Part shown: positions 1 to 64,000 of the stretch, one piece after another
How the letters are laid out: every line of letters starts with the position of its first letter
Numbering within the stretch: position 1 is the first letter of the stretch
Translations under genes and position numbers: made by a program
Notes under the pieces: generated by a model
Seen by the model: only the letters and a program-made list of their open reading frames with translations
The model's database searches: none
What the model was told of the DNA's origin: nothing
From: Owenia fusiformis
Lineage: Eukaryota > Annelida > Polychaeta > Sabellida > Oweniidae
DNA: 64,000 bases
Direction of reading: 5' to 3'
Assembly: GCA_903813345.2 (NCBI GenBank)
Contig: CAIIXF020000005.1
Span: 36,893,375 to 36,957,374, forward strand

Positions 1-1126
1 TTTCACTTTTTCAGACCTCAGTAGGTGTTTTGTAATTAGCTGACCTAAATTTAAATCCAAAATATCAATTTAGAAAATCAAATTTTTGACCTTTTCAAGG
101 CCACTGAAGGTCAACGAAAGGTCAAATCTGAAATCTAAGGTCAGATTTGAACTTTTGAGAACTTGTAGATGTTTTTTAAAAAAAAATTTGGTCAATTTGG
201 AGCAAGTTGAAAAATTCAAAATGGCCGCCAAATTGAAAAATTCAAAATGGCCACCATGTAATTCAGCCAGCATACCCAAAACCTAATCAGATCTTGGCAA
301 TAGTCTGTTCTTGCATCTGTAAAAATTTCAAGTTGAACGGATAAGTGGTTTTCCTGGAATTTTGATGACAAGATTTGTTGAAAAATTCAAAATGGCCACC
401 ACATAGTTTACCCAGCATGCCCTTAACCTAACCAGATCTTGGCACTAGTCTGCTATTGCATGTGTAAAAATTTCAAGTTGAACAGGTTAGCGGTTTTCTT
501 GGAATTTTGATGACAAGAATTGATTTGTAGTCTCAAACTTTGAGAAACTTGGATAACATCATTTGTGACCTAGTTTAATGACCTTGACTTTCGACCTTGA
601 AAATTTCACTTTTTCAGACCTCAGTAGTTGTTTTGTAATTAAGCTGACCTAAATTTAAATCCAAAATATCAATTTAGAAAATCAACTTTTTTTACCTTTT
701 CAAGGTCACTGAAGGTGAATGAAAGGTCAAATCTGAAATCTAAGGTCAGATTTGAACTTCTGAGAACTTGTAGATGTTTTTAAAAAAAAAATTTGGTCAA
801 TTTGGAGCAAGTTGAAAAATTCAAAATGGCCGCCAAATTAAAAAATTCAAAATGGCCACCATGTAATTCAGCCAGCATAACCAAAACCTAATCAGATCTT
901 GGCAATAGTCTGCTCTTGCATCTGTAAAAATTTCAAGTTGAACGGATAAGTGGTTTTCCTGGAATTTTGATGACAAGATTTGTTGAAAAATTCAAAATGG
1001 CCGCCATTTAGTTTACCCAGCATGCCCTTAACCTAATCAGATCTTGGTACTAGTCTGCTCTTGCATCTGTCAAAATTTCAAGTTGAACAGGTAAGCAGTT
1101 ATCCTGGAAATTTGATGACAAGATTT
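1..1126. repeat. Two tandem copies of a ~603-bp repeat rich in AGGTCA and ATGGCCGCC motifs
   Basis: The segment beginning tttcactttttcagacctc at 1 recurs at 604 and is nearly identical for most of its length. Each copy carries a cluster of AGGTCA half-sites (for example 98-125 and its equivalent near 700-730) and several AAAATGGCC(G/A)CC words separated by A-rich spacers. A third, diverged partial copy lies at 26456-26760. No coding capacity is seen: the short ORFs here are not conserved between copies. The copies are followed by a C-rich CCCGCCCGCACG stretch at 1135-1172. Confidence 0.8.
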
Positions 1127-1308
1127 GGTTTATGTCCCGCCCGCCCGCACGCCCAAACGCCCGCCCAACAGCACAAGACGACGACAATATAGCACTTTTT
1201 CAAAGTGCGATAAAAAAACAGAGACACAGTTGTCATACTCAAAGTACCATGAGAGAATATATTATACCAAGGTAATTATAATGCTTGATAAGGAGTTGTT
1301 TGACAAGA

Positions 1309-1487
1309 CAATGTATTGCTATGAGATAATATATTGCTATAATAAGACAATGCATTGCTATAATAACACAATGTATTGCTATAATAAAACAATGCATTGC
1401 TATAATAAAACAATGTATTGCTATAATAAGACAATGCATTGCTACAATGAGACCATGTATTGCTACAATAAGACAATGCATTGCTAT
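1309..1487. repeat. 21-bp minisatellite (attgctataataaaacaatg type)
   Basis: About eight tandem copies of a 21-bp unit alternating between caatgtattgctataataag and caatgcattgctataataaa. The unit is a multiple of three, so ORFs stay open on both strands. These are repeat shadows, not genes. Confidence 0.85.
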
Positions 1488-2111
1488 ATCTACTTTAAAA
1501 ATTTGACGTTATGAAAAGTGATTCTTCAATTTTTCTGCTTTTTAAAATTATGTTTTAGTGCATTGTTTACTGGAAAGGGATTGGTATTGATATGGTGAAC
1601 TGAATTCAACAAGGTTTTTCTCTTAAACCAATTATTGAAAACATTCTGTATATATGATACCAAGAACAAAAGAAGTGTTTGATGTGTTTTCTAAAACAAT
1701 ATAGAGAAAAGTATAAATACATATTTCAAATTATAATGTTACCATCTAAAAGATGACCATTAAATTGACGATGAGTAAAATTTTCAGAATTTTTTGATGA
1801 CTGGTTTAAGAGAAACGCGTGTTCCAAAAGTTCACCATATCGATACCACTCCTTTGAGCCTGTAAATCAATTTAGCATAATGCAATTTTAAAATAGGATG
1901 AGGACATGAAATGGAAATTGTTATATTCAAAACTTACTCTTCAGCAGATCAGTGTAACATTGGGTAATTCAATTCATTATTCAAATCAAAGCTTTTTAGA
2001 AACTCAATTTAGAGATGATGCAATCAAGAAAAATTGAATAAAGATATTCTTTCAAATCTGCATTTTTAAGTATGTTCTATGACAATTAGATTTGGTTGTG
2101 ATTTTCACTAA
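1488..2111. other. Unannotated stretch
   Basis: AT-rich single-copy-looking DNA. I see no ORF, repeat or RNA gene that can be supported. Confidence 0.5.
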
Positions 2112-2700
2112 TTCAACCTGGAGTATCGTGTCACTGTAGCAACCTGGGTATGTGTCATCATAACAGCCTGATCATACTAGTATATCTCTGTAGCACCCTG
2201 GCTGTCTGTCAATGTATCAGTCTGACTATGTGTCACTGTAGCAGCCTGGCTGTGTGTCACTGTAGCAGCCTGGCTGTGTATCACTGTAGCAGCCTCGCTG
2301 TGTGTCACTGTAGCAGCCTCGCTGGGTGTCACTGTAGCAGTCTGACTATGTGTCACTGTAGCAGCCTGGCTGTGTGTCACTGTAGCAGCCTCGCTGGGTG
2401 TCACTGTAGCAGCCTGGCTGTGTGTCACTGTTGCAGCCTGGCTGTGTATCACTGTAGCAGCCTCGCTGTGTGTCACTGTAGCAGCCTCGCTGGGTGTCAC
2501 TGTAGCAGCCTGGCTGTGTGTCACTGTAGCAGCCTGGCTGTGTGTCACTGTCGCAGCCTGGCTGTGTGTCACTGTAGCAGCCTGGCTGTGTGTCACTGTA
2601 GCAGCCTTGCTGTGTGTCACTGTAGCATCCTGGCTGTGTGTCACTGTAGCAGCCTGGCTGTGTGTCAATGTTGCAACCTGGCAATGTATTGCTATAGTAG
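2112..2700. repeat. 24-bp minisatellite (tgtgtcactgtagcagcctg type)
   Basis: About 24 tandem copies of a 24-bp unit with few substitutions. Because 24 is divisible by three, the + strand reads as a repeated SLAVCHCS octapeptide and the - strand reads as an AATVTHSQ-like octapeptide. Both ORFs (2150-2791 + and 2177-2668 -) exist only because the unit lacks stops, and there is no signal peptide, splice context or diverged flank supporting a protein. Confidence 0.9.
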
Positions 2701-4160
2701 CCTGTATTCAGACTCTATATTAAGGGTGAACCAGATCAGATGTGACTTAAATTCAATTTCTTTAATAGGGAAGTCATTTCTTATACTTTAGAGTCATCTA
2801 GTATATCAACGTCTCTGGAAATTCGTTTAGGGACGATAATTGGTGTGAAGTTGAAGAAAATTCTCCTTAAAGCTGATTAAATTGACAATAGGTCAATTTC
2901 TGCATGTCAAGAAGAGAATTAAAGAAACAAATGAGATGAAACTCCAGAAGTCCAAGAAGAGTCATTGAACCGGTTCAATGTTTTCCCTTTGAGAAATCTA
3001 TTAAGAACCCAAATTAATGAAAGCAAAGCCATCTGAGGTATCTAACTCCCCTGACCATTGAGTAATCCATACCCAAATTGAATTAGAATGACGAAGAGCA
3101 TTTTCTATAAATATATGTAACAGGCATAAAACCAAGTTGTTTTTGTTTCCATTGTTAAAAGGCAATTAAATATGTAATGTAAATGTATTCCGGAGGTTGT
3201 CTATTCCTACCGAGGCGGAATGACTCTTTCACATCAGCATGGGGTTTGATCCATATTTCAGATTAAAATGTTAAAAGGCAAATATTACAATGTTACAAAG
3301 GATCACATCTTTAAATGGACCAATAGACAATAAATTGTGTAAGAGAATGCTAATTAAGTTAGAGATTATGTCCAAATATCAACACTTGTGCAGTAACTAA
3401 AAGTTAGTTTTGTTAGGGGAAAGGGTAAATGATGGTTTTGTGAGCAAATAGTGTTGATTTTTTTAAATCAAGTGAAAGACAACATTTTAATAATTTGATA
3501 GATGAGGGAAGGGGGTTAAATGATAAAGGAATTAACTTTGTTTTTCCATGACTGTAGATGATTAGACACCATCCCATATACAATATTGTAATATACTTCA
3601 ATGCATCATAGGAAATCATGGTCTTCTATAATTTCTTTTCTAGTTGAAAAACAAAGATATGTTGAGTCTCAGAATGACTGCACTAGAGTAGCTGAAAGAT
3701 ATGCGGTAGGGTGATAGTGATGGTGGAGACAGAAGGGAAGAGGGGATGATAGGGTGATGTTTATAATGCAAGATGTCCTAAACTGATACATCTCAGTCTC
3801 AAGTCTCAAGTCGCAACAACAGAACCAAAAAGAAATTGGATTTCCAGCGGGAATAAGTATTTGTAATCTCGGTGATTCTTCCTGGTTTCATAGATCAACT
3901 TCGCAATCTGCTACTCCGTCCAAATTTCCCATATCATTTGACATCATGTCTGAGGTATAAGATAAATGTGCTTTTAATAAATAATAAAAAACCTAATAAA
4001 AGATAAGAGAAATCATGTTTACCAATGCTCTCAAGTCTGCTAGTCTCAAGATGTATTGATGACATATACAATATATCAGCATCAGGTTTTAATTTGATTC
4101 TCTTCTTATTTCTTTCTATCATGCAACACCATCAAGATCAAACCTTACCAATTTTCAAAC
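2701..4160. other. Unannotated stretch
   Basis: AT-rich, no supported gene. Short ORFs at 3413-3619 and 3934-4122 show no recognisable domain. Confidence 0.5.
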
Positions 4161-4564
4161 ACAGGTTGACACAAAAATGCCACCCACTAATTTTGGAATA
4201 ACTTTCTCAATAATGAAAGAATCTTAATGATTTTTGTGGAGATAGACTGTTCAGTGCATGAGAGATTGTTATAATTGTATATAGCATCAACAATTTTAGA
4301 TTAGGGATTTAGAAATATCACGTTTTCGGTGAAATCGACAAAAAAGTTCAAAAAACAAAATTCTGAAATTGGGGTTTCTGTCTTGCTTTCACATACATTA
4401 TCAATATCTACCCATTTTCTTAAATAATTTTGTCAAATTTGATGAACTAACATGCATTTCAAAAAGACAGATCTCTAATCTACACATAAAAAATTATTAA
4501 GATTCCCTCATTATTGAGAAATTTATTCCAAAATTAGTGGGTGGCATTTTCTGTGTCACCCTGT
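4161..4564. mobile_element. Foldback MITE, Tc1/mariner-like ends
   Basis: Long terminal inverted repeats of about 80 bp: ACAGGTTGACACAAAAATG at the left pairs with the reverse complement of CATTTTCTGTGTCACCCTGT at the right. Both arms continue through the words GCCACCCACTAATTTTGG and TTCTCAATAATG. The right end abuts TA, but the left flank is CA, so a TA duplication is only partly visible. There is no transposase. Confidence 0.75.
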
Positions 4565-5697
4565 ACAATACATGTAATGAAATGCCTGAGAATGAGGTCA
4601 CATCCTTATAAATGCTGTTACATGGCTAAGGAACTAAATGAATATTAAGTTCATTTGCAGAATCAATCATTGTTCTAGGATCTGCGAGACAATCAGTTTA
4701 CCAAAAGGAAATGAAGAACTTAGCAGGAAGATATAATATCCTGAAAGTATCATTTCTTCAAATATCCATCATTGTCTGACATTGTCAGGAAATCGAAAAA
4801 AGGGAAATTGCATAGAATATTAAGAAAAGAGGTTTCAAAATTGAACGTGATAGTTCTTCATCTCGCAATAGAAAATAGAAACCCTCTCTGATGCTTTACT
4901 CAAGATGGTAGAACAATGATCTGAATGCAAAACGATGAGTTGGAATTGGGACATAGCGAGGCTAAATATACAATAATAGTGAATGATCGTGTCACCCATA
5001 TCTAATGAAATGAGGTATGACAAGGCAATCAAACTGCTCAAATAGCCATATTATTGGATTAAAACTATTATGACTCACGTGGTAATTAAATTAAACAATG
5101 TTGATCCAAGGTTATATTCCACAGTTATTCCTTATTAACAAATTACAAATACAGATATCCCAAATCTGGTAACCTAATGTAAATATATCCTGCTTCAAAA
5201 TTGAATAATATTTTGTCAACTCATTTGGAGAATAATGCAAATTATAGTCTCAAATGGAGCCCAGCTGTCTGAGTCAGTGAACTATATGATTTTCTGAAAG
5301 GGAACAAGTCACAATTTGACATGACTGGGAGAGGTGATGCCATAACACGCAATGTAGAACAATGTCATCATTACTCCATATAGAGACTATGAATCAGATT
5401 AGGGGCATTAGTGATGCATTCACTCAATAACTTCATTTCAAAGTTACGCAATTTGAAGAATATCAGTATAGAAGAATTATATAAGAAAATATCCACTCAA
5501 TTTGAATATACCATTGGGGATTGGTTTGAGGGCCTGTGAGGGTTTTGGAAATCATATCTTATTTTGAAAGATAAACACAATTGATTTCCAATGAAAGTTT
5601 TCATCCTGTTTTGAATTTGAACAATTAACACGACATGCAACTTGAAATAATCTCTACTGAACCACCGTGCCTTCTGAACTTTAACGTTACACTCCAC
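4565..5697. other. Unannotated stretch
   Basis: AT-rich, with short unsupported ORFs only. Confidence 0.5.
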
Positions 5698-5699
5698 TT

Positions 5700-5875
5700 A
5701 ATTACATGAGCTGCAAGGAAACTTTTCTCCCCACTTTGTATTCCCACGATTGCTTGTGTTAGAGACAGCATGGGAGAGGGCAAGACCATCTTCGTTCACT
5801 GAGCTCCCGTCGGTCGTTCCGATGAACGCATTGAAGACCAGAGTATGTGAAGATGGGACAAGACAGGTACCTGAT
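5700..5875. other. GC-richer island, possible unknown exon
   Basis: A roughly 170-bp island is clearly richer in G+C and CpG than its surroundings. On + it runs from a possible acceptor (gcttgtgttag, ends 5762) to a possible donor (acaggtacct, near 5866), open as ETAWERARPSSFTELPSVVP and on. On - it is open to a stop near 5698. I cannot assign a family on either strand. It may be an exon, an old insertion or a noncoding exon. Confidence 0.25.
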
Positions 5876-5957
5876 TCTAGATGCAACTTATTCAAAATAC
5901 ATACATTCATTCAACTCGCACATTATAATAAAAACACAGTTTAATAAAGAAATAAAG

Positions 5958-6090
5958 AAAATATCAATATTTGTCCCCCTTTTGCTTTTTCTGTAATTGC
6001 ACTAAGTAAACCGCGATACAATTCTACTATTCTATTCCTTAGATCAATGCTAAGTTGTACACGAGAAAACATCCTAAATCTATAACGATT
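5958..6090 (-). pseudogene. Possible Tc1-like transposase N-terminal relic
   Basis: On the - strand the segment reads MFSRVQLSIDLRNRIVELYR and then drifts. The LSxDLRNRIVELY pattern resembles the opening of the Tc1 transposase helix-turn-helix region. The rest of the transposase is absent and the frame soon loses similarity. This is a motif-level call by eye only. Confidence 0.3.
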
Positions 6091-6539
6091 CTTTTGAATA
6101 TCCACAGAAGTAGAAAAACATTGATTTACAAATGTTCCGTTGATTGTGTAACGGTGAATATAAATATTGATGAAAACCATCTTATGTTATGTTTCATTGA
6201 AATTGTAGAATAAATGCAATTACATCCTGATCTGCTACAGGATTCTGACACGCATTGTAATTAAGAATAACACCAATGTGTTGGACTGATTAGTGGAATA
6301 TTGGACAGTTCCTTTGAACACACATCAGTGATGATTATAAGCCATTTAATTGTAAAGAGGAGATTGATGGTAAAGAAGCAAACAAGGTAAGAGAATTGTT
6401 CATCATTAATACATCAAGCATTTTTCAACAAGGGGAGGCGAGGGGTTGGATTTGTACAATTTCCCAGGCACCTCAAACTACAACTTCACTTGGAGACATG
6501 GTTAAGAATTTTGAATTAATTAGCACAGCCAAGGGTGTA

Positions 6540-6725
6540 GCCAGGATCAAATACTTGACACTGCAAATATAAAAAAGGCGTAAACATAAAAATATCACCA
6601 TCTGCCATTTGTTGCAGATGCCAATCACAAACCACCAAACACCAACCGCCACTACAACAAGTTGAAGACCATAACAATATGTTACCACTTCTGGTGGTGA
6701 CATTAAAATAGGTGAAGTACATTAA
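6540..6725. repeat. Dispersed repeat, copy 1 (CACCATCTGCCATTTGTT family)
   Basis: Shares the ordered words aaacatnnaaatatcacc, tgccatttgttgcag, accaccaaacaccaac and ccactt(c/g)tggtggtga with 7940-8095 and, more weakly, 14570-14670. The family holds a ccacttNtggtgg near-palindrome at its end. Class unknown. Confidence 0.6.
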
Positions 6726-6844
6726 GCCTAAAAGAGGTATATTACTACTTTTGGACTTTATTTCCTAAGTTGGAAAACATCTGAAATAATATATTTCTGT
6801 AAAACTTTGATGAGGCAATTGCTATGCCTGTCTCAAGCCTGGCT

Positions 6845-7672
6845 TCCCATGTATTCAACACCATATTTGGTCTGGTGGAAGTGGGTTCAATGTTTTGTCA
6901 ACACCATATTTGGTCTGGTGGAGGTGGGTTCAATGTTTTGTCAACACCATATTTGGTCTGGTGGATGTGGGTTCAATGTTTTGTCAACACCATATTTGGT
7001 CTGGTGGAGGTGGGTTCAATGTTTTGTCAACACCATATTTGGTCTGGTGGAAGTGGGTTCAATGTTTTTCTCAACACCATATTTGGTCTGGTGGAAGTGG
7101 GTTCAATGTTTTGTCAACACCATATTTGGTCTGGTGGAGGTGGGTTCAATGTTTTGTCAACACCATATTTGGTCTGGTGGATGTGGGTTCAATGTTTTGT
7201 CAACACCATATTTGGTCTGGTGGAGGTGGGTTCAATGTTTTGTCAACACCATATTTGGTCTGGTGGAAGTGGCTTCAATGTTTTTCTCAACACCATATTT
7301 GGTCTGGTGGACATGGGTTCAATGTTTTATCAACACCATATTTGGTCTGGTGGAGGTGGGTTCAATGTTTTGTCAACACCATATTTGGTCTGGTGGAGGT
7401 GGGTTCAATGTTTTGTCAACACCATATTTAGTCAGGTGGAGGTGGGTTCAATGTTTTGTCAACAAAAGTCAGGTGGAGGTGGGTTCAATGTTTTGTCAAC
7501 ACCATATTTGGTTTGGTGGAGGTGGGTTCAATGTTTTGTCAACACCATATTTGGTCTGGTGGAGGTGGATTCAATGTTTTGTCAACACCATATTTGGTCA
7601 GGTGGAGGTGGATTCAATGTTTTGTCAACACCATATTTGGTCTGGTGGAGATGGGTTCAATGTTTTGTCAAA
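6845..7672. repeat. 43-bp minisatellite (ccatatttggtctggtggag type)
   Basis: About 19 tandem copies of a 43-bp unit, with one short unit near 7460. The unit contains no stop codon in any forward frame and 43 = 1 mod 3, so all three + frames stay open for hundreds of codons (HHIWSGGGGFNVLS, TPYLVWWRWVQCFVN and so on rotate through each). The predicted proteins are therefore an artefact of the repeat. Confidence 0.92.
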
Positions 7673-7939
7673 ACAGGATATCACATAGTAAGAAATGACT
7701 CGATCAATGCTTTGATTCAATTGAATCTGAGTGGTGTTTTGACCAATTCATTGATTGATCTTCCATGGTAAAGGGATCGACTACAAGGACACTTCAGATC
7801 TTAAGACAAGTAAGCTTGATTTCTCTAATCTCTAATCATCTTAGACCAGAGTTCATTTGGTACAAGCACTATAAACTGAAACCTAGAATTGTTTCAGTGT
7901 TGAACCAGAGAAGACTATTGGAAATATTGATAAATATTA

Positions 7940-8095
7940 ACAAGGCATTAACATGCAAAATGTCACAGCCTGCCATTTGTTACATATGCTGACCACCGAC
8001 CAACTAACACCAACTGCTAAACATTTACCACTGAACATTGTCCATAAAAAAATTATGTCACCACTTGTGGTGGTGATATAAAACTGAGGTGCTTT
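7940..8095. repeat. Dispersed repeat, copy 2 (CACCATCTGCCATTTGTT family)
   Basis: Diverged copy of the repeat at 6540-6725, in the same orientation, ending in the ccacttgtggtggtgatataaaa segment. Confidence 0.55.
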
Positions 8096-8105
8096 TTATG
8101 GGTAT

Positions 8106-8595
8106 GACAGAATCTAGTTAAAAAAGCAGGATCTATGTTTTAAGAATCTGAGTATAACATAATGTAGGTTTGACTGAATTTGAGTATGACAGGATCTGGG
8201 TTTGACAGAATTTGAATATGACAGGATCTGGGTTTGACAGAATTTGGATAATACAGGATCTGGATATGACAGTATTTGGATATTACAGGATCTAGGTATG
8301 ACAGTATCTGAGTAGGATCTAGGTTTGACAGAATTTGGGTATCGATCAGACAGAATCTGACTAAAATATGACAGGATCTTTATGAAACAGGGTCTAGATA
8401 AAACAGGATCTGAGTATGACAGTGCCTGATTATGACTAGATCTGCGAAAGACAGAATGTTTTTTATATATGATGAGATTTATGCAAAAAATGATCTTGGA
8501 AAGACATAACCTAAGTAAGATAGAATTTTGGATATGACAGGATTTGAATAAGACAGAATCTGGATATGACAGGATGTGACTATGACAGGATCCTG
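8106..8595. repeat. Degenerate ~31-bp minisatellite (gacaggatctgggtttgaca type)
   Basis: Repeated GACAGGATCTGGRTWTGACAG and GACAGAATTTGGATA half-units run to about 8595 and become irregular toward the right. The long - strand ORF over 8114-8782 is a by-product of this repeat. Confidence 0.8.
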
Positions 8596-8899
8596 GTACA
8601 TGTCTAGCAAATTGCATGACAAGTCGTTCAAACAGGCTAGAGTTATAAATGAGCTGTGACATCTTAAATACAATAATTATTGTAGGATAATCAATGAAAT
8701 ATAGAAAGAAACCACGCAAATTAAGTTTCCTTGGCTTAATTATTGGAATCCCGTTGTCAGTTTTTATAATATGGCATCTCAATAGTTATTACTTCAGTGG
8801 ATTTCTATATGTCAGAAGAGAGCCAAGACACAAGGATGCCCTGAGCACTGTCAAAAGTCCAATTGCAATAAATCGTATCCTGGAAAACGGTGATTGGAA

Positions 8900-10426
8900 A
8901 CAAAGACATAAATAACATACAACAATTTCAGAATGATTGATTGATTATCTCAAAAACTTGTTTTTGCATGGAATGATCAAAACATGCAAATCTACATATT
9001 GTCAAACAAAGCAATGCTGGTTCATATCTATTGTGACATTAATCAAAAGGTTAACACATGGGTAATTTGGGTATCATTAATATCAAGAAGGAAATCTGCT
9101 ATATACTCTATACATGATAAAGACATATCTAGACAAAGTGACTTGATCTTCAAATGATGAAGAAAAGACTTCTCTTCATCTTAGCCTGATCTTAAAAATC
9201 CTCATTTCTTGAGAAAAGCCCTATAAACAATACAAATGAATCATTATGCAAGAATATCTAGGTATATCTAGTGCTTCACATTGAGGTCTAAAGGTTTCAT
9301 TGCTGGATAAAAAATATATTAAAGTGCTCAAATTACACAAATCTGATAATTATGGTCATTATTGTTGCACAGTATAAGTGAACAATTACCTTCAGTTAGG
9401 ACATATCTTTCAAATGGAATTATTCTGTAATTTTTCCAATATTAAATGAATCTTCAGATTATAATGAAAAGCTACCCAGAATTAGAGAAGGTTTTCTAAT
9501 AGCTCTAATAGAAAATGCATGTACATATCGGAAAAGTGTTTTTTTCTGCAGAATATGATTGAGAGATTATGGTCTGTACATACCAAGCTTTTATGGCTAT
9601 TCCCTGAAATGCTTTTAGAATGAAGTCAAAACTATTTCAATAAACGTTATCATAATATTTATCTTCCCTTAGGGGTTGGAATGTTTGAGATGATTATAAC
9701 ATGTAAATGTTCGAAGGTGTTGTTGTAGCAAACAAGAACATGTTTCAAAATACAGATACAGACATTTGTTCATCTTTTACGAGGGTTGGCCAAAAAGTTC
9801 TGCATCAGTTGTTGTAACTAATAATCAAAATTAACTTATTTCATTTAACCAATATTTGGCCTCAACCGCCCTAATATACATGTAGTAATTTCATTTTGGG
9901 TAAACATAAGCAGGTGTCTGTTTACCATAGCAACATGACAACAGAGTAGGTGGAACAAGAGTAAACATGACAAAAAACACATTGTGGAGTGTATTAGAGA
10001 TTGACATCAAAACTGGTCCTTAAGCATAAAATCACTGGGCTGAAAATGAAGATACTGTAAGAAAACCAAAAAGCCTAATACAAGTGATGGTGCGAAAGCA
10101 ATTGGTTCGACTGACTTTTTATTTGAATAATTATACTGACAAAAAGCACCAGCAAGAGAATTATTCTAATGGTAAAGACATTACATTAGTTTCACCCTTG
10201 AGAAAACTATGCCATAAATATTTCAAATGCCTCTGATAGGCAACGTACTAAAGCAAAGCGATTAATCAAATGGTCTCCAAGATACTTTCGTGGAGATATC
10301 AATAAAATACTAAAATCTCCCATAAATATTAAAAGTAATGAGATGAATCGTTATATGCACTGGGGCATTCTAACTTTATATTCAACCACTAAGCAGTAAA
10401 CCATGAAGAGATTTTATATTAATTTT
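8900..10426. other. Unannotated stretch
   Basis: AT-rich, no supported gene. A GGTTGGCCAAAAAGTTCTGC sequence at about 9785 resembles a mariner terminus, but no partner terminus or transposase frame was found. Confidence 0.45.
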
Positions 10427-10636
10427 CAGGCCCGTAGCCAGGATTTGCCAAGGGGGGTTCACTTTTTGAAAAATTCCAGGGGGGGGGCTCACTTTTGACA
10501 ATTTGGGTACAAAAATGGCCTAAATCACTTTAAAAATGTTAAGAATGATGAAAAACTGCATGATTTTTAAATAATTTTTTGCCGGGGGGGGGGGGGGATT
10601 GCTCGAACCCATCGAACCCCCCTGGCTACAGGCCTG
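10427..10636. mobile_element. MITE of the CAGGCCCGTAGCCAGG family, copy 1
   Basis: Terminal inverted repeats CAGGCCCGTAGCCAGG and CCTGGCTACAGGCCTG enclose about 210 bp with internal G-runs. The element is flanked by a perfect 5-bp target duplication, ATTTT, at 10422-10426 and 10637-10641. It has no coding capacity. A 5-bp duplication with CAG ends fits some hAT-type nonautonomous elements, but the superfamily is not proven. Confidence 0.9.
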
Positions 10637-10641
10637 ATTTT

Positions 10642-11894
10642 ACACAGAAAAGCTATGCATAAAGTGTATTATATGAAGTTATATGATAGTTCATTATGTT
10701 TTAATGTTTATACTCAAGTGAATTTATCAATTATATTTTATGCAATAAATACTGGAAAAAGTATTTAGTCAGTTATACCCTGGTATCATATTTTTCTATA
10801 ATATTCAAGAGTAGGGACAGTGAGATACATCTTTATAAACCTCAAATATCAGCATCTAAAAATATACATTCGTTACAGATTTAGGTTCATTGAAGATACA
10901 GTATCAAAGTAAAAATTCCAAGAATTCCATTAAAATGATGATTAACAGTGCATAATTGTTACAGAAGGACTGATAAGTTCCGCATAAGACTGCATCAAAA
11001 CAATTGTTTTACAATTGATAAATTTGGAAGAGAATCAGATATTATGAAATAATATCAATCAATAATTATGAACTAATACAGTGATATTATCCCTAAAGTA
11101 CAACTGCTTTTAGATGTATCCCCAACAGCCTCAAATGTTTTCAAATGATTTTATCTAATATGGGTCAATGTATATAATAGTACAATTTTTTCAAAATTTC
11201 AAACAGGGACCATTGAGGGATCATGGGAAAATGAGATAAACTTACATTTAGGTCGAATTATTTTGATAGATTACTCCAGGGCTGAATTAGTCATCTTAAA
11301 ATCCTATTAGAGATTTTCATAACCTCATTATATTCTTCTGTTTAGCACTTCTCTTTCAGGCCCCTGGGATTAAAATAATGCACGGAACCAGAATAATGCC
11401 ATCGTTTTGACTAAATCGGAAACATTCATCAATCTTCTCAACATTTTTATATCATATTTATTTTTATTTTATGGACTAGGGACACAAGATAACTGTTGTT
11501 AAGTCACACATCCAAAGAGATAAAAACTTTTATGCAAAACTACAAATTCCACAAAGGGTCATAGTAGCGGTGATAATCAATCCGTTCTGAGCTAGAAATA
11601 AAACTTCTTTGAAGTGAACATCATTGGCAACATTACTGGCAGCATGCAGAGATGTATAAATATCAGACAATCAACTAGTGCTATGGGAACAACTGACTGT
11701 TACAGAACTGGTAGTACATGCTTTGTGATGTTCCCAGGATACGCAAATATTTTTCTTCTTAGCTAAGATACTGTAACCATAAAGTCTGGATAATTACACA
11801 GATGCAAAACAATTCTGTAACAGTTAATAACTTTAGGGTACCAGAAATAGACAGAAATGCACATTTACTGGATTTGAAGAAAGTCGCAATAAAT
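10642..11894. other. Unannotated stretch
   Basis: AT-rich, no supported gene or RNA. Confidence 0.5.
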
Positions 11895-11995
11895 GAATGT
11901 AAATACATGGTATTCTGGTATTAGGAAATACTTCCCATTGATGCTGAATGTAAATACATGGTATTCTGGTTTTAGAAATACTTCCCATTGATGCT
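11895..11995. repeat. 51-bp tandem duplication
   Basis: GAATGTAAATACATGGTATT and its following bases to GATGCT occur twice in a row, with one indel and one substitution. Confidence 0.9.
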
Positions 11996-13730
11996 GAAGA
12001 CAAACCAATGTAAGTATGAATTATTTAAGAAAAAGACAATGTTCAGAAAATACATTTGCAGGTAGGACCTTTGAAGATATGATATACAATGCAAATCTTC
12101 CTTTCAGCTGCTAATGCTCACTCAATGTGCATAATAAATAATAAATACCATTACAGCATCAGCATGTGCTTTAAAAAAAAGTTTTTTAAATTACTAGATA
12201 TGATATCATACACAAGGTGAAGCAATTTCAAGTTTAGGATACAGAAATATTCAAATAAAATAAAGAAAATAAATCAATTTAACTGATTGTGAATAAAGCA
12301 AGTATTTCTTGCAACTTTTTGAGACAACAATTACACGAGCCAAAATTGGACAGCCAAAAATGCTATATGGCTCTATATTGGTGCTGTATTGTAAAAAAAT
12401 ATTGTATTGTAGAAATATTAACTCTAAGATTGCCTTGTTTGGAATCTTAAAATCTAAACTCACCTATTGAAATAGCAGTGATAAAACTGCAAAATATCTC
12501 TAAATTCTGGATATTATTTAATGCAATGTTGAACCTGTTTATTTGGCAGATAGGGCAAATTTTGAAATTTTGGCTGCTATTTAATTTGGTGGATTGACCA
12601 TCATCAATCGTATTACTCACTCCACAGCCAACTGAGAACCACCCAAATTTTTATCTCTCCTGGTATCGGATTGTTTTATCTTTACCAGTGGGGACTCTTT
12701 AGTTCTTTCGGAAATAGTTTAAAATTGACACAACATTTTATCCATGATTCAATCAAGACGTTCATCAAAGTTTAATCATACAAAAAAATTTCAAAAAATT
12801 GTCAGAGACTCAATTTGGTGGTTTTTACCAAAATGCCAAATTAAAACGATCGTCAAATTAAAGCAATTTACAGTATACTGCAGAAGAAGAATATATATTC
12901 TGTATCTTGGATCAGAGGATGTAGATTCCTTTTATCTATTAATTATGTAATTGCTAGGCATGATGAATAATAACATTTTCTCAAAGAGTAAACAATTCCA
13001 AGATGGGGTTATGTAACTGCATATAAAGATATTGCAGCAAGGCAGGAACACCATTTTTCAAGCTTAACAAACTTGTACTACAATTGCATAGTAATATTTT
13101 ATGTCAAAACAACTACAAATATTATACCTGGCAGTTATCATTATTCTGCTATATGTATTGTACTCAGATAGTGGAAAGCTCTACTATAGCTGATCATATA
13201 TACCAGGTTATGAATGTAAAATTCCCACTCAATTTCTCCACGGTTATTGTACATGCGTCTCACGATCTGATTGGATGAAAATAAGGCATAGTGCATCCAA
13301 TTTTACAAATTTTTGGTATTATCTGGCTAGAATAGCTATGAATTATTTAAAAAAAGTTCCTATTATCATTTAGTATGTTATATCTCAGGCTTGTATGAAA
13401 GCCCATGATCACGATAAAGATGTATAATTATTTTTTTGAAAAATATCGATGCTTTTTTCTGAAATTACTTTTGTGACCTCTTGATCCTTGGTATTGTACT
13501 ATATATTAACATGTCATTGTACCTTTGTTCTGGTGCCAAGTTTCACATAATAGAGGCATAAATGGAACACTTGCTAATGTTGTAGTAACACCTAATAGAA
13601 CTGCCTATATATAATAGACTATAAACATAATGATAATTACTAATGTCATGCAAAGCTAAGTTTCTAATAGGTATTCCATTGTGGGATCCATATCATGTAC
13701 CATTGGCATCCCTCTCAAACATTTAAGAGG
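11996..13730. other. Unannotated stretch
   Basis: AT-rich. Short ORFs (12251-12463 -, 12744-12950 +, 13084-13278 +) lack any recognisable domain and are not supported. Confidence 0.5.
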
Positions 13731-13735
13731 GGTTC

Positions 13736-13922
13736 CAGGCCCTTTGCCAGGATTTGCCAAGATGGAGTTCACTTTTTAAAAAATTCTAGGGGGAGTTCAC
13801 TTTTGACATTTTTGGCCCAAGAAATGCTCAGAATGGTGAAAAACTATTTTTTAAAAGCATTTTTGGCAAGGGTGGGGGGGGGGGGTGCTTGATCTCCCGA
13901 ACCCTCCCTGGCTACAGACCTG
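13736..13922. mobile_element. MITE of the CAGGCCCGTAGCCAGG family, copy 2
   Basis: Same internal order as the copy at 10427. The ends are slightly decayed (CAGGCCCTTTGCCAGG and CCTGGCTACAGACCTG), with a perfect 5-bp duplication GGTTC at 13731-13735 and 13923-13927. A long G-run lies at about 13871-13885. Confidence 0.88.
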
Positions 13923-13927
13923 GGTTC

Positions 13928-16055
13928 TGATAAATCAGAGTAGGGTATTCTTATGCTTATTCATGCATTCATGTACCAAGTTTATGGATTTCATACTGTT
14001 TAATCAGCATATTCCTTCAGTCATATTAATACCTTGACGGATCAAAATGTATAGATTTTCAGTTTGTATTGTTTGATGGTTGCTCTCCTTTTTTCCTAAT
14101 GTTGCCCCATGTGTGTCCTGGAGAATGATGGAGATGCCAGCTTAGTGACATAACATATTAGAAGTACTGAAATAAGTTATTGGCAGGAGAGGATAAGTGA
14201 GTTGTGTTTTAGAGAGGACGATTATGATATATGGAATCTAATTATGTTGTATATCTTTGAATTGACACTTCAGCCCACTTCAATCTATAGAAGGCAATTG
14301 AAAAATAAATCTCATTTCAGGATTATGTCTAAGCCAACAATTGTATTGATAGAGAAAAACATGAATCCCAAGATCAAAGAAACTCTAATGGGGAAATCCA
14401 ATTTCAGAAGTTTAATTGTGAAATGGAGTTTCACCCTGTAGGTCTATGAATCATATCGTATAAAATCAGTGAGATTGCGAAGACGTAAAAAGGATGGTGC
14501 CCACGTGTTAACAGTTTTGGATAAACAAAGTTACTTCGATCATATGGAACCTCGCCCCTCCCCCATATATAACAAAGCATCAACATGCATAATATCACCA
14601 CCTGCCATTTGTTACAGACACTGAACACTGACCACCGAACACCAACTGCCAAACATTTGTGATGGTGAAAAAATTCAAAAATTCAAAAATTTTGATTAAA
14701 TGCCATTTTTTCAAAAATCCAATATGCTTCACTAATGAGACTTATTATTTCCCCCTCCCCTAAATTAAGTTTAACAGCCATACATACTGTAGGTCTGTTG
14801 AGAATACGAATACATTGCATCCTATCATTTCCAAATGTACAACTGACAACCATAGAACTAAGTTTTCAATAGAATATGTTAACACCACAAAAGAGAGATG
14901 TATAATGATATAACTGAAGTTGAGTTGTTGATGATGATAGATGGTACCATTAGATTAAAAGCATGTTTTTTATTCTTAACTAACTTTACATACTATACAA
15001 TGAATATCAATGTTGGAAGATCGAAACTTTGGATTTCTTGGTCTTTCGAATCAGTTGCTCTGATACTGAAATCAATTAAAGAGTTGCTGGGGAGGGGTGA
15101 TAGAATCACATTCCTACATTGGAGAACTACTCTACTTAACAATGCTTAATGATTCATAAAAATTTGTAATAGCGGTATTCTATTGAGACTGTTATTAAAA
15201 GTTAAAGCAAAATTTAGATGAAGCTGGTACAAGTATATGAAAATATGTCCAGTAAAAGAAAATATCATTTTTCTCATACATGTATAGATATTTCACTTTA
15301 TGTGTTTTTATAACAAAGGGGAATGTACCCAAACTTAAACTTAACTAAACTTAAACTAACTTTCAAAGTTTTTTTTTAAACCACATTTTTCATCCAATTT
15401 TACCTGTACATTCAAATTTGATATCAATTTGACATAATTTTGAATATTTAATGACGTAAATCAAGATAATTTCTACATGAATCTATCCAGTCTTTTCCTT
15501 GCACATCTTTCATTCAAAGGATTTAATTTATTACTCAATTCAGAATATGGAAAGAAGTGAAATACCCTTGGACCAAGGATGTTGCTAGCATAGCAAACAG
15601 AATAACACCCCAGGATAACACCATTGGTGAAATGTATTACTAATTTGCTAGTGATATTTGGGAAACAAAACCATCAGGATATAAGAACACAAAAAATATA
15701 ATCTATTTCAGCAGTTGAATTATTTATTAGTTATTCTTGGGAAACACGACAATTGCAGGTTAGTTTGCCCTGATGTGGCGACTAATGGACGCTATGTTCG
15801 ATATGATCCAGAGGTCTAGACGGATGCTAATCTGTTTGGATTAAATCTTTTTATAGACTTAGAAACTAATTCATCAATTGTTTAATTAAAATGCTATTTT
15901 CTTGTGTTTGTTTAGTCTTTATTAACAATTGAAAAACATTATTTTCAAGATATCTTCTTAATTCATAAAATAACCTTATCACTGGTTTAGTCAATAAAGC
16001 ATACTTTCTGTAGAATAACATATATCATTAATGCAATGATATTTCCTCCACATTT
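13928..16055. other. Unannotated stretch with one diverged dispersed repeat
   Basis: No supported gene. 14570-14670 holds a partial third copy of the repeat at 6540-6725 and 7940-8095 (catcaacatgcataatatcacc, tgccatttgttacag). The ORFs at 14202-14441 and 14898-15149 are unsupported. Confidence 0.45.
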
Positions 16056-16345
16056 TCTTCAATGAAGTTATTAATACCTTGGCATTTCCTAAATTCACAG
16101 TTATTTTCTCATTGCACTGAACTTTCTTCAATGCACTGATATTTTTTCAATGCACTTATATTTCCTCTATGCAGTTAATTTCTCAATGCATTAACATTTC
16201 CTCTATGCAGTTATTTTCTCAATCCATTAACATTTCCTCACTGCACTGACATTTCTTCAATGTACTGATATTTCTTCAATGCACTTTTACTTCTTCAATG
16301 CACTTTTACTTCTTCAATGCACTTTTACTTCTTCAATGCATTGGT
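16056..16345. repeat. Degenerate ~20-bp minisatellite (cttcaatgcactgatatttt type)
   Basis: Imperfect tandem units alternating between TTTCTTCAATGCACTGATAT and CCTCTATGCAGTTATTTTCT, most regular at 16250-16340. Confidence 0.8.
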
Positions 16346-16624
16346 ATTTGAAAAGGAATTTACTCCAAATTGTTCTTATGACCCCCTAGGGAATTTCTCC
16401 AATACCATCTATATTAAACTAATGTTGAATAGTTGACTCAGTAAACCCCCAAATACCTCTTTAGGTGCTCTCACACATTAATACTGTGAATTTATAGTCA
16501 TCTGGGGATGTTTTAGAAGTTTGGAACTGTTAATAGCATACAAAGGACTCATTTTAAAACCTATTGGAGCTACTTTGTATTTTACCCATGCCTTAACCTT
16601 CTTCATCACTATAGGAGTCACTGG

Positions 16625-16990
16625 ATAACTGACTTCCATGTTATGCTATGACTTCTTTGTTATTCCATGACTTATCTGTTATCCCTTAATTTCTCTGTTA
16701 TTCCATGACTTATCTGTCACTACAAGGCTTTTTTGTTATTCTATTACTTCCATATTATTCTATGACTTCTCTGTTATTCCAAGACTTATCTGTCATTACA
16801 TGTTTTTTTGTTATCCTATGACTTCCATGTTATTCTAAGTGTTATCTGTCATCCAATGACTTCTATGTTATTCAATGATTTCTCTGTTATTCAATGACTT
16901 TTCTGTTATAAGATGACTTTCTGTTATTTCATGACTTATCTCTGTTTTTCCATGACTTCTATGTTACACTATGATTTCTTTGTTATACTT
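16625..16990. repeat. Degenerate ~21-bp minisatellite (ttattccatgacttctctg type)
   Basis: About 16 imperfect tandem units of the type GTTATTCCATGACTTCTCTG, T-rich on +. No coding signal. Confidence 0.8.
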
Positions 16991-17797
16991 TGCTTTGTTT
17001 ATACATACTTTTATTTATTATTTGACATTTATATTACAATTGTACTCCGGCCAGGGAAATCTAGACTCATCATGTCCATGTAATTCTATTAAACATATTT
17101 TTATTTATCCTTATTCATATATATTAGCACTCAAGAACTTAAAATAATATGCACAATTACTTCATACCTCCCTGCTTCTTCTGCATTCATGAAACTGACA
17201 CATTTTAATATAAAATTTCATTAAATGTTTTAATCTTTGGATAATCTCAAAATCTACAATTAACTGTTTCATATTGTGTTTTGTTTTTGTTGAATTCTAT
17301 TCCATAATTTGACCATTTTTCAATTCAATATTTATTTGTTTGCCTCATGGTTACATGAGATATTTTTCATATCTTAAATTGACACATTGTAATTAATAAT
17401 AATAATTCAATAATAATTCATAGTTTTATATTCTTCCTTAATCAATAATATCCTATAAATAAAAGAAAATGTCATAATAAAGCCCCCAAAGGTGATATTT
17501 GTCTTGAAACTTGTTACTGTTTAAAAGATTCCAATGATAAAGACTAAGCCATACAACAACTGTATTGAGTTTCACTTTAATCGGATACCCGACAATGTAG
17601 GAATTGTTTTTCATGTTTTTATTCTTCCTTATGTCAACACAACTACAGTACAAAACACATTAGAATAAATCTTTTACCCCGAATAATGGTTAAATTGCAA
17701 ATATAAAAGATACATGTGTTTATTATATAAGGTTAATTTGGCTATAATTTGTTAATTTACCTAATCAAGTTACAATGTATTTATTTTTTACTTTCAG

Positions 17798-19078
17798 ATG
17801 CTGTTTTAACTGGGAGATTCAACAGTGAGAGTTAACTTCATCTAGGCACATTGCAAATGAACATGACATTCTACTAATAGATCACGCAATACGAGAAATT
17901 CACCAGAGATTTGGTGCTACATTCAGTTGTATACTGACATCCAATAGTTAATTGCAGGCTCGTCAAGAATGCTAATGAATGAAACATTTGCGTAACCTAA
18001 ACATCAATGTAGCCCTTGACGAAAATGTCCTACCAAGAGTTGAGAAAATTGCGAAACTAGAAGATCACAATTGGTCAAAGTCCCAAACGATTGCAGTTGA
18101 TTTAGGTCCCAGGAGTTGACATTTACAAGTGGTATTCTGAGCAAAGATATACAATAGATGTGACAACTCATTCAATAAATAGACTCTGTATAAAATAAGT
18201 CTGCATTAGGCAGTATCACAATAGGATTAAACTGACGTCTCCGTGGTATTAGAACATGATAATAGAACAAGACATAGAAGTACAGCACTTAAGTTATTTT
18301 CCCAATTTATTCTCCAGAACATTAATTTATTGATTTTGGATTCACATAAAACAACAATGAACATTTTGTTTCTGACACCGCAAGGATTGATGATGTGTGC
18401 AGAACATTAGTGTGACGCGTAACTTTATAATCGGCCAGTCCTGGCTAGGATTAGTACCACTGTTGCCTCGGGGAAATTAAAGCTAACGTTTTCTAGTGTA
18501 ACTCAATCAGAAGTATTATTGGATTACATGTGATGATTTCACTGCTGGCTTTTACGTTAAAGAGGATTACAACTTTTTGAAGAGGACATCTCTTACGATT
18601 CCACTTCAGTTTGTTAATGACATCATTGAGACAGTAAGCACACTTGGAAATATACCCAATATTCACTGAACTACACTTATACAGTCATTAAATTCAAATA
18701 TTGATTTGATTGGTCGAACAGGAACTTGATATTGGCATCATTAAATGAAACACATCAGCCGAGTATTACACCACATAAGGCTGACTGGGATATTGGATAC
18801 AAAGTCCAAATAAACTCAAAAATCAATCTCTGTGGAAAACGTAGCCTAGCAAAATATGTAAAAATATTGGTGAAATATGACGTTTTATCATCTGGGATGT
18901 AATAAATGTCAAGAGTGGAAGTTAATGTGTAACCAACCGGAATAATCTCTTAGCTGTTACTTTGACATTCTACGCTTCATGTGGATCTATAATACATGCT
19001 CCAAATGCTAATTCCAACGCAGCTTCACTTTCAATGGAGTAGTAAAAGGATTATTTGAAAGATCACGAAAATATTAAA
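17798..19078 (+). other. Probable 5' untranslated part of the LRRN terminal exon
   Basis: A good acceptor (polypyrimidine tract ending ttactttcag at 17797) precedes a stretch of more complex, non-repetitive sequence that runs into the LRRN start codon. I infer that this is the untranslated head of the single coding exon. Vertebrate LRRN genes also keep all coding sequence in the last exon. No upstream noncoding exon could be identified. Confidence 0.45.
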
Positions 19079-21250
19079 ATGCTTACTATAGTGATGATGA
19101 CAACAACGATGGTAACAATCATGCTAAGATGTCTCATATTGACGACAATATTACAACTGTTGGTCCCTATAGATGCTGCAAGCTGGGACACAGTATGCCC
19201 AGATCAATGTTTATGTGACTTGAAAAAGTCTCCTTACATCGGGAAAAAATTATTAAAAACTTTGGACTGCGAGGGGAAAGAACTGACTAAACTTCCTGAT
19301 GATATTCCAGAGGACACACAAGTGTTGTTATTATCAGGCAATCTTTTTACAACGATAAATCGGGATCTGCCCCAATTACGTAAACTCCTAATGATTGATC
19401 TATCAAACAATACAATCAACAAAATGGGGCAGCATCCAATATTTGAGAAGATTGAGTTACTGAGGTGGTTAAACCTGGGGCACAATGCTATCTCTAAGTT
19501 AAACCATGGAGGATTCAGTGGATTGCTTAACCTAGAAGTGCTTGACATTTCAAATAACAATATATCAGAGATTGGTGACCATGCATTTGGAGGACTGAAC
19601 AACCTGCATAAACTTTCACTAAAGAATAATAATTTGCAGACAATAAATCGGTCCTGGTTCTTCGGACTTTCACATCTCCAGGAACTTGATATCAGTGGCA
19701 ATTTCCTCATTAATCTAAATGATGGGGACTTTAATAAGACACAGCGCTTACAAAAACTGAATCTAGCAAGCAACAATGTGGAGAGCATAAGCAGAAGGGC
19801 TTTCCAAGGCCTAGAGACTCTCGAGTTCCTGGATTTGAGTGACAACAATATGGAAACTGTGCCATACATCTCCTTCACTAGGTTCCATAAGATGGTCATC
19901 CTCACTCTGGACAATAACCCCATCACGCACCTTAAGATGGGTGACTTTGATCGCGTCATGGTGAAGGAACTGAATGTTAACAATATGCCAAATCTGGAAT
20001 ATATAGACGCAAAAGTGTTCATCAATATGGTTGAATTGATCAATCTACAGTTACATGATAACCCTAAACTAATGCATATAGACCCACAGGCATTTGTCAA
20101 ACTCCCAAAGCTTACGCGACTTTATGTACACAATAATGCATTGCTGTCTCTACCTGTGGAGTTGCTAGGCAACCTACCAAGTCTGAAGCTGATCAGTTTC
20201 TATAACAACCCTGTATATTGTGACTGTAACATATACTGGATCCAACAGACCCTGCTGAACACAACTAACATGTCAAGTGTAGAGTTCCAGCAAGCGGATA
20301 AAATAGTTTGTGAGACCCCATATCAATTTGCCAAACATATTCTAACATCGGTACCCTTGGATAAAATCCCGAGGGTCTGCGCCCCAACTGTGATTCCATT
20401 CTTCAGGGATAAGGAGCAAATACCTGTTACTTCCACAGTGAGCTTCTCTTGCAGGGCTATAGGTGTCCCCACACCCAATATACATTGGATTCTTAACACA
20501 AGGAAGATTTTAAATGGAACATCTAATCACAGCCGTTTAAAACTATTCAACAGTGGGACTCTACAGATTGGGCACGTAAAGGCAAAGGACGCTGGCACAT
20601 ACGCATGTATGGCTACTAATGCAGTGAGTCACGACACTGCTTCAATGGTGCTAGGCGTGCATAGCACTAACATCAGAATTATCACACAAGGAGTTTCAAG
20701 TAACTTCATCACTATCACATGGAATGGTACAGACCAGACAGTCTCCAGTACACAGTACAAGATTCTCTGGAAATCTTCAATATCCAACCACCCACCAGAG
20801 GTGATACACCTTAGGCCCTATATGAGGACATATACAGTCACTGACTTAATACCAAACACTCTGTACCAGTTCTGTATCTCATTTGACAATTTAGGTGACA
20901 AAGAAATTCTAAACTGTGCAGATATACAAACTAAGCAGCAAATGTATATTTATCGAGGTATACAAAAGTACAATAATATGGCCGTTATTGCTGCGCTGAC
21001 AGTCACAATATCAACAATTCTCTCTGTCTGTTTAGGAGCTGTAATATTACGACGGTACCGCATGCGAAAGAACTATAAAGAACCAGAAGGGACTAATTAT
21101 AAAGTAGAAAGCATGTCTAACATTCCTCTAGATAATATTTATCATCCACCTTCTACGCCTTTGTGCACTTCTCGAACATCTTTGATATCAAATGCACAAC
21201 CAACGTCACAATCTCATGTTCCTGGCAGTTCATCACAATCCCAAGCATGA
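19079..21250 (+). CDS. LRRN: Leucine-rich repeat neuronal protein (LRRN family), single-exon coding region
   Basis: Type I membrane protein of 723 aa, inferred to act at the neuronal cell surface in adhesion or receptor modulation, as known for the LRRN family. In order: signal peptide (~1-34), LRRNT with CPDQCLC (~40), about 12 leucine-rich repeats (~65-375), LRRCT with NPVYCDCNIYWIQ (~376), one Ig domain (cysteines in VSFSCRAIG ~459 and DAGTYACMAT ~506), one FN3 domain (~530-615), TM helix (~633-655) and a short tail. The tail motif SNIPLDNIY parallels the conserved IPL(N/D)xxY tail of vertebrate LRRN1-3, and the length is close to human LRRN1 (716 aa). The first in-frame ATG is at 19079; the 24 nt before it begin with TTG and are not taken as the start. 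The coding end lies inside a tandem repeat (see 21222-21560). Likely nested antisense in IMMP2L. Confidence 0.93.
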   Translation: MLTIVMMTTTMVTIMLRCLILTTILQLLVPIDAASWDTVCPDQCLCDLKKSPYIGKKLLKTLDCEGKELTKLPDDIPEDTQVLLLSGNLFTTINRDLPQLRKLLMIDLSNNTINKMGQHPIFEKIELLRWLNLGHNAISKLNHGGFSGLLNLEVLDISNNNISEIGDHAFGGLNNLHKLSLKNNNLQTINRSWFFGLSHLQELDISGNFLINLNDGDFNKTQRLQKLNLASNNVESISRRAFQGLETLEFLDLSDNNMETVPYISFTRFHKMVILTLDNNPITHLKMGDFDRVMVKELNVNNMPNLEYIDAKVFINMVELINLQLHDNPKLMHIDPQAFVKLPKLTRLYVHNNALLSLPVELLGNLPSLKLISFYNNPVYCDCNIYWIQQTLLNTTNMSSVEFQQADKIVCETPYQFAKHILTSVPLDKIPRVCAPTVIPFFRDKEQIPVTSTVSFSCRAIGVPTPNIHWILNTRKILNGTSNHSRLKLFNSGTLQIGHVKAKDAGTYACMATNAVSHDTASMVLGVHSTNIRIITQGVSSNFITITWNGTDQTVSSTQYKILWKSSISNHPPEVIHLRPYMRTYTVTDLIPNTLYQFCISFDNLGDKEILNCADIQTKQQMYIYRGIQKYNNMAVIAALTVTISTILSVCLGAVILRRYRMRKNYKEPEGTNYKVESMSNIPLDNIYHPPSTPLCTSRTSLISNAQPTSQSHVPGSSSQSQA

Positions 21251-21560
21251 CTATTGGATTAAAATCACAATGACAGATCCCTGACAGTTTTATCACAATC
21301 TCAAGCATGACACTAGGAATATAATCACAATGACAGATCCCTGGTAGTCCAACACAATCTCATGACTATAGGTATGAATGACAAGTCACTGTAGTTTAAC
21401 AATCCCAAACATAACTAAATGACTAAAATCATAATAACAGGTCCATGGCAGTCCAAATCAATCATATGTGAGCCTATAGGACTAAAATCACAATGACAGG
21501 TGTCTGGAAGTTCAACGAAATCAGAAGCAGCTTAAGGACCATAAACACAATGACAGATCC
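21222..21560. repeat. ~59-bp tandem repeat spanning the LRRN stop codon
   Basis: The last codons of LRRN (GSSSQSQA, stop) and the next ~30 bp form the first unit: CCTGGCAGTTCATCACAATC, then CCAAGCATGA, then aaaatcacaatgacagatc. A close second copy starts at 21281 (CCTGACAGTTTTATCACAAT). Progressively diverged copies start near 21341, 21385, 21443 and 21502. The array thus starts in coding sequence and extends into the 3' UTR. Confidence 0.8.
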
Positions 21561-21783
21561 AGGTACTACAACACATCTTAATCTGGTGCCCCCATGTTAG
21601 ATTTCATACTAGATTAGATAAGATTAGCTTAGATTAGAAAAAGATCACCTCTCTCAACTGAACACCTGTATTAACTTCACAAATGTATATACATGTAGTT
21701 TTCATTGTGAACATGTGTCAAAAAGGAAAAGAATGGTAATTTTCCTCCCTCAGAATCCTATTGAATCATGTGTGCAAGTATTC

Positions 21784-22058
21784 AATAAATACAAAAATAA
21801 TTAAAGCAACTATGAGCAGCTAACTTCTTTCAATAGATACTGTACATAAAAAAGATTATTTTGAACATATAGTATAAAACTGTGTATATAAAGCAGTAAA
21901 TTGAAGGATGAGCTTAAATCCCCAAATCTGAAATCTGAACTTATATTAGATTGATGTTTTAACTTTGTACAGTTGTAATAATTTTGCAATTTTAGAAAGA
22001 GAGTGTGTGTAGAATATAATCTACATTATGTACAAATGATGATATAATTCAAAATAAA
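21784..22058 (+). promoter_or_regulatory. Candidate LRRN polyadenylation signals
   Basis: AATAAA occurs at 21784-21789 and again at 22053-22058 in an AT-rich 3' flank after the LRRN stop. Either could end the transcript. Inference from motif and position only. Confidence 0.4.
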
Positions 22059-22059
22059 T

Positions 22060-23588
22060 TTTGTTCACTAAAAATAGATTAGAATAAATGTATTTGTCAT
22101 CTTCTAAATGACTCTTAATATCTAAGTTAAAATAATGAGGCCAATTGAAAGTTCAGAGTGACATTTCCATGTCAAGGTCATGTGGAAGGTCATGCCAAGG
22201 TCACCTGCGGGATATTGGGGGAATATGTGGGCTACTTAATTGCCAGCTCCTATATCATATCTATTGCACTCTATAACAACATGAACAAGGACGGTCTAAA
22301 ACTTAGGCTCACCAGAAAAGTCAATGATTTTGGAGAATTGAGGTTTCCTTAAAGTTTTAAAGGTGTCCTCGTTATGTTAAATGAAAAGGTCAATGTCATA
22401 TGCAGAAGTAAAAATCATCTGAAAGGTCAAAATATGAAATATATTGAATATATAGGAAATTGGCATGATTCATCCAGCTAGATGCCACTGTACTTAGACC
22501 ATGGACAATACATTCAACATGTCCAAGTGAATTAAAACGATTATCAAATATGTGGCACTGGTAATTGCAATTATTTCTTGGCATTACAGTAGAAACATCT
22601 TGAAATTTGCTCTGCGTATCTGATGAATAACAAAAAGAAACAGCCAGAACGTGACATTATTGGTTCAATTTAGAAAATTGTCATCATCATTATCTACTCT
22701 TTCATCATGTTGACAGCTTTGACATGTATAATTTATCACTTATGGTGGCAGCCAAAGATTGGGGCTAGATTGTTCAATATGAAGACATAAAGGCATATTA
22801 TTCTTGGGTACTACTGTATTTGCAATGGAGGCCATTTACTCTGGCAATTCTTTTGCGTGTTAATCAGGCTGGAACAAGTTAATCAGAGAATGGAAACTGG
22901 AGATAATTTGATGACATTGATTTTTTGGAACTTTCTTCTTATTTCTTATGACTTCCAATAGCTTAAGGATTTATCCAAGTATCAACTTACTTGAAAAACA
23001 GCAACTCCCTGCAGTAGCAAATCACAAACTCATATTCATCAAATCACTCGTTATTTTGAACTTATAGAAATGATGAAAGTTTACACCCATGAGAGAGAGG
23101 AGGAGAGGTTGTATGTTCCTGAACGCATCAACATTTAGCGAATTTGAACCAAGTGTGTCAACTGGTTCAAGACTGATGGACAGACAGATGGACAGATGAA
23201 ATGATGAATGGACAGCTAGACGAATGGACAGCTAGATCAATAGATGAAGATGAAGTCAGTGAGATAAAACAACACAGCTTGTATACTCTGGAAAGGGAGG
23301 GAGGGAGAGGAGATAGCGGGAGGGAGCAGGGAGAAGTCACTGTTACAGCTTGTAATACCAAATGCCTCAGAGTAACATTTCTATTCTACATGAGTTCAAG
23401 TGACATCTATTCTATACCAACTGGTCATAAAATATGCCAAATTTCATTGTTGATATTGGTATCTGACATCTATATGAATATGAAATATTAACTAGCATAT
23501 GTCATCTAGCATAAGTCTAAATATTTCATGGTGATCAGAGTTTCAAGCTACATATGCAGTATATTACTTAATGTGTATGTGTTGAAAG
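22060..23588. other. Unannotated stretch
   Basis: No supported exon. Specifically, no - strand segment resembling the C-terminal half of IMMP2L was found here. A purine-rich GGACAGATGGACAG tract lies at 23175-23230. Confidence 0.45.
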
Positions 23589-23690
23589 CCCTTGTGACCT
23601 CCCCCCTACTTGACTACACATCGTTTTCACTTGTTGTGATGAGTAGTGGACTAGTGGTATTGGGGGGGGGGGGGGGGGGTCACAAGGGTT
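23589..23690. mobile_element. Small G/C-tract foldback element
   Basis: CCCTTGTGACCTCCCCCC on the left pairs with GGGGGGGTCACAAGGG on the right around a ~60-bp centre, ending in an 18-20 bp poly-G run. It looks like a short MITE. No clear target duplication. Confidence 0.55.
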
Positions 23691-24037
23691 TGTAGCTAGA
23701 CTAGATGAAAGCAAAAAGGTAATAGTTTTATATAAAAATAGGTCTATTTATAGCTCGAGACCTGGACATTCAACATCAGCTGCTAGCAGAGCTCTTTCAA
23801 AGCGAAATACTATTTGACTAAATATGGCTAAAAGCTACGTCATATTGTTAGTAGCTCATCATGATTTATGCACCACAATCTACAATATCAGCACTGATTA
23901 GAGACTATTATACCATTCTTCTTTAGAAGCAATGTAGGCTTCAAAGAATGAATGAATATCATATATGAATATCAGATTGGGCACTAAAGGTAGAATATCA
24001 TATGTTTTCAAATGTCAGTGCTCAAATGGTGCTGAAC

Positions 24038-24217
24038 CAGGCCTGTAGCCAGGGGGGTTCGATGGGTTTGAGCGAACCCCCCTGGCCAAAAAATCTTTCA
24101 AAATCATGCAGTTTTTCACCATTCTGAGCACTTTTTAATTTTTGGACCAAAATTGTCACAAGTGAACCCCCCTGGAATTTTTCAAAAAGTGAACCCCCCT
24201 TAGCAAATCCTGGCCGG
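24038..24217. mobile_element. MITE of the CAGGCCCGTAGCCAGG family, copy 3 (inverted)
   Basis: Opposite internal orientation to copies 1 and 2 and the same as copy 4. The left end CAGGCCTGTAGCCAGG is intact, and the right end is shortened to CCTGGCCGG. A 5-bp duplication TGAAC is present at 24033-24037 and 24218-24222. Confidence 0.85.
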
Positions 24218-24273
24218 TGAACCCTACTAGGCTAATAGTAGAGGGCAAGAATGTATAGAATGTATCTACTCAC

Positions 24274-24377
24274 ATCAATGCAACTACTTCTCCCCTCTGA
24301 AACTGGTAGTTCCTGATCTTCCATTTGTTCAAAAATACATAATCTGCACCTCTCTCCTCTTTCGGATTCAATGCTGG
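24274..24377 (-). CDS. IMMP2L: IMMP2L coding exon 2 (mitochondrial inner membrane protease subunit 2)
   Basis: Reads PALNPKEERGADYVFLNKWK and then IRNYQFQRGEVVAL on the - strand, between acceptor tttttccag and donor gtgagt. It joins the previous exon in phase 0 and leaves in phase 2. It matches the region after the catalytic serine of IMMP2L (human PSLNP, then VVLLNHWKVRN and RGDIVSL). The next exons, carrying the catalytic lysine (IIKRVIALEGD region) and the GDHHGHSxDSNxFGPV box, are not found to the left in this window. They must lie further left or be too diverged to see. Confidence 0.9.
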
Positions 24378-24916
24378 CTGGAAAAATATACATGTAGATG
24401 TAGTAAGTCAATGTACATGTTCAGTACATGTTCAGTATCTGCAATAGGGATGGTGGCATTTCATGATGATTTTACTTGATTCACATGTAGCTCAGAAAAA
24501 CAAGTCATATTTTACTTGCACACACGGTACTAACTTTGACCGTTAATTTGAATTTTTGACCTACCAGAAATCAAGGATTATGAGTCTCATACTGCACCAT
24601 TTTTCTTCAAACTTGTTCCATTCAAAGCATAACAAAAATGCCTTTCTGTTGGAACATTATTCTGTTATACACAGTCCTTACTTCCAGAGGCATTTTGGTC
24701 CCCAGCTGTGAGAAGGGCTTTTAACAGCTGGGGACCAAAACGCTGCTAAAACGAGGGACTCTTTACAATAAAGCAATGTACCGACAGAAAGTTTGAAGAA
24801 AAATGGTGCAGTATGAGACTCGCAATCCTTAATTATCAAACATCAGGTAGGTCAAAAAATTAGTACCGCGTGTTGCACGGGAGCACTATCTATATCACTA
24901 TACATATATCACTCAC
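24378..24916 (-). other. IMMP2L intron, mostly filled by a foldback element
   Basis: A 539-bp intron with GT and AG ends on the - strand. 24517-24878 is an inverted-repeat element described separately. Confidence 0.7.
24517..24878. mobile_element. Foldback MITE inside the IMMP2L intron
   Basis: Arms of about 110 bp. Both start with GCA(A)CACGCGGTACTAA-type ends and share TTTGACCTACC, AGTCTCATACTGCACC and ATTTTTCTTCAAACTT. A second, inner hairpin pairs TTTTGGTCCCCAGCTGT with ACAGCTGGGGACCAAAA at the centre. No ORF. Confidence 0.75.
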
Positions 24917-25039
24917 TTGCATCGAGGCACCTTCTACCCTAGCTACATAGCCAAATATATCCAGTACAGTAACTGTCACTGGAACAACCACAGCTGTGGT
25001 GCTCAGGATCAATCTCAAGTTGCTTAACCATCCACTCAT
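24917..25039 (-). CDS. IMMP2L: IMMP2L first coding exon
   Basis: Encodes 41 residues from MSGWLSNLRLIL, through a hydrophobic anchor (VVVPVTVTVLDIFGYVA), to VEGASMQ at a GTGAGT donor. The EGASMQ|P motif across the splice is the signal-peptidase-I type serine box; S39 is the expected nucleophile. The protein is half of the IMP complex, which removes presequences from proteins sorted to the mitochondrial intermembrane space. The start is the ATG at 25039-25037: the open frame extends upstream to a GTG at 25132 but has no ATG, and vertebrate IMMP2L begins at the same distance from the serine. - strand, opposite to LRRN. Confidence 0.9.
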
Positions 25040-25966
25040 TTCAGGAAGATCTTCCAAATCATTGGAGACGATTGAACAATGTATATGGTAGGTTCTTGCT
25101 CCTTCACAAGGTTGTTGCTCCTTCACAATCACACGTCAGTCTATGACTTCTCTCTACTGGGCTTTATATAGTTGTCTTATTACAGTTGTTGTGTTTGAGA
25201 TTATCATGTGCCAGCTAACTTGTGTCTCACTGAAACACATGGAAACAAAAGAGAAAAATGAACATACATGAAAACTAAAATGTTCATGTTTGATTTATTT
25301 GTTTGCTGTGATATAACAAAAGACTGCCAAGTATGCAACGTGTCTCTCCATATAGTTACAAATAATGGCGCAATTTTGGGAAAATTTTTGGCTTATTTTA
25401 ATGCAGTAATTCAAATCGCAAAATAAGGCAACTGTAATTCAAGTCCAAGAATATTTTCATTTTTACATGCAAGTAAATTGAACTAATTTCCACCATTAAA
25501 TTTGTTTGAAACATCCTGTCTTTGCAGCAATGATTTGTGGACTAAATAATGGGAATTCCCCTAAATGTGCAATACCAACATTTTTGTAAGTTCAGTAAAA
25601 TGTCCGTTTTAATAAAAATGCCCCACTTTTGAATGATTATGAACCTCAATTATGGTTTGAACTTAGCCAAAACAAGTCTTTTACATGTAGATACAAATAT
25701 AATGAGGTTAGACATTTTTTCAGTTTTGATGGGACATGACCATTTTGGTATTCAGGACTATAGTTCTGTGCCTATAAAAAATCAGGAGATATTTTCAAAG
25801 AAATATAGATCTATTTTAAGATGTGAGGTTCGTGTAGACTAAGGACGTCCTTTGGTAGACCTGTAAGCACTCTCAGCTCACAAAGGAAAAAGGTAAATGG
25901 TTAATATCATTGTGCCTAGTGTAATTATCCTCGATGACAAGTTGCTACTTCAGTCTCAGCAGTAGT
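25040..25966. other. IMMP2L upstream flank, no other gene seen
   Basis: Probable 5' UTR and promoter side of IMMP2L (transcription leftward). A ttctccctactgggctttatatag segment near 25150-25170 does not give a clear TATA element in the right orientation. The ORF at 25633-25842 is unsupported. Confidence 0.35.
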
Positions 25967-26096
25967 AGCTAGCCCTTATGGCTCTGGGGTAGAGCTTCGA
26001 ACCGGAGTGGAAGGTCCTGGGTTCGATCCCCACACAGGGTATTGAACGGGTTTGTGTAAAAAACCGGGTAACCGGGTACCCGGTTGACCGGGTACC
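25967..26096 (+). mobile_element. tRNA-derived SINE-like element
   Basis: Contains an A-box-like TGGCTCTGGGG (25979) with a GCTC/GAGC D-stem and a B box GGTTCGATCCC (26020-26030), spaced as in a tRNA-derived pol III promoter. The anticodon arm is degenerate. The tail holds GGGTTTGTGTAAAAAACCGG and reiterated ACCGGGTACC words. A tail copy in reverse orientation lies at 35306-35365. Not a functional tRNA gene. Confidence 0.6.
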
Positions 26097-26455
26097 TAAC
26101 GTTCCTAGCAGGGTTACCAACTTTCAAAGTTCCACATTTCCCCCGATATATAGTAGCGAATTGACTTGACAGACTTAGCCTACTGAGTGCACTGCTGTTT
26201 GATATTTTTATCCTATACGAGACAGAGCACTTTTTAAAATAATCGATCCAGCAAACAGTGACGCCCATGTCACGTTACTCATAAGTAGCATATAAGTTCC
26301 TAGAAGACGTTGCACATTTTCGTTCTTTACACATCAAGGCAACGTAAACACGAGACATCTATTGATGGTATAATGAAGGACCCACGGTCCTATGCTCACA
26401 CAGTTTGGAACCTTCAGAGGAATTTATATCCTGACTTTCAAACAAAAATATTGAT

Positions 26456-26760
26456 TTGGATTTGTAGTCTCGAACTTTGAGAAACTTAGATTGCATAGTT
26501 ATGTGACCTAGTTTGATGACCTTTGACCTTGAAAATTTTACTTATTCAGAGCTCAGTAAGGTATTTTGTGATTAAGCTGACCAAAATTTACATCCAAAAA
26601 TCAATTTGAAAAATCAACTTTTTTGACCTTTCGAAGGTCACTGAAGGTCAAGTAAAGGTCAAATCCTAAAACTAATGTCAGATTTGAACTCCTGGCAACT
26701 TGTAGATGATTTTCAAAAAAAAATTTGGTCAAATTGAAGCAAGTTGAAAAATAACTTATT
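26456..26760. repeat. Third, partial copy of the 603-bp AGGTCA-rich repeat
   Basis: Collinear with 520-840 (ttgtagtctcgaactttgag through gaaggtcaagtaaaggtcaa to aaatttggtcaa) with about 10-15% differences by eye. It lacks the ATGGCCGCC part. Confidence 0.8.
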
Positions 26761-28290
26761 TTTACTGTTTTTTGACGTCAAATATTTCAAAAATGATAAA
26801 AATTTGATGCTGACATATATTGAGAAATATGTAGGGAATGCTTAAATCTATTAATGATGTAATTTATTGCAGGAAATGATCAAGTATAAGGCAAACTTTA
26901 AGAATCTTGTCAATCACAAAACCTGCCATTGACTTTATACATGAGAAAGTTTCCTGAAAATGATGCCTACTTTTTTTCAAATTTTATAGAGTAAACACCA
27001 AAAACCGTAATTCCAAGAGCTTTGAAATCTTCAGAGGACATAAGTTGCATATACACCAACTACTAAAAGTTATTTGAAAGTTCTACTTCAACAAACAGTG
27101 CGCGAAATAAACGTCCGACATCGGCCATTGGCCTGACAAAATTATAGATGGCTTGTTTTGATAAAAACACCCAGACATTTTGGCCTGCTAGACATTTGTG
27201 GCATTCGTTAGATTGCCCATGAATAGAACTTACATATCAGTCCGGAAATCCTCCGAATTCCCTGCGTTTTCGGCTTATTTCATGACTTTTGTTGAAGATT
27301 GAAAAACATTTCAAAATATTTTTGTTTGGTACCGAAGCACAAGATATAACGTGACTTTCGATTGGCTGTTGTTGTTTGTTGAAATTACGGTGATTTTGAT
27401 TGGCTATGAATGACTAATTTCTTAATTGTCGTTCGCAAATCGAGTGCATTATCAGTATGCCGGATGTAGGAAAGAAATTGAAAAATCGAGCCGGCATCTA
27501 AGTCGAAAAAGTCGGCAGTTTGGAAGTATTTTGGGACTCCGATATCACAAGGTAAACGAATTGGTGATAGTACACCATGCAGACTATGTGAAATGCCGAT
27601 CACATTCCTATTCGCGGCAGATGCTTTATATTTGATTTAATTGACGTATTTCTGAATGTGATTTTGAAAAGTGAAACTGAAAGTGAAAGTGAAACTGTCA
27701 TCATCAGACGATTGTATCATTTTTAGTGTTCTGTCTGTCCCGTCCCGTCCCGAAAGTACCGTATCCCGAGACCATTTGTACCGATCCAAACCGTACCGAA
27801 ATTTTTTTGACCGTGACACCAATAATATATACCTTGAATTTTAGTGGAGTCTGTGTACATAATATGTGTTTTTGAATACCTTGAAGCTTCTGATTTCTGA
27901 GCAATTCTAAACCGACCAAAATCAGTACAATTTAGTTTGATCAATATGTACATGTTCCTCATGTTTTTGCAAGGTGAATCTAGGGGGGGGGGGGCTCAAC
28001 ACACTCAGGCTGTTGGTTAAGTCATCAAGTACAGTATAGTGAATGATACATCACATGCAATATGCAATTAGTTTTATCTTTGTTAATATTGTACTAAACT
28101 AAATCTCAATTTAGAGTGGTTGTGGAGAAATATGGTAAGTGAAATTTTTGGCCAGAGAAGGAAGAAACAGCCTGCCAAAAATTGGCCTGAGAAAAAATGA
28201 TATGGCTTGTTAAAATCTGGCAGGCCTGCCAAAATGTCTAGGTTAAAAAAATCCTTATTTCATGCACTGAACAAAGTGTCTAGTATTTAC

Positions 28291-28728
28291 TAGTGTTGTC
28301 GCGATGTGCCATAATCGTACATCGATGCATCGGCAATTTTCAGTAGTAAACATCGATGCATATCGCGATGTACATCGAGAAAAAGTTCGAGAAAAGTGCA
28401 CTGAAATACCGAACGCTTATGCACTAAAATATCGAACAGAACAAATTACATCCGAACATAGTAACGGTGAAATGAAAGTAAAGTATTTTTTTAGATTAAT
28501 GGTTCATTTCGACTAGCTAAAACAGTTTTAAAGCGAAAGAATATCAGAAAACATTTGTAAATGAAATAAGACATGAAAAAAGGTAAGCAATTTGCGTCAA
28601 AATAAGATAAGAAAGGGCGATTTTTAGTTTTTTAAAAACATCGATGTTTTGTTTCAGACATCGATGCATCGCCAGAACCAGCTTTGGCGATGTATATCGC
28701 GATGTATCGATTAATCGCGACAACACTA
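28291..28728. mobile_element. Nonautonomous hAT-type element (MITE) with 8-bp target duplication
   Basis: Ends TAGTGTTGTCGCGAT and ATCGCGACAACACTA are perfect inverted repeats. Subterminal ACATCGATGCATCG palindromes recur inside both ends. The element is bounded by a perfect 8-bp duplication, GTATTTAC, at 28283-28290 and 28729-28736. The 8-bp duplication plus YAGNG-type end is the hAT signature. It is 438 bp with no transposase. Confidence 0.88.
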
Positions 28729-28893
28729 GTATTTACAGAAAAGTTGACTTTTTGACGTCAAAATCCGCAATTTCTCGGAAACCGGTCAAACTAGGGAAAT
28801 GGCGATGATAGGTCAAATAGGCATTATGGATATGCATAAAATGAATGTGGATATGACTCAATCCGAATAGCAGTTTTAATTTGTGCGGCCACT

Positions 28894-28970
28894 GTTGACG
28901 GACGGACCAACAGACGGACGGACGGACCAACGGACGGACCGACAGACCAACGGACGGACGGACGGACGCC
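28894..28970. repeat. GACG/GGAC microsatellite
   Basis: Interrupted (GGAC)n and (GACG)n array (gacggacggacc, aacagacggacg and so on), followed by GGCTCACTGTGTGAGCC, a perfect 17-bp palindrome at 28984-29000. Confidence 0.85.
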
Positions 28971-29011
28971 TGGTCAATCCCATAGGCTCACTGTGTGAGC
29001 CAAAAAGAACG

Positions 29012-29590
29012 TTGTTGTAACGTGTCCGTAAAGTTTGTTAGTGTGGAAAACATAACAAACAGGAACGTTTGATTTTTACTACATTGGTCCATATGTGACG
29101 TAACTCAAACGTTAAAATTCAACGTTGTCAAAACAGGCTTTTAATATCAAAATATTTGTTGGTGGAAAAAAACATGACAAAAACTTTGTGTTATCACTAA
29201 GTCGGTTCATTTCCGACGTATTGTTAACGTTAAAATTTAACGTTGTCAAAACGTTTTTTCGATTTGAAATAACCTCAAAACGTGACGTCAATAATGACGT
29301 TCATGGACCGTATTGATCTGACGTTATTTAAATATTCAGCAAAAGGTCGATGGATGGTTGAATTTCAACATTGTGGAAATGGCTTCAAAATATTAGTGAG
29401 TTAAGGAAACGTTACAAAGACGTCAATATGTTCTCAGTAAATCGGTTCATTACCGACGTTATTTTAACGTTAAAAGTTAACGTTGTCAAAACGTTCTTAC
29501 GATGTGAAATAACCTCAAAACGTGACGTCGAAAATAATGTACATGTATCGTCCAGATCCAACGTTATAAATATAAAAAGATTCCTAACCC
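29012..29590. repeat. ~240-bp tandem repeat with AACGTT and TGACGTC motifs
   Basis: Two full units and one partial unit share TCGGTTCATTWCCGACGT, TTAACGTTAAAA, AACGTTGTCAAAACGTT and AAATAACCTCAAAACGTGACG. Each unit carries several AACGTT palindromes and one or two TGACGTC(A/G) sites. No ORF is conserved. Confidence 0.75.
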
Positions 29591-31003
29591 TGCTATGAAC
29601 GTTAAGGGGGGGGGGTGTATAGAGATATCGTATATCGTATAAGAGCGTGAAAATTTATTGTATATTGTATAAGAGGGGCCAAAATTTATCGTATATGGTA
29701 TAAGAGAAGTAAAAAATATGGTATATGGTATCTAAAGGAATCTGAAGTCTTAATATGTCACCAGTTTCCTAAATATTTTATATAAAACATTTAAACATGC
29801 CTAATATGAATAGCCATTAGCACCACAGCAGCTGTTTTACTCATTGCATTACAATCATGCCCTGCACAGAATGACAGGTCCTTCACTTTGACTCTTCAAA
29901 AGAGGAGGAAAGTTTATTACTCAGCAAGAAATGGCTGAATTGCAGATATATATTTTTATAATGTAACATAAGATATCTTTAGACTGTCCAGCCTCTCAAT
30001 GTGAGGTATATTCCATGTTTGTCCATGAATGTTGTTAGTTGCATGGACATTTTCCCACCATAAAATATGATCAATTTGACAGTGGTTATGGATGCAAAAT
30101 TCTGAGGGTGGTGGTCTCCTAAAATATTATTTTGGTGGCCTCTGAAAAAATGTTTGTGGGTATTGAACCTGTATTGAATAGCATCCATACCCCTTGTTAT
30201 GGGGGGAGGGGGTAATTCTCAATCCATACCCCTCCACCTGTCTTCTTTTTCAGTGGAGGAGGGTGCTGGGATCCTCATATTGCCCAATTTCTCCATACTG
30301 CGAATCAGTGAGGTATATTTAAAAATGTAAATTGAGGGTGGGGTGTGTGCCCTTTACCCTCTAATTCCCAAGAAATCTTTATGTCATTTTATTTGGAGGG
30401 CAGCTAGGGTTATTCTAGTGTAATGTAATTTTGAATATAAGGGGGGTATTTTACATTTAAACACAGGAGGGGGGAGGAACATTTAATAAGCAAAAATAAA
30501 TCTACACATGGCCACATGAACATCAGTATTGCCAGTACTTGTATCTGTATATCATATGCATGGGCAATGTCTCACCCCAATGGCCCCCAATGTATACTGC
30601 TGTACAAGACATGGTAACTGACCTGTCAACTCTGTATGTATGGTTTAGATTTATTTGCCAGATGTGAGATTCAGGGAAGCCTTGTGTCCCTTGTGCCAAT
30701 GCTAAGTCCTATGCATAGCTTATGTGAACTGAGCCTTTATTAACCTGTATATAGCTTGAAATACACCTCATTCTCAAATTTTGATGTACATTATATATCT
30801 TCTTTGGTAATTGTATTGTTGAAAACACAATCATTTTTAAATGTGATTCATTTTCCTGATATCGTATCATTTACTAGTATGGAATAAAAATTACAATTAA
30901 CATTCAAATCCAAATCAGAGTTTAGAATTGAAAATTCTAACACATAGCATTCTGATAATCTGATAAATGCAGAAAGTAGAGAAAGTAAGAATGTACTTTT
31001 ATC

Positions 31004-31732
31004 ATGAGAGCAGGCAATCTGCCATTTATTTATCATACAAATGAAAAATACTACGAGCGAATGGCGTCTAATATACACATGACTCTTGATAAAATGCCCC
31101 AAATTCCCAAGCAGGAGCATTATCCTCTGGATCCTGGAGAAGTACAACTCCTGCAAGACTATAGAAAATCATACCTTCAAGGTGTTCGGCAGCTGGCCAT
31201 ACGAAGTCAAACTACAAAAGACAAAGTTGGTACACTTCCGCTGTACGCTTATTCTACACCAACAGTAAAGGAGGATCATGAATATGTCAATATGGAAATG
31301 GATGATATCTTCAAAGGTCAAAACACACCACAACTTATAGCTAGATTCGCAAAAAACTCAATATTATGTGTAAAAACACAAAGAGAGGTCCGTCTATGTG
31401 TTGTATCGATTGAGGTAACAGACGATGACAGACTGATTCAGGCCAAATGGCTTGAAAATACAGAAAGAGATGTTACATCATTTCATCAAGCTGAAAACAC
31501 CATCATCCATTTGACGGAAGTTGTTGAAGTTCTTTCAGACATGAGGTTTAATGAAGAGGGTGTTTTGAACCTTACTATTGAGGAATATGAGAATTTATTC
31601 CAAACACCATCAAATGATGAAAATGATGAAATTGATGAACCTTTAGTGCAAAAAAGGGTGACAGGGGTATCTCGAGGAAATAGAAGGCAGACAAGGGTAC
31701 CCTCATATCTTAATGATTATGTAAATTAATGA
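31004..31732 (+). CDS. Hypothetical protein, 241 aa, unrecognised
   Basis: Intact ORF from ATG 31004 to TAA, the only long, compositionally normal ORF between 26 and 36 kb. It is mainly soluble, with no TM or signal peptide. A hydrophobic-patterned middle (ILCVKTQREVRLCVVSIEV) is followed by an acidic stretch (SNDENDEIDEP) and a basic tail ending RRQTRVPSYLNDYVN. Such an R-rich/PxYLxDYV ending is common at the C-terminus of transposon-encoded polyproteins, which together with its place inside a transposon-like bracket suggests element origin. An acceptor-like cag at 31011-31013 means it could also be a terminal exon. A polyadenylation motif (AATAAA, ~32559) lies downstream. No function is claimed. 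Confidence 0.5.
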
Positions 31733-32616
31733 TCATCATTCCTGAGTTACATCATACATGGTCACTTGATTTTAAACTTCATAAATACTATTTATTATAA
31801 TTTATAACCTATCATATAGCATGTGAAAGCTGATTCAGTTGATCAGTGTTGCTAAACATCTCTACAAAAAGGTACCCATTTCTAAATACATAATCTAAAT
31901 GCAACCTTTTCTCAAACACCAACACTGTACCTTGCTAAATGCAACAGTTACTTCCAAACATAACTTCACAAATTATGTTCCCATTTATCGATCATGACGA
32001 TACATGTGTATGTGACCTATAAATCCATACTGTATAAGGTTTTTTATGATATAAAGATTGTAAAGGTATATAACCTAGGATTGACTTTGGATGGGAGGAC
32101 ATTCATCATGAAACACCCTGAACATAATTATGAAATCAATTGATATTATATGTAGGCTAACTATTATTTATTATTGTTAAGGTAAGCCAGTATGTTTTTG
32201 GCAATCTTCATTGAAGTCATGCTACTTTCAATTATTAATAACTTGATCCAACATTGTCCACAAAGAATACACTTTATAGACAAGACAAGAGTGTAGAGAT
32301 GTTTAAAAATGAGAACTTTCAGTGATCTACTTTTAGTAGTTTCAAAAGAAGTAGGTCACCAATTTTTAAACATTTTATTGAAACTGGCAAACAAAACTTC
32401 TATGTGGAAATGAATTATTTAAGGAGTCAGTAATATTGTTTTGTATTTTCAAACATTTAAAACATTTTTACAGGTTAGAGGCTGCTTTGCCAAATTATTG
32501 TACATTTTGTATCTTCACTATCTACCTGACAGATTTATTTGTACATACTTTGCCGCAATAAACTCTATTTTTTAAAGAATACAATGTCATGATGAATCAT
32601 ACAGTCTTTCATTCCA

Positions 32617-32652
32617 CCATGGGCTTTCAACTTTCTAATTGAAAGCCCATGG
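32617..32652. repeat. Perfect 14-bp hairpin
   Basis: CCATGGGCTTTCAA and TTGAAAGCCCATGG are separated by 8 nt. Role unknown; AT-rich flanks. Confidence 0.8.
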
Positions 32653-32983
32653 TTCCACATTCTCATTTTTGAATCAATTGTGTTCCCAAGGAAGAAGAAT
32701 CATTTCCCTGACTCACTATGAAGGATGCAATTGACATAAGTCATAAGAAAGAAGTACATTAGTTGTACAATTTGTCTACTTGACAATAATATGGAGTTAC
32801 AGAATTTTTGACCATGGGGTTGTGTCCAAAATGAATATTGTTGATAATGTATAAAATGGAATTATTGTGGTCTAATTATGTGCACTGTGCAGTCTATTTG
32901 CCTCATAATAATATATTTGGTAGAACATGGATTCTCTCCTTGTCTTATTTCCTTATAAATATCCAAACATTAAGGTACAGCTG

Positions 32984-33366
32984 GAAAGTAACATTTTGGT
33001 AATAAATTGCTATACCTGCACATGTTAATTTCTGGTACAAAATAAAGTATGAAGGCATGTGTCAATTTCCTTGCTTTTTTCAGGAAAATATCATTACATT
33101 GTCTTCCTTTAGAATATCTGGTAGGCGTTCAATGGGACCTCCAGGAAATTCTGATATTTCACACTTTCTATTTTTCAAAATTTTCTTTCAAAGTTTCCAG
33201 ACAACACAGGAGCTACCATTGACCTGTTTCTAGATATTCTAAAAGAAGACAGTGTAATGATACTTTCCTGAAAAAAGCAAGGAAATACACACATGCCTTC
33301 ATACTTAATTTTGTACCAGAAAATAACATGTGCAGGTATAGCAATTTTTTACCAAAATGTTACTTT
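32984..33366. mobile_element. Foldback element, ~150-bp arms
   Basis: The arms share AAAGTAACATTTTGGTAA, TTGCTATACCTGCACATGTT, TATGAAGGCATGTGT, TTTCCTTGCTTTTTTCAGGA and TTTAGAATATCT in inverted order. No target duplication was identified. Confidence 0.8.
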
Positions 33367-34204
33367 TGTAGCATGCAAGGTCTCTACACAACTAGACCCT
33401 GATGCTAAATCAGGAAACTGACACTTAGTTTATATTCAATACTATATACACGTTTATTAACCTATAATATGTACACTTAAATCACTCAATTAAGATGATT
33501 ATCTATTCAAAATGTCTCTAATATATGTAGAAGATATGTCACTGCTATGATATCTCCACTAATAATTCATCAATCAGTATTTATTCCACATCCAATATCC
33601 CATAACAACCAGGTTTCACACACAAAGGTCACTCAGTGCATATTCCAAGAACTAATCAATATAATGGTAGCGGCCCAAGTTCTTGCTTCTTTAAGTGTTT
33701 CTTGCCAATATATGTATACTAACTGAATTATCAATGTGCCTTTTATTCCCAATCAATCACATACCAATAGTTAGTCACTATATGAAAGACTCTAAATTTG
33801 TTCGGTAATTGCCCAGAAACGTCTAGACCAAATCAGCTGTTAGTTATTCCATTCAGTCGCGTGCTAAACGTCACATTTCACACTGTTATTATACCTCAAA
33901 AATCATTCATAAGTAATTAGAAACACTGTCAACACACTGGGATATACAATTCTAGATCATGAATTACAAGTCTATCAATCATCAAAAGTCGCGGACTTTT
34001 CTACCAAAAGTCGTAGACCAGTCGCGGACTTACACAATTATTCAAAGAACACTACCAAAATGTCATCAAAACCAATTTCAAACACAAGTCCAAACATTCA
34101 GACACACTTGGGACGGGAAATTATATTACAAATAACATTAATAGGGCTGTCGCGGACTCTCACCATTCAGAGTACGTGTTGCCACTCCGAGTTACCAATG
34201 CCAA

Positions 34205-34255
34205 AGACAATTCAAATTCCCCGCCTCACTCTTTTATAGAGGAACCAATCACGAA
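34205..34255 (-). promoter_or_regulatory. Promoter-like TATA/CCAAT pair on the - strand
   Basis: Reading leftward: GATTGG (34250-34245) followed by CTCTATAAAAGAG (34241-34229), then a GGCGGGG tract. This is a compact core-promoter arrangement. No - strand gene is visible downstream, so it may be a solo long terminal repeat or element promoter. An AATAAA-type signal lies on the same strand at about 33456. Confidence 0.3.
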
Positions 34256-34887
34256 CGCATTATTAATGACGTCATGCACCATTGTCAATCTAGAATCACC
34301 ATTTTTACCACGCTATCGGTATCATACATCGCCGTCATATATATAATTACGATCATAGAGTTCATCTTTAAGTTATTATGCAGAAGATTCCATATTTAAT
34401 GCGTTGAATCACATTTTAACATCGAAACGTATTGGTCGTCAAGTGAGACTATTTTCGAATGCAATCCAATATGGCGGACGACACCTGGAAATTTCTACGA
34501 ATTCTCATGTTTCATGTCATAACTTCTTCAAACTACAATCAAACAGCTAGTTCTTCTGCCACAACATAGGGACAATTCAGTTGATTTAAAAGATTCAGCA
34601 TTCTAAGGTAAAACTTCATGTCTTCAACATCATTTCACCAAGGGACTGATATTTTTACAAAATATTTCAGGTTTTGTCTCCTCAGATCATCACACTTTCG
34701 AGCTGAACCTTAATCAGCAGTTTCAAAATTATCGTATATTGTATTTCACCTAAAATATCGTATATGGTATAAGAGAGGCAAAAAATATTGTATATGGTGA
34801 AAAAATATTGTATATGGTATAAGAGGGCTGAAAAATATTGTATATGGACTTCCAAGACCCCCTATACACCCCCCCCCCCCCCGTTAA

Positions 34888-35301
34888 GGACAGGGTGCAT
34901 GTTGGGAAATTTTCTGCATTCCTCAATTGAGTCACATGTTATTTTTCAAACATGAATAACTCCTTCCCCACATTGTCTACATCTTCCAAGTTTGCACAAA
35001 TAGTGCACTTCTGTGCCTAGAAAAACCTTGTGAGAAGGTTTGTTTTGTAAAATGTATAAAAAATGAGAAAATTCAGTGAAAAAAAATTCTGAAAATTTTC
35101 TGATTTTTTTGACTGAATTTTCTTGTTTTTTATACACTTTATCAAAACATTCTTCTCACAAGTCTTTTCTAGGCGCATAAGTGCACTCTTTGTGCAAAAC
35201 TGGAAGATATAGACAATGAAGGGAAGGAGTGATTCTTGTTTGAAAAATAACATGTGACTCAATTGAGGAATTTTGAAAATTTCCCATCATGCACCCTGAC
35301 C
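34888..35301. mobile_element. Foldback MITE with TTAA target duplication
   Basis: Inverted arms of about 205 bp starting GG(A/T)CAGGGTGCATG, then GGGAAATTTTC, CAATTGAGTCACATGTTA and so on to the centre. TTAA lies immediately outside both ends (34884-34887 and 35302-35305), as expected for a piggyBac-type or other TTAA-targeting nonautonomous element. Short ORFs in it are shadows. Confidence 0.85.
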
Positions 35302-35305
35302 TTAA

Positions 35306-35365
35306 GTACCCGGTCACCCGGTTAACTGGTCACCTGGTTTTTTACACAAACCCGTATTGAACTTT
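35306..35365 (-). mobile_element. SINE-like tail, inverted copy
   Basis: Reverse-complement counterpart of the tail of the tRNA-derived element at 25967-26096: GGGTTTGTGTAAAAAACC followed by reiterated CCGGGT-type words. The tRNA-like head is not present. Confidence 0.6.
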
Positions 35366-36620
35366 AGAACGGCTTAGCACACTCCCCTTCATGCCCAGTA
35401 TCTGGCTTGTTACACTACATCTCCGCGAAGGAACTTAGTTAGATTAGACTCTTAATTAAATTTAGGTCTAGAAATAAAATGGGAAATTTGCAAACTTCTT
35501 ATATTTCCCCTCCTGCTCATTAGAATTGTTCTAAGCACTCTCTAGGAGTGTCACTCCAATGATGTGTATTTATTAAAATATTACAATCAATAACAAATAT
35601 GACAAGAGCAAAGACATAACAAACAAAAAATTCTTACATCTCTTTTCGTCTGCATGGGCGATAATGGACCGACCATAGATGGCAGCGCTGTGGCCTCGTT
35701 TTGGAAATCAATTAGGAAGTCAAATCAAAGTAGATCTACAAATATTGTCACATATATTGGATTTAATACTGATCTGAGGGAGCTTACGTTACAATTTTAT
35801 TAGTATATCAAGGTTATGATTGTGCTTAAGACAATCGGGGATTCTCACTAAAATTTGATAAAGGTAAGTGATGCTATTGTTGTTTGTCACTATAATTTCT
35901 TGAATTTTTGCCCCAGTTATTTTGAGTTGACCCAGAAATAATTCTGATCAAGTCAATTCCAGTGAATTTAGTGCTAAAATTTGAAAAACATTAAACTGTT
36001 TTAGTGCTCAGTAGAGCTCAAATGTTTCTCAATCCAAAAATAATCCATTTGCACACAACAAACAGGTCAAAAATAACAATATATTACAGGTGTAAATCAC
36101 TAGAACCTGAGACCATCTTTTATGTTAGTCTCAGCTAGAACTATCCCCTTTGCATTTGTTTGACTTCTTAAAAGAGAGCTTCGCCTTCACTCTTTCAGTT
36201 TACAATAAATCTCTGATCTCACCGAGCCAATCAGAGTTTGTCGTCGAAATAGGGACGACTTTCTATACGGTCATTTCCTCTGACATCGCTGCAGAGTTAA
36301 TGAGCACGTATTTGACACCTGTTCCTTCCACTTCTCTGATTGGTTGAGAAAGGGACAGCGTGGTAGATTTGAATTGATATATTACCCGGCTGTCACAGGC
36401 ACCAATCTTAGGGGCGGGGCTGCTAAACTGTAATAAAGTCTATACTAGGCAGAGGGTAGTTTATAACTAGACTCTGAGCACAGGGTACACAATAACAACA
36501 TTTTGTCCAGATTTCGAGTATCGCCATTTTTCTTAGAGCCGTTTATTTTAATTTTAGACGAAATCCTGACGAAATCATGCAATATCTCATCAATGACCCC
36601 AGCCAGTTCCATTTTAATTC
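35366..36620. other. Unannotated stretch upstream of the LINE relic
   Basis: No supported gene. 35695-35860 is CpG-richer and ends at a good donor (ataaaggtaagtg, ~35866). It could be an untranslated first exon of the phosphatase gene, but nothing confirms this. Confidence 0.3.
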
Positions 36621-36629
36621 ATGATTTAT

Positions 36630-37230
36630 TTATCTGGGGATTTTTAAAATATTCAATAAATTTATTACACGACGGCCAGCTTTTTTCAAATGGTTCACGG
36701 TGTTCCAGATGATATTACTTCTAGCCAAGAATTGGCTAGAGACTCGAGTAAGGAATATCAAGTGGAGGATGGGTGCTATATTTCTTACTTTGATGTTAAG
36801 CAGTATCTTCCCAATACCCCTTTTCTCGAATTTGAATTGTCTATCAGGCATTGATGGACATCGGGGCTCGGTCCTTTCTCTGGTATAATCACCGTGTTCT
36901 TTTTGGTGAATTCTGATCTGTATTGCTCATTGAGGATTTTGGCTTTAGCTTTACTGTTGGATGTTTCCCTGTTACCTTCCTTCAAGATAGAGATGCCTAC
37001 AGTGTTAGGTTTCATTTGAAAGAGCTCCAAAACTTCTATCCCATTGAGGGCTTACCATCAGCTTCTGCTCCAGGTAATGCAAGAAGTCCCATTATGTAAG
37101 TGTTATGGACTTTGGTTAGGGCTTTTCTGATTTTGTTGTAGTCTCTTGATGTCAATGCTAGTCATGTCTTTGGTGATGGTGTTGCAAAATAGTTCCCACT
37201 TGTTTGCGATTTTCCATCTTCTTTTGCCAG
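36630..37230 (-). pseudogene. Non-LTR retrotransposon (LINE) reverse-transcriptase relic
   Basis: On the - strand two broken frames carry hallmarks of the region just before and at the start of a LINE reverse transcriptase. 37030-36785 reads GNRETSNSKAKAKILNEQYR, then SEFTKKNT and a GPSPD segment (compare the usual KAxILNxQFxSVFT...G.SP pattern). 36770-36630 reads IAPILHLIFLTRVSS and VNHLKKAG (usual I.P.L..IF...L and VxPIFKKG). Upstream on the - strand, RKWKIANKWELF-like sequence around 37220-37170 adds support. Frameshifts and stops make it dead. CR1/Jockey-like by pattern only. Confidence 0.7.
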
Positions 37231-38202
37231 AGAACCACTGATGCCACCTCTGTTGATGTTATAAGGTCAGGGAATGTGGTGAAAAGAAGATCTAGGATGT
37301 TAGAACCTCTAGTTGGATGTTGGTTTGTCTGGCAAAGGTGGTACTGCTTTGTACTTACTATGGCCTGTTCCGATGCTCAACTCAGCAATTCCAAAGTTAT
37401 TCTGCAAGTTCCGACTCAAGCTGGGTTTTGAGTATGAGTCCCACCACTACAGCATTCACAATGGGGCTGAAACAAAATAGAAAATTCTTCTGATTATTTG
37501 ACTAGCCTCATTCAGTTTCTAATCAGAAGTTTTACTGAACATGAAAATAAAGTCTATTAGCAGTGCTCTCCCTCATTGAAATCTCTGAGGGGCAGCACCT
37601 CCATGTATTTTGTAAAACCAAAGTGCTCCTCAATGCAGTAAGATGCGCCTCCTAAAAAATGTTACAATAAGAAAATTCTAAAATGTTGCACAAATAATTA
37701 CAAAATCGTAAGATGTTTCACAAAAACTTCGGTAAAAGTTTAGTATTAATATATAATATGTTTATGGTGTTTACTCAGCATATATAAACCTTCAAAATCA
37801 GAAACTAAGTGTCAAGTGCTATGATCGCTATATACAGTATGAAAAAACAGAATCTGTACATCAAATATAGCAATTTTTACCCCCATTGAAATCATGCCTC
37901 ATGCCTACTCATTCAGTCACCTTGCCTTCAAACAGAGATAACAAAATACTGGTTTATATTTGAGCTGACTTTAAAACAGATAAAGAAGCATTTACATAAT
38001 TGTTAGATAAAGTTAACTTTCTGGAATATTGCATTTTCTCTTCATCAAATGAGCAAATGATAAATGCTTTTACTTTATAGAAGAGGTAGCTCTCATCTTC
38101 ATATGCTGAAATTCTACCAGGAAATGTGACAGCTAAAAACAATATAAGCAAGAAGCTGTCTTCTTCGTATATGGAAGAAGGATGGGGAGTTGGAAGACAA
38201 TA
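37231..38202. other. Unannotated stretch; 5' flank of the phosphatase coding region
   Basis: No gene supported. A polypyrimidine-AG (ttactttatag, ~38082) could be the acceptor of the exon that contains the phosphatase ATG. Confidence 0.35.
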
Positions 38203-38245
38203 ATGTTGTTGCTGGTACTTTGTCTGATGACACTTTTTACAAGAG
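38203..38245 (+). CDS. RPTP exon 1: signal peptide
   Basis: ATG 38203 begins [14 protein letters not shown], a strongly hydrophobic leader, and ends at donor GTAAGA in phase 1. The split glycine is completed by exon 2, giving cleavage-like VMA|KDEV. In-frame stops upstream fix the start. Confidence 0.8.
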
Positions 38246-41200
38246 GTAAGAGCATTTGGCATTGAAATAGAAATGGAAACAGAACTAACGATTGTAGGGT
38301 CTAGTGTAATAATAAAAATTATGGACATACTAGTTCTATCACATACTTTTATTTCAATTCAAAGATCTATAGTGCACACAGAAAAATAAGTAATTTTTTT
38401 CATGGTGACATATTTGAAAATTGGTACAGTGTAAAGAGCATGTTTAAAGTTCTCACCTCAGCCTGTTAAAATGAGAGCATTCAAGGTAATACCATGTTAC
38501 AGCCACACATTTATATTTTACTGTACATGCACTTGAAACTGATTTTCTAACTATTTTGACACTAAACTAATGTTAAATGTAACACAGCCCATTGACCTGG
38601 AACATTGCCTTCTAAGTGCAAATTGAAGGGGAAAGTGAAAAAGCCTACATGACATCTGAATTTAAAAGCTGCATTAACACTTTGACCTGCGAAGACATAT
38701 ATAACACATATTATAAGTGGTCTCCCAAGAGAGGTCTCCCTACCTTTAACAATTTAGATAATATAAATGTTATTCAAAGATTTTCGGGCCACATTTAAAT
38801 AAAATTAAATGACTCTCATGAGATGTTGCACATCTAGTTATTTTTAAATATTATTGATGAGATTGAGTTATGACATCAGCTCTTTGATTAACAAGCTAGT
38901 TTGATTTTCTCAACAAGTTATTAAGTTTTGTTCAGTATTTTCTTCTAAATGATACTGAAACCCATTTTAAAAATTCAAGTCTCTTCCATTTCACATTTTT
39001 GAAGTTTAGCAAAATTTTGAAATCATTGTTTCTTGCTATTATTCAATGCTGCCAAGTTTAATAGAAATACAATTGAACTTGCATACAATGATTTGGGAAA
39101 TTTAATTTTTTTAAATGAATGACCTTTGTAAAATTGTGCTAATTGTATGATTAACTTTCTAGCATATGTAATATCGAACTATAAAACGTTTTAAGAAATT
39201 TGAAAAAATTATATCAACTCTACTCCGGTTAAATAGAGTACAGTAATTGAATTGTGCACATTCACCATATTAGGTATAACCATGAAGTTAAGTTGTACTT
39301 TAGTAGGCATTTTCACATATCTGTAAAATTAAAATATCCCGTAAAATTAAAATTGTGATGTATCATTCATCGAGGTTATATCAGCAAACATGCTACTTTT
39401 TAGGAATTGAACAATTAGATCATATTAACTCATTCTATGTATTCTAGTTTCATTTCTGTTTTCTGTTTCTGTTCAGTTTTCTTGAAAACTCAGCTAGGTC
39501 GCTGTATATTTTTAGATGACTCATACTTTGTAGTTTGAAATATACATAGTGAGAGATTTTCTTTTTAATTTGATGTTTTTCCCATAAGATATATTTAAAA
39601 GCATCTCATATTATGGGTTTATGTGATAACTTTTGAAATCAGAAATGCAGTGCATCGCAAGCTTTTAAATGTAATAAAGGGACGGGTTTATTTAAATCAA
39701 GACCTACTTACATGTGTTTGTACTGAGTGAATATTTTATGTGAATGTAGGTTATCTTACCCTTATAATATGGCAATAATAATTATATCAGTTAATCATTT
39801 CTTTGGAAATATTAAACATTACATAAACATTTACTGAATTCTTTCAAAATCATGTTCAAAATCACATCTCAGTTATTGAGTACTCTATTGAACTTCATAC
39901 GTTTTTTGCCATCATATCGAAATGCCCCAATTACATATAGACAGTCTACTATAATGATGGCTTCCTTGTTTAAATATGCTTAATAGGCACCATTATTTAT
40001 TTAACATTCCCTCGACACGTTTTCTATTATAGAACCAAATTGAAAACTGCCAGTGAAATCTGCCGTTATGTTTTTATGTGATTTCTGTTGCACCCTGCCA
40101 ATGTTGGTGGTCTAAGGAGTGCATGTAATTGCTTGTTAAACATCAATTATCTCCAAAATGTGCAGAAAGCATATGAACATTACTCAAAATAAAATGATCA
40201 CACCAATCATATAGCTTGATCAAGTTTTTATAGTACAAGGGAACCACTTGATATTGGTTTCGTGACCTTGATCATGATAACCTAGCTCTGAAATAAGATA
40301 TTGATTTCTGAAAGATTAGGTGGTTTCTTTTCTGAATTGGATTAAAAGTGTTAGTGCTAGATAAATAAAAAGCTTCTATTGCATATATGTTAAATCCTCA
40401 ATTAAGAATTGTACTTTAATCAATTCCTAATTTTAAGTTGAATTTGGCAATCAGCAAATATATAGCCTTGGCAATTTAACATGTTATACTTGTACAGAAT
40501 TAACTAATGGCGAAGTGAAAGAGGATGTGTGTTCTTAGGTTATTAGCTCACAGGGTGAAGTATACAGAAGACAACCCCAGAGTCTAAGAGAACATGATAA
40601 CATTTCATTTCATAAGTAGTTAACTTGTACAACTCTAGTTAAGTGATTACTTCCCAATGTTCATTAGAGTCTTATCAAGCTTGCCATTATGATATATGGG
40701 TATCATGACCCAGTATTAAAGCAAGTGGGCGCAGCACCCACCTGAGATTTTGTAAATAGGCTTGTACCCACCTTGAAATCCATTTGCACCCACTTGAAAA
40801 TGAGAAAAATATTATATTTTGACCAATTTTGGTCTGAATTGTGAAAATGAGAATTTTGCACCTACTTGAGAAAATATCCTGTGGAGATCACTGTGACCGC
40901 ATTGAAAAAATGAATTTATGAAATGAACCCCCTATATTTTGAAAATTATTCCACCAGTATAAATTTTGATAGATGAGTTACCTTGCTTTATTGTAGTGAA
41001 TATAGATGTCACTGCTCTAGGTCAGAAATGAAGAAACCTTTTGCGGTATCTGCTCTGTACTTTACTTTGTACTGAATTCATGGTTAATGATATAAATGCA
41101 CAAATTCTTGTGGTTAATTCAAAATGTATTGCAAAGATAAAGTAATACACCATGCAATGACATAAAAGATAGAAAACACTTCAGAGACCATCCAGCCCTT

Positions 41201-44200
41201 GCCCCCCCCTGACATCTCTGAATTTAGGCCCTTATACCCTCATCCTGCTTTAGGGAATTATGTCATGTTTGAATCAGTATTTGTTCACCAAATGTGACAT
41301 TGCTGTTGTTTTCTTGTTGCCAGGTGTCATGGCTAAAGATGAAGTAAAAGTGACTGGTCGTCCTGGTGAAAAGATAACAGTGCCATGTAACACAGAAGAC
41401 CAGGATGTAGTTCAGCTTGATTGGATCAAGGAAGACAAACTCATTGTACAAGTCATTAATAAAAAAACATCATTTCCAAATCCAGAGGACGAAGACAAGT
41501 AAACACTTATTCTAACTTACTTAATGTCGGAAAAATCATTTGGTTCGTTTTTTTAAAATAACATTAACTGAGGGAAAATTACCGTTTGTAAATGCAAGTT
41601 GCTAAAATAATGTTGATCGAAAAAATGCCTGATGTAAATTCGTTGACAAGGGTACATCTAGGTGTCACTCCTGTAAATCATTGAAAAATATTGAAAAAAT
41701 CACAAAATTCAAGTTCTGGAGTACATATCGCCATTTTCGAACAAACTAGCCCATACAATGACTATATTTCTGCGTTCCCCTATACATAACCTTCATCTTG
41801 ACACTATATTTAACATTTTTTTTATTTTTTTTTAATTTATTTATTTATAAAGAATAGATGTACATGGGGTAATATAGTAAATACAAGAGAGCATATTCAA
41901 GTGCTAATCACCATTTTGGCATTATAAGCACTCTAGCCAAGCGGGGAAAAAGATGAAGAGGGGTGGAAGGGGGGGGGGGGTCTGAGCTGGGCTGGGACTG
42001 GGGGAAATACAGGGCAGAGGGACAATGTAATTTATATTTGCAAGACAAGGCTTAGGTTCTAAGATAGTCTTCTTCAGTCTTGTTCAATATGGGGTAAGCC
42101 ATCTCTTAATAAAGGCAGAAGTCAGAGTAAAGATTTTTGTGTTTTCATCCTTGCTAAAATTACGATTGCCAAAGGCTAGGTATTCTAAAAGTGTGGATTG
42201 GTTAGTGGGGATCAAAGGAGTTTCAGTATAGAGAGTATTGAAAAAGATGGTTATATATTTAACATAGGGTTTGCGTCTCAATTTTTATATATCACTACGC
42301 CAACATAGGGACTCATTTTCAGGTAAAATCCCTGCTTCACCGATGAAAATTAACGAATAAAGTAGTTCCAGTTTACGGGACTATATTCTTGCGATTTTTT
42401 TCTTAAAATGACACATTTAGAAAGTACTTGGCCTCAGCTTTACATACATACCTCAAATGGCCACATTGCATACACTTAAACCTACTATACACACCATTGA
42501 AGTTGGCATGGCTTCATTTTTAAAGTATTAAAAAACACTGTCCTACCCGGAGTGAAAAACTGAGCTAAACCAAAAATTTTGAAACTTTCTGACCCCTACT
42601 GTAATGTATCACATGTACATGTAATTGCATTTCTTTGCTCTTGAATTTCTTTGTACTTGCATTTCAGGTATACAATAGCTATATCCTATGAGCTTATAAT
42701 TGACCAGGCTGATTTCTCAGACAGTGGACTCTACACATGCAGTTTCAAAACTGATATCAATGGCACATCAGTGAATGACACAAAGGAGGTGAAAGTATGG
42801 GGTAAGTATGAACCATCAACTCAGAATAGCCTTAAGATCTGTCAGTAGATGAGGAAGATTTCAGCGGGTTAATTGTATATTTTAACATGTAAAAATTGGG
42901 GAGGGGTCAATATCCTAAAATCGTTTCAAAAATCTCTGAAGATGAATTTCAATCAAAATACTCAAAACTTTATGATATTAAAAGTATAAACATGTGAGTA
43001 AATAATAATGAAGAGAAAATGCAATATTAAATTGGTTTGTGTAGTGCATTTGAAGTTATTATAACAATATATACACACTAACCAATGGGGCTGTTGTAAA
43101 GACCAACCCACTAGAGAAAATCAGGAAACTGCAATCTATTTGAGCTTTGGTTTATCAATATGGAATATTATGTTTTCTTACTGTTATTGAAAGAAATCTC
43201 TAAATGACAAACTTTTTGTTGTTTATGTAGATTTGCCGAACCCTCCAGTAGAGAAGCCCATGCTAGAAGCCATCAGCTCTGAGGCCATGAATATAACATG
43301 GCAGCCAGGAAACTTCACATATAAGAGTGATAGGCTGTTTTATATCGTAGAACTATTGAGGTACGTTTGTGTATATACATTATTACAAAAATGTTGAAAA
43401 ATTTAAGAAAATTTCATTTTTATTCCGTTTCAAAATATTTTGATTTTAAACTATGTAATCTATCATAATGTGCAAAAATTCACATAAATTGATTATCAGT
43501 TATTAAAATCATGAAATTCATATCTGCGGGACTACCTTAAAATACCCACAATCCCTGTATCTATACCATTTGAAATGGATAAAATGACTCCAAAAATATC
43601 TCACAATTACAGTACAGCGATGGGTGATCTCAAGTCTGAGAAGGTTACTCAGCCTGGCACTACATACAGGGTGATCAATGATCTGCGCCCATACACTCAG
43701 TACCAGGCACGTGTAAAGGCTGTCAATGAGGTCGGAGAGGGAGGATTTAGTGAATACTCAGATATTGTCTACACACATGAGTCAGGTAAATACATGATAA
43801 CGTCCATGTGCTTTGAACACCTCAAGTGTGACTACTTGTGCATGCTTTATGCCTCAGTCACATATGATCTACAGCAACCATATGGTAGCCATAGCTTCCC
43901 AAAATCAAGAGCAATGTGCAGCACGAATAATTAGGCATAAGGAGTACTATGTATATTTCTACTTTACCTAACCCCTAGAAATGCAAAAGATACTCTGTTT
44001 TTCCAATTGTATTGTTTAGCATATTTTTGAAAGTACCTTATTAACATCTAACATCATCCGATAAACCATTAATAAGGAACAAACAAATAAAAACAAATAA
44101 CATAATCATTACTAATAAGCCAAAAGGGTTGCTCATGAACACCCAATCCAAGGTATAGTAGAGTGATTTCTATTTTGATTTTTAAGCATTGGCTGTCTTA

Positions 44201-47200
44201 TGCCTGCCATAGAGCAAATGTGACTGAAGTTTAAGTCATACTAGTTTAAGATACATGTTTGAGGTATTTACACTTCAACTTAGCATTTTCTGGCCAATTA
44301 AAGCATAAGATAGCCAATGCTGTCCTTCAAGATAGCACGGCAAATAAAGAAAAACTTGCTTGAAAAGCTGTATGCATATGGATATTAGCATTAATGATCA
44401 TCCAAAAACTTAAAGGAACATTCCTGGCCAGACCATTTCTCTCCTAATATGGTAGCTATAACCATATATACTTTCCATATTTAGCAAAACAGGGAAAAAT
44501 GTTTTAATATAGTCAATATTGATCACTTGAAAAAGTGCTGAATTCCAGTAGGCTGCCATCTTTTAGTATTTCACTCAGGAAGTGATGTCATCGACTCCCA
44601 ACTTTGCATATAACATTATAAGGAGCTATTAAGAATTACAAAAACCAGCTGTGTAGTCTTTTTCAATTTTGTCTATGATTTAATCCTTCTATAAGTCTCT
44701 TTTATTATTCTAAGCTGACAAACTCTGAAAATATTTTTGCACATAAAGTAAGAACCACTTATCTAGAAGTGATTTTGTGCTACTTCCCTATACTGTTATA
44801 TGCAAGGTCAAGGAAGTTGAGAGTCGATGACATCACTTCCTGAGTAAAATCTTAAAAGATGGCAGCTTACTGGAAATGAGCACTACATTTTTATATTATC
44901 AATCTTGACTATATTAAACATTTCCTGGTGTTTTGCTAAATATGGAAAGTATATATATGATTATAGCTATCACATCAGGATAGAAAAGGTTTGGCCAGGA
45001 ATGTTCCTTTAAGCTGGTAATACATGCCCCATGTTAGGATTTTAGCCTTTATTTACCCTTGAAGAATTTCTGGTTGAAGATCAATTTATATTTGATAAGG
45101 TTCAAAATATTTTACAATATGTGAAAAGAAGTTAAAAATACTGTGGACTCAATGAACTTTGGATGAATAATGCACAGATTTCTCTGTGCTAGCCTTATTT
45201 CTCGCTTTACTTGCCTTGTTAACCAACAGTTCATTGAATCCGTGGCTTAAATCCTTAATGCAAAACATGCCATGTTTTTTTGCAGTCCCTCACTCTCCAC
45301 CAACTATTACATCTGCCCGCACCATAAGTGACTCGGAGATCCGTGTAGAATTCCAACCTCCCCCCGCATATGGCCTGAATGGAGTCCTTACAGGGTTCGT
45401 TCTCATGTACCAGATCTCAGGAGCTGCAGATGCTCTACATTCCTGGGAAGTCAAAAACAGCACTATGAGGGTAAAGCCAGAATTGTTAACCAGTCAATAT
45501 ACATATATTTTACTGTTTCCTGTACAAAATACTGTTATTGTGTGACATTATTAGCGATGGATGAATAGGAATTAGCCCATTGCCATACTAATTTTGATTT
45601 GTGTGATCACGATTTGTTCAATAAGGGGTATGACTAAATTCTAGTATATGTTTCTTTCAACATTTCAGAGCTATCACTTTACAAAGCTGAAACCATATAC
45701 CACCTACACCGTTGGTGTGAGAGTCACAAACTCAGTGGGGGAAGGACCTGCAGACTCCAAGACTGTCAAGACAAGTGAAGGAGGTCAGTTCATATTTATT
45801 TATTTTATTTTTATGGAGGCTTTTGTATTTATTTCCCTAAATTTAAACCCAGGATCCAAGGTTGGCCATCCTATACAGTAAAAGAATGATTTATCACTTG
45901 AAAATTTTGTTCTCTTGTTTCCAGTGCCAGAACCCCCATTTATATACCAGCTGACAGATCAGACTCATGATGCTATAAAGGTAGTCTGGTCCAGGCCTAA
46001 GAAAGTCAATGGTTTGCTAAAGGGCTACATTGTGTCTTGGACATGGGAAATAAATGGAACCAGTGAAAAGGCTCATAAAAATATCACTGAAGATCTTGAC
46101 AATGATATGATGTATTCTGCCATTACCAAACTAAGTAAGTAGCATTTATCTTATTTCAAATAAAACAGATACATTGTATTACTTTATGAAATATGGGTAG
46201 CATATTCATAAAATATATTTGTAAAACATATTCTGAGTTTCTTCTCAAATCAAAGTGTTTTGAGTAGTTTGCAAAAGTTCTATTTTCTTTCTGATTCGTG
46301 CCATGGAAGATCATAAATGGTTGCGTGAATGTGGAAATTTACATTACATGATTTTGAAATCTCCTTAGAAGTATGGATTCATTGCATGTTTAGTAAAATC
46401 TAAGATGAATCTTCTTTTTATTTGGTGCCTTATATTATTAGCTCACATGGTGAGCTTTTGCAATCACTCACTTGTTAGCTCACATGGTGAGCTTTTGCAA
46501 TCACTCCACTTAGTCTAAAGTGACAGGTTTGAACTGTTCACACCCACACTTCGCAAAAAAACTTTATTTTTTGATATTTCGTTGGCAGCTCACAAATGCA
46601 ATATTAACTTTATATTTTCCCTAATTCTATATCGAAATATTTCATAGGACAATTTCTAGGAGAATAGCTTGCACGTTGTTTTAATATTAACATGTGAATT
46701 ACATTTTCAGTCCCGTACAAACGATACCAATTCCAAGTTGTTGCGTTTAATGGCAAAAATGAGAGCTCACCTAGTCAGCCTCAAACTGGAATGACGGATG
46801 TGAAGGGACCGAGTGCTCCATGGGGAGTGAACTGTTCAGGAAATACTACTACAAGCATCCTTGTCTCCTGGAACAAACCAAAGATCATATATAGGAGGAT
46901 AGACCAGTATGTATTATTTTTGAGAAAAATAAATATTACATTGACCATTTAGGGGGTTATACAGGGTGTTCAAAAAGTACCAGCACTAATGCTGATATTT
47001 CAGTACATATTTCGTTTAAATTCAATCTTAACATTTTCCACAATAATTCATTCTTATACATGTAAAATTACTTTTTTGTTATAAAATTTTTCTCTAAACC
47101 ACTTTACATGGGGTTCATCAGCAAATATTCTATTACCCATCAATGTTATTTGGCAGCCATTGGTAACTCATAATTATATAGATGTATATTTCTCATTAAA

Positions 47201-50200
47201 TAAGACTGAATGATGATGTTTTTTAGATACCGCATCAAGTTCAGGAAAACTGATGAAAAGTTTTGGACGCTTCAGGAAATGCCAGAGAACCAAATCCCTA
47301 AATATTTTTCTGTTATTGAAGTAAGTTTACTTGTTGATACATCCTGTCTGCCAAGTCGGGAAGTCATGTCTGCCAAATGGGGTACATTTACATTCTGAGT
47401 GCGAGTGTCCCTGTTAGGGTCATGCACATCAGTCAAATGGGGTATACATGTATATACTGTATATGTCAAGTAAGGAGACAGAATGTGCATCATGTTTTGA
47501 TGACTTTTGTGTCGGCTTATTATAAGGGCTCATGCCCCAAAGGTTAGGGAACATTTGACAAGAATGTGATATGATATTTATCCCATTGGAATATGATATT
47601 ACACTAAGATATTATCCTGATCAATGAGTCAATTTGATTTTGATATTTTCCGTTTTAGTATGTGATCACTGACCTGGAGACTAACGCCATCTATGAGGTC
47701 CAGGTTGCTGGGGCAACAGCAAGTCTTTACTCGCAGTCACCTACTCTAGTCTACTATTCTGGGGACTACTCAGTTCCAGTCACTTATGAGTTGAAAGGTA
47801 AGAGATTCTAGCTAGGACTTGCATACTGCCAGTATAAGCCCTGTTGCATCAGCCAACATCCTATAACATATACAATTTTCAAAAATGGTAGGCATTGCCG
47901 TTCAATGGGATTTGCTACACCTTGGCGCTGCTGTTATCTAGTTGTTCCTGTGAGCAGTCATGGTTCATTGATAATCTGTGAGTTTATTAACCTAAGATTA
48001 TTCAAGGATGACTCAAGAATGTTTTGTTACTCCTAGGTGAAGTTGAGGAGGAAGTGAAAGAGGACAACATATTCCATGCAGGAGTTATAGCAGGCGTGGC
48101 TCTTGGTGTACTTCTCTTGATTGTCGTAATTAGTGTTGTAACTGTCTTACGGTAAGGAGTTTAAATCTGTGTGATTACAGAAAATAATATTGTGTGATTT
48201 AAAGTGAATAATCTTGTATAATTTACAAAGGAGAGAGAAGTGATTTTTTGGGATAACACATATCATGTGTACCTTAAATTATATGTATTACAATGACTTG
48301 GCATATAACATAGGACTAAGAATAGTCAGAAGTTTTCCATATTTTTGGCTGATTAAAAAAATTGATGTACAATTTACTCCCCCTTGTTGTGATATTAACT
48401 CATTCATGTTGACACTTCAATGTTAAAACTTAATGTTGACACTGTAATGTTGACACCTCAATGTTGAAACTCCAATTTTTACACTTCAATGTTGACACAT
48501 GAGTTGATTTCTAGCTATAGAAAGAAATCTGCAGATTACCCAGATGCAGCTGAAATGGAGGCTAAGCAAGCCTTACTTGGACTCCAAACTATTAACCTTC
48601 CACCATATGGTAAGCTATCATCTCATGCATTGCCTCGTGTCTGCCTCATTTCTGCCTCATCACCAGCTTGTGTATTTTTAGCTTATATAGGAGGTACTAC
48701 AAAGCTAACAAGTACTTGGTGCCTGCTGATCATACTGCTAGTGAAGTTCTTTTGCAGCCGAGTCTTTACCTTGATGCTTATGGTAAGTTGTACCGTATTA
48801 TTACACATCCCACCTCTCAATTAATTGCCTTAGATTCCTTTGCAATCTAACATATGGTATCCTAACACCCCTCTGGTTTTTACTGATGACATTAACTTGG
48901 ACGCGTCCAACTAAGTATAAAACTAGTAAGTACACGTGCTGAGGTCCTCAATTTCCCCATACAAGTGCAATCTACGTACTACTGTATAGAAATTTTGTCA
49001 ACCTACAGAAGTTAGGAATATGGACAGCAACAACAACAACCCCATCCTAAAGGATGTTAACCTCAACAACACAGCATTGTATTATGGTGAACTGGAAGAG
49101 GGTCAAATTATAGACTCTGCTTCAGGCTTTCTTCAGAACTCCACGACTGACTTTGGAAATTCTGCATATAACATGCCATCACACACCAACACCAGCGGTT
49201 CACTCGACAAACATGCTAAAGAAGTCTTGCTTCAGTCAGACTTCAATCCAGATCTTCATGATCCCAGGCTCGCTAAAGCCAGTGATTCTAGGCTCTTTCC
49301 TCGAGGGAATGAGGTGCAGGACACTTTTAGCAACAAACATCAGAACCCCATGTCTCACATGAGACCAGGTGGAGACTGTTTACAGTCCGATAAATTGAAC
49401 TCTATAGGATTCAATTCTACAAACATTCAGGCTTCTAAAAAGCTACTGAAAAAACAACGCGATTTACAACGCTCCAAAGAACCCCTAAATGAACCCCAAG
49501 TTTATCAACAAACGGGGTCTGGATTAGTGCAAGACATCATCAAGGGGTTAACTCCAACATTGGAAATGATCGCCTCTAATAAACAACTGGATATTGAGCT
49601 CTTAGGTCAACCTGAAAACAGGAACAGATCTTCTCAAAGACGCTCACAACAAAGGAGAAAACGTCATAATTCCCCGGTTTCTTCACAAGACGATAGCTCG
49701 CCCGCACGGACACTTAGCATTAAACGGCATCGTTCTGATCACCCCTCCACTAGTGAAATGGAATCTCCCGACAGAGACACAACGCGCATGCGCAGTGTTA
49801 ATAACCCGGAAATGGATTCCGATTCTTCAGCATCAGAAAATGATTATGACTCGAATTCGTGGAAAAACTGCATTAAATTGATAAAAAATGCATTCCCGGA
49901 ACACTTTACAACGAGCCCCGATACCAACACGAACAAACAAACAGCAAATATTCCATTAGGATTACAATCTTTGGGCAGGAAGGCATCGTCTTCTGAGAAT
50001 TCGAATGGATTACCGATCGGACCTTCTGTTCAACAAAATTTCACAGCGATGAACCAAGAAATATACAACAAGAGGAACACCAACGACGGTAATTTCCTTC
50101 TCAGGCCTAAGCGGTCTTTCACTTCTTTGAAAGATGATGAACATTTTTATAAAAAATGCATCTTAAACAACACAATCAAAGAATTGGTTCCACCTACAAT

Positions 50201-53200
50201 GAAACTCTCTGAATTGAGTAATTCAACAAATTATAAGCTGCCAGCAAAACATCACAAGCTGTTAGAGGAATCAGCTAAAGCCCCCCTCAGATATTTATCA
50301 CACACAGAATGGCTGCTAGGGGCAACAGGTAAAATTGTAGCAGAAAAATTCCCTGACAATGAGGATTTGATTAATTTGTTGTCTACAGCTTCTACAATGG
50401 TCAACAAAGCAACCAGAGATACTGTTTCAAACATTACCAATGTGATTCTAACACAGAGGGATCGTATCAGTTCCAAATTCAGAAGATCTGATGCGGAATC
50501 ACTAAGGAATCTCCCAATTGATACGACCTACTTATACCCAGAGCCTCAATTAAAAACAATTTGTGAAGGCTCTGATAGATCCAAAACTTCTAAAGCTCTA
50601 CAGGATCTGGCTTCAAACTGGAAAAAGCCCAAAAACGACAACAACAACTATTCAGCTAAAAACAGCTATAACAGAAATAATAACAGAGGCAATTATCACA
50701 ACAACAACAACAGAGGAAATTACAACAATAACAGAGGAAACCACAACAATAGAGGCAATTACAACAATGACAGAGCCTCTACATCAACTAAAGACAATAA
50801 CAACAAACAAAAGAAGCGAAAATGACACTCACAGTTTAACTGTAACCCAGCCCTGCCTCCCCCTATTCTCACCTACAGCCCAGCTGGGACCAGTGGGAGG
50901 CAGAATTCAACAACACAAACACAACTGGGAACTCATTACCAAGGATCAATGGATCCTAAACATAGTAAAACATGGATATGCTCCAGAATTAACAGCAACA
51001 CCACCAATGACAAACCTATTCAACAGGTTCGAATCGGCGTCAAAAAGAAAATCCCAACTTTTTCAAGAAATAGTAGAAAAATTACTTCAAAAACAAGCAG
51101 TGGAACTAGTAAAAAACAACACTATAGGACACTACAGCATAATCTTCTTAAGACAGAAACCAAACGGAGACTACAGACCTATAATAGACCTGTCTCTCCT
51201 CAACAAGTATCTAACTTGTCCAAAATTCAAGATGGAAACAACTGCAAAAATTTCCAGTGCTCTTCAAATAGGCGAGTGGGCTACCTCCATAGACTGTCGG
51301 GACGCCTATTTCCATGTACCAATAGCCAAAAACTTCAGGAAATACCTCAGATTTGTGATAAACAATCAAGTGTATCAGTTCAAAACACTCCCATTCGGGA
51401 TGTCAACCAGCCCTTACGTCTTTACAAGGATAACGTTGGCAATTGGGGCATTCCTACATTTCCAAGGAATAACAATACACATGTACCTCGACGATTGGCT
51501 CATACGAGCCTCATCTGCCCAACAGTGCCTCATATGGACTCAAACAGTAATAACTGTGATGGAAAAATTGGGACTGATAATCAACTTCGAAAAATCAGAA
51601 CTTACCCCAACTCAAAACTTCAAATACATAGGCTCACAATACAACCTAGCCTTGGGACTTGTATATCCACCTCAAGACAGGATCCAAAAGATCCTAGAAA
51701 TCTCTCATCTATTCATCAACTCTCTACACCAACCAGCGAGACATTGGATGAAACTACTAGGCCTGCTGGCCTCTGCGGAGAAAAACATACCCTGGGGAAG
51801 GCTACACATGAGACCGATACAACAATGTCTAGCCAATCAAATGTCCCATTTACAATCCCTAGAGACTCCTATTTACATAAATCAGGAGGTAATACACACC
51901 TTGAAATGGTGGATGGACAAAAACAATCTTTCACAGGGCCAACCATTAGGGATGTTTACCCCAGATCACACAATTTTCACAGATGCATCAGAGACAATGT
52001 GGGGTGCACACATGGACACAGTGGAGATAAATGGATTCTGGTCCCCTACAGAGAGGAACAATCACATAAATTGGCTGGAACTAGCAACAGTACTGAAAGC
52101 TCTACACAAACTAAATCACCTTCTAGTACCCCAAGCAAAAATTCTCTTTTGCCTGGACAACACCACAGCATTGAGTTACATAAACAAACAAGGCGGGACA
52201 AAATCGAAACAGCTTCTGACCCTGAGCCAAGAAATCCTAAATTGGTGCAAGGATCATCAAATCAACATAAAAGCAAAACACATAGCAGGATCCCTAAACC
52301 GACGAGCAGATGCTCTATCTCGGAACAGAATAGTCAACACAGAATGGTCTCTACTCCCACGAATTGTGCAATCACTGTGGCAGATATGGGAAACTCCCCA
52401 CATAGATATGATGGCAACATGTCACAACAACAAATTACCACTGTACGTATCCCCAGTCCCAGACCAAAACAGCTGGGGAACAGATGCAATGTCAATGTCA
52501 TGGAACAATCTGAATTTCTACATATTTCCACCAACAAGCATGATGGACAAAGTCTTGACAAAAATGAAAACACACACCTGCGAAGCCATAATGATAGTTC
52601 CAAAATGGCCAAATCAACCTTGGTTCGCTCAGTTACTGGATCTACTAGTAGACCATCCAAGAACTCTACCAACATCTCCAAAGCTTCTAAAGATGCCAAA
52701 CACAAGCATGTTTCATCAAACTCCAGAAATATTTGCTCTTCACGCCTGCAAATTGTCAACGACTCCCTCAAAAAACAAGGATTTTCTTCAGAAGTGTCTT
52801 CTAGAATATCAGAATCATCTAGAAGGAAATCAACAAATAAACTCTATGATTCCAGGTGGAACACCTTCACTCTTTGGTGTGAAGAACGGGATACAAATCC
52901 ATGCCAAACAGATATACCTCTAGTGGCAGAATTCCTTCTCTACCTACACAAGACAAAGAAATTCTCTATTCCAACTATAGAAGGCTATAGGACAGCTATC
53001 AACACAGTACTAAAGAAGTCTTCAGATATAGACCTCACTGACAATTCACTAATAGGAGATCTTATTAGATCCTTCAAACTAGAAAATGTAATACCTAAAA
53101 ACATTATTCCCAAATGGAATTTAGTGTTCGTTCTAAATGCACTAACAAGAGCACCATTTGAACCCATGGCCACAGCTGAATTAAAGTTCACAACATGGAA

Positions 53201-56200
53201 AACTCTATTCCTGCTACTCATGGCTTCGGGCAAGAGAAGAAGTGATATTCATGCACTGGACTTCAGACGTCTAAAATGGTCAGAAAACAGGGATCAAGTG
53301 ACTATGTATCCCTTTATAGGTTTTTTGCCTAAATCACTATCAGCTGCGGAAGGAGAATCTCGTTTTCAACCAATCTCCATAAAAGCTCTTTCCTCTTTCG
53401 TGGATAAAGATTCACCTGACAGGAAACTTTGCCCTCTGAGAGCCTTACGCTTTTACCTACAAGCCACAGTCGCTAGAAGAGGAAACAGGAATAGACTTTT
53501 TATTCCATTTAAGCCTGGATACGATGGAGATATACACATTAACACTATCTCATCTTGGGTGAAAAATCTGATCTTGTATACATACAAAAATTCACAAGAA
53601 TCAGATTACAGGATCGACTCCATTAAACCCCACGAAACCAGGGCCCTTTCTGCAAGTCTAGCTGTTCAAGCAAACTTATCAGTGGCCGCAGTTCTCAAAG
53701 CATGCTCATGGGCAAATCACAACACATTTACCAGCTTCTACCTCAGAGATACATCAGTGATTGAGGGAGAACTGCGGAAACTGGGTCCTATGATGATTGC
53801 AGGCACCCTGTACGACATATAACTTCAACATTACAGTAGGGTGAGTTCAAAACCTGTTTTCATCAAACATTCTTATTTATTTATTAGAATTAAATTCAGA
53901 ATGTTTCTACTCATGGTTTGTGGGGCCCTCTGGTTATTACTGAATTCACCCACCACCTTTTGGCTACATTCAGGCAATTAATTGAGAGGTGGGATGTGTA
54001 ATAATACTGGGAAAATCCTTTTTAAATTGATTTTCCTGTTTATAAACATACCCACCTCTCAATTACCAAAGTCCCACCCAACCTCCCCGCTATTCACTAG
54101 GGGGAATAGGGAAATTGAGGACCTCAGCACGTGTACTTACTAGTTTTATACTTAGTTGGACGCGTCCAAGTTAATGTCATCAGTAAAAACCAGAGGGGTG
54201 TTAGGATACCATATGTTAGATTGCAAAGGAATCTAAGGCAATTAATTGAGAGGTGGGTATGTTTATAAACAGGAAAATCAATTTAAAAAGGATTTTCCCA
54301 ATTTGCACTAATACCTCATTACAAGCTACTGTAACTTTAAGCTTCAATCCTAATGATAACAATTACTACATTCATAATTACATACAGCCTCAACATTTAG
54401 TATAATGGCCTTATTAACCAGTTTATGACTCGCATTGTGATTCTGCTTATGGTAGTTAAGCCTACCTGCACACAACCAGTCACATGATCAGTCACATGAC
54501 ATGTTGAAGTATTTGAGAAATTGTTACACCATGCTGACATCAATATAATGCTATACTGTATATTTTTTTTACTGTGATAACATCGATATACAATATTTGT
54601 AATACATTCATGGGCGTAGCGCTATTTTTCTAAGTAGTACGCCGCCACCACAGGAACAAGAGCTGAGTGAATTAAAAAACAATCATTCTGGGAAAATTTT
54701 GAAATTTGGTTGTATTTGGAGTGAATTTGCAACCATCTGGTACGCCTGTGAGTACCCAGCGTACCGGGCTCTACGCCCATGACATTTCAGGTATTCTTGT
54801 ACAGCCAGTATTAAATTCACTGAAAACTATTATATTTTTGAGACATTGAAGCTAGTTTCAGTTATTTTAAATAAACTTGGGATACCTTTGTTATATTTCC
54901 TACACCCAGGTCCCAGGGACTATCCTTATTATTGAAGTTTCATATTTTGTGTTTTTTATTGCTCGTCAGTTTGTTCACATGATGAATATTTTAGTTTTAC
55001 AATCATTTTTTGTTTGCTTATGTTGTAAACAGGAAAAAGACTCACCAACCGTGGTAAGCTTGTTTATAACACCATGTATTTTTTATTTGTATCTTCATGT
55101 GTAAATGTACCCAACATGCATTTGTGATATACATGTATCTAACATATGTTGGTATACATTGTGATATACATGTATCCTACTTAAGGTACATGTACAGGGT
55201 GGGCCAAAAAAACACCACTTTTTTTTTCAAGACACGACAACTTTTTTATTTTCCAACCTACATACCCCAAATTTTGCAGTTATATAGTGCCGGGGGTTCT
55301 TAGTAATAATATAATATAACAAATCCTTCAACTAAGATTATATTGGATCTAAAAGGGAAGTTCAATTGGTCCGCCACCCTAATTGATGATATATTTTAGG
55401 TTTTAGTCGCCTTGCTGATATAGCAGTATCAATGAAATGTTAGCTAAGTTTTTTTCAACCTGTCTTAATTGTCAGCTTTAGTTGAGCAATTTTCTAGATT
55501 GGGTGCCTTCATACAATCTCCTGGAGACCTTCCCATACCCTATACTCACTGGGGTTTGCATCAGGGCTATTAACTTGGCGATCATCAGGCCGTATCAGTT
55601 CAGGAACATTTCGCAAATTATGCTCATTTTCACGGCACACCACATGTTTAAGTGAGACGCTGGTGACATATTTTACTCAATTAAGAGTGTATAATTGATG
55701 GTTCCTGGCTAGATAACAACCTCAAGTTTCATTTGGTATGCAAATTATGATTTTGTATCAAAAATTAAAAAAGTTATAGCATTTTGAAAAAAAAGTGGCA
55801 TTTTTTTGGCCCACCCTGTATATCACTAACAAATGTTAGGTACATTGTACATATCATTATGTTAGTGATATATGTTTTGATATACCGTAAATGTATGTTT
55901 GTGGTGTTTACCCTACATATGTTTGATGATATATGTACATATGCCCTACATATGCTTATAATATACATCTACATGACACATGTTTGTGATTTACATGTTC
56001 CCTACATATGTTTTTGATATCTATGTACCCAACATATATTAGTGATATAAATATATCTTACATATGTTAGTGATATTCATGATGTAATATATCCTACATA
56101 CATATGATATGTTTGTGATATATACATTATGTTCATATATCCTACTTATGTTTGGGTAACCTACAATTATATCAACTGTTAAATATTTTTTGCTTGTGTT

Positions 56201-59200
56201 TACATATTGTTTTAGTAACCTTTTTGAATGAACATACTTTTTGTGTACAATTTCATCATAATAGGTTTTGTTGAAATGTTTTACAGATGATTTAACTTGG
56301 TTGTTTGCTTACATTCAATATTTATATATTTGATTGCCTGGTGTATCCTGGTGTTTCTAATCCTGGTGTGATCCTGTAATCCATTTTATATAATATTAGT
56401 TTTTCAATGTACAAAACACTGTACATATCCTTGAATTGTATGACATGTATCTAAGATCAAAAGAAACTAATGCCATAGTTACATTTGATCTAAGGCAACC
56501 ATCCGATGGCCCTAGCTTCCCAAAATCGAGAGAAATATTCAACATAAAAGATAAGCCGTACGATGTCGATTTTCTATATCAATTTTGTGAAGCTACAGCT
56601 GAGGCTTAAATATTGACATGTCAAAATGTGTTATACGAGTACATATGTTTGATCTCTCTCAGTTGGAAGAAAAGAGATGTACATTGGCCCAACATTTCTT
56701 TCAACATATATTAGGTCCTTATTTCTTATGTCCTCCATGGCATGATTACAATATATAATATTGTTTACTTTGTGGCATGTTCTATGACAGTTGTCATTAC
56801 GAATGCATGCATGGGTATTCCACTTGTCTGGTGTATTATTATTGTTGTACAGTTGTCAGGATGATATAATCGAAGCAAAGTCACTAATTAATCTTGAACT
56901 ATCACTTTAATACTTAGAGAATGAGTATTAAATTGTTCAATTAAGCTCATTGTCTCAGTTCATATGTGCTCTATTTAATAGTATGGGATTCTATTTGCCA
57001 AGGATACATTCAAGATATCTGCTAGTATGTGAGCTCACAAAGTGACTTATTTTTACACTTACCATCAAACCACTTAGAATATAAGGTGACCCAGAATATT
57101 TGACACAAGACAATATTGTCACTGTCTAGTGGTTCTGTACAACAGCTCTGTACTTTTAGTCTATTGACTCTAAACAGCTGTACATTTGGTGGCCCATATT
57201 TAACATTGGTGGCCTTTGTTTAACATTCGTGGCAACATCTTTAGCATTTGTAATACTTGTGCTTCAGATGACTCGGATGGAAGTGTTTCAGTTGAGAACT
57301 TTGCTAAACATGTGCAGACTTCACATGCTGATGGGGATGCTGGATTTGCACAGGAATATGAGGTGAGCAAATCATTTTGTTGAGAGAGTTGTAACAAACA
57401 GAGTTTCTTCATGCAGCATGGCTATTGTATAGGTGCGCAGAAGCATGGCCTAAAATTAAAGCAAATCCTAAACCATACTGTACTACAGAGTCATGGTTTA
57501 ATATGAACACTGCAGGAGATTCATACTGGTGAGATGTTGATTATTAATTTGATATGAACATTTCTTAAGATGCATACTGGCGAGATGTGTGTGATTGATT
57601 TGATATGAGCATTTCTTTAGATTCATAGTGGAGAGATGCGTGTGTTTGATTTGATGTGAACATTTCTTGAGATTCATACTGGAGAGATGCATGTGATTGA
57701 TTTGATGTGAACATTTCTTGAGATTCATACTGGAGAGATGATTTGATTGATTTGATATGAACCTTTTTTAGATTCATACTGGAAAGTTGTGTGATTGATT
57801 TGATATGAACATTTCTTGATCTTCATACTGGAAAGATGTGTATGATTGATTTGATATGAACCTTTCTTTAGATTCATACTGGACAGGTGAGTGTGATAGA
57901 TTTGATGTGAACATTTCTTTGGATTCACACTGGAGAGATGTGTGTAATTGATTTGATATTGAACATTTCCTGAGATTCATACTGGAGAGACATGTGTGAC
58001 TGATTCAATATGAACATTTCATGAAATTTGTATTGTAGCGGCAGCAGTTGATTTGAAATGAATGTTACATTAGATCAACAACGGTGAAACAAAGTAGTTC
58101 ATTTGACATTGACATGGGTGTTTCATAAAATCCATACTGGTGAGACATATTAGACTATCTTCTCTTACATATTACAGGAGATCCATGCTGGAGTGAAGCA
58201 TGACTACACTACAGCCCACTCTAATGACCCTGATAACAAGAGCAAGAACAGATACATTAACATATTATCATGTGAGTATAGTGGCAGAAACTACCTTCAA
58301 TATGAATATATGTATTTAGTTGGTTCGTGGCCTAAAGAGACATGTACGAGTAATATTGTGTACTGTATACACTGTACTCCTAAATGTGCTGTAATTATTA
58401 CATATACCCACGTTGTGTTCTAGATGATCATAGCAGAGTGGAACTAAAGCCAGTGCTGGGCAGACAGAAACATAGTGACTACATCAACGCTAACTATGTA
58501 GATGTAAGTAAAACATAGTGACTACATCAACGCTAACTATGTAGATGTAAGTAAAACATAATGACTACATCAACGCTAACTATGTAGATGTAAGTCAAAA
58601 CATAATGACTACATCAATGCTAACTATGTAGATGTAAGTAAAACATAATGACTACATCAATGCTAACTATGTAGATATAAGTAAAACATAATGACTACAT
58701 CAACGCTAACTATGTAGATGTAAGTAAAACATAATGACTACATCAATGCTAAATATGTGGATATAAAACATAATGACTACATCAACGCTAAGTATGTGGA
58801 TATAAAACATAATGACTACATCAACGCTAACTATGTAGATGTAAGTAAAACATAATGACTACATCAATGCTAACTATGTAGATGTAAGTAAAACATAATG
58901 ACTACATCAATGCTAACTATGTAGATGTAAGTAAAACATAATGACTACACCAATGCTAACTATGTAGATGTAAGTCAAAACATAATGACTATATCAACGC
59001 TAACTATGTAGATGTAAGTAAAACATAGTGACTACATCAACACAAACTATGTAGATGTAAGTAAAACATAATGACTACATCAACGCTAACTATGTAGATG
59101 TAAGTAAAACATAATGACTACATCAATGCTAACTATGTAGATGTAAGTAAAACATAATGACTACATCAACGCTAACTATGTAGATGTAAGTACAACATAA

Positions 59201-62200
59201 TGACTACATCAACGCTAACTATGTAGATGTAAGTCAAAACATAATGACTACATCAATGCTAACTATGTAGATGTAAGTAAAACATAATGACTACATCAAT
59301 GCTAACTATGTAGATATAAGTAAAACATAATGACTACATCAACGCTAACTATGTAGATGTAAGTAAAACATAATGACTACATCAATGCTAACTATGTAGA
59401 TGTAAGTAAAACATAATGACTACATCAATGGTAACTATGTAGATGTAAGTCAAAACATAATGACTATATCAATGCTAACTATGTAGATGTAAGTAAAACA
59501 TAGTGACTACATCAACGCTAACTATGTAGATGTAAGTAAAACATAATGACTACATCAACGCTAACTATGTAGATGTAAGTAAAACATAATGACTACATCA
59601 ATGCTAACTATGTAGATGTAAGTTAAACATAATGACTACATCAACGCTAACTATGTAGATGTAAGTAAAACATAATGACTACATCAACGCTAACTATGTA
59701 GATGTAAGTCAAAACATAATGACTATATCAATGCTAACTATGTAGATGTAAGTAAAACATAATGACTACATCAATGCTAACTATGTAGATGTAAGTAAAA
59801 CATAATGACTACATCAACGCTAACTATGTAGATGTAAGTAAAACATAATGACTTCATCAATGCTAAATATGTGGATATAAAACATAATGACTACATCAAC
59901 CCTAAATATGTGGATGTAAGTAAAACATAATGACTACATCAATGCTAAATATGTGGATATAAAACAAAATGACTACATCAACGCTAACTATGTAGATGTA
60001 AGTAAAACATAATGACTACATCAATGCTAAATATGTGGATATAAAACATAATGACTACATCAACGCTAAATATGTGGATGTAAGTAAAACATAATGACTA
60101 CATCAATGCTAAATATGTGGATATAAAACATAATGACTACATCAACGCTAACTATGTAGATGTAAGTAAAACATAATGACTACATCAATGCTAAATATGT
60201 GGATATAAAACAATGACTACATCAATGCTAAATATGTGGATGTAAGTAAACCATAATGACTACATCAATGCTAAATATGTAGATGTAAGTAAAACATTGT
60301 GACTACATCAACGCTTAATATGTGAATGTAAGTAAAACATAATGACTACATTAGAGTGAGAAAAATAAGCTATTTCTGTGCATAGCAAATGTATCCCCTC
60401 ACTTTGTAACCCTATGGGCATATACATTCAGACTGGTCAAATTGTTGTAGTCACAGCATTGCTGACACAAATATCTCTTTGGCTAATTTGTTCGCAATGT
60501 TTTTTGATATAGTGGACAGTTTGAATTCATACCACGCATTTTGCTCAATGTCAGTGACTTAAGATAAGAAACAACGAATAATAAAGCAGTATGATATCAG
60601 TATTTTATTAGTACATTCATTGTCTATTTTGATTCTTTCAGGGTTTTCACAAACCACGTGCCTACATTGCCACACAGGGTCCTCTCCCTCATACATTTGC
60701 AGACTTCTGGCGCATGGTTTGGGAGCAGAACTCATATGTTATCATTATGATAACTAATCTCATGGAACGGGGAAGGGTAAGTCATAATATATTTTTGGTG
60801 ACATGTGACAAGTGTTGACATTGTTATAGTCTCCAACTTTTTTGTGGACAGTGTTCGGCGGACAGTGTTGAGCATTCTGGGTAATTTAAATGTCAGCCAT
60901 TTTGAATATCAAGTGTCTTGTTTTCTTCATAATCATGAAGTGATCTTATAACTCACTAAGGACACAACTATAATATTGAATGTACACCATTTGCTTGATT
61001 CCTTCAGGCATTCAGCCTTGGATTGTTGGATTATTCATAAAAGTACTGTATGTAATATTTTCTCTGTCTCCAGCGCAAGTGCGACCAGTACTGGCCCGAT
61101 GACGCCGCAGAGACATATGGGTTCCTCCAGGTGAAACTTCTTAACACATACGTGTTAGCGCATTCTACTATGAGACAATTCACACTGAGGAACACTAAAA
61201 TAAGAAAGGTAAAAATTGTTGAACTTGTTGCTTTATATGAACTAACATGTGATAATGTTAACATGAGCTCTACTTGTTGCGAACAACACCCACATGTTAA
61301 ATTATCATAGATGTCTGCTTCTATCATGGCTAATTTGTTCAAGTCCTTTTATTAATAAGTGTCATCAATGTGTTTCTCAAGTTCTCAGTGAGGACCTGTA
61401 TTGCCATCTTCCAATGGAAATCTGCTCCAAATCCCCTTTAACAACTCTAGTGCATTGCCTTTGTTTTGATATCCAAAACTGCAAAGAACAATGTTAAAAG
61501 AGAGTGTATTTGATATTTGCAGAAGGGTCCCTCTTCAGAGAGGCTGGTCTACCAGTTCCACTATACAGACTGGCCTGACCATGGAGTTCCAGACTTCACA
61601 TTACCAGTGTTGGACTTTGTTAAGAAATCCCAGGCTGCAAACCCAGACAATGCTGGGCCTGTTGTCATACATTGCAGGTAATGCTTTAATACATTGTACT
61701 TGCGGGTAATATTGTTTTATCATTATACATTGCAGGTTATGTTGTCATACATTGCAGGTAATATTGTCATACATTGCAGGTAATGTTGTTACACATTGCA
61801 GGTAATATTGTCATACATTGCAGATAATGTTGTCATACATTGCAGGTTATGTTGTTACACATTGCAGGTAATATTGTCATACATTGCAGGTAATGTTGTT
61901 ACACATTGCAGGTAATATTGTCATACATTGCAGATAATGTTGTCATACATTGCAGGTTATGTTGTTACACATTGCAGGTAATATTGTCATACATTGCAGA
62001 TAATGTTGTCATACATCGAGGTAATGTTGTTACACATTGCAGGTAATATTGTCATACATTGCAGGTAATGTTGTTACACATTGCAGATAATATTGTCATA
62101 CATTGCAGATAATGTTGTCATACATTTCAGGTAATTTGATTTGCCATTTGAAATATTAAGAGAATGTCATTATTTCAAGTTTTTTTTGTGATGAGTTTAT

Positions 62201-63580
62201 GTATTTTAGCTATTTACATGTAACACAGGTGTAAATTATCAGGTACAAACTTTTAGACATCAAAGTACTTAAGTACATTGTACATAAGAGGATAATATTA
62301 ATATGAATTAATTATGATGATGTCAGAACAAGTATTAATGGTCAGTGTTGCAACTTTAAAGGGTCTAGGGGCCAAACAAATCTTTAGTCATTCAAGATAA
62401 AAACTGTATATTCCGAATGGTTTAATGTATTCCAGTGCTGGAGTGGGCAGAACGGGAACTTATATCGTCATTGAAAGCATGATACGACAAGCAAGACAGA
62501 AAAAATCCATCAATGTTAAAGGATTTCTCAAACATATAAGACAACAGAGAAACTATCTTGTGCAGACAGAGGTATCATTGTTTTTCATTTGTTTACTCTA
62601 TTTAGTAATTTACGCTTTGTGATTAAACACACACCACATTCAGACACAGCTCACAGTGAAGAGTTTAATGAAATTATGTGATTTAAGTTCTATAATGATA
62701 TTACATGTCTCATGTACCTAGTGAAACATTTGCATGGAAGTCAATGGGATAGTAAGTGGGTTCATTTCATTGTGAAATAATCTTTAAATATGCAATATTC
62801 TATATTATTCTTAGGAGCAGTATGTGTTTTGTCATGATGTCTTACTGGAATGGGTGGAGAATGGAGGGGAGACGGAATGTAAGGAGGCAAAGCTCCATGA
62901 ATATCTGCAAGCTCTGACAGAGGGTGGTGATGAATCTCTTCTCACTAAGCAATTCAAGGTATGATCAGTCCTATACAAAGTCAGATGTTTTAATGTAGAA
63001 AGAACTTCAGCAATATTGAAGATTATATTACTGTAGATTTCTTAGTTCATGTATTGTTGAATTTGCAACGTATGAAAGTATCCAGATAGGTCCTGGGCAT
63101 TAGGTCATCTATAAGTGGCAATCTCAACTTACATTTTATGTAATGCCATATTATAACACATGTGTTTAACCTTGCAGCTGGTGACATCTTTTAGCCCCAA
63201 GGACTACCAAGTGGTCAGTGCTAATAAATCGTACAACACCAAGAAAAACAGAAACATGAACATCTTGCCAGGTAAAATAAAGCACTTAGATATCAGTATA
63301 CATTTACTTTTTCAATCCCATGGCATAACAGTCTTTCAAGCTATATGTACATTGTACTTCTTTATAATTACTATTGATATTTATAAAAGAATGCCTATTT
63401 AAATTTTTGATGCATTTTGAATTTTTTGAAAGGTTTCTTTCAATTTTGTCGTTTTTCAAGTATGAACAACCCTTTAAACAATGTTATATTTTCTATGCTA
63501 CAGTTGAGCTGAATCGTGTGAAACTCACAGCACGACCGGGGGAAGAAGGATCAGACTATATCAATGCCACCTATCTGGAA
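38203..63580 (+). CDS. Receptor protein tyrosine phosphatase, R5/Ptp99A class (gene span, 3' end outside the window)
   Basis: Transmembrane tyrosine phosphatase assembled from 23 coding exons that join in consistent phase (990 codons with exon 13a, 987 with 13b, up to 63580). In order: signal peptide (1-18), one Ig (~19-117), four FN3 (~118-218, 219-318, 319-420, 421-530), TM (~546-568), alternative juxtamembrane exon, D1 and the start of D2. D1 has [16 protein letters not shown], the WPDHGVP loop (D807) and the signature [10 protein letters not shown] (C839, R845), so it should be catalytic. D1 wording ([45 protein letters not shown]) is closest by eye to PTPRG/PTPRZ and insect Ptp99A. The Ig plus FN3 ectodomain, without carbonic anhydrase, favours the Ptp99A type. 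Inferred role: axonal or cell-contact receptor dephosphorylating tyrosine. The coding start could be preceded by noncoding exons. Confidence 0.93.
38246..41323 (+). other. RPTP intron 1
   Basis: 3.1 kb of AT-rich sequence. 40725-40870 has a diverged repeat of cacccacctgag/cccacttgaaaa words. No other gene. Confidence 0.7.
41324..41498 (+). CDS. RPTP exon 2: first half of the Ig domain
   Basis: Encodes [21 protein letters not shown] and onward through LDWIK, with the first Ig cysteine and core tryptophan. Acceptor ttgccag, donor GTAAAC, phases 1 to 2. Confidence 0.88.
41816..42300 (-). mobile_element. 5'-truncated LINE (L1-like) 3' end with poly-A
   Basis: On the - strand the end of an ORF2-like frame reads [20 protein letters not shown], then [11 protein letters not shown], with a stop at about 42084. 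This is followed by a ~260-bp 3' UTR with a C-rich run and an A-rich tail with AATAAA at 41855-41816. The FGN.xF...IF.LTSxFI pattern resembles L1-group ORF2 C-termini. Inserted antisense in RPTP intron 2. Confidence 0.5.
42668..42801 (+). CDS. RPTP exon 3: second half of the Ig domain
   Basis: Carries [20 protein letters not shown] with the DSGxYxC box that closes the Ig fold. Acceptor atttcag, donor GTAAGT, phases 2 to 1. Confidence 0.9.
43231..43360 (+). CDS. RPTP exon 4: FN3-1, first half
   Basis: Encodes [20 protein letters not shown], then ITWQPG and the YIVELLR strand. Donor GTACGT, phases 1 to 2. Confidence 0.9.
43613..43785 (+). CDS. RPTP exon 5: FN3-1, second half
   Basis: Encodes [20 protein letters not shown] followed by [13 protein letters not shown], the classic FN3 LxPxTxYxxRVxAxNxxG pattern. 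Donor GTAAAT, phases 2 to 1. Confidence 0.92.
44410..45012. mobile_element. Foldback MITE, TTAA-type ends, in RPTP intron 5
   Basis: The left end TTAAAGGAACATTCCTGGCC is the reverse complement of the right end GGCCAGGAATGTTCCTTTAA. The arms extend about 230 bp each (shared words AAATATGGAAAGTATA, AGTGATGTCATCGACTC, GATGGCAGC or GCTGCCATC) with several mismatches. The terminal TTAA can be read as target duplication. Confidence 0.8.
45286..45470 (+). CDS. RPTP exon 6: FN3-2, first part
   Basis: Encodes [20 protein letters not shown], then [20 protein letters not shown]. Acceptor ttttgcag, donor GTAAAG, phases 1 to 0. Confidence 0.9.
45669..45783 (+). CDS. RPTP exon 7: FN3-2, second part
   Basis: Encodes [20 protein letters not shown] then SVGEGPADS. 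Donor GTCAGT, phases 0 to 1. Confidence 0.9.
45925..46134 (+). CDS. RPTP exon 8: FN3-3, first part
   Basis: Encodes [39 protein letters not shown] and on to ITKLS. Donor GTAAGT, phase 1 to 1. Confidence 0.9.
46439..46505. repeat. 31-bp direct duplication with GCTCACATGGTGAGC palindrome
   Basis: TTAGCTCACATGGTGAGCTT plus gcaatcact occurs twice, 36 bp apart, in RPTP intron 8. The core is a near-perfect palindrome like the one at 28984. Confidence 0.85.
46711..46906 (+). CDS. RPTP exon 9: end of FN3-3, start of FN3-4
   Basis: Encodes [20 protein letters not shown], then [20 protein letters not shown] and SWNKPK. The domain boundary lies inside the exon. Donor GTATGT, phases 1 to 2. Confidence 0.88.
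47227..47320 (+). CDS. RPTP exon 10: FN3-4, middle
   Basis: Encodes [20 protein letters not shown] and on to YFSVIE. Acceptor gttttttag, donor GTAAGT, phases 2 to 0. Confidence 0.85.
47659..47797 (+). CDS. RPTP exon 11: FN3-4, end, and membrane-proximal stem
   Basis: Encodes [20 protein letters not shown], then a short stem ending in YELKG. Donor GTAAGA, phases 0 to 1. Confidence 0.88.
48037..48151 (+). CDS. RPTP exon 12: transmembrane segment
   Basis: Acidic stem [13 protein letters not shown] followed by the hydrophobic helix [20 protein letters not shown]. Ends VTVL plus CG of an arginine codon, so it leaves in phase 2. Donor GTAAGG. Confidence 0.92.
48395..48505. repeat. ~18-bp degenerate repeat before exon 13a
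   Basis: Five or six imperfect copies of (a)ctTCAATGTTGACAC immediately upstream of the first alternative juxtamembrane exon. It ends about 10 nt before the polypyrimidine-AG. Confidence 0.7.
48515..48609 (+). CDS. RPTP exon 13a: alternative juxtamembrane exon
   Basis: Encodes (R)[20 protein letters not shown], then [11 protein letters not shown](G). Enters in phase 2 from the TM exon, leaves in phase 1. Donor GTAAGC. 95 nt. It cannot be spliced to 13b without a frameshift (see 13b), so the two are alternatives. Confidence 0.85.
48691..48782 (+). CDS. RPTP exon 13b: alternative juxtamembrane exon, mutually exclusive with 13a
   Basis: Encodes (R)[20 protein letters not shown], then [10 protein letters not shown](G). 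Like 13a it needs phase 2 in (from exon 12) and gives phase 1 out. It is 92 nt long and only 81 nt from 13a. If spliced after 13a (phase 1) it would read the hydrophobic nonsense frame [17 protein letters not shown] and break the frame of the catalytic exons. Acceptor ttatatag, donor GTAAGT. The basic-aromatic start [11 protein letters not shown] is a plausible membrane-proximal sequence. Confidence 0.8.
48809..48957. repeat. DIRS left inverted terminal repeat
   Basis: Starts CCCACCTCTCAATTAATTGC and runs through TTGGACGCGTCCAA to ATTTCCC. Reverse complement of 54109-54257, nearly perfect. Confidence 0.93.
49020..50825 (+). CDS. DIRS ORF1, gag-like protein (601 aa)
   Basis: Starts at an ATG just after the left terminal repeat. 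Low-complexity Asn/Ser-rich N-terminal half, a basic [11 protein letters not shown] stretch (~residue 206) and an acidic-serine patch. A more structured block (~390-500, [30 protein letters not shown]) follows, with a C-terminal run of N/RGN repeats that probably binds nucleic acid. The position matches ORF1 of DIRS elements, whose products are poorly conserved. It overlaps the following RT frame. Confidence 0.8.
   Translation: MDSNNNNPILKDVNLNNTALYYGELEEGQIIDSASGFLQNSTTDFGNSAYNMPSHTNTSGSLDKHAKEVLLQSDFNPDLHDPRLAKASDSRLFPRGNEVQDTFSNKHQNPMSHMRPGGDCLQSDKLNSIGFNSTNIQASKKLLKKQRDLQRSKEPLNEPQVYQQTGSGLVQDIIKGLTPTLEMIASNKQLDIELLGQPENRNRSSQRRSQQRRKRHNSPVSSQDDSSPARTLSIKRHRSDHPSTSEMESPDRDTTRMRSVNNPEMDSDSSASENDYDSNSWKNCIKLIKNAFPEHFTTSPDTNTNKQTANIPLGLQSLGRKASSSENSNGLPIGPSVQQNFTAMNQEIYNKRNTNDGNFLLRPKRSFTSLKDDEHFYKKCILNNTIKELVPPTMKLSELSNSTNYKLPAKHHKLLEESAKAPLRYLSHTEWLLGATGKIVAEKFPDNEDLINLLSTASTMVNKATRDTVSNITNVILTQRDRISSKFRRSDAESLRNLPIDTTYLYPEPQLKTICEGSDRSKTSKALQDLASNWKKPKNDNNNYSAKNSYNRNNNRGNYHNNNNRGNYNNNRGNHNNRGNYNNDRASTSTKDNNNKQKKRK
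50767..52923 (+). CDS. DIRS ORF2: reverse transcriptase, RNase H and methyltransferase-like domain
   Basis: The frame is open from 50563, but its first ATG is 50767, and the Thr-rich head is an out-of-frame shadow of the ORF1 Asn-rich tail. [42 protein letters not shown] and the active site MYLDDW (~51481). RNase [12 protein letters not shown] (~51980), [27 protein letters not shown] and RRADALSR, so the acidic residues expected for catalysis are present. The C-terminal [18 protein letters not shown], then [13 protein letters not shown], is the methyltransferase-like module typical of DIRS elements. Overlaps the recombinase frame by about 320 nt. Confidence 0.92.
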   Translation: MTEPLHQLKTITTNKRSENDTHSLTVTQPCLPLFSPTAQLGPVGGRIQQHKHNWELITKDQWILNIVKHGYAPELTATPPMTNLFNRFESASKRKSQLFQEIVEKLLQKQAVELVKNNTIGHYSIIFLRQKPNGDYRPIIDLSLLNKYLTCPKFKMETTAKISSALQIGEWATSIDCRDAYFHVPIAKNFRKYLRFVINNQVYQFKTLPFGMSTSPYVFTRITLAIGAFLHFQGITIHMYLDDWLIRASSAQQCLIWTQTVITVMEKLGLIINFEKSELTPTQNFKYIGSQYNLALGLVYPPQDRIQKILEISHLFINSLHQPARHWMKLLGLLASAEKNIPWGRLHMRPIQQCLANQMSHLQSLETPIYINQEVIHTLKWWMDKNNLSQGQPLGMFTPDHTIFTDASETMWGAHMDTVEINGFWSPTERNNHINWLELATVLKALHKLNHLLVPQAKILFCLDNTTALSYINKQGGTKSKQLLTLSQEILNWCKDHQINIKAKHIAGSLNRRADALSRNRIVNTEWSLLPRIVQSLWQIWETPHIDMMATCHNNKLPLYVSPVPDQNSWGTDAMSMSWNNLNFYIFPPTSMMDKVLTKMKTHTCEAIMIVPKWPNQPWFAQLLDLLVDHPRTLPTSPKLLKMPNTSMFHQTPEIFALHACKLSTTPSKNKDFLQKCLLEYQNHLEGNQQINSMIPGGTPSLFGVKNGIQIHAKQIYL
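52605..53822 (+). CDS. DIRS ORF3: tyrosine recombinase
   Basis: From an in-frame ATG at 52605 this gives 405 aa. The frame itself is open without a stop back to 50949 and beyond, overprinting the RT. N-terminal SAM-like region ([40 protein letters not shown]), then the catalytic domain: arginine in [12 protein letters not shown], the HxxR box [13 protein letters not shown], and tyrosine in [10 protein letters not shown] near the end. It would integrate the circular DNA intermediate of the element. The true start codon is uncertain; initiation or frameshifting from the RT frame is possible. Confidence 0.9.
   Translation: MAKSTLVRSVTGSTSRPSKNSTNISKASKDAKHKHVSSNSRNICSSRLQIVNDSLKKQGFSSEVSSRISESSRRKSTNKLYDSRWNTFTLWCEERDTNPCQTDIPLVAEFLLYLHKTKKFSIPTIEGYRTAINTVLKKSSDIDLTDNSLIGDLIRSFKLENVIPKNIIPKWNLVFVLNALTRAPFEPMATAELKFTTWKTLFLLLMASGKRRSDIHALDFRRLKWSENRDQVTMYPFIGFLPKSLSAAEGESRFQPISIKALSSFVDKDSPDRKLCPLRALRFYLQATVARRGNRNRLFIPFKPGYDGDIHINTISSWVKNLILYTYKNSQESDYRIDSIKPHETRALSASLAVQANLSVAAVLKACSWANHNTFTSFYLRDTSVIEGELRKLGPMMIAGTLYDI
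53973..54065. repeat. DIRS internal complementary region
   Basis: 53973-54007 is the reverse complement of the left end of the element, and 54008-54065 of the right end (GGGAAAATCC, GATTTTCCTGTTTATAAAC). In the known DIRS replication model such a region templates circularisation. Confidence 0.93.
54109..54257. repeat. DIRS right inverted terminal repeat
   Basis: Reverse complement of 48809-48957. Followed by a 43-bp extension to 54300. Confidence 0.93.
55033..55053 (+). CDS. RPTP candidate microexon (21 nt)
   Basis: Between acceptor tgtaaacag and donor GTAAGC lie 21 nt that are in phase 1/1 and read (G)KRLTNR. Inclusion or skipping keeps the frame, so it may be alternative. Its basic content suits the juxtamembrane region. 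Support is the splice motifs and phase only. Confidence 0.5.
55095..56155. repeat. ~30-bp TA-rich minisatellite (acatatgttngtgatataca type), split by a MITE
   Basis: Loose tandem units of (ta)catatgttngtgatatacatgta occur both before 55195 and after 55818. The intervening 624 bp are a mariner-type MITE. Degenerate but clear on both sides. Confidence 0.7.
55195..55818. mobile_element. Tc1/mariner-type MITE with TA duplication
   Basis: Ends CAGGGTGGGCCAAAAAAACA and its near reverse complement (CATTTTTTTGGCCCACCCTG) are flanked by TA on both sides. The arms continue with ACTTTTTTTTTCAA. No transposase frame. Inserted into the TA-rich minisatellite. Confidence 0.88.
57268..57362 (+). CDS. RPTP exon 15: entry to catalytic domain D1
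   Basis: Encodes [20 protein letters not shown] and on to GFAQEYE, matching the (V)xxFVKHI...HGFSEDFE segment that opens PTPRG/PTPRZ D1. Donor GTGAGC, phases 1 to 0. Confidence 0.92.
57505..58160. repeat. ~51-bp minisatellite resembling the start of the next exon
   Basis: About 12 copies of GAGATTCATACTGGAGAGAT, then gtgattgatttgatatgaacatttc-type sequence, decaying to the right. The core resembles the start of exon 16 (CAG|GAGATCCATGCTGGAGTG), and the first copy even has CAG before it (ctgcaggagattcatactgg at 57512). Short - strand ORFs here are shadows. Confidence 0.8.
58178..58271 (+). CDS. RPTP exon 16: D1, KNRY segment
   Basis: Encodes [20 protein letters not shown] then [11 protein letters not shown], the NxxKNRYxN motif of PTP domains. 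Acceptor tattacag, donor GTGAGT, phases 0 to 1. Confidence 0.95.
58424..58503 (+). CDS. RPTP exon 17: D1, DYINANYVD segment
   Basis: Encodes [20 protein letters not shown] then INANYVD, ending exactly at donor GTAAGT in phase 0. The last ~37 coding bases plus the donor are the founder unit of the minisatellite that follows. Confidence 0.95.
58461..60352. repeat. 43-bp minisatellite built from the exon 17 end plus its splice donor
   Basis: About 44 tandem copies follow the exonic founder. The first intronic copy repeats the exon end exactly (CATAGTGACTACATCAACGC, TAACTATGTAGAT, GTAAGT). Most others differ by one or two bases (CATAATGACTACATCAAYGC). A minority, mainly at the right (59870-60240) and near 58745-58805, are ~37-bp units lacking GTAAGTA. 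About 35 copies keep a full GTAAGT. The exon frame read past the true donor stops at TAG 58516-58518. Confidence 0.97.
60642..60776 (+). CDS. RPTP exon 18: D1, QGP...WRMVWEQ segment
   Basis: Encodes [20 protein letters not shown], then [20 protein letters not shown]. Acceptor tctttcag, donor GTAAGT, phase 0/0. Confidence 0.95.
61074..61208 (+). CDS. RPTP exon 19: D1, KCDQYWP segment
   Basis: Encodes [20 protein letters not shown] and on to [12 protein letters not shown], close to RRKCDQYWP...RNTKVKK of PTPRG. Donor GTAAAA, phase 0/0. Confidence 0.95.
61523..61677 (+). CDS. RPTP exon 20: D1, WPD loop to catalytic cysteine
   Basis: Encodes [20 protein letters not shown], then [12 protein letters not shown] and ends ...GPVVIHC plus AG of serine. 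It contains the general acid D807 and nucleophile C839. Donor GTAATG, phases 0 to 2. The exon end seeds the array that follows. Confidence 0.95.
61660..62132. repeat. 22-bp minisatellite built from the exon 20 end plus its donor
   Basis: The exon-intron junction GTTGTCATACATTGCAG|GTAAT is repeated about 20 times, usually as alternating pairs (GTTACACATTGCAGGTAAT and GTCATACATTGCAGGTAAT, some with GATAAT or GTTAT). The first intronic copies are diverged; copies from 61728 on are close to the exon. In the exon frame any use of a later donor meets TAA directly after HCR. Confidence 0.95.
62436..62571 (+). CDS. RPTP exon 21: D1, signature loop and Q loop
   Basis: Encodes [20 protein letters not shown] and on to [13 protein letters not shown]. 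It completes [10 protein letters not shown] with catalytic R845. Acceptor attccag, donor GTATCA, phases 2 to 0. Confidence 0.95.
62815..62958 (+). CDS. RPTP exon 22: end of D1 and D1-D2 linker
   Basis: Encodes [20 protein letters not shown] and on to [12 protein letters not shown]. Acceptor ttcttag, donor GTATGA, phase 0/0. Confidence 0.93.
63178..63271 (+). CDS. RPTP exon 23: start of D2
   Basis: Encodes [20 protein letters not shown], then [11 protein letters not shown], corresponding to the KLVTQCNAK...KEKNRNSSVVP start of PTPRG D2. Donor GTAAAA, phases 0 to 1. Confidence 0.92.
63504..63580 (+). CDS. RPTP exon 24: D2, DYINATY segment; last exon in the window
   Basis: Encodes [20 protein letters not shown] then NATYLE, donor GTAAGT in phase 0. 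The remaining D2, including its (in this class usually degenerate) active-site loop, lies outside the window. Confidence 0.92.
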
Positions 63581-63624
63581 GTAAGTGTACTATGAGCATT
63601 GTAAAGCAAATATATATGACCTTG

Positions 63625-63835
63625 CAGGCCCGTAGCCAGGGGGGTTCGCAGGGTTCGGGCGAACCCCCCCCCCCCCCCTGGCCAAAAATTCTTTCAAAAT
63701 CATGCAGTTTTTCTCCATTTTGAGCACTTCTCAAGTGATTTTAGCCATATTTGGGCCAAAATTGTCAAATGTGAACCCCCCCTGGAAATCTTTGAAAACT
63801 GAACCCCCCCTTGGCAAATCCTGGCTACGGGCCTG
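63625..63835. mobile_element. MITE of the CAGGCCCGTAGCCAGG family, copy 4
   Basis: Intact ends CAGGCCCGTAGCCAGG and CCTGGCTACGGGCCTG, with a 5-bp duplication CCTTG at 63620-63624 and 63836-63840. The best-preserved copy in the window, in the intron after exon 24. Confidence 0.92.
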
Positions 63836-64000
63836 CCTTGGTAATGTTAACCTTGTGTGCTAGATTCACTGTAAGTAATAAGTTACCAAGGTTACTGTTG
63901 GCTGAATGATTATTGAATATTCAAGTAAAATGGCCAGCAACAATTTGAGGGAAACCACATAACATCCATTTGTTGTGTACAAGTGTGTAACTTTGTGATT

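Follow-up and report, generated by a model that had tools for sequence, protein, structure and literature searches.

The available text of two reports on amphioxus (PMC3087553, PMC3902484) describes mirages, which are minisatellite-like duplications of intron-exon boundaries that in many cases carry splice signals and are unstable in length. They affect Adh3, the globin genes BflGb6 and BflGb9, troponin C, and PGBD5, and the RT-PCR data given there for Adh3 and the globins suggest that regular splicing is not interfered with. In human IFI6, two downstream minisatellite units serve as donors in mRNA, according to the portion of PMC4526556 at hand, and genes in human segmental duplications have tandem repeats at exon-intron boundaries, discussed in the accessible part of PMC2812944 as a source of novel introns. 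Earthworm metallothionein genes carry minisatellites in an annelid intron, which the available text of PMC12783039 does not describe as junction-spanning.

We analysed a 64,000-nucleotide window (C5:36893375-36957374) of the 498 Mb genome of the annelid Owenia fusiformis. An erythrocruorin linker domain of annelid type has three matches in this genome (PF16915, best E 5e-7); a search for the GFP family gave no match, a result that carries no information on lineage. It contains a receptor tyrosine phosphatase gene on the plus strand, which begins at about 41.3 kb in the window and runs beyond its end, and whose extracellular part comprises, by eye only, Ig and fibronectin type III domains. Exact matching placed 21 of the 22 exon peptides; the exception, the exon at 61523-61677, was read directly. 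Joined together, the exons that encode the first phosphatase domain match PTPRS (PDB 4bpc, E 5e-150). Because this alignment is gap-free across the YVD/GF junction at 58503/58504, the segment 58424-58503, which the initial annotation had called an exon, is by homology a real one, and the donor at 58504 is the predicted productive site, which would also be the one used in the animal. The features referred to below are as follows.

57497 to 58028, plus strand: degenerate 51-base array, probably of acceptor type, resembling an acceptor plus the start of the exon at 58178.
58178 to 58271, plus strand: exon after the degenerate array (peptide exact match).
58424 to 58503, plus strand: DYINANYVD-coding exon of the first phosphatase domain, 80 nt, between TAG and GTAAGT; the exonic repeat copy occupies its last 36 bases.
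58504 to 58509, plus strand: predicted authentic splice donor GTAAGT, by homology to PTPRS.
58468 to 60351, plus strand: 43-base minisatellite of exon end plus donor (the main array).
60642 to 60776, plus strand: next exon (peptide exact match and PTPRS homology).
61523 to 61677, plus strand: exon with WPDHGVPDF that ends in VVIHC, the start of the catalytic loop, and from which the second donor-type array derives (boundaries by eye).
61678 to 62135, plus strand: second donor-type array, with a 22-base unit, GTTGTCATACATTGCAG/GTAAT, and 17 further copies matching at 18 or more of the 22 bases.
62436 to 62571, plus strand: exon with AGVGRTG, the remaining catalytic loop (peptide exact match and PTPRS homology).
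63503 to 63580, plus strand: YINATYLE exon in phosphatase domain two, homologous to the exon at 58424-58503 (peptide exact match).

Elsewhere in the window, at 19046-21250, a long single open frame encodes a protein with leucine-rich repeat, Ig, and fibronectin type III domains. A mobile element occupies 48990-53822 within a phosphatase gene intron. Pfam recognises a reverse transcriptase domain in one of its open reading frames (PF00078, E 7e-25), and those of 998 and 611 aa had no Pfam match at E 0.001. Judged by eye from a motif, the 998-aa frame appears DIRS-like.

The repeat unit of the main array consists of the last 36 exon bases joined to GTAAGTA. Tandem Repeats Finder (TRF) reports 44.4 copies with a period of 43, 92% matches, and a score of 3037, in agreement with the 44 copies initially annotated, and anchoring resolves 44 full units (numbered 0 to 43, with the exon end itself as unit 0) followed by a partial unit 44. 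The first intronic copy had been described as identical to the exon end, and unit 1 does equal unit 0 over all 43 bases; unit 24 likewise shows zero differences. The count of about 35 intact GTAAGT donors is reproduced exactly between 58401 and 60420, although it includes the true donor and so leaves 34 decoys in the intron. A uniform 43-base spacing holds for 32 of the 44 intervals only, the others being 44 (five), 39 (six), or 37 bases (one). Nine of the 44 units lack GTAAGT; two of these read ATAAGT and seven are short units. From unit 32 onward, 6 of 12 units show differences in at least seven columns, and five of those six are short units from which the donor has been lost. A second TRF row with a period of 216 suggests block duplication. 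Outside the gene, the window holds a further array of 43-base units that likewise has a higher-order period of 216 bases (6855-7671); that the two arrays have these periods in common is probably a coincidence.

The copy number given here is that of one assembly, and tandem arrays are often mis-sized in assemblies, so that copies might have been inflated or even invented by the assembler. We regard this as very improbable: the units differ among themselves, a higher-order period is present, gene sequence lies on both flanks, and arrays of the same kind occur elsewhere in the genome. A 217-base query made of the exon and the first units gave 13 matches in the genome, all 13 in its own locus (a search that may skip common words), and on this result we rejected an introner-like mobile intron element. 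A guessed 23-base pattern returned zero matches.

Reading on from 58504 gives V-S-K-T-stop, and any later donor would therefore bring an in-frame stop before the catalytic loop, as had been proposed for every downstream choice. The IFI6 (6-16) minisatellite, reportedly described by Turri in 1995, is said to contain multiple splice donors and to have a 12-base unit that stays in frame. The main array resembles it in starting at an exon end and containing a splice donor, but its 43-base unit is out of frame. The use of downstream IFI6 units as donors makes a regulatory role conceivable in principle, and the array might be a length-dependent tuner, in which downstream donors would divert pre-mRNA to stop-containing, decaying transcripts and copy number would set phosphatase output. 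The in-frame stop after the first donor fits this, as do the 34 intronic GTAAGT sites identical to the true donor, and the 5' end of the U1 gene that was read (L086, ATACTTACCTGG) can pair with GTAAGTA; intronic minisatellites have moreover been linked to alternative splicing in Caenorhabditis elegans (PMC4039745, as far as its available text goes). The amphioxus mirages, which in the passages cited above reportedly leave splicing undisturbed, speak against a tuner, as does the lack of enrichment of arrays at junctions reported below, and we consider it unlikely.

The same 34 U1-complementary sites underlie the initial proposal of a sponge that titrates U1 snRNP. U1 matches above the cut-off number at least 42 in the genome, which makes this implausible; one intron would moreover offer few sites per cell, and we assign the sponge a negligible probability. 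The U1 matches are themselves unevenly distributed, 34 of the at least 42 lying in one cluster at C9:23745153-23771556, mostly at 750-base spacing.

The initial annotation treated the array as singular, a view that the rest of the gene and the wider genome do not bear out. Within the gene, the second donor-type array starts about 1.3 kb past the end of the main array, after the VVIHC exon. Upstream, the segments 57494-57738 and 57949-58196 match each other (62% identity, E 2e-11), and the degenerate array there is probably of acceptor type. Beyond the window, the same gene has acceptor plus exon-start copies (L013, positions 1375-1539; 39 bases, 4.4 copies) before the exon that follows the YINATYLE exon of the second domain. 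A donor array after the YINATYLE exon itself (63503-63580) was looked for and not found.

We scanned 36 sequences (the window, L009-L028, and L069-L083) for a YINANY-like exon end with a candidate donor. After L082 was removed as a spurious motif match, 16 phosphatase domains remained, a count drawn from a subset of 99 phosphatase matches. Donor arrays stand at this exon end in 4 of the 16: the window gene, L016 (31 bases, 11.9 copies, 97% matches), L025 (a unit of about 35-41 bases, 3.2 copies, 73% matches), and L080 (41 bases, 12.7 copies, 80% matches, with a GTGAGT donor). Because their intronic halves are mutually unlike by eye, we infer separate origins for the four arrays. Such recurrence of unlike units might mean that the conserved DYINANY exon end is a duplication hotspot at which arrays arise repeatedly. 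Arrays are more frequent here than elsewhere (4/16 versus 2/63, Fisher p 0.014, a post hoc test whose denominators were set by hand), also with the window gene set aside (3/15 versus 1/62, p 0.022, again with denominators set by hand). Against a hotspot, the position was chosen after the fact, the Fisher comparison takes sites elsewhere as its reference, where the overall array density is 9.9% (see below), the downstream span searched ranged from 341 to 1990 bases, and 2 of the 16 donors (L081 and L083) are doubtful. The recurrence is suggestive only, and a hotspot as its cause seems to us quite improbable.

Arrays at junctions also occur in motor protein genes. One myosin locus (L044) has an acceptor array, and another (L038) has a weak donor array in which four exonic bases only are shared. 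A kinesin locus (L091) has two acceptor arrays, the second recognised by eye. In a further kinesin region (C2:23266359-23269174, L095 and L096), one exon piece is matched 18 times at 159-base spacing, with a repeat unit of an acceptor plus about 130 exon bases; the 3'-most copy continues, as the real exon, into further kinesin-like sequence, and the other full copies that were read end in a stop. Both intron ends are thus affected in this genome, with donor types in the window, L016, L025, and L080 and acceptor types in L013, L044, L091, and L095/L096. L009, flagged as a donor array, was dropped as wholly intronic, and arrays near exons in L024, L027, L033, L035, L042, L047, and other loci were inspected and not counted (minus-strand loci were read unreversed). 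Separately, C9:37986009-37994334 has twelve tandem matches to nearly the same myosin head stretch (within positions 18-84), the pattern that a myosin gene with many alternative exons would show.

Junctions are not favoured by arrays in the sampled loci, and they may be spared. For a junction copy test, the edges of HMM matches in the fetched loci were taken as boundaries, with all candidate AGs tried at acceptors, which gave 79 donors (37 phosphatase, 30 myosin, and 12 kinesin) and 80 acceptors (40, 30, and 10, respectively). Two or more further copies were found at 7 of the 159 edges, or at 6 without L009. In a second test, which scored TRF arrays of at least 2.5 copies with an exon edge within 12 bases, an array lay this close to 7 of 162 exon edges, some of them merely near an array, versus 9.9% of non-exon positions (binomial p 0.017). 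The sampled loci are rich in minisatellites (9.1% of non-exon positions lie inside arrays). They had been picked by family matches, HMM edges lie only near true splice sites, and unlisted exons were counted as non-exon. The second test was run without L001-L004, L017 (window gene), L005-L008, L032, L036, the kinase loci, and L069-L086, and L013, from the same gene, was kept. Since the best matches of the tyrosine-kinase loci (L049-L068) fall mostly within single exons, the edge tests did not draw on these loci. Genome-wide, spaced GTAAGT triplets number 7095 versus 6536 for the reversed pattern, an 8.6% excess in what is a weak test, since overlapping matches inside large arrays enter the count. 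The figure of 7/162 against 9.9% calls for no more than neutral growth of repeats that now and then extend across a junction, and a sparing of junctions is what such growth together with some purifying selection predicts.

By comparison with the published repeat types, the main array is confirmed as a striking member of a known one, the mirage: its unit spans an exon-intron boundary with one end copy being the real junction, 35 of 44 units carry GTAAGT, and 5' and 3' intron boundaries are both affected in the genome. It shares with the amphioxus examples, as the available text presents them, an occurrence at either intron end, varied unit lengths, and homogenised units. It differs in its annelid host, in having 44 units versus 6 and 3 in two BflGb6 haplotypes, and in the presence of several arrays within a single gene and of arrays at homologous junctions in paralogues. 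With the human segmental-duplication genes, as far as the accessible part of that report goes, it has in common a boundary minisatellite expansion that changes gene structure, but it sits in an intron whose position is shared by other phosphatase genes of this genome. The earthworm metallothionein minisatellites are similar in lying in an annelid intron but, in the text at hand, are not described as spanning a splice junction.

We therefore think it likely that the main array is a mirage-type minisatellite, a junction-spanning tandem duplication that grew into the intron and is tolerated there, with no dedicated function. A short tandem duplication would have happened to span the exon-intron junction and then expanded into the intron in minisatellite fashion. 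The copy beside the exon body would stay exonic because its donor is the first to complete the 80-nt exon, and all later copies would be intronic, with latent donors. Since splicing as a rule uses the authentic junction, the array would be tolerated, and it would be harmless while the first exon-completing donor is used. The observed basis for this reading is the anatomy, the exon homology, the read-through stop, the unrelated units at other junctions (22 bases in the same gene, 31 in L016, about 35-41 in L025, and 41 in L080), and the lack of a junction excess; the array is presumably neutral. Where strong identical donors are duplicated, the downstream sites are often preferred, which would predict mis-splicing at the main array and counts against neutrality. 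The available text of PMC8724738 neither supports nor denies downstream preference among duplicated donors. Also against a neutral array are the post hoc excess of donor arrays at one phosphatase exon end (4/16) over elsewhere, the slight genome-wide excess of spaced GTAAGT triplets in the weak test above, and the perfect GTAAGT kept in 35 of 44 units, a retention that homogenisation explains equally well.

General and annelid-directed literature searches returned no annelid mirage among the matches listed. What is new here is the occurrence of mirages in an annelid, the number of units, the presence of several arrays in one gene, and, suggestively, the recurrence at homologous junctions. Given the annelid host, mirages are not confined to amphioxus. 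It is doubtful that boundary minisatellites stand beside a few percent of exons, arise again and again at one conserved exon end in phosphatases, and through copy number determine the loss of receptor phosphatase mRNA to stop-containing splicing; if true, they would amount to a permanent reservoir of competing splice sites that varies in length. An array that sets dozens of nearly identical donors or acceptors next to a real junction is a natural test of how the spliceosome selects a site, and boundary arrays give material in which the emergence of new splice sites and the growth of introns can be studied.
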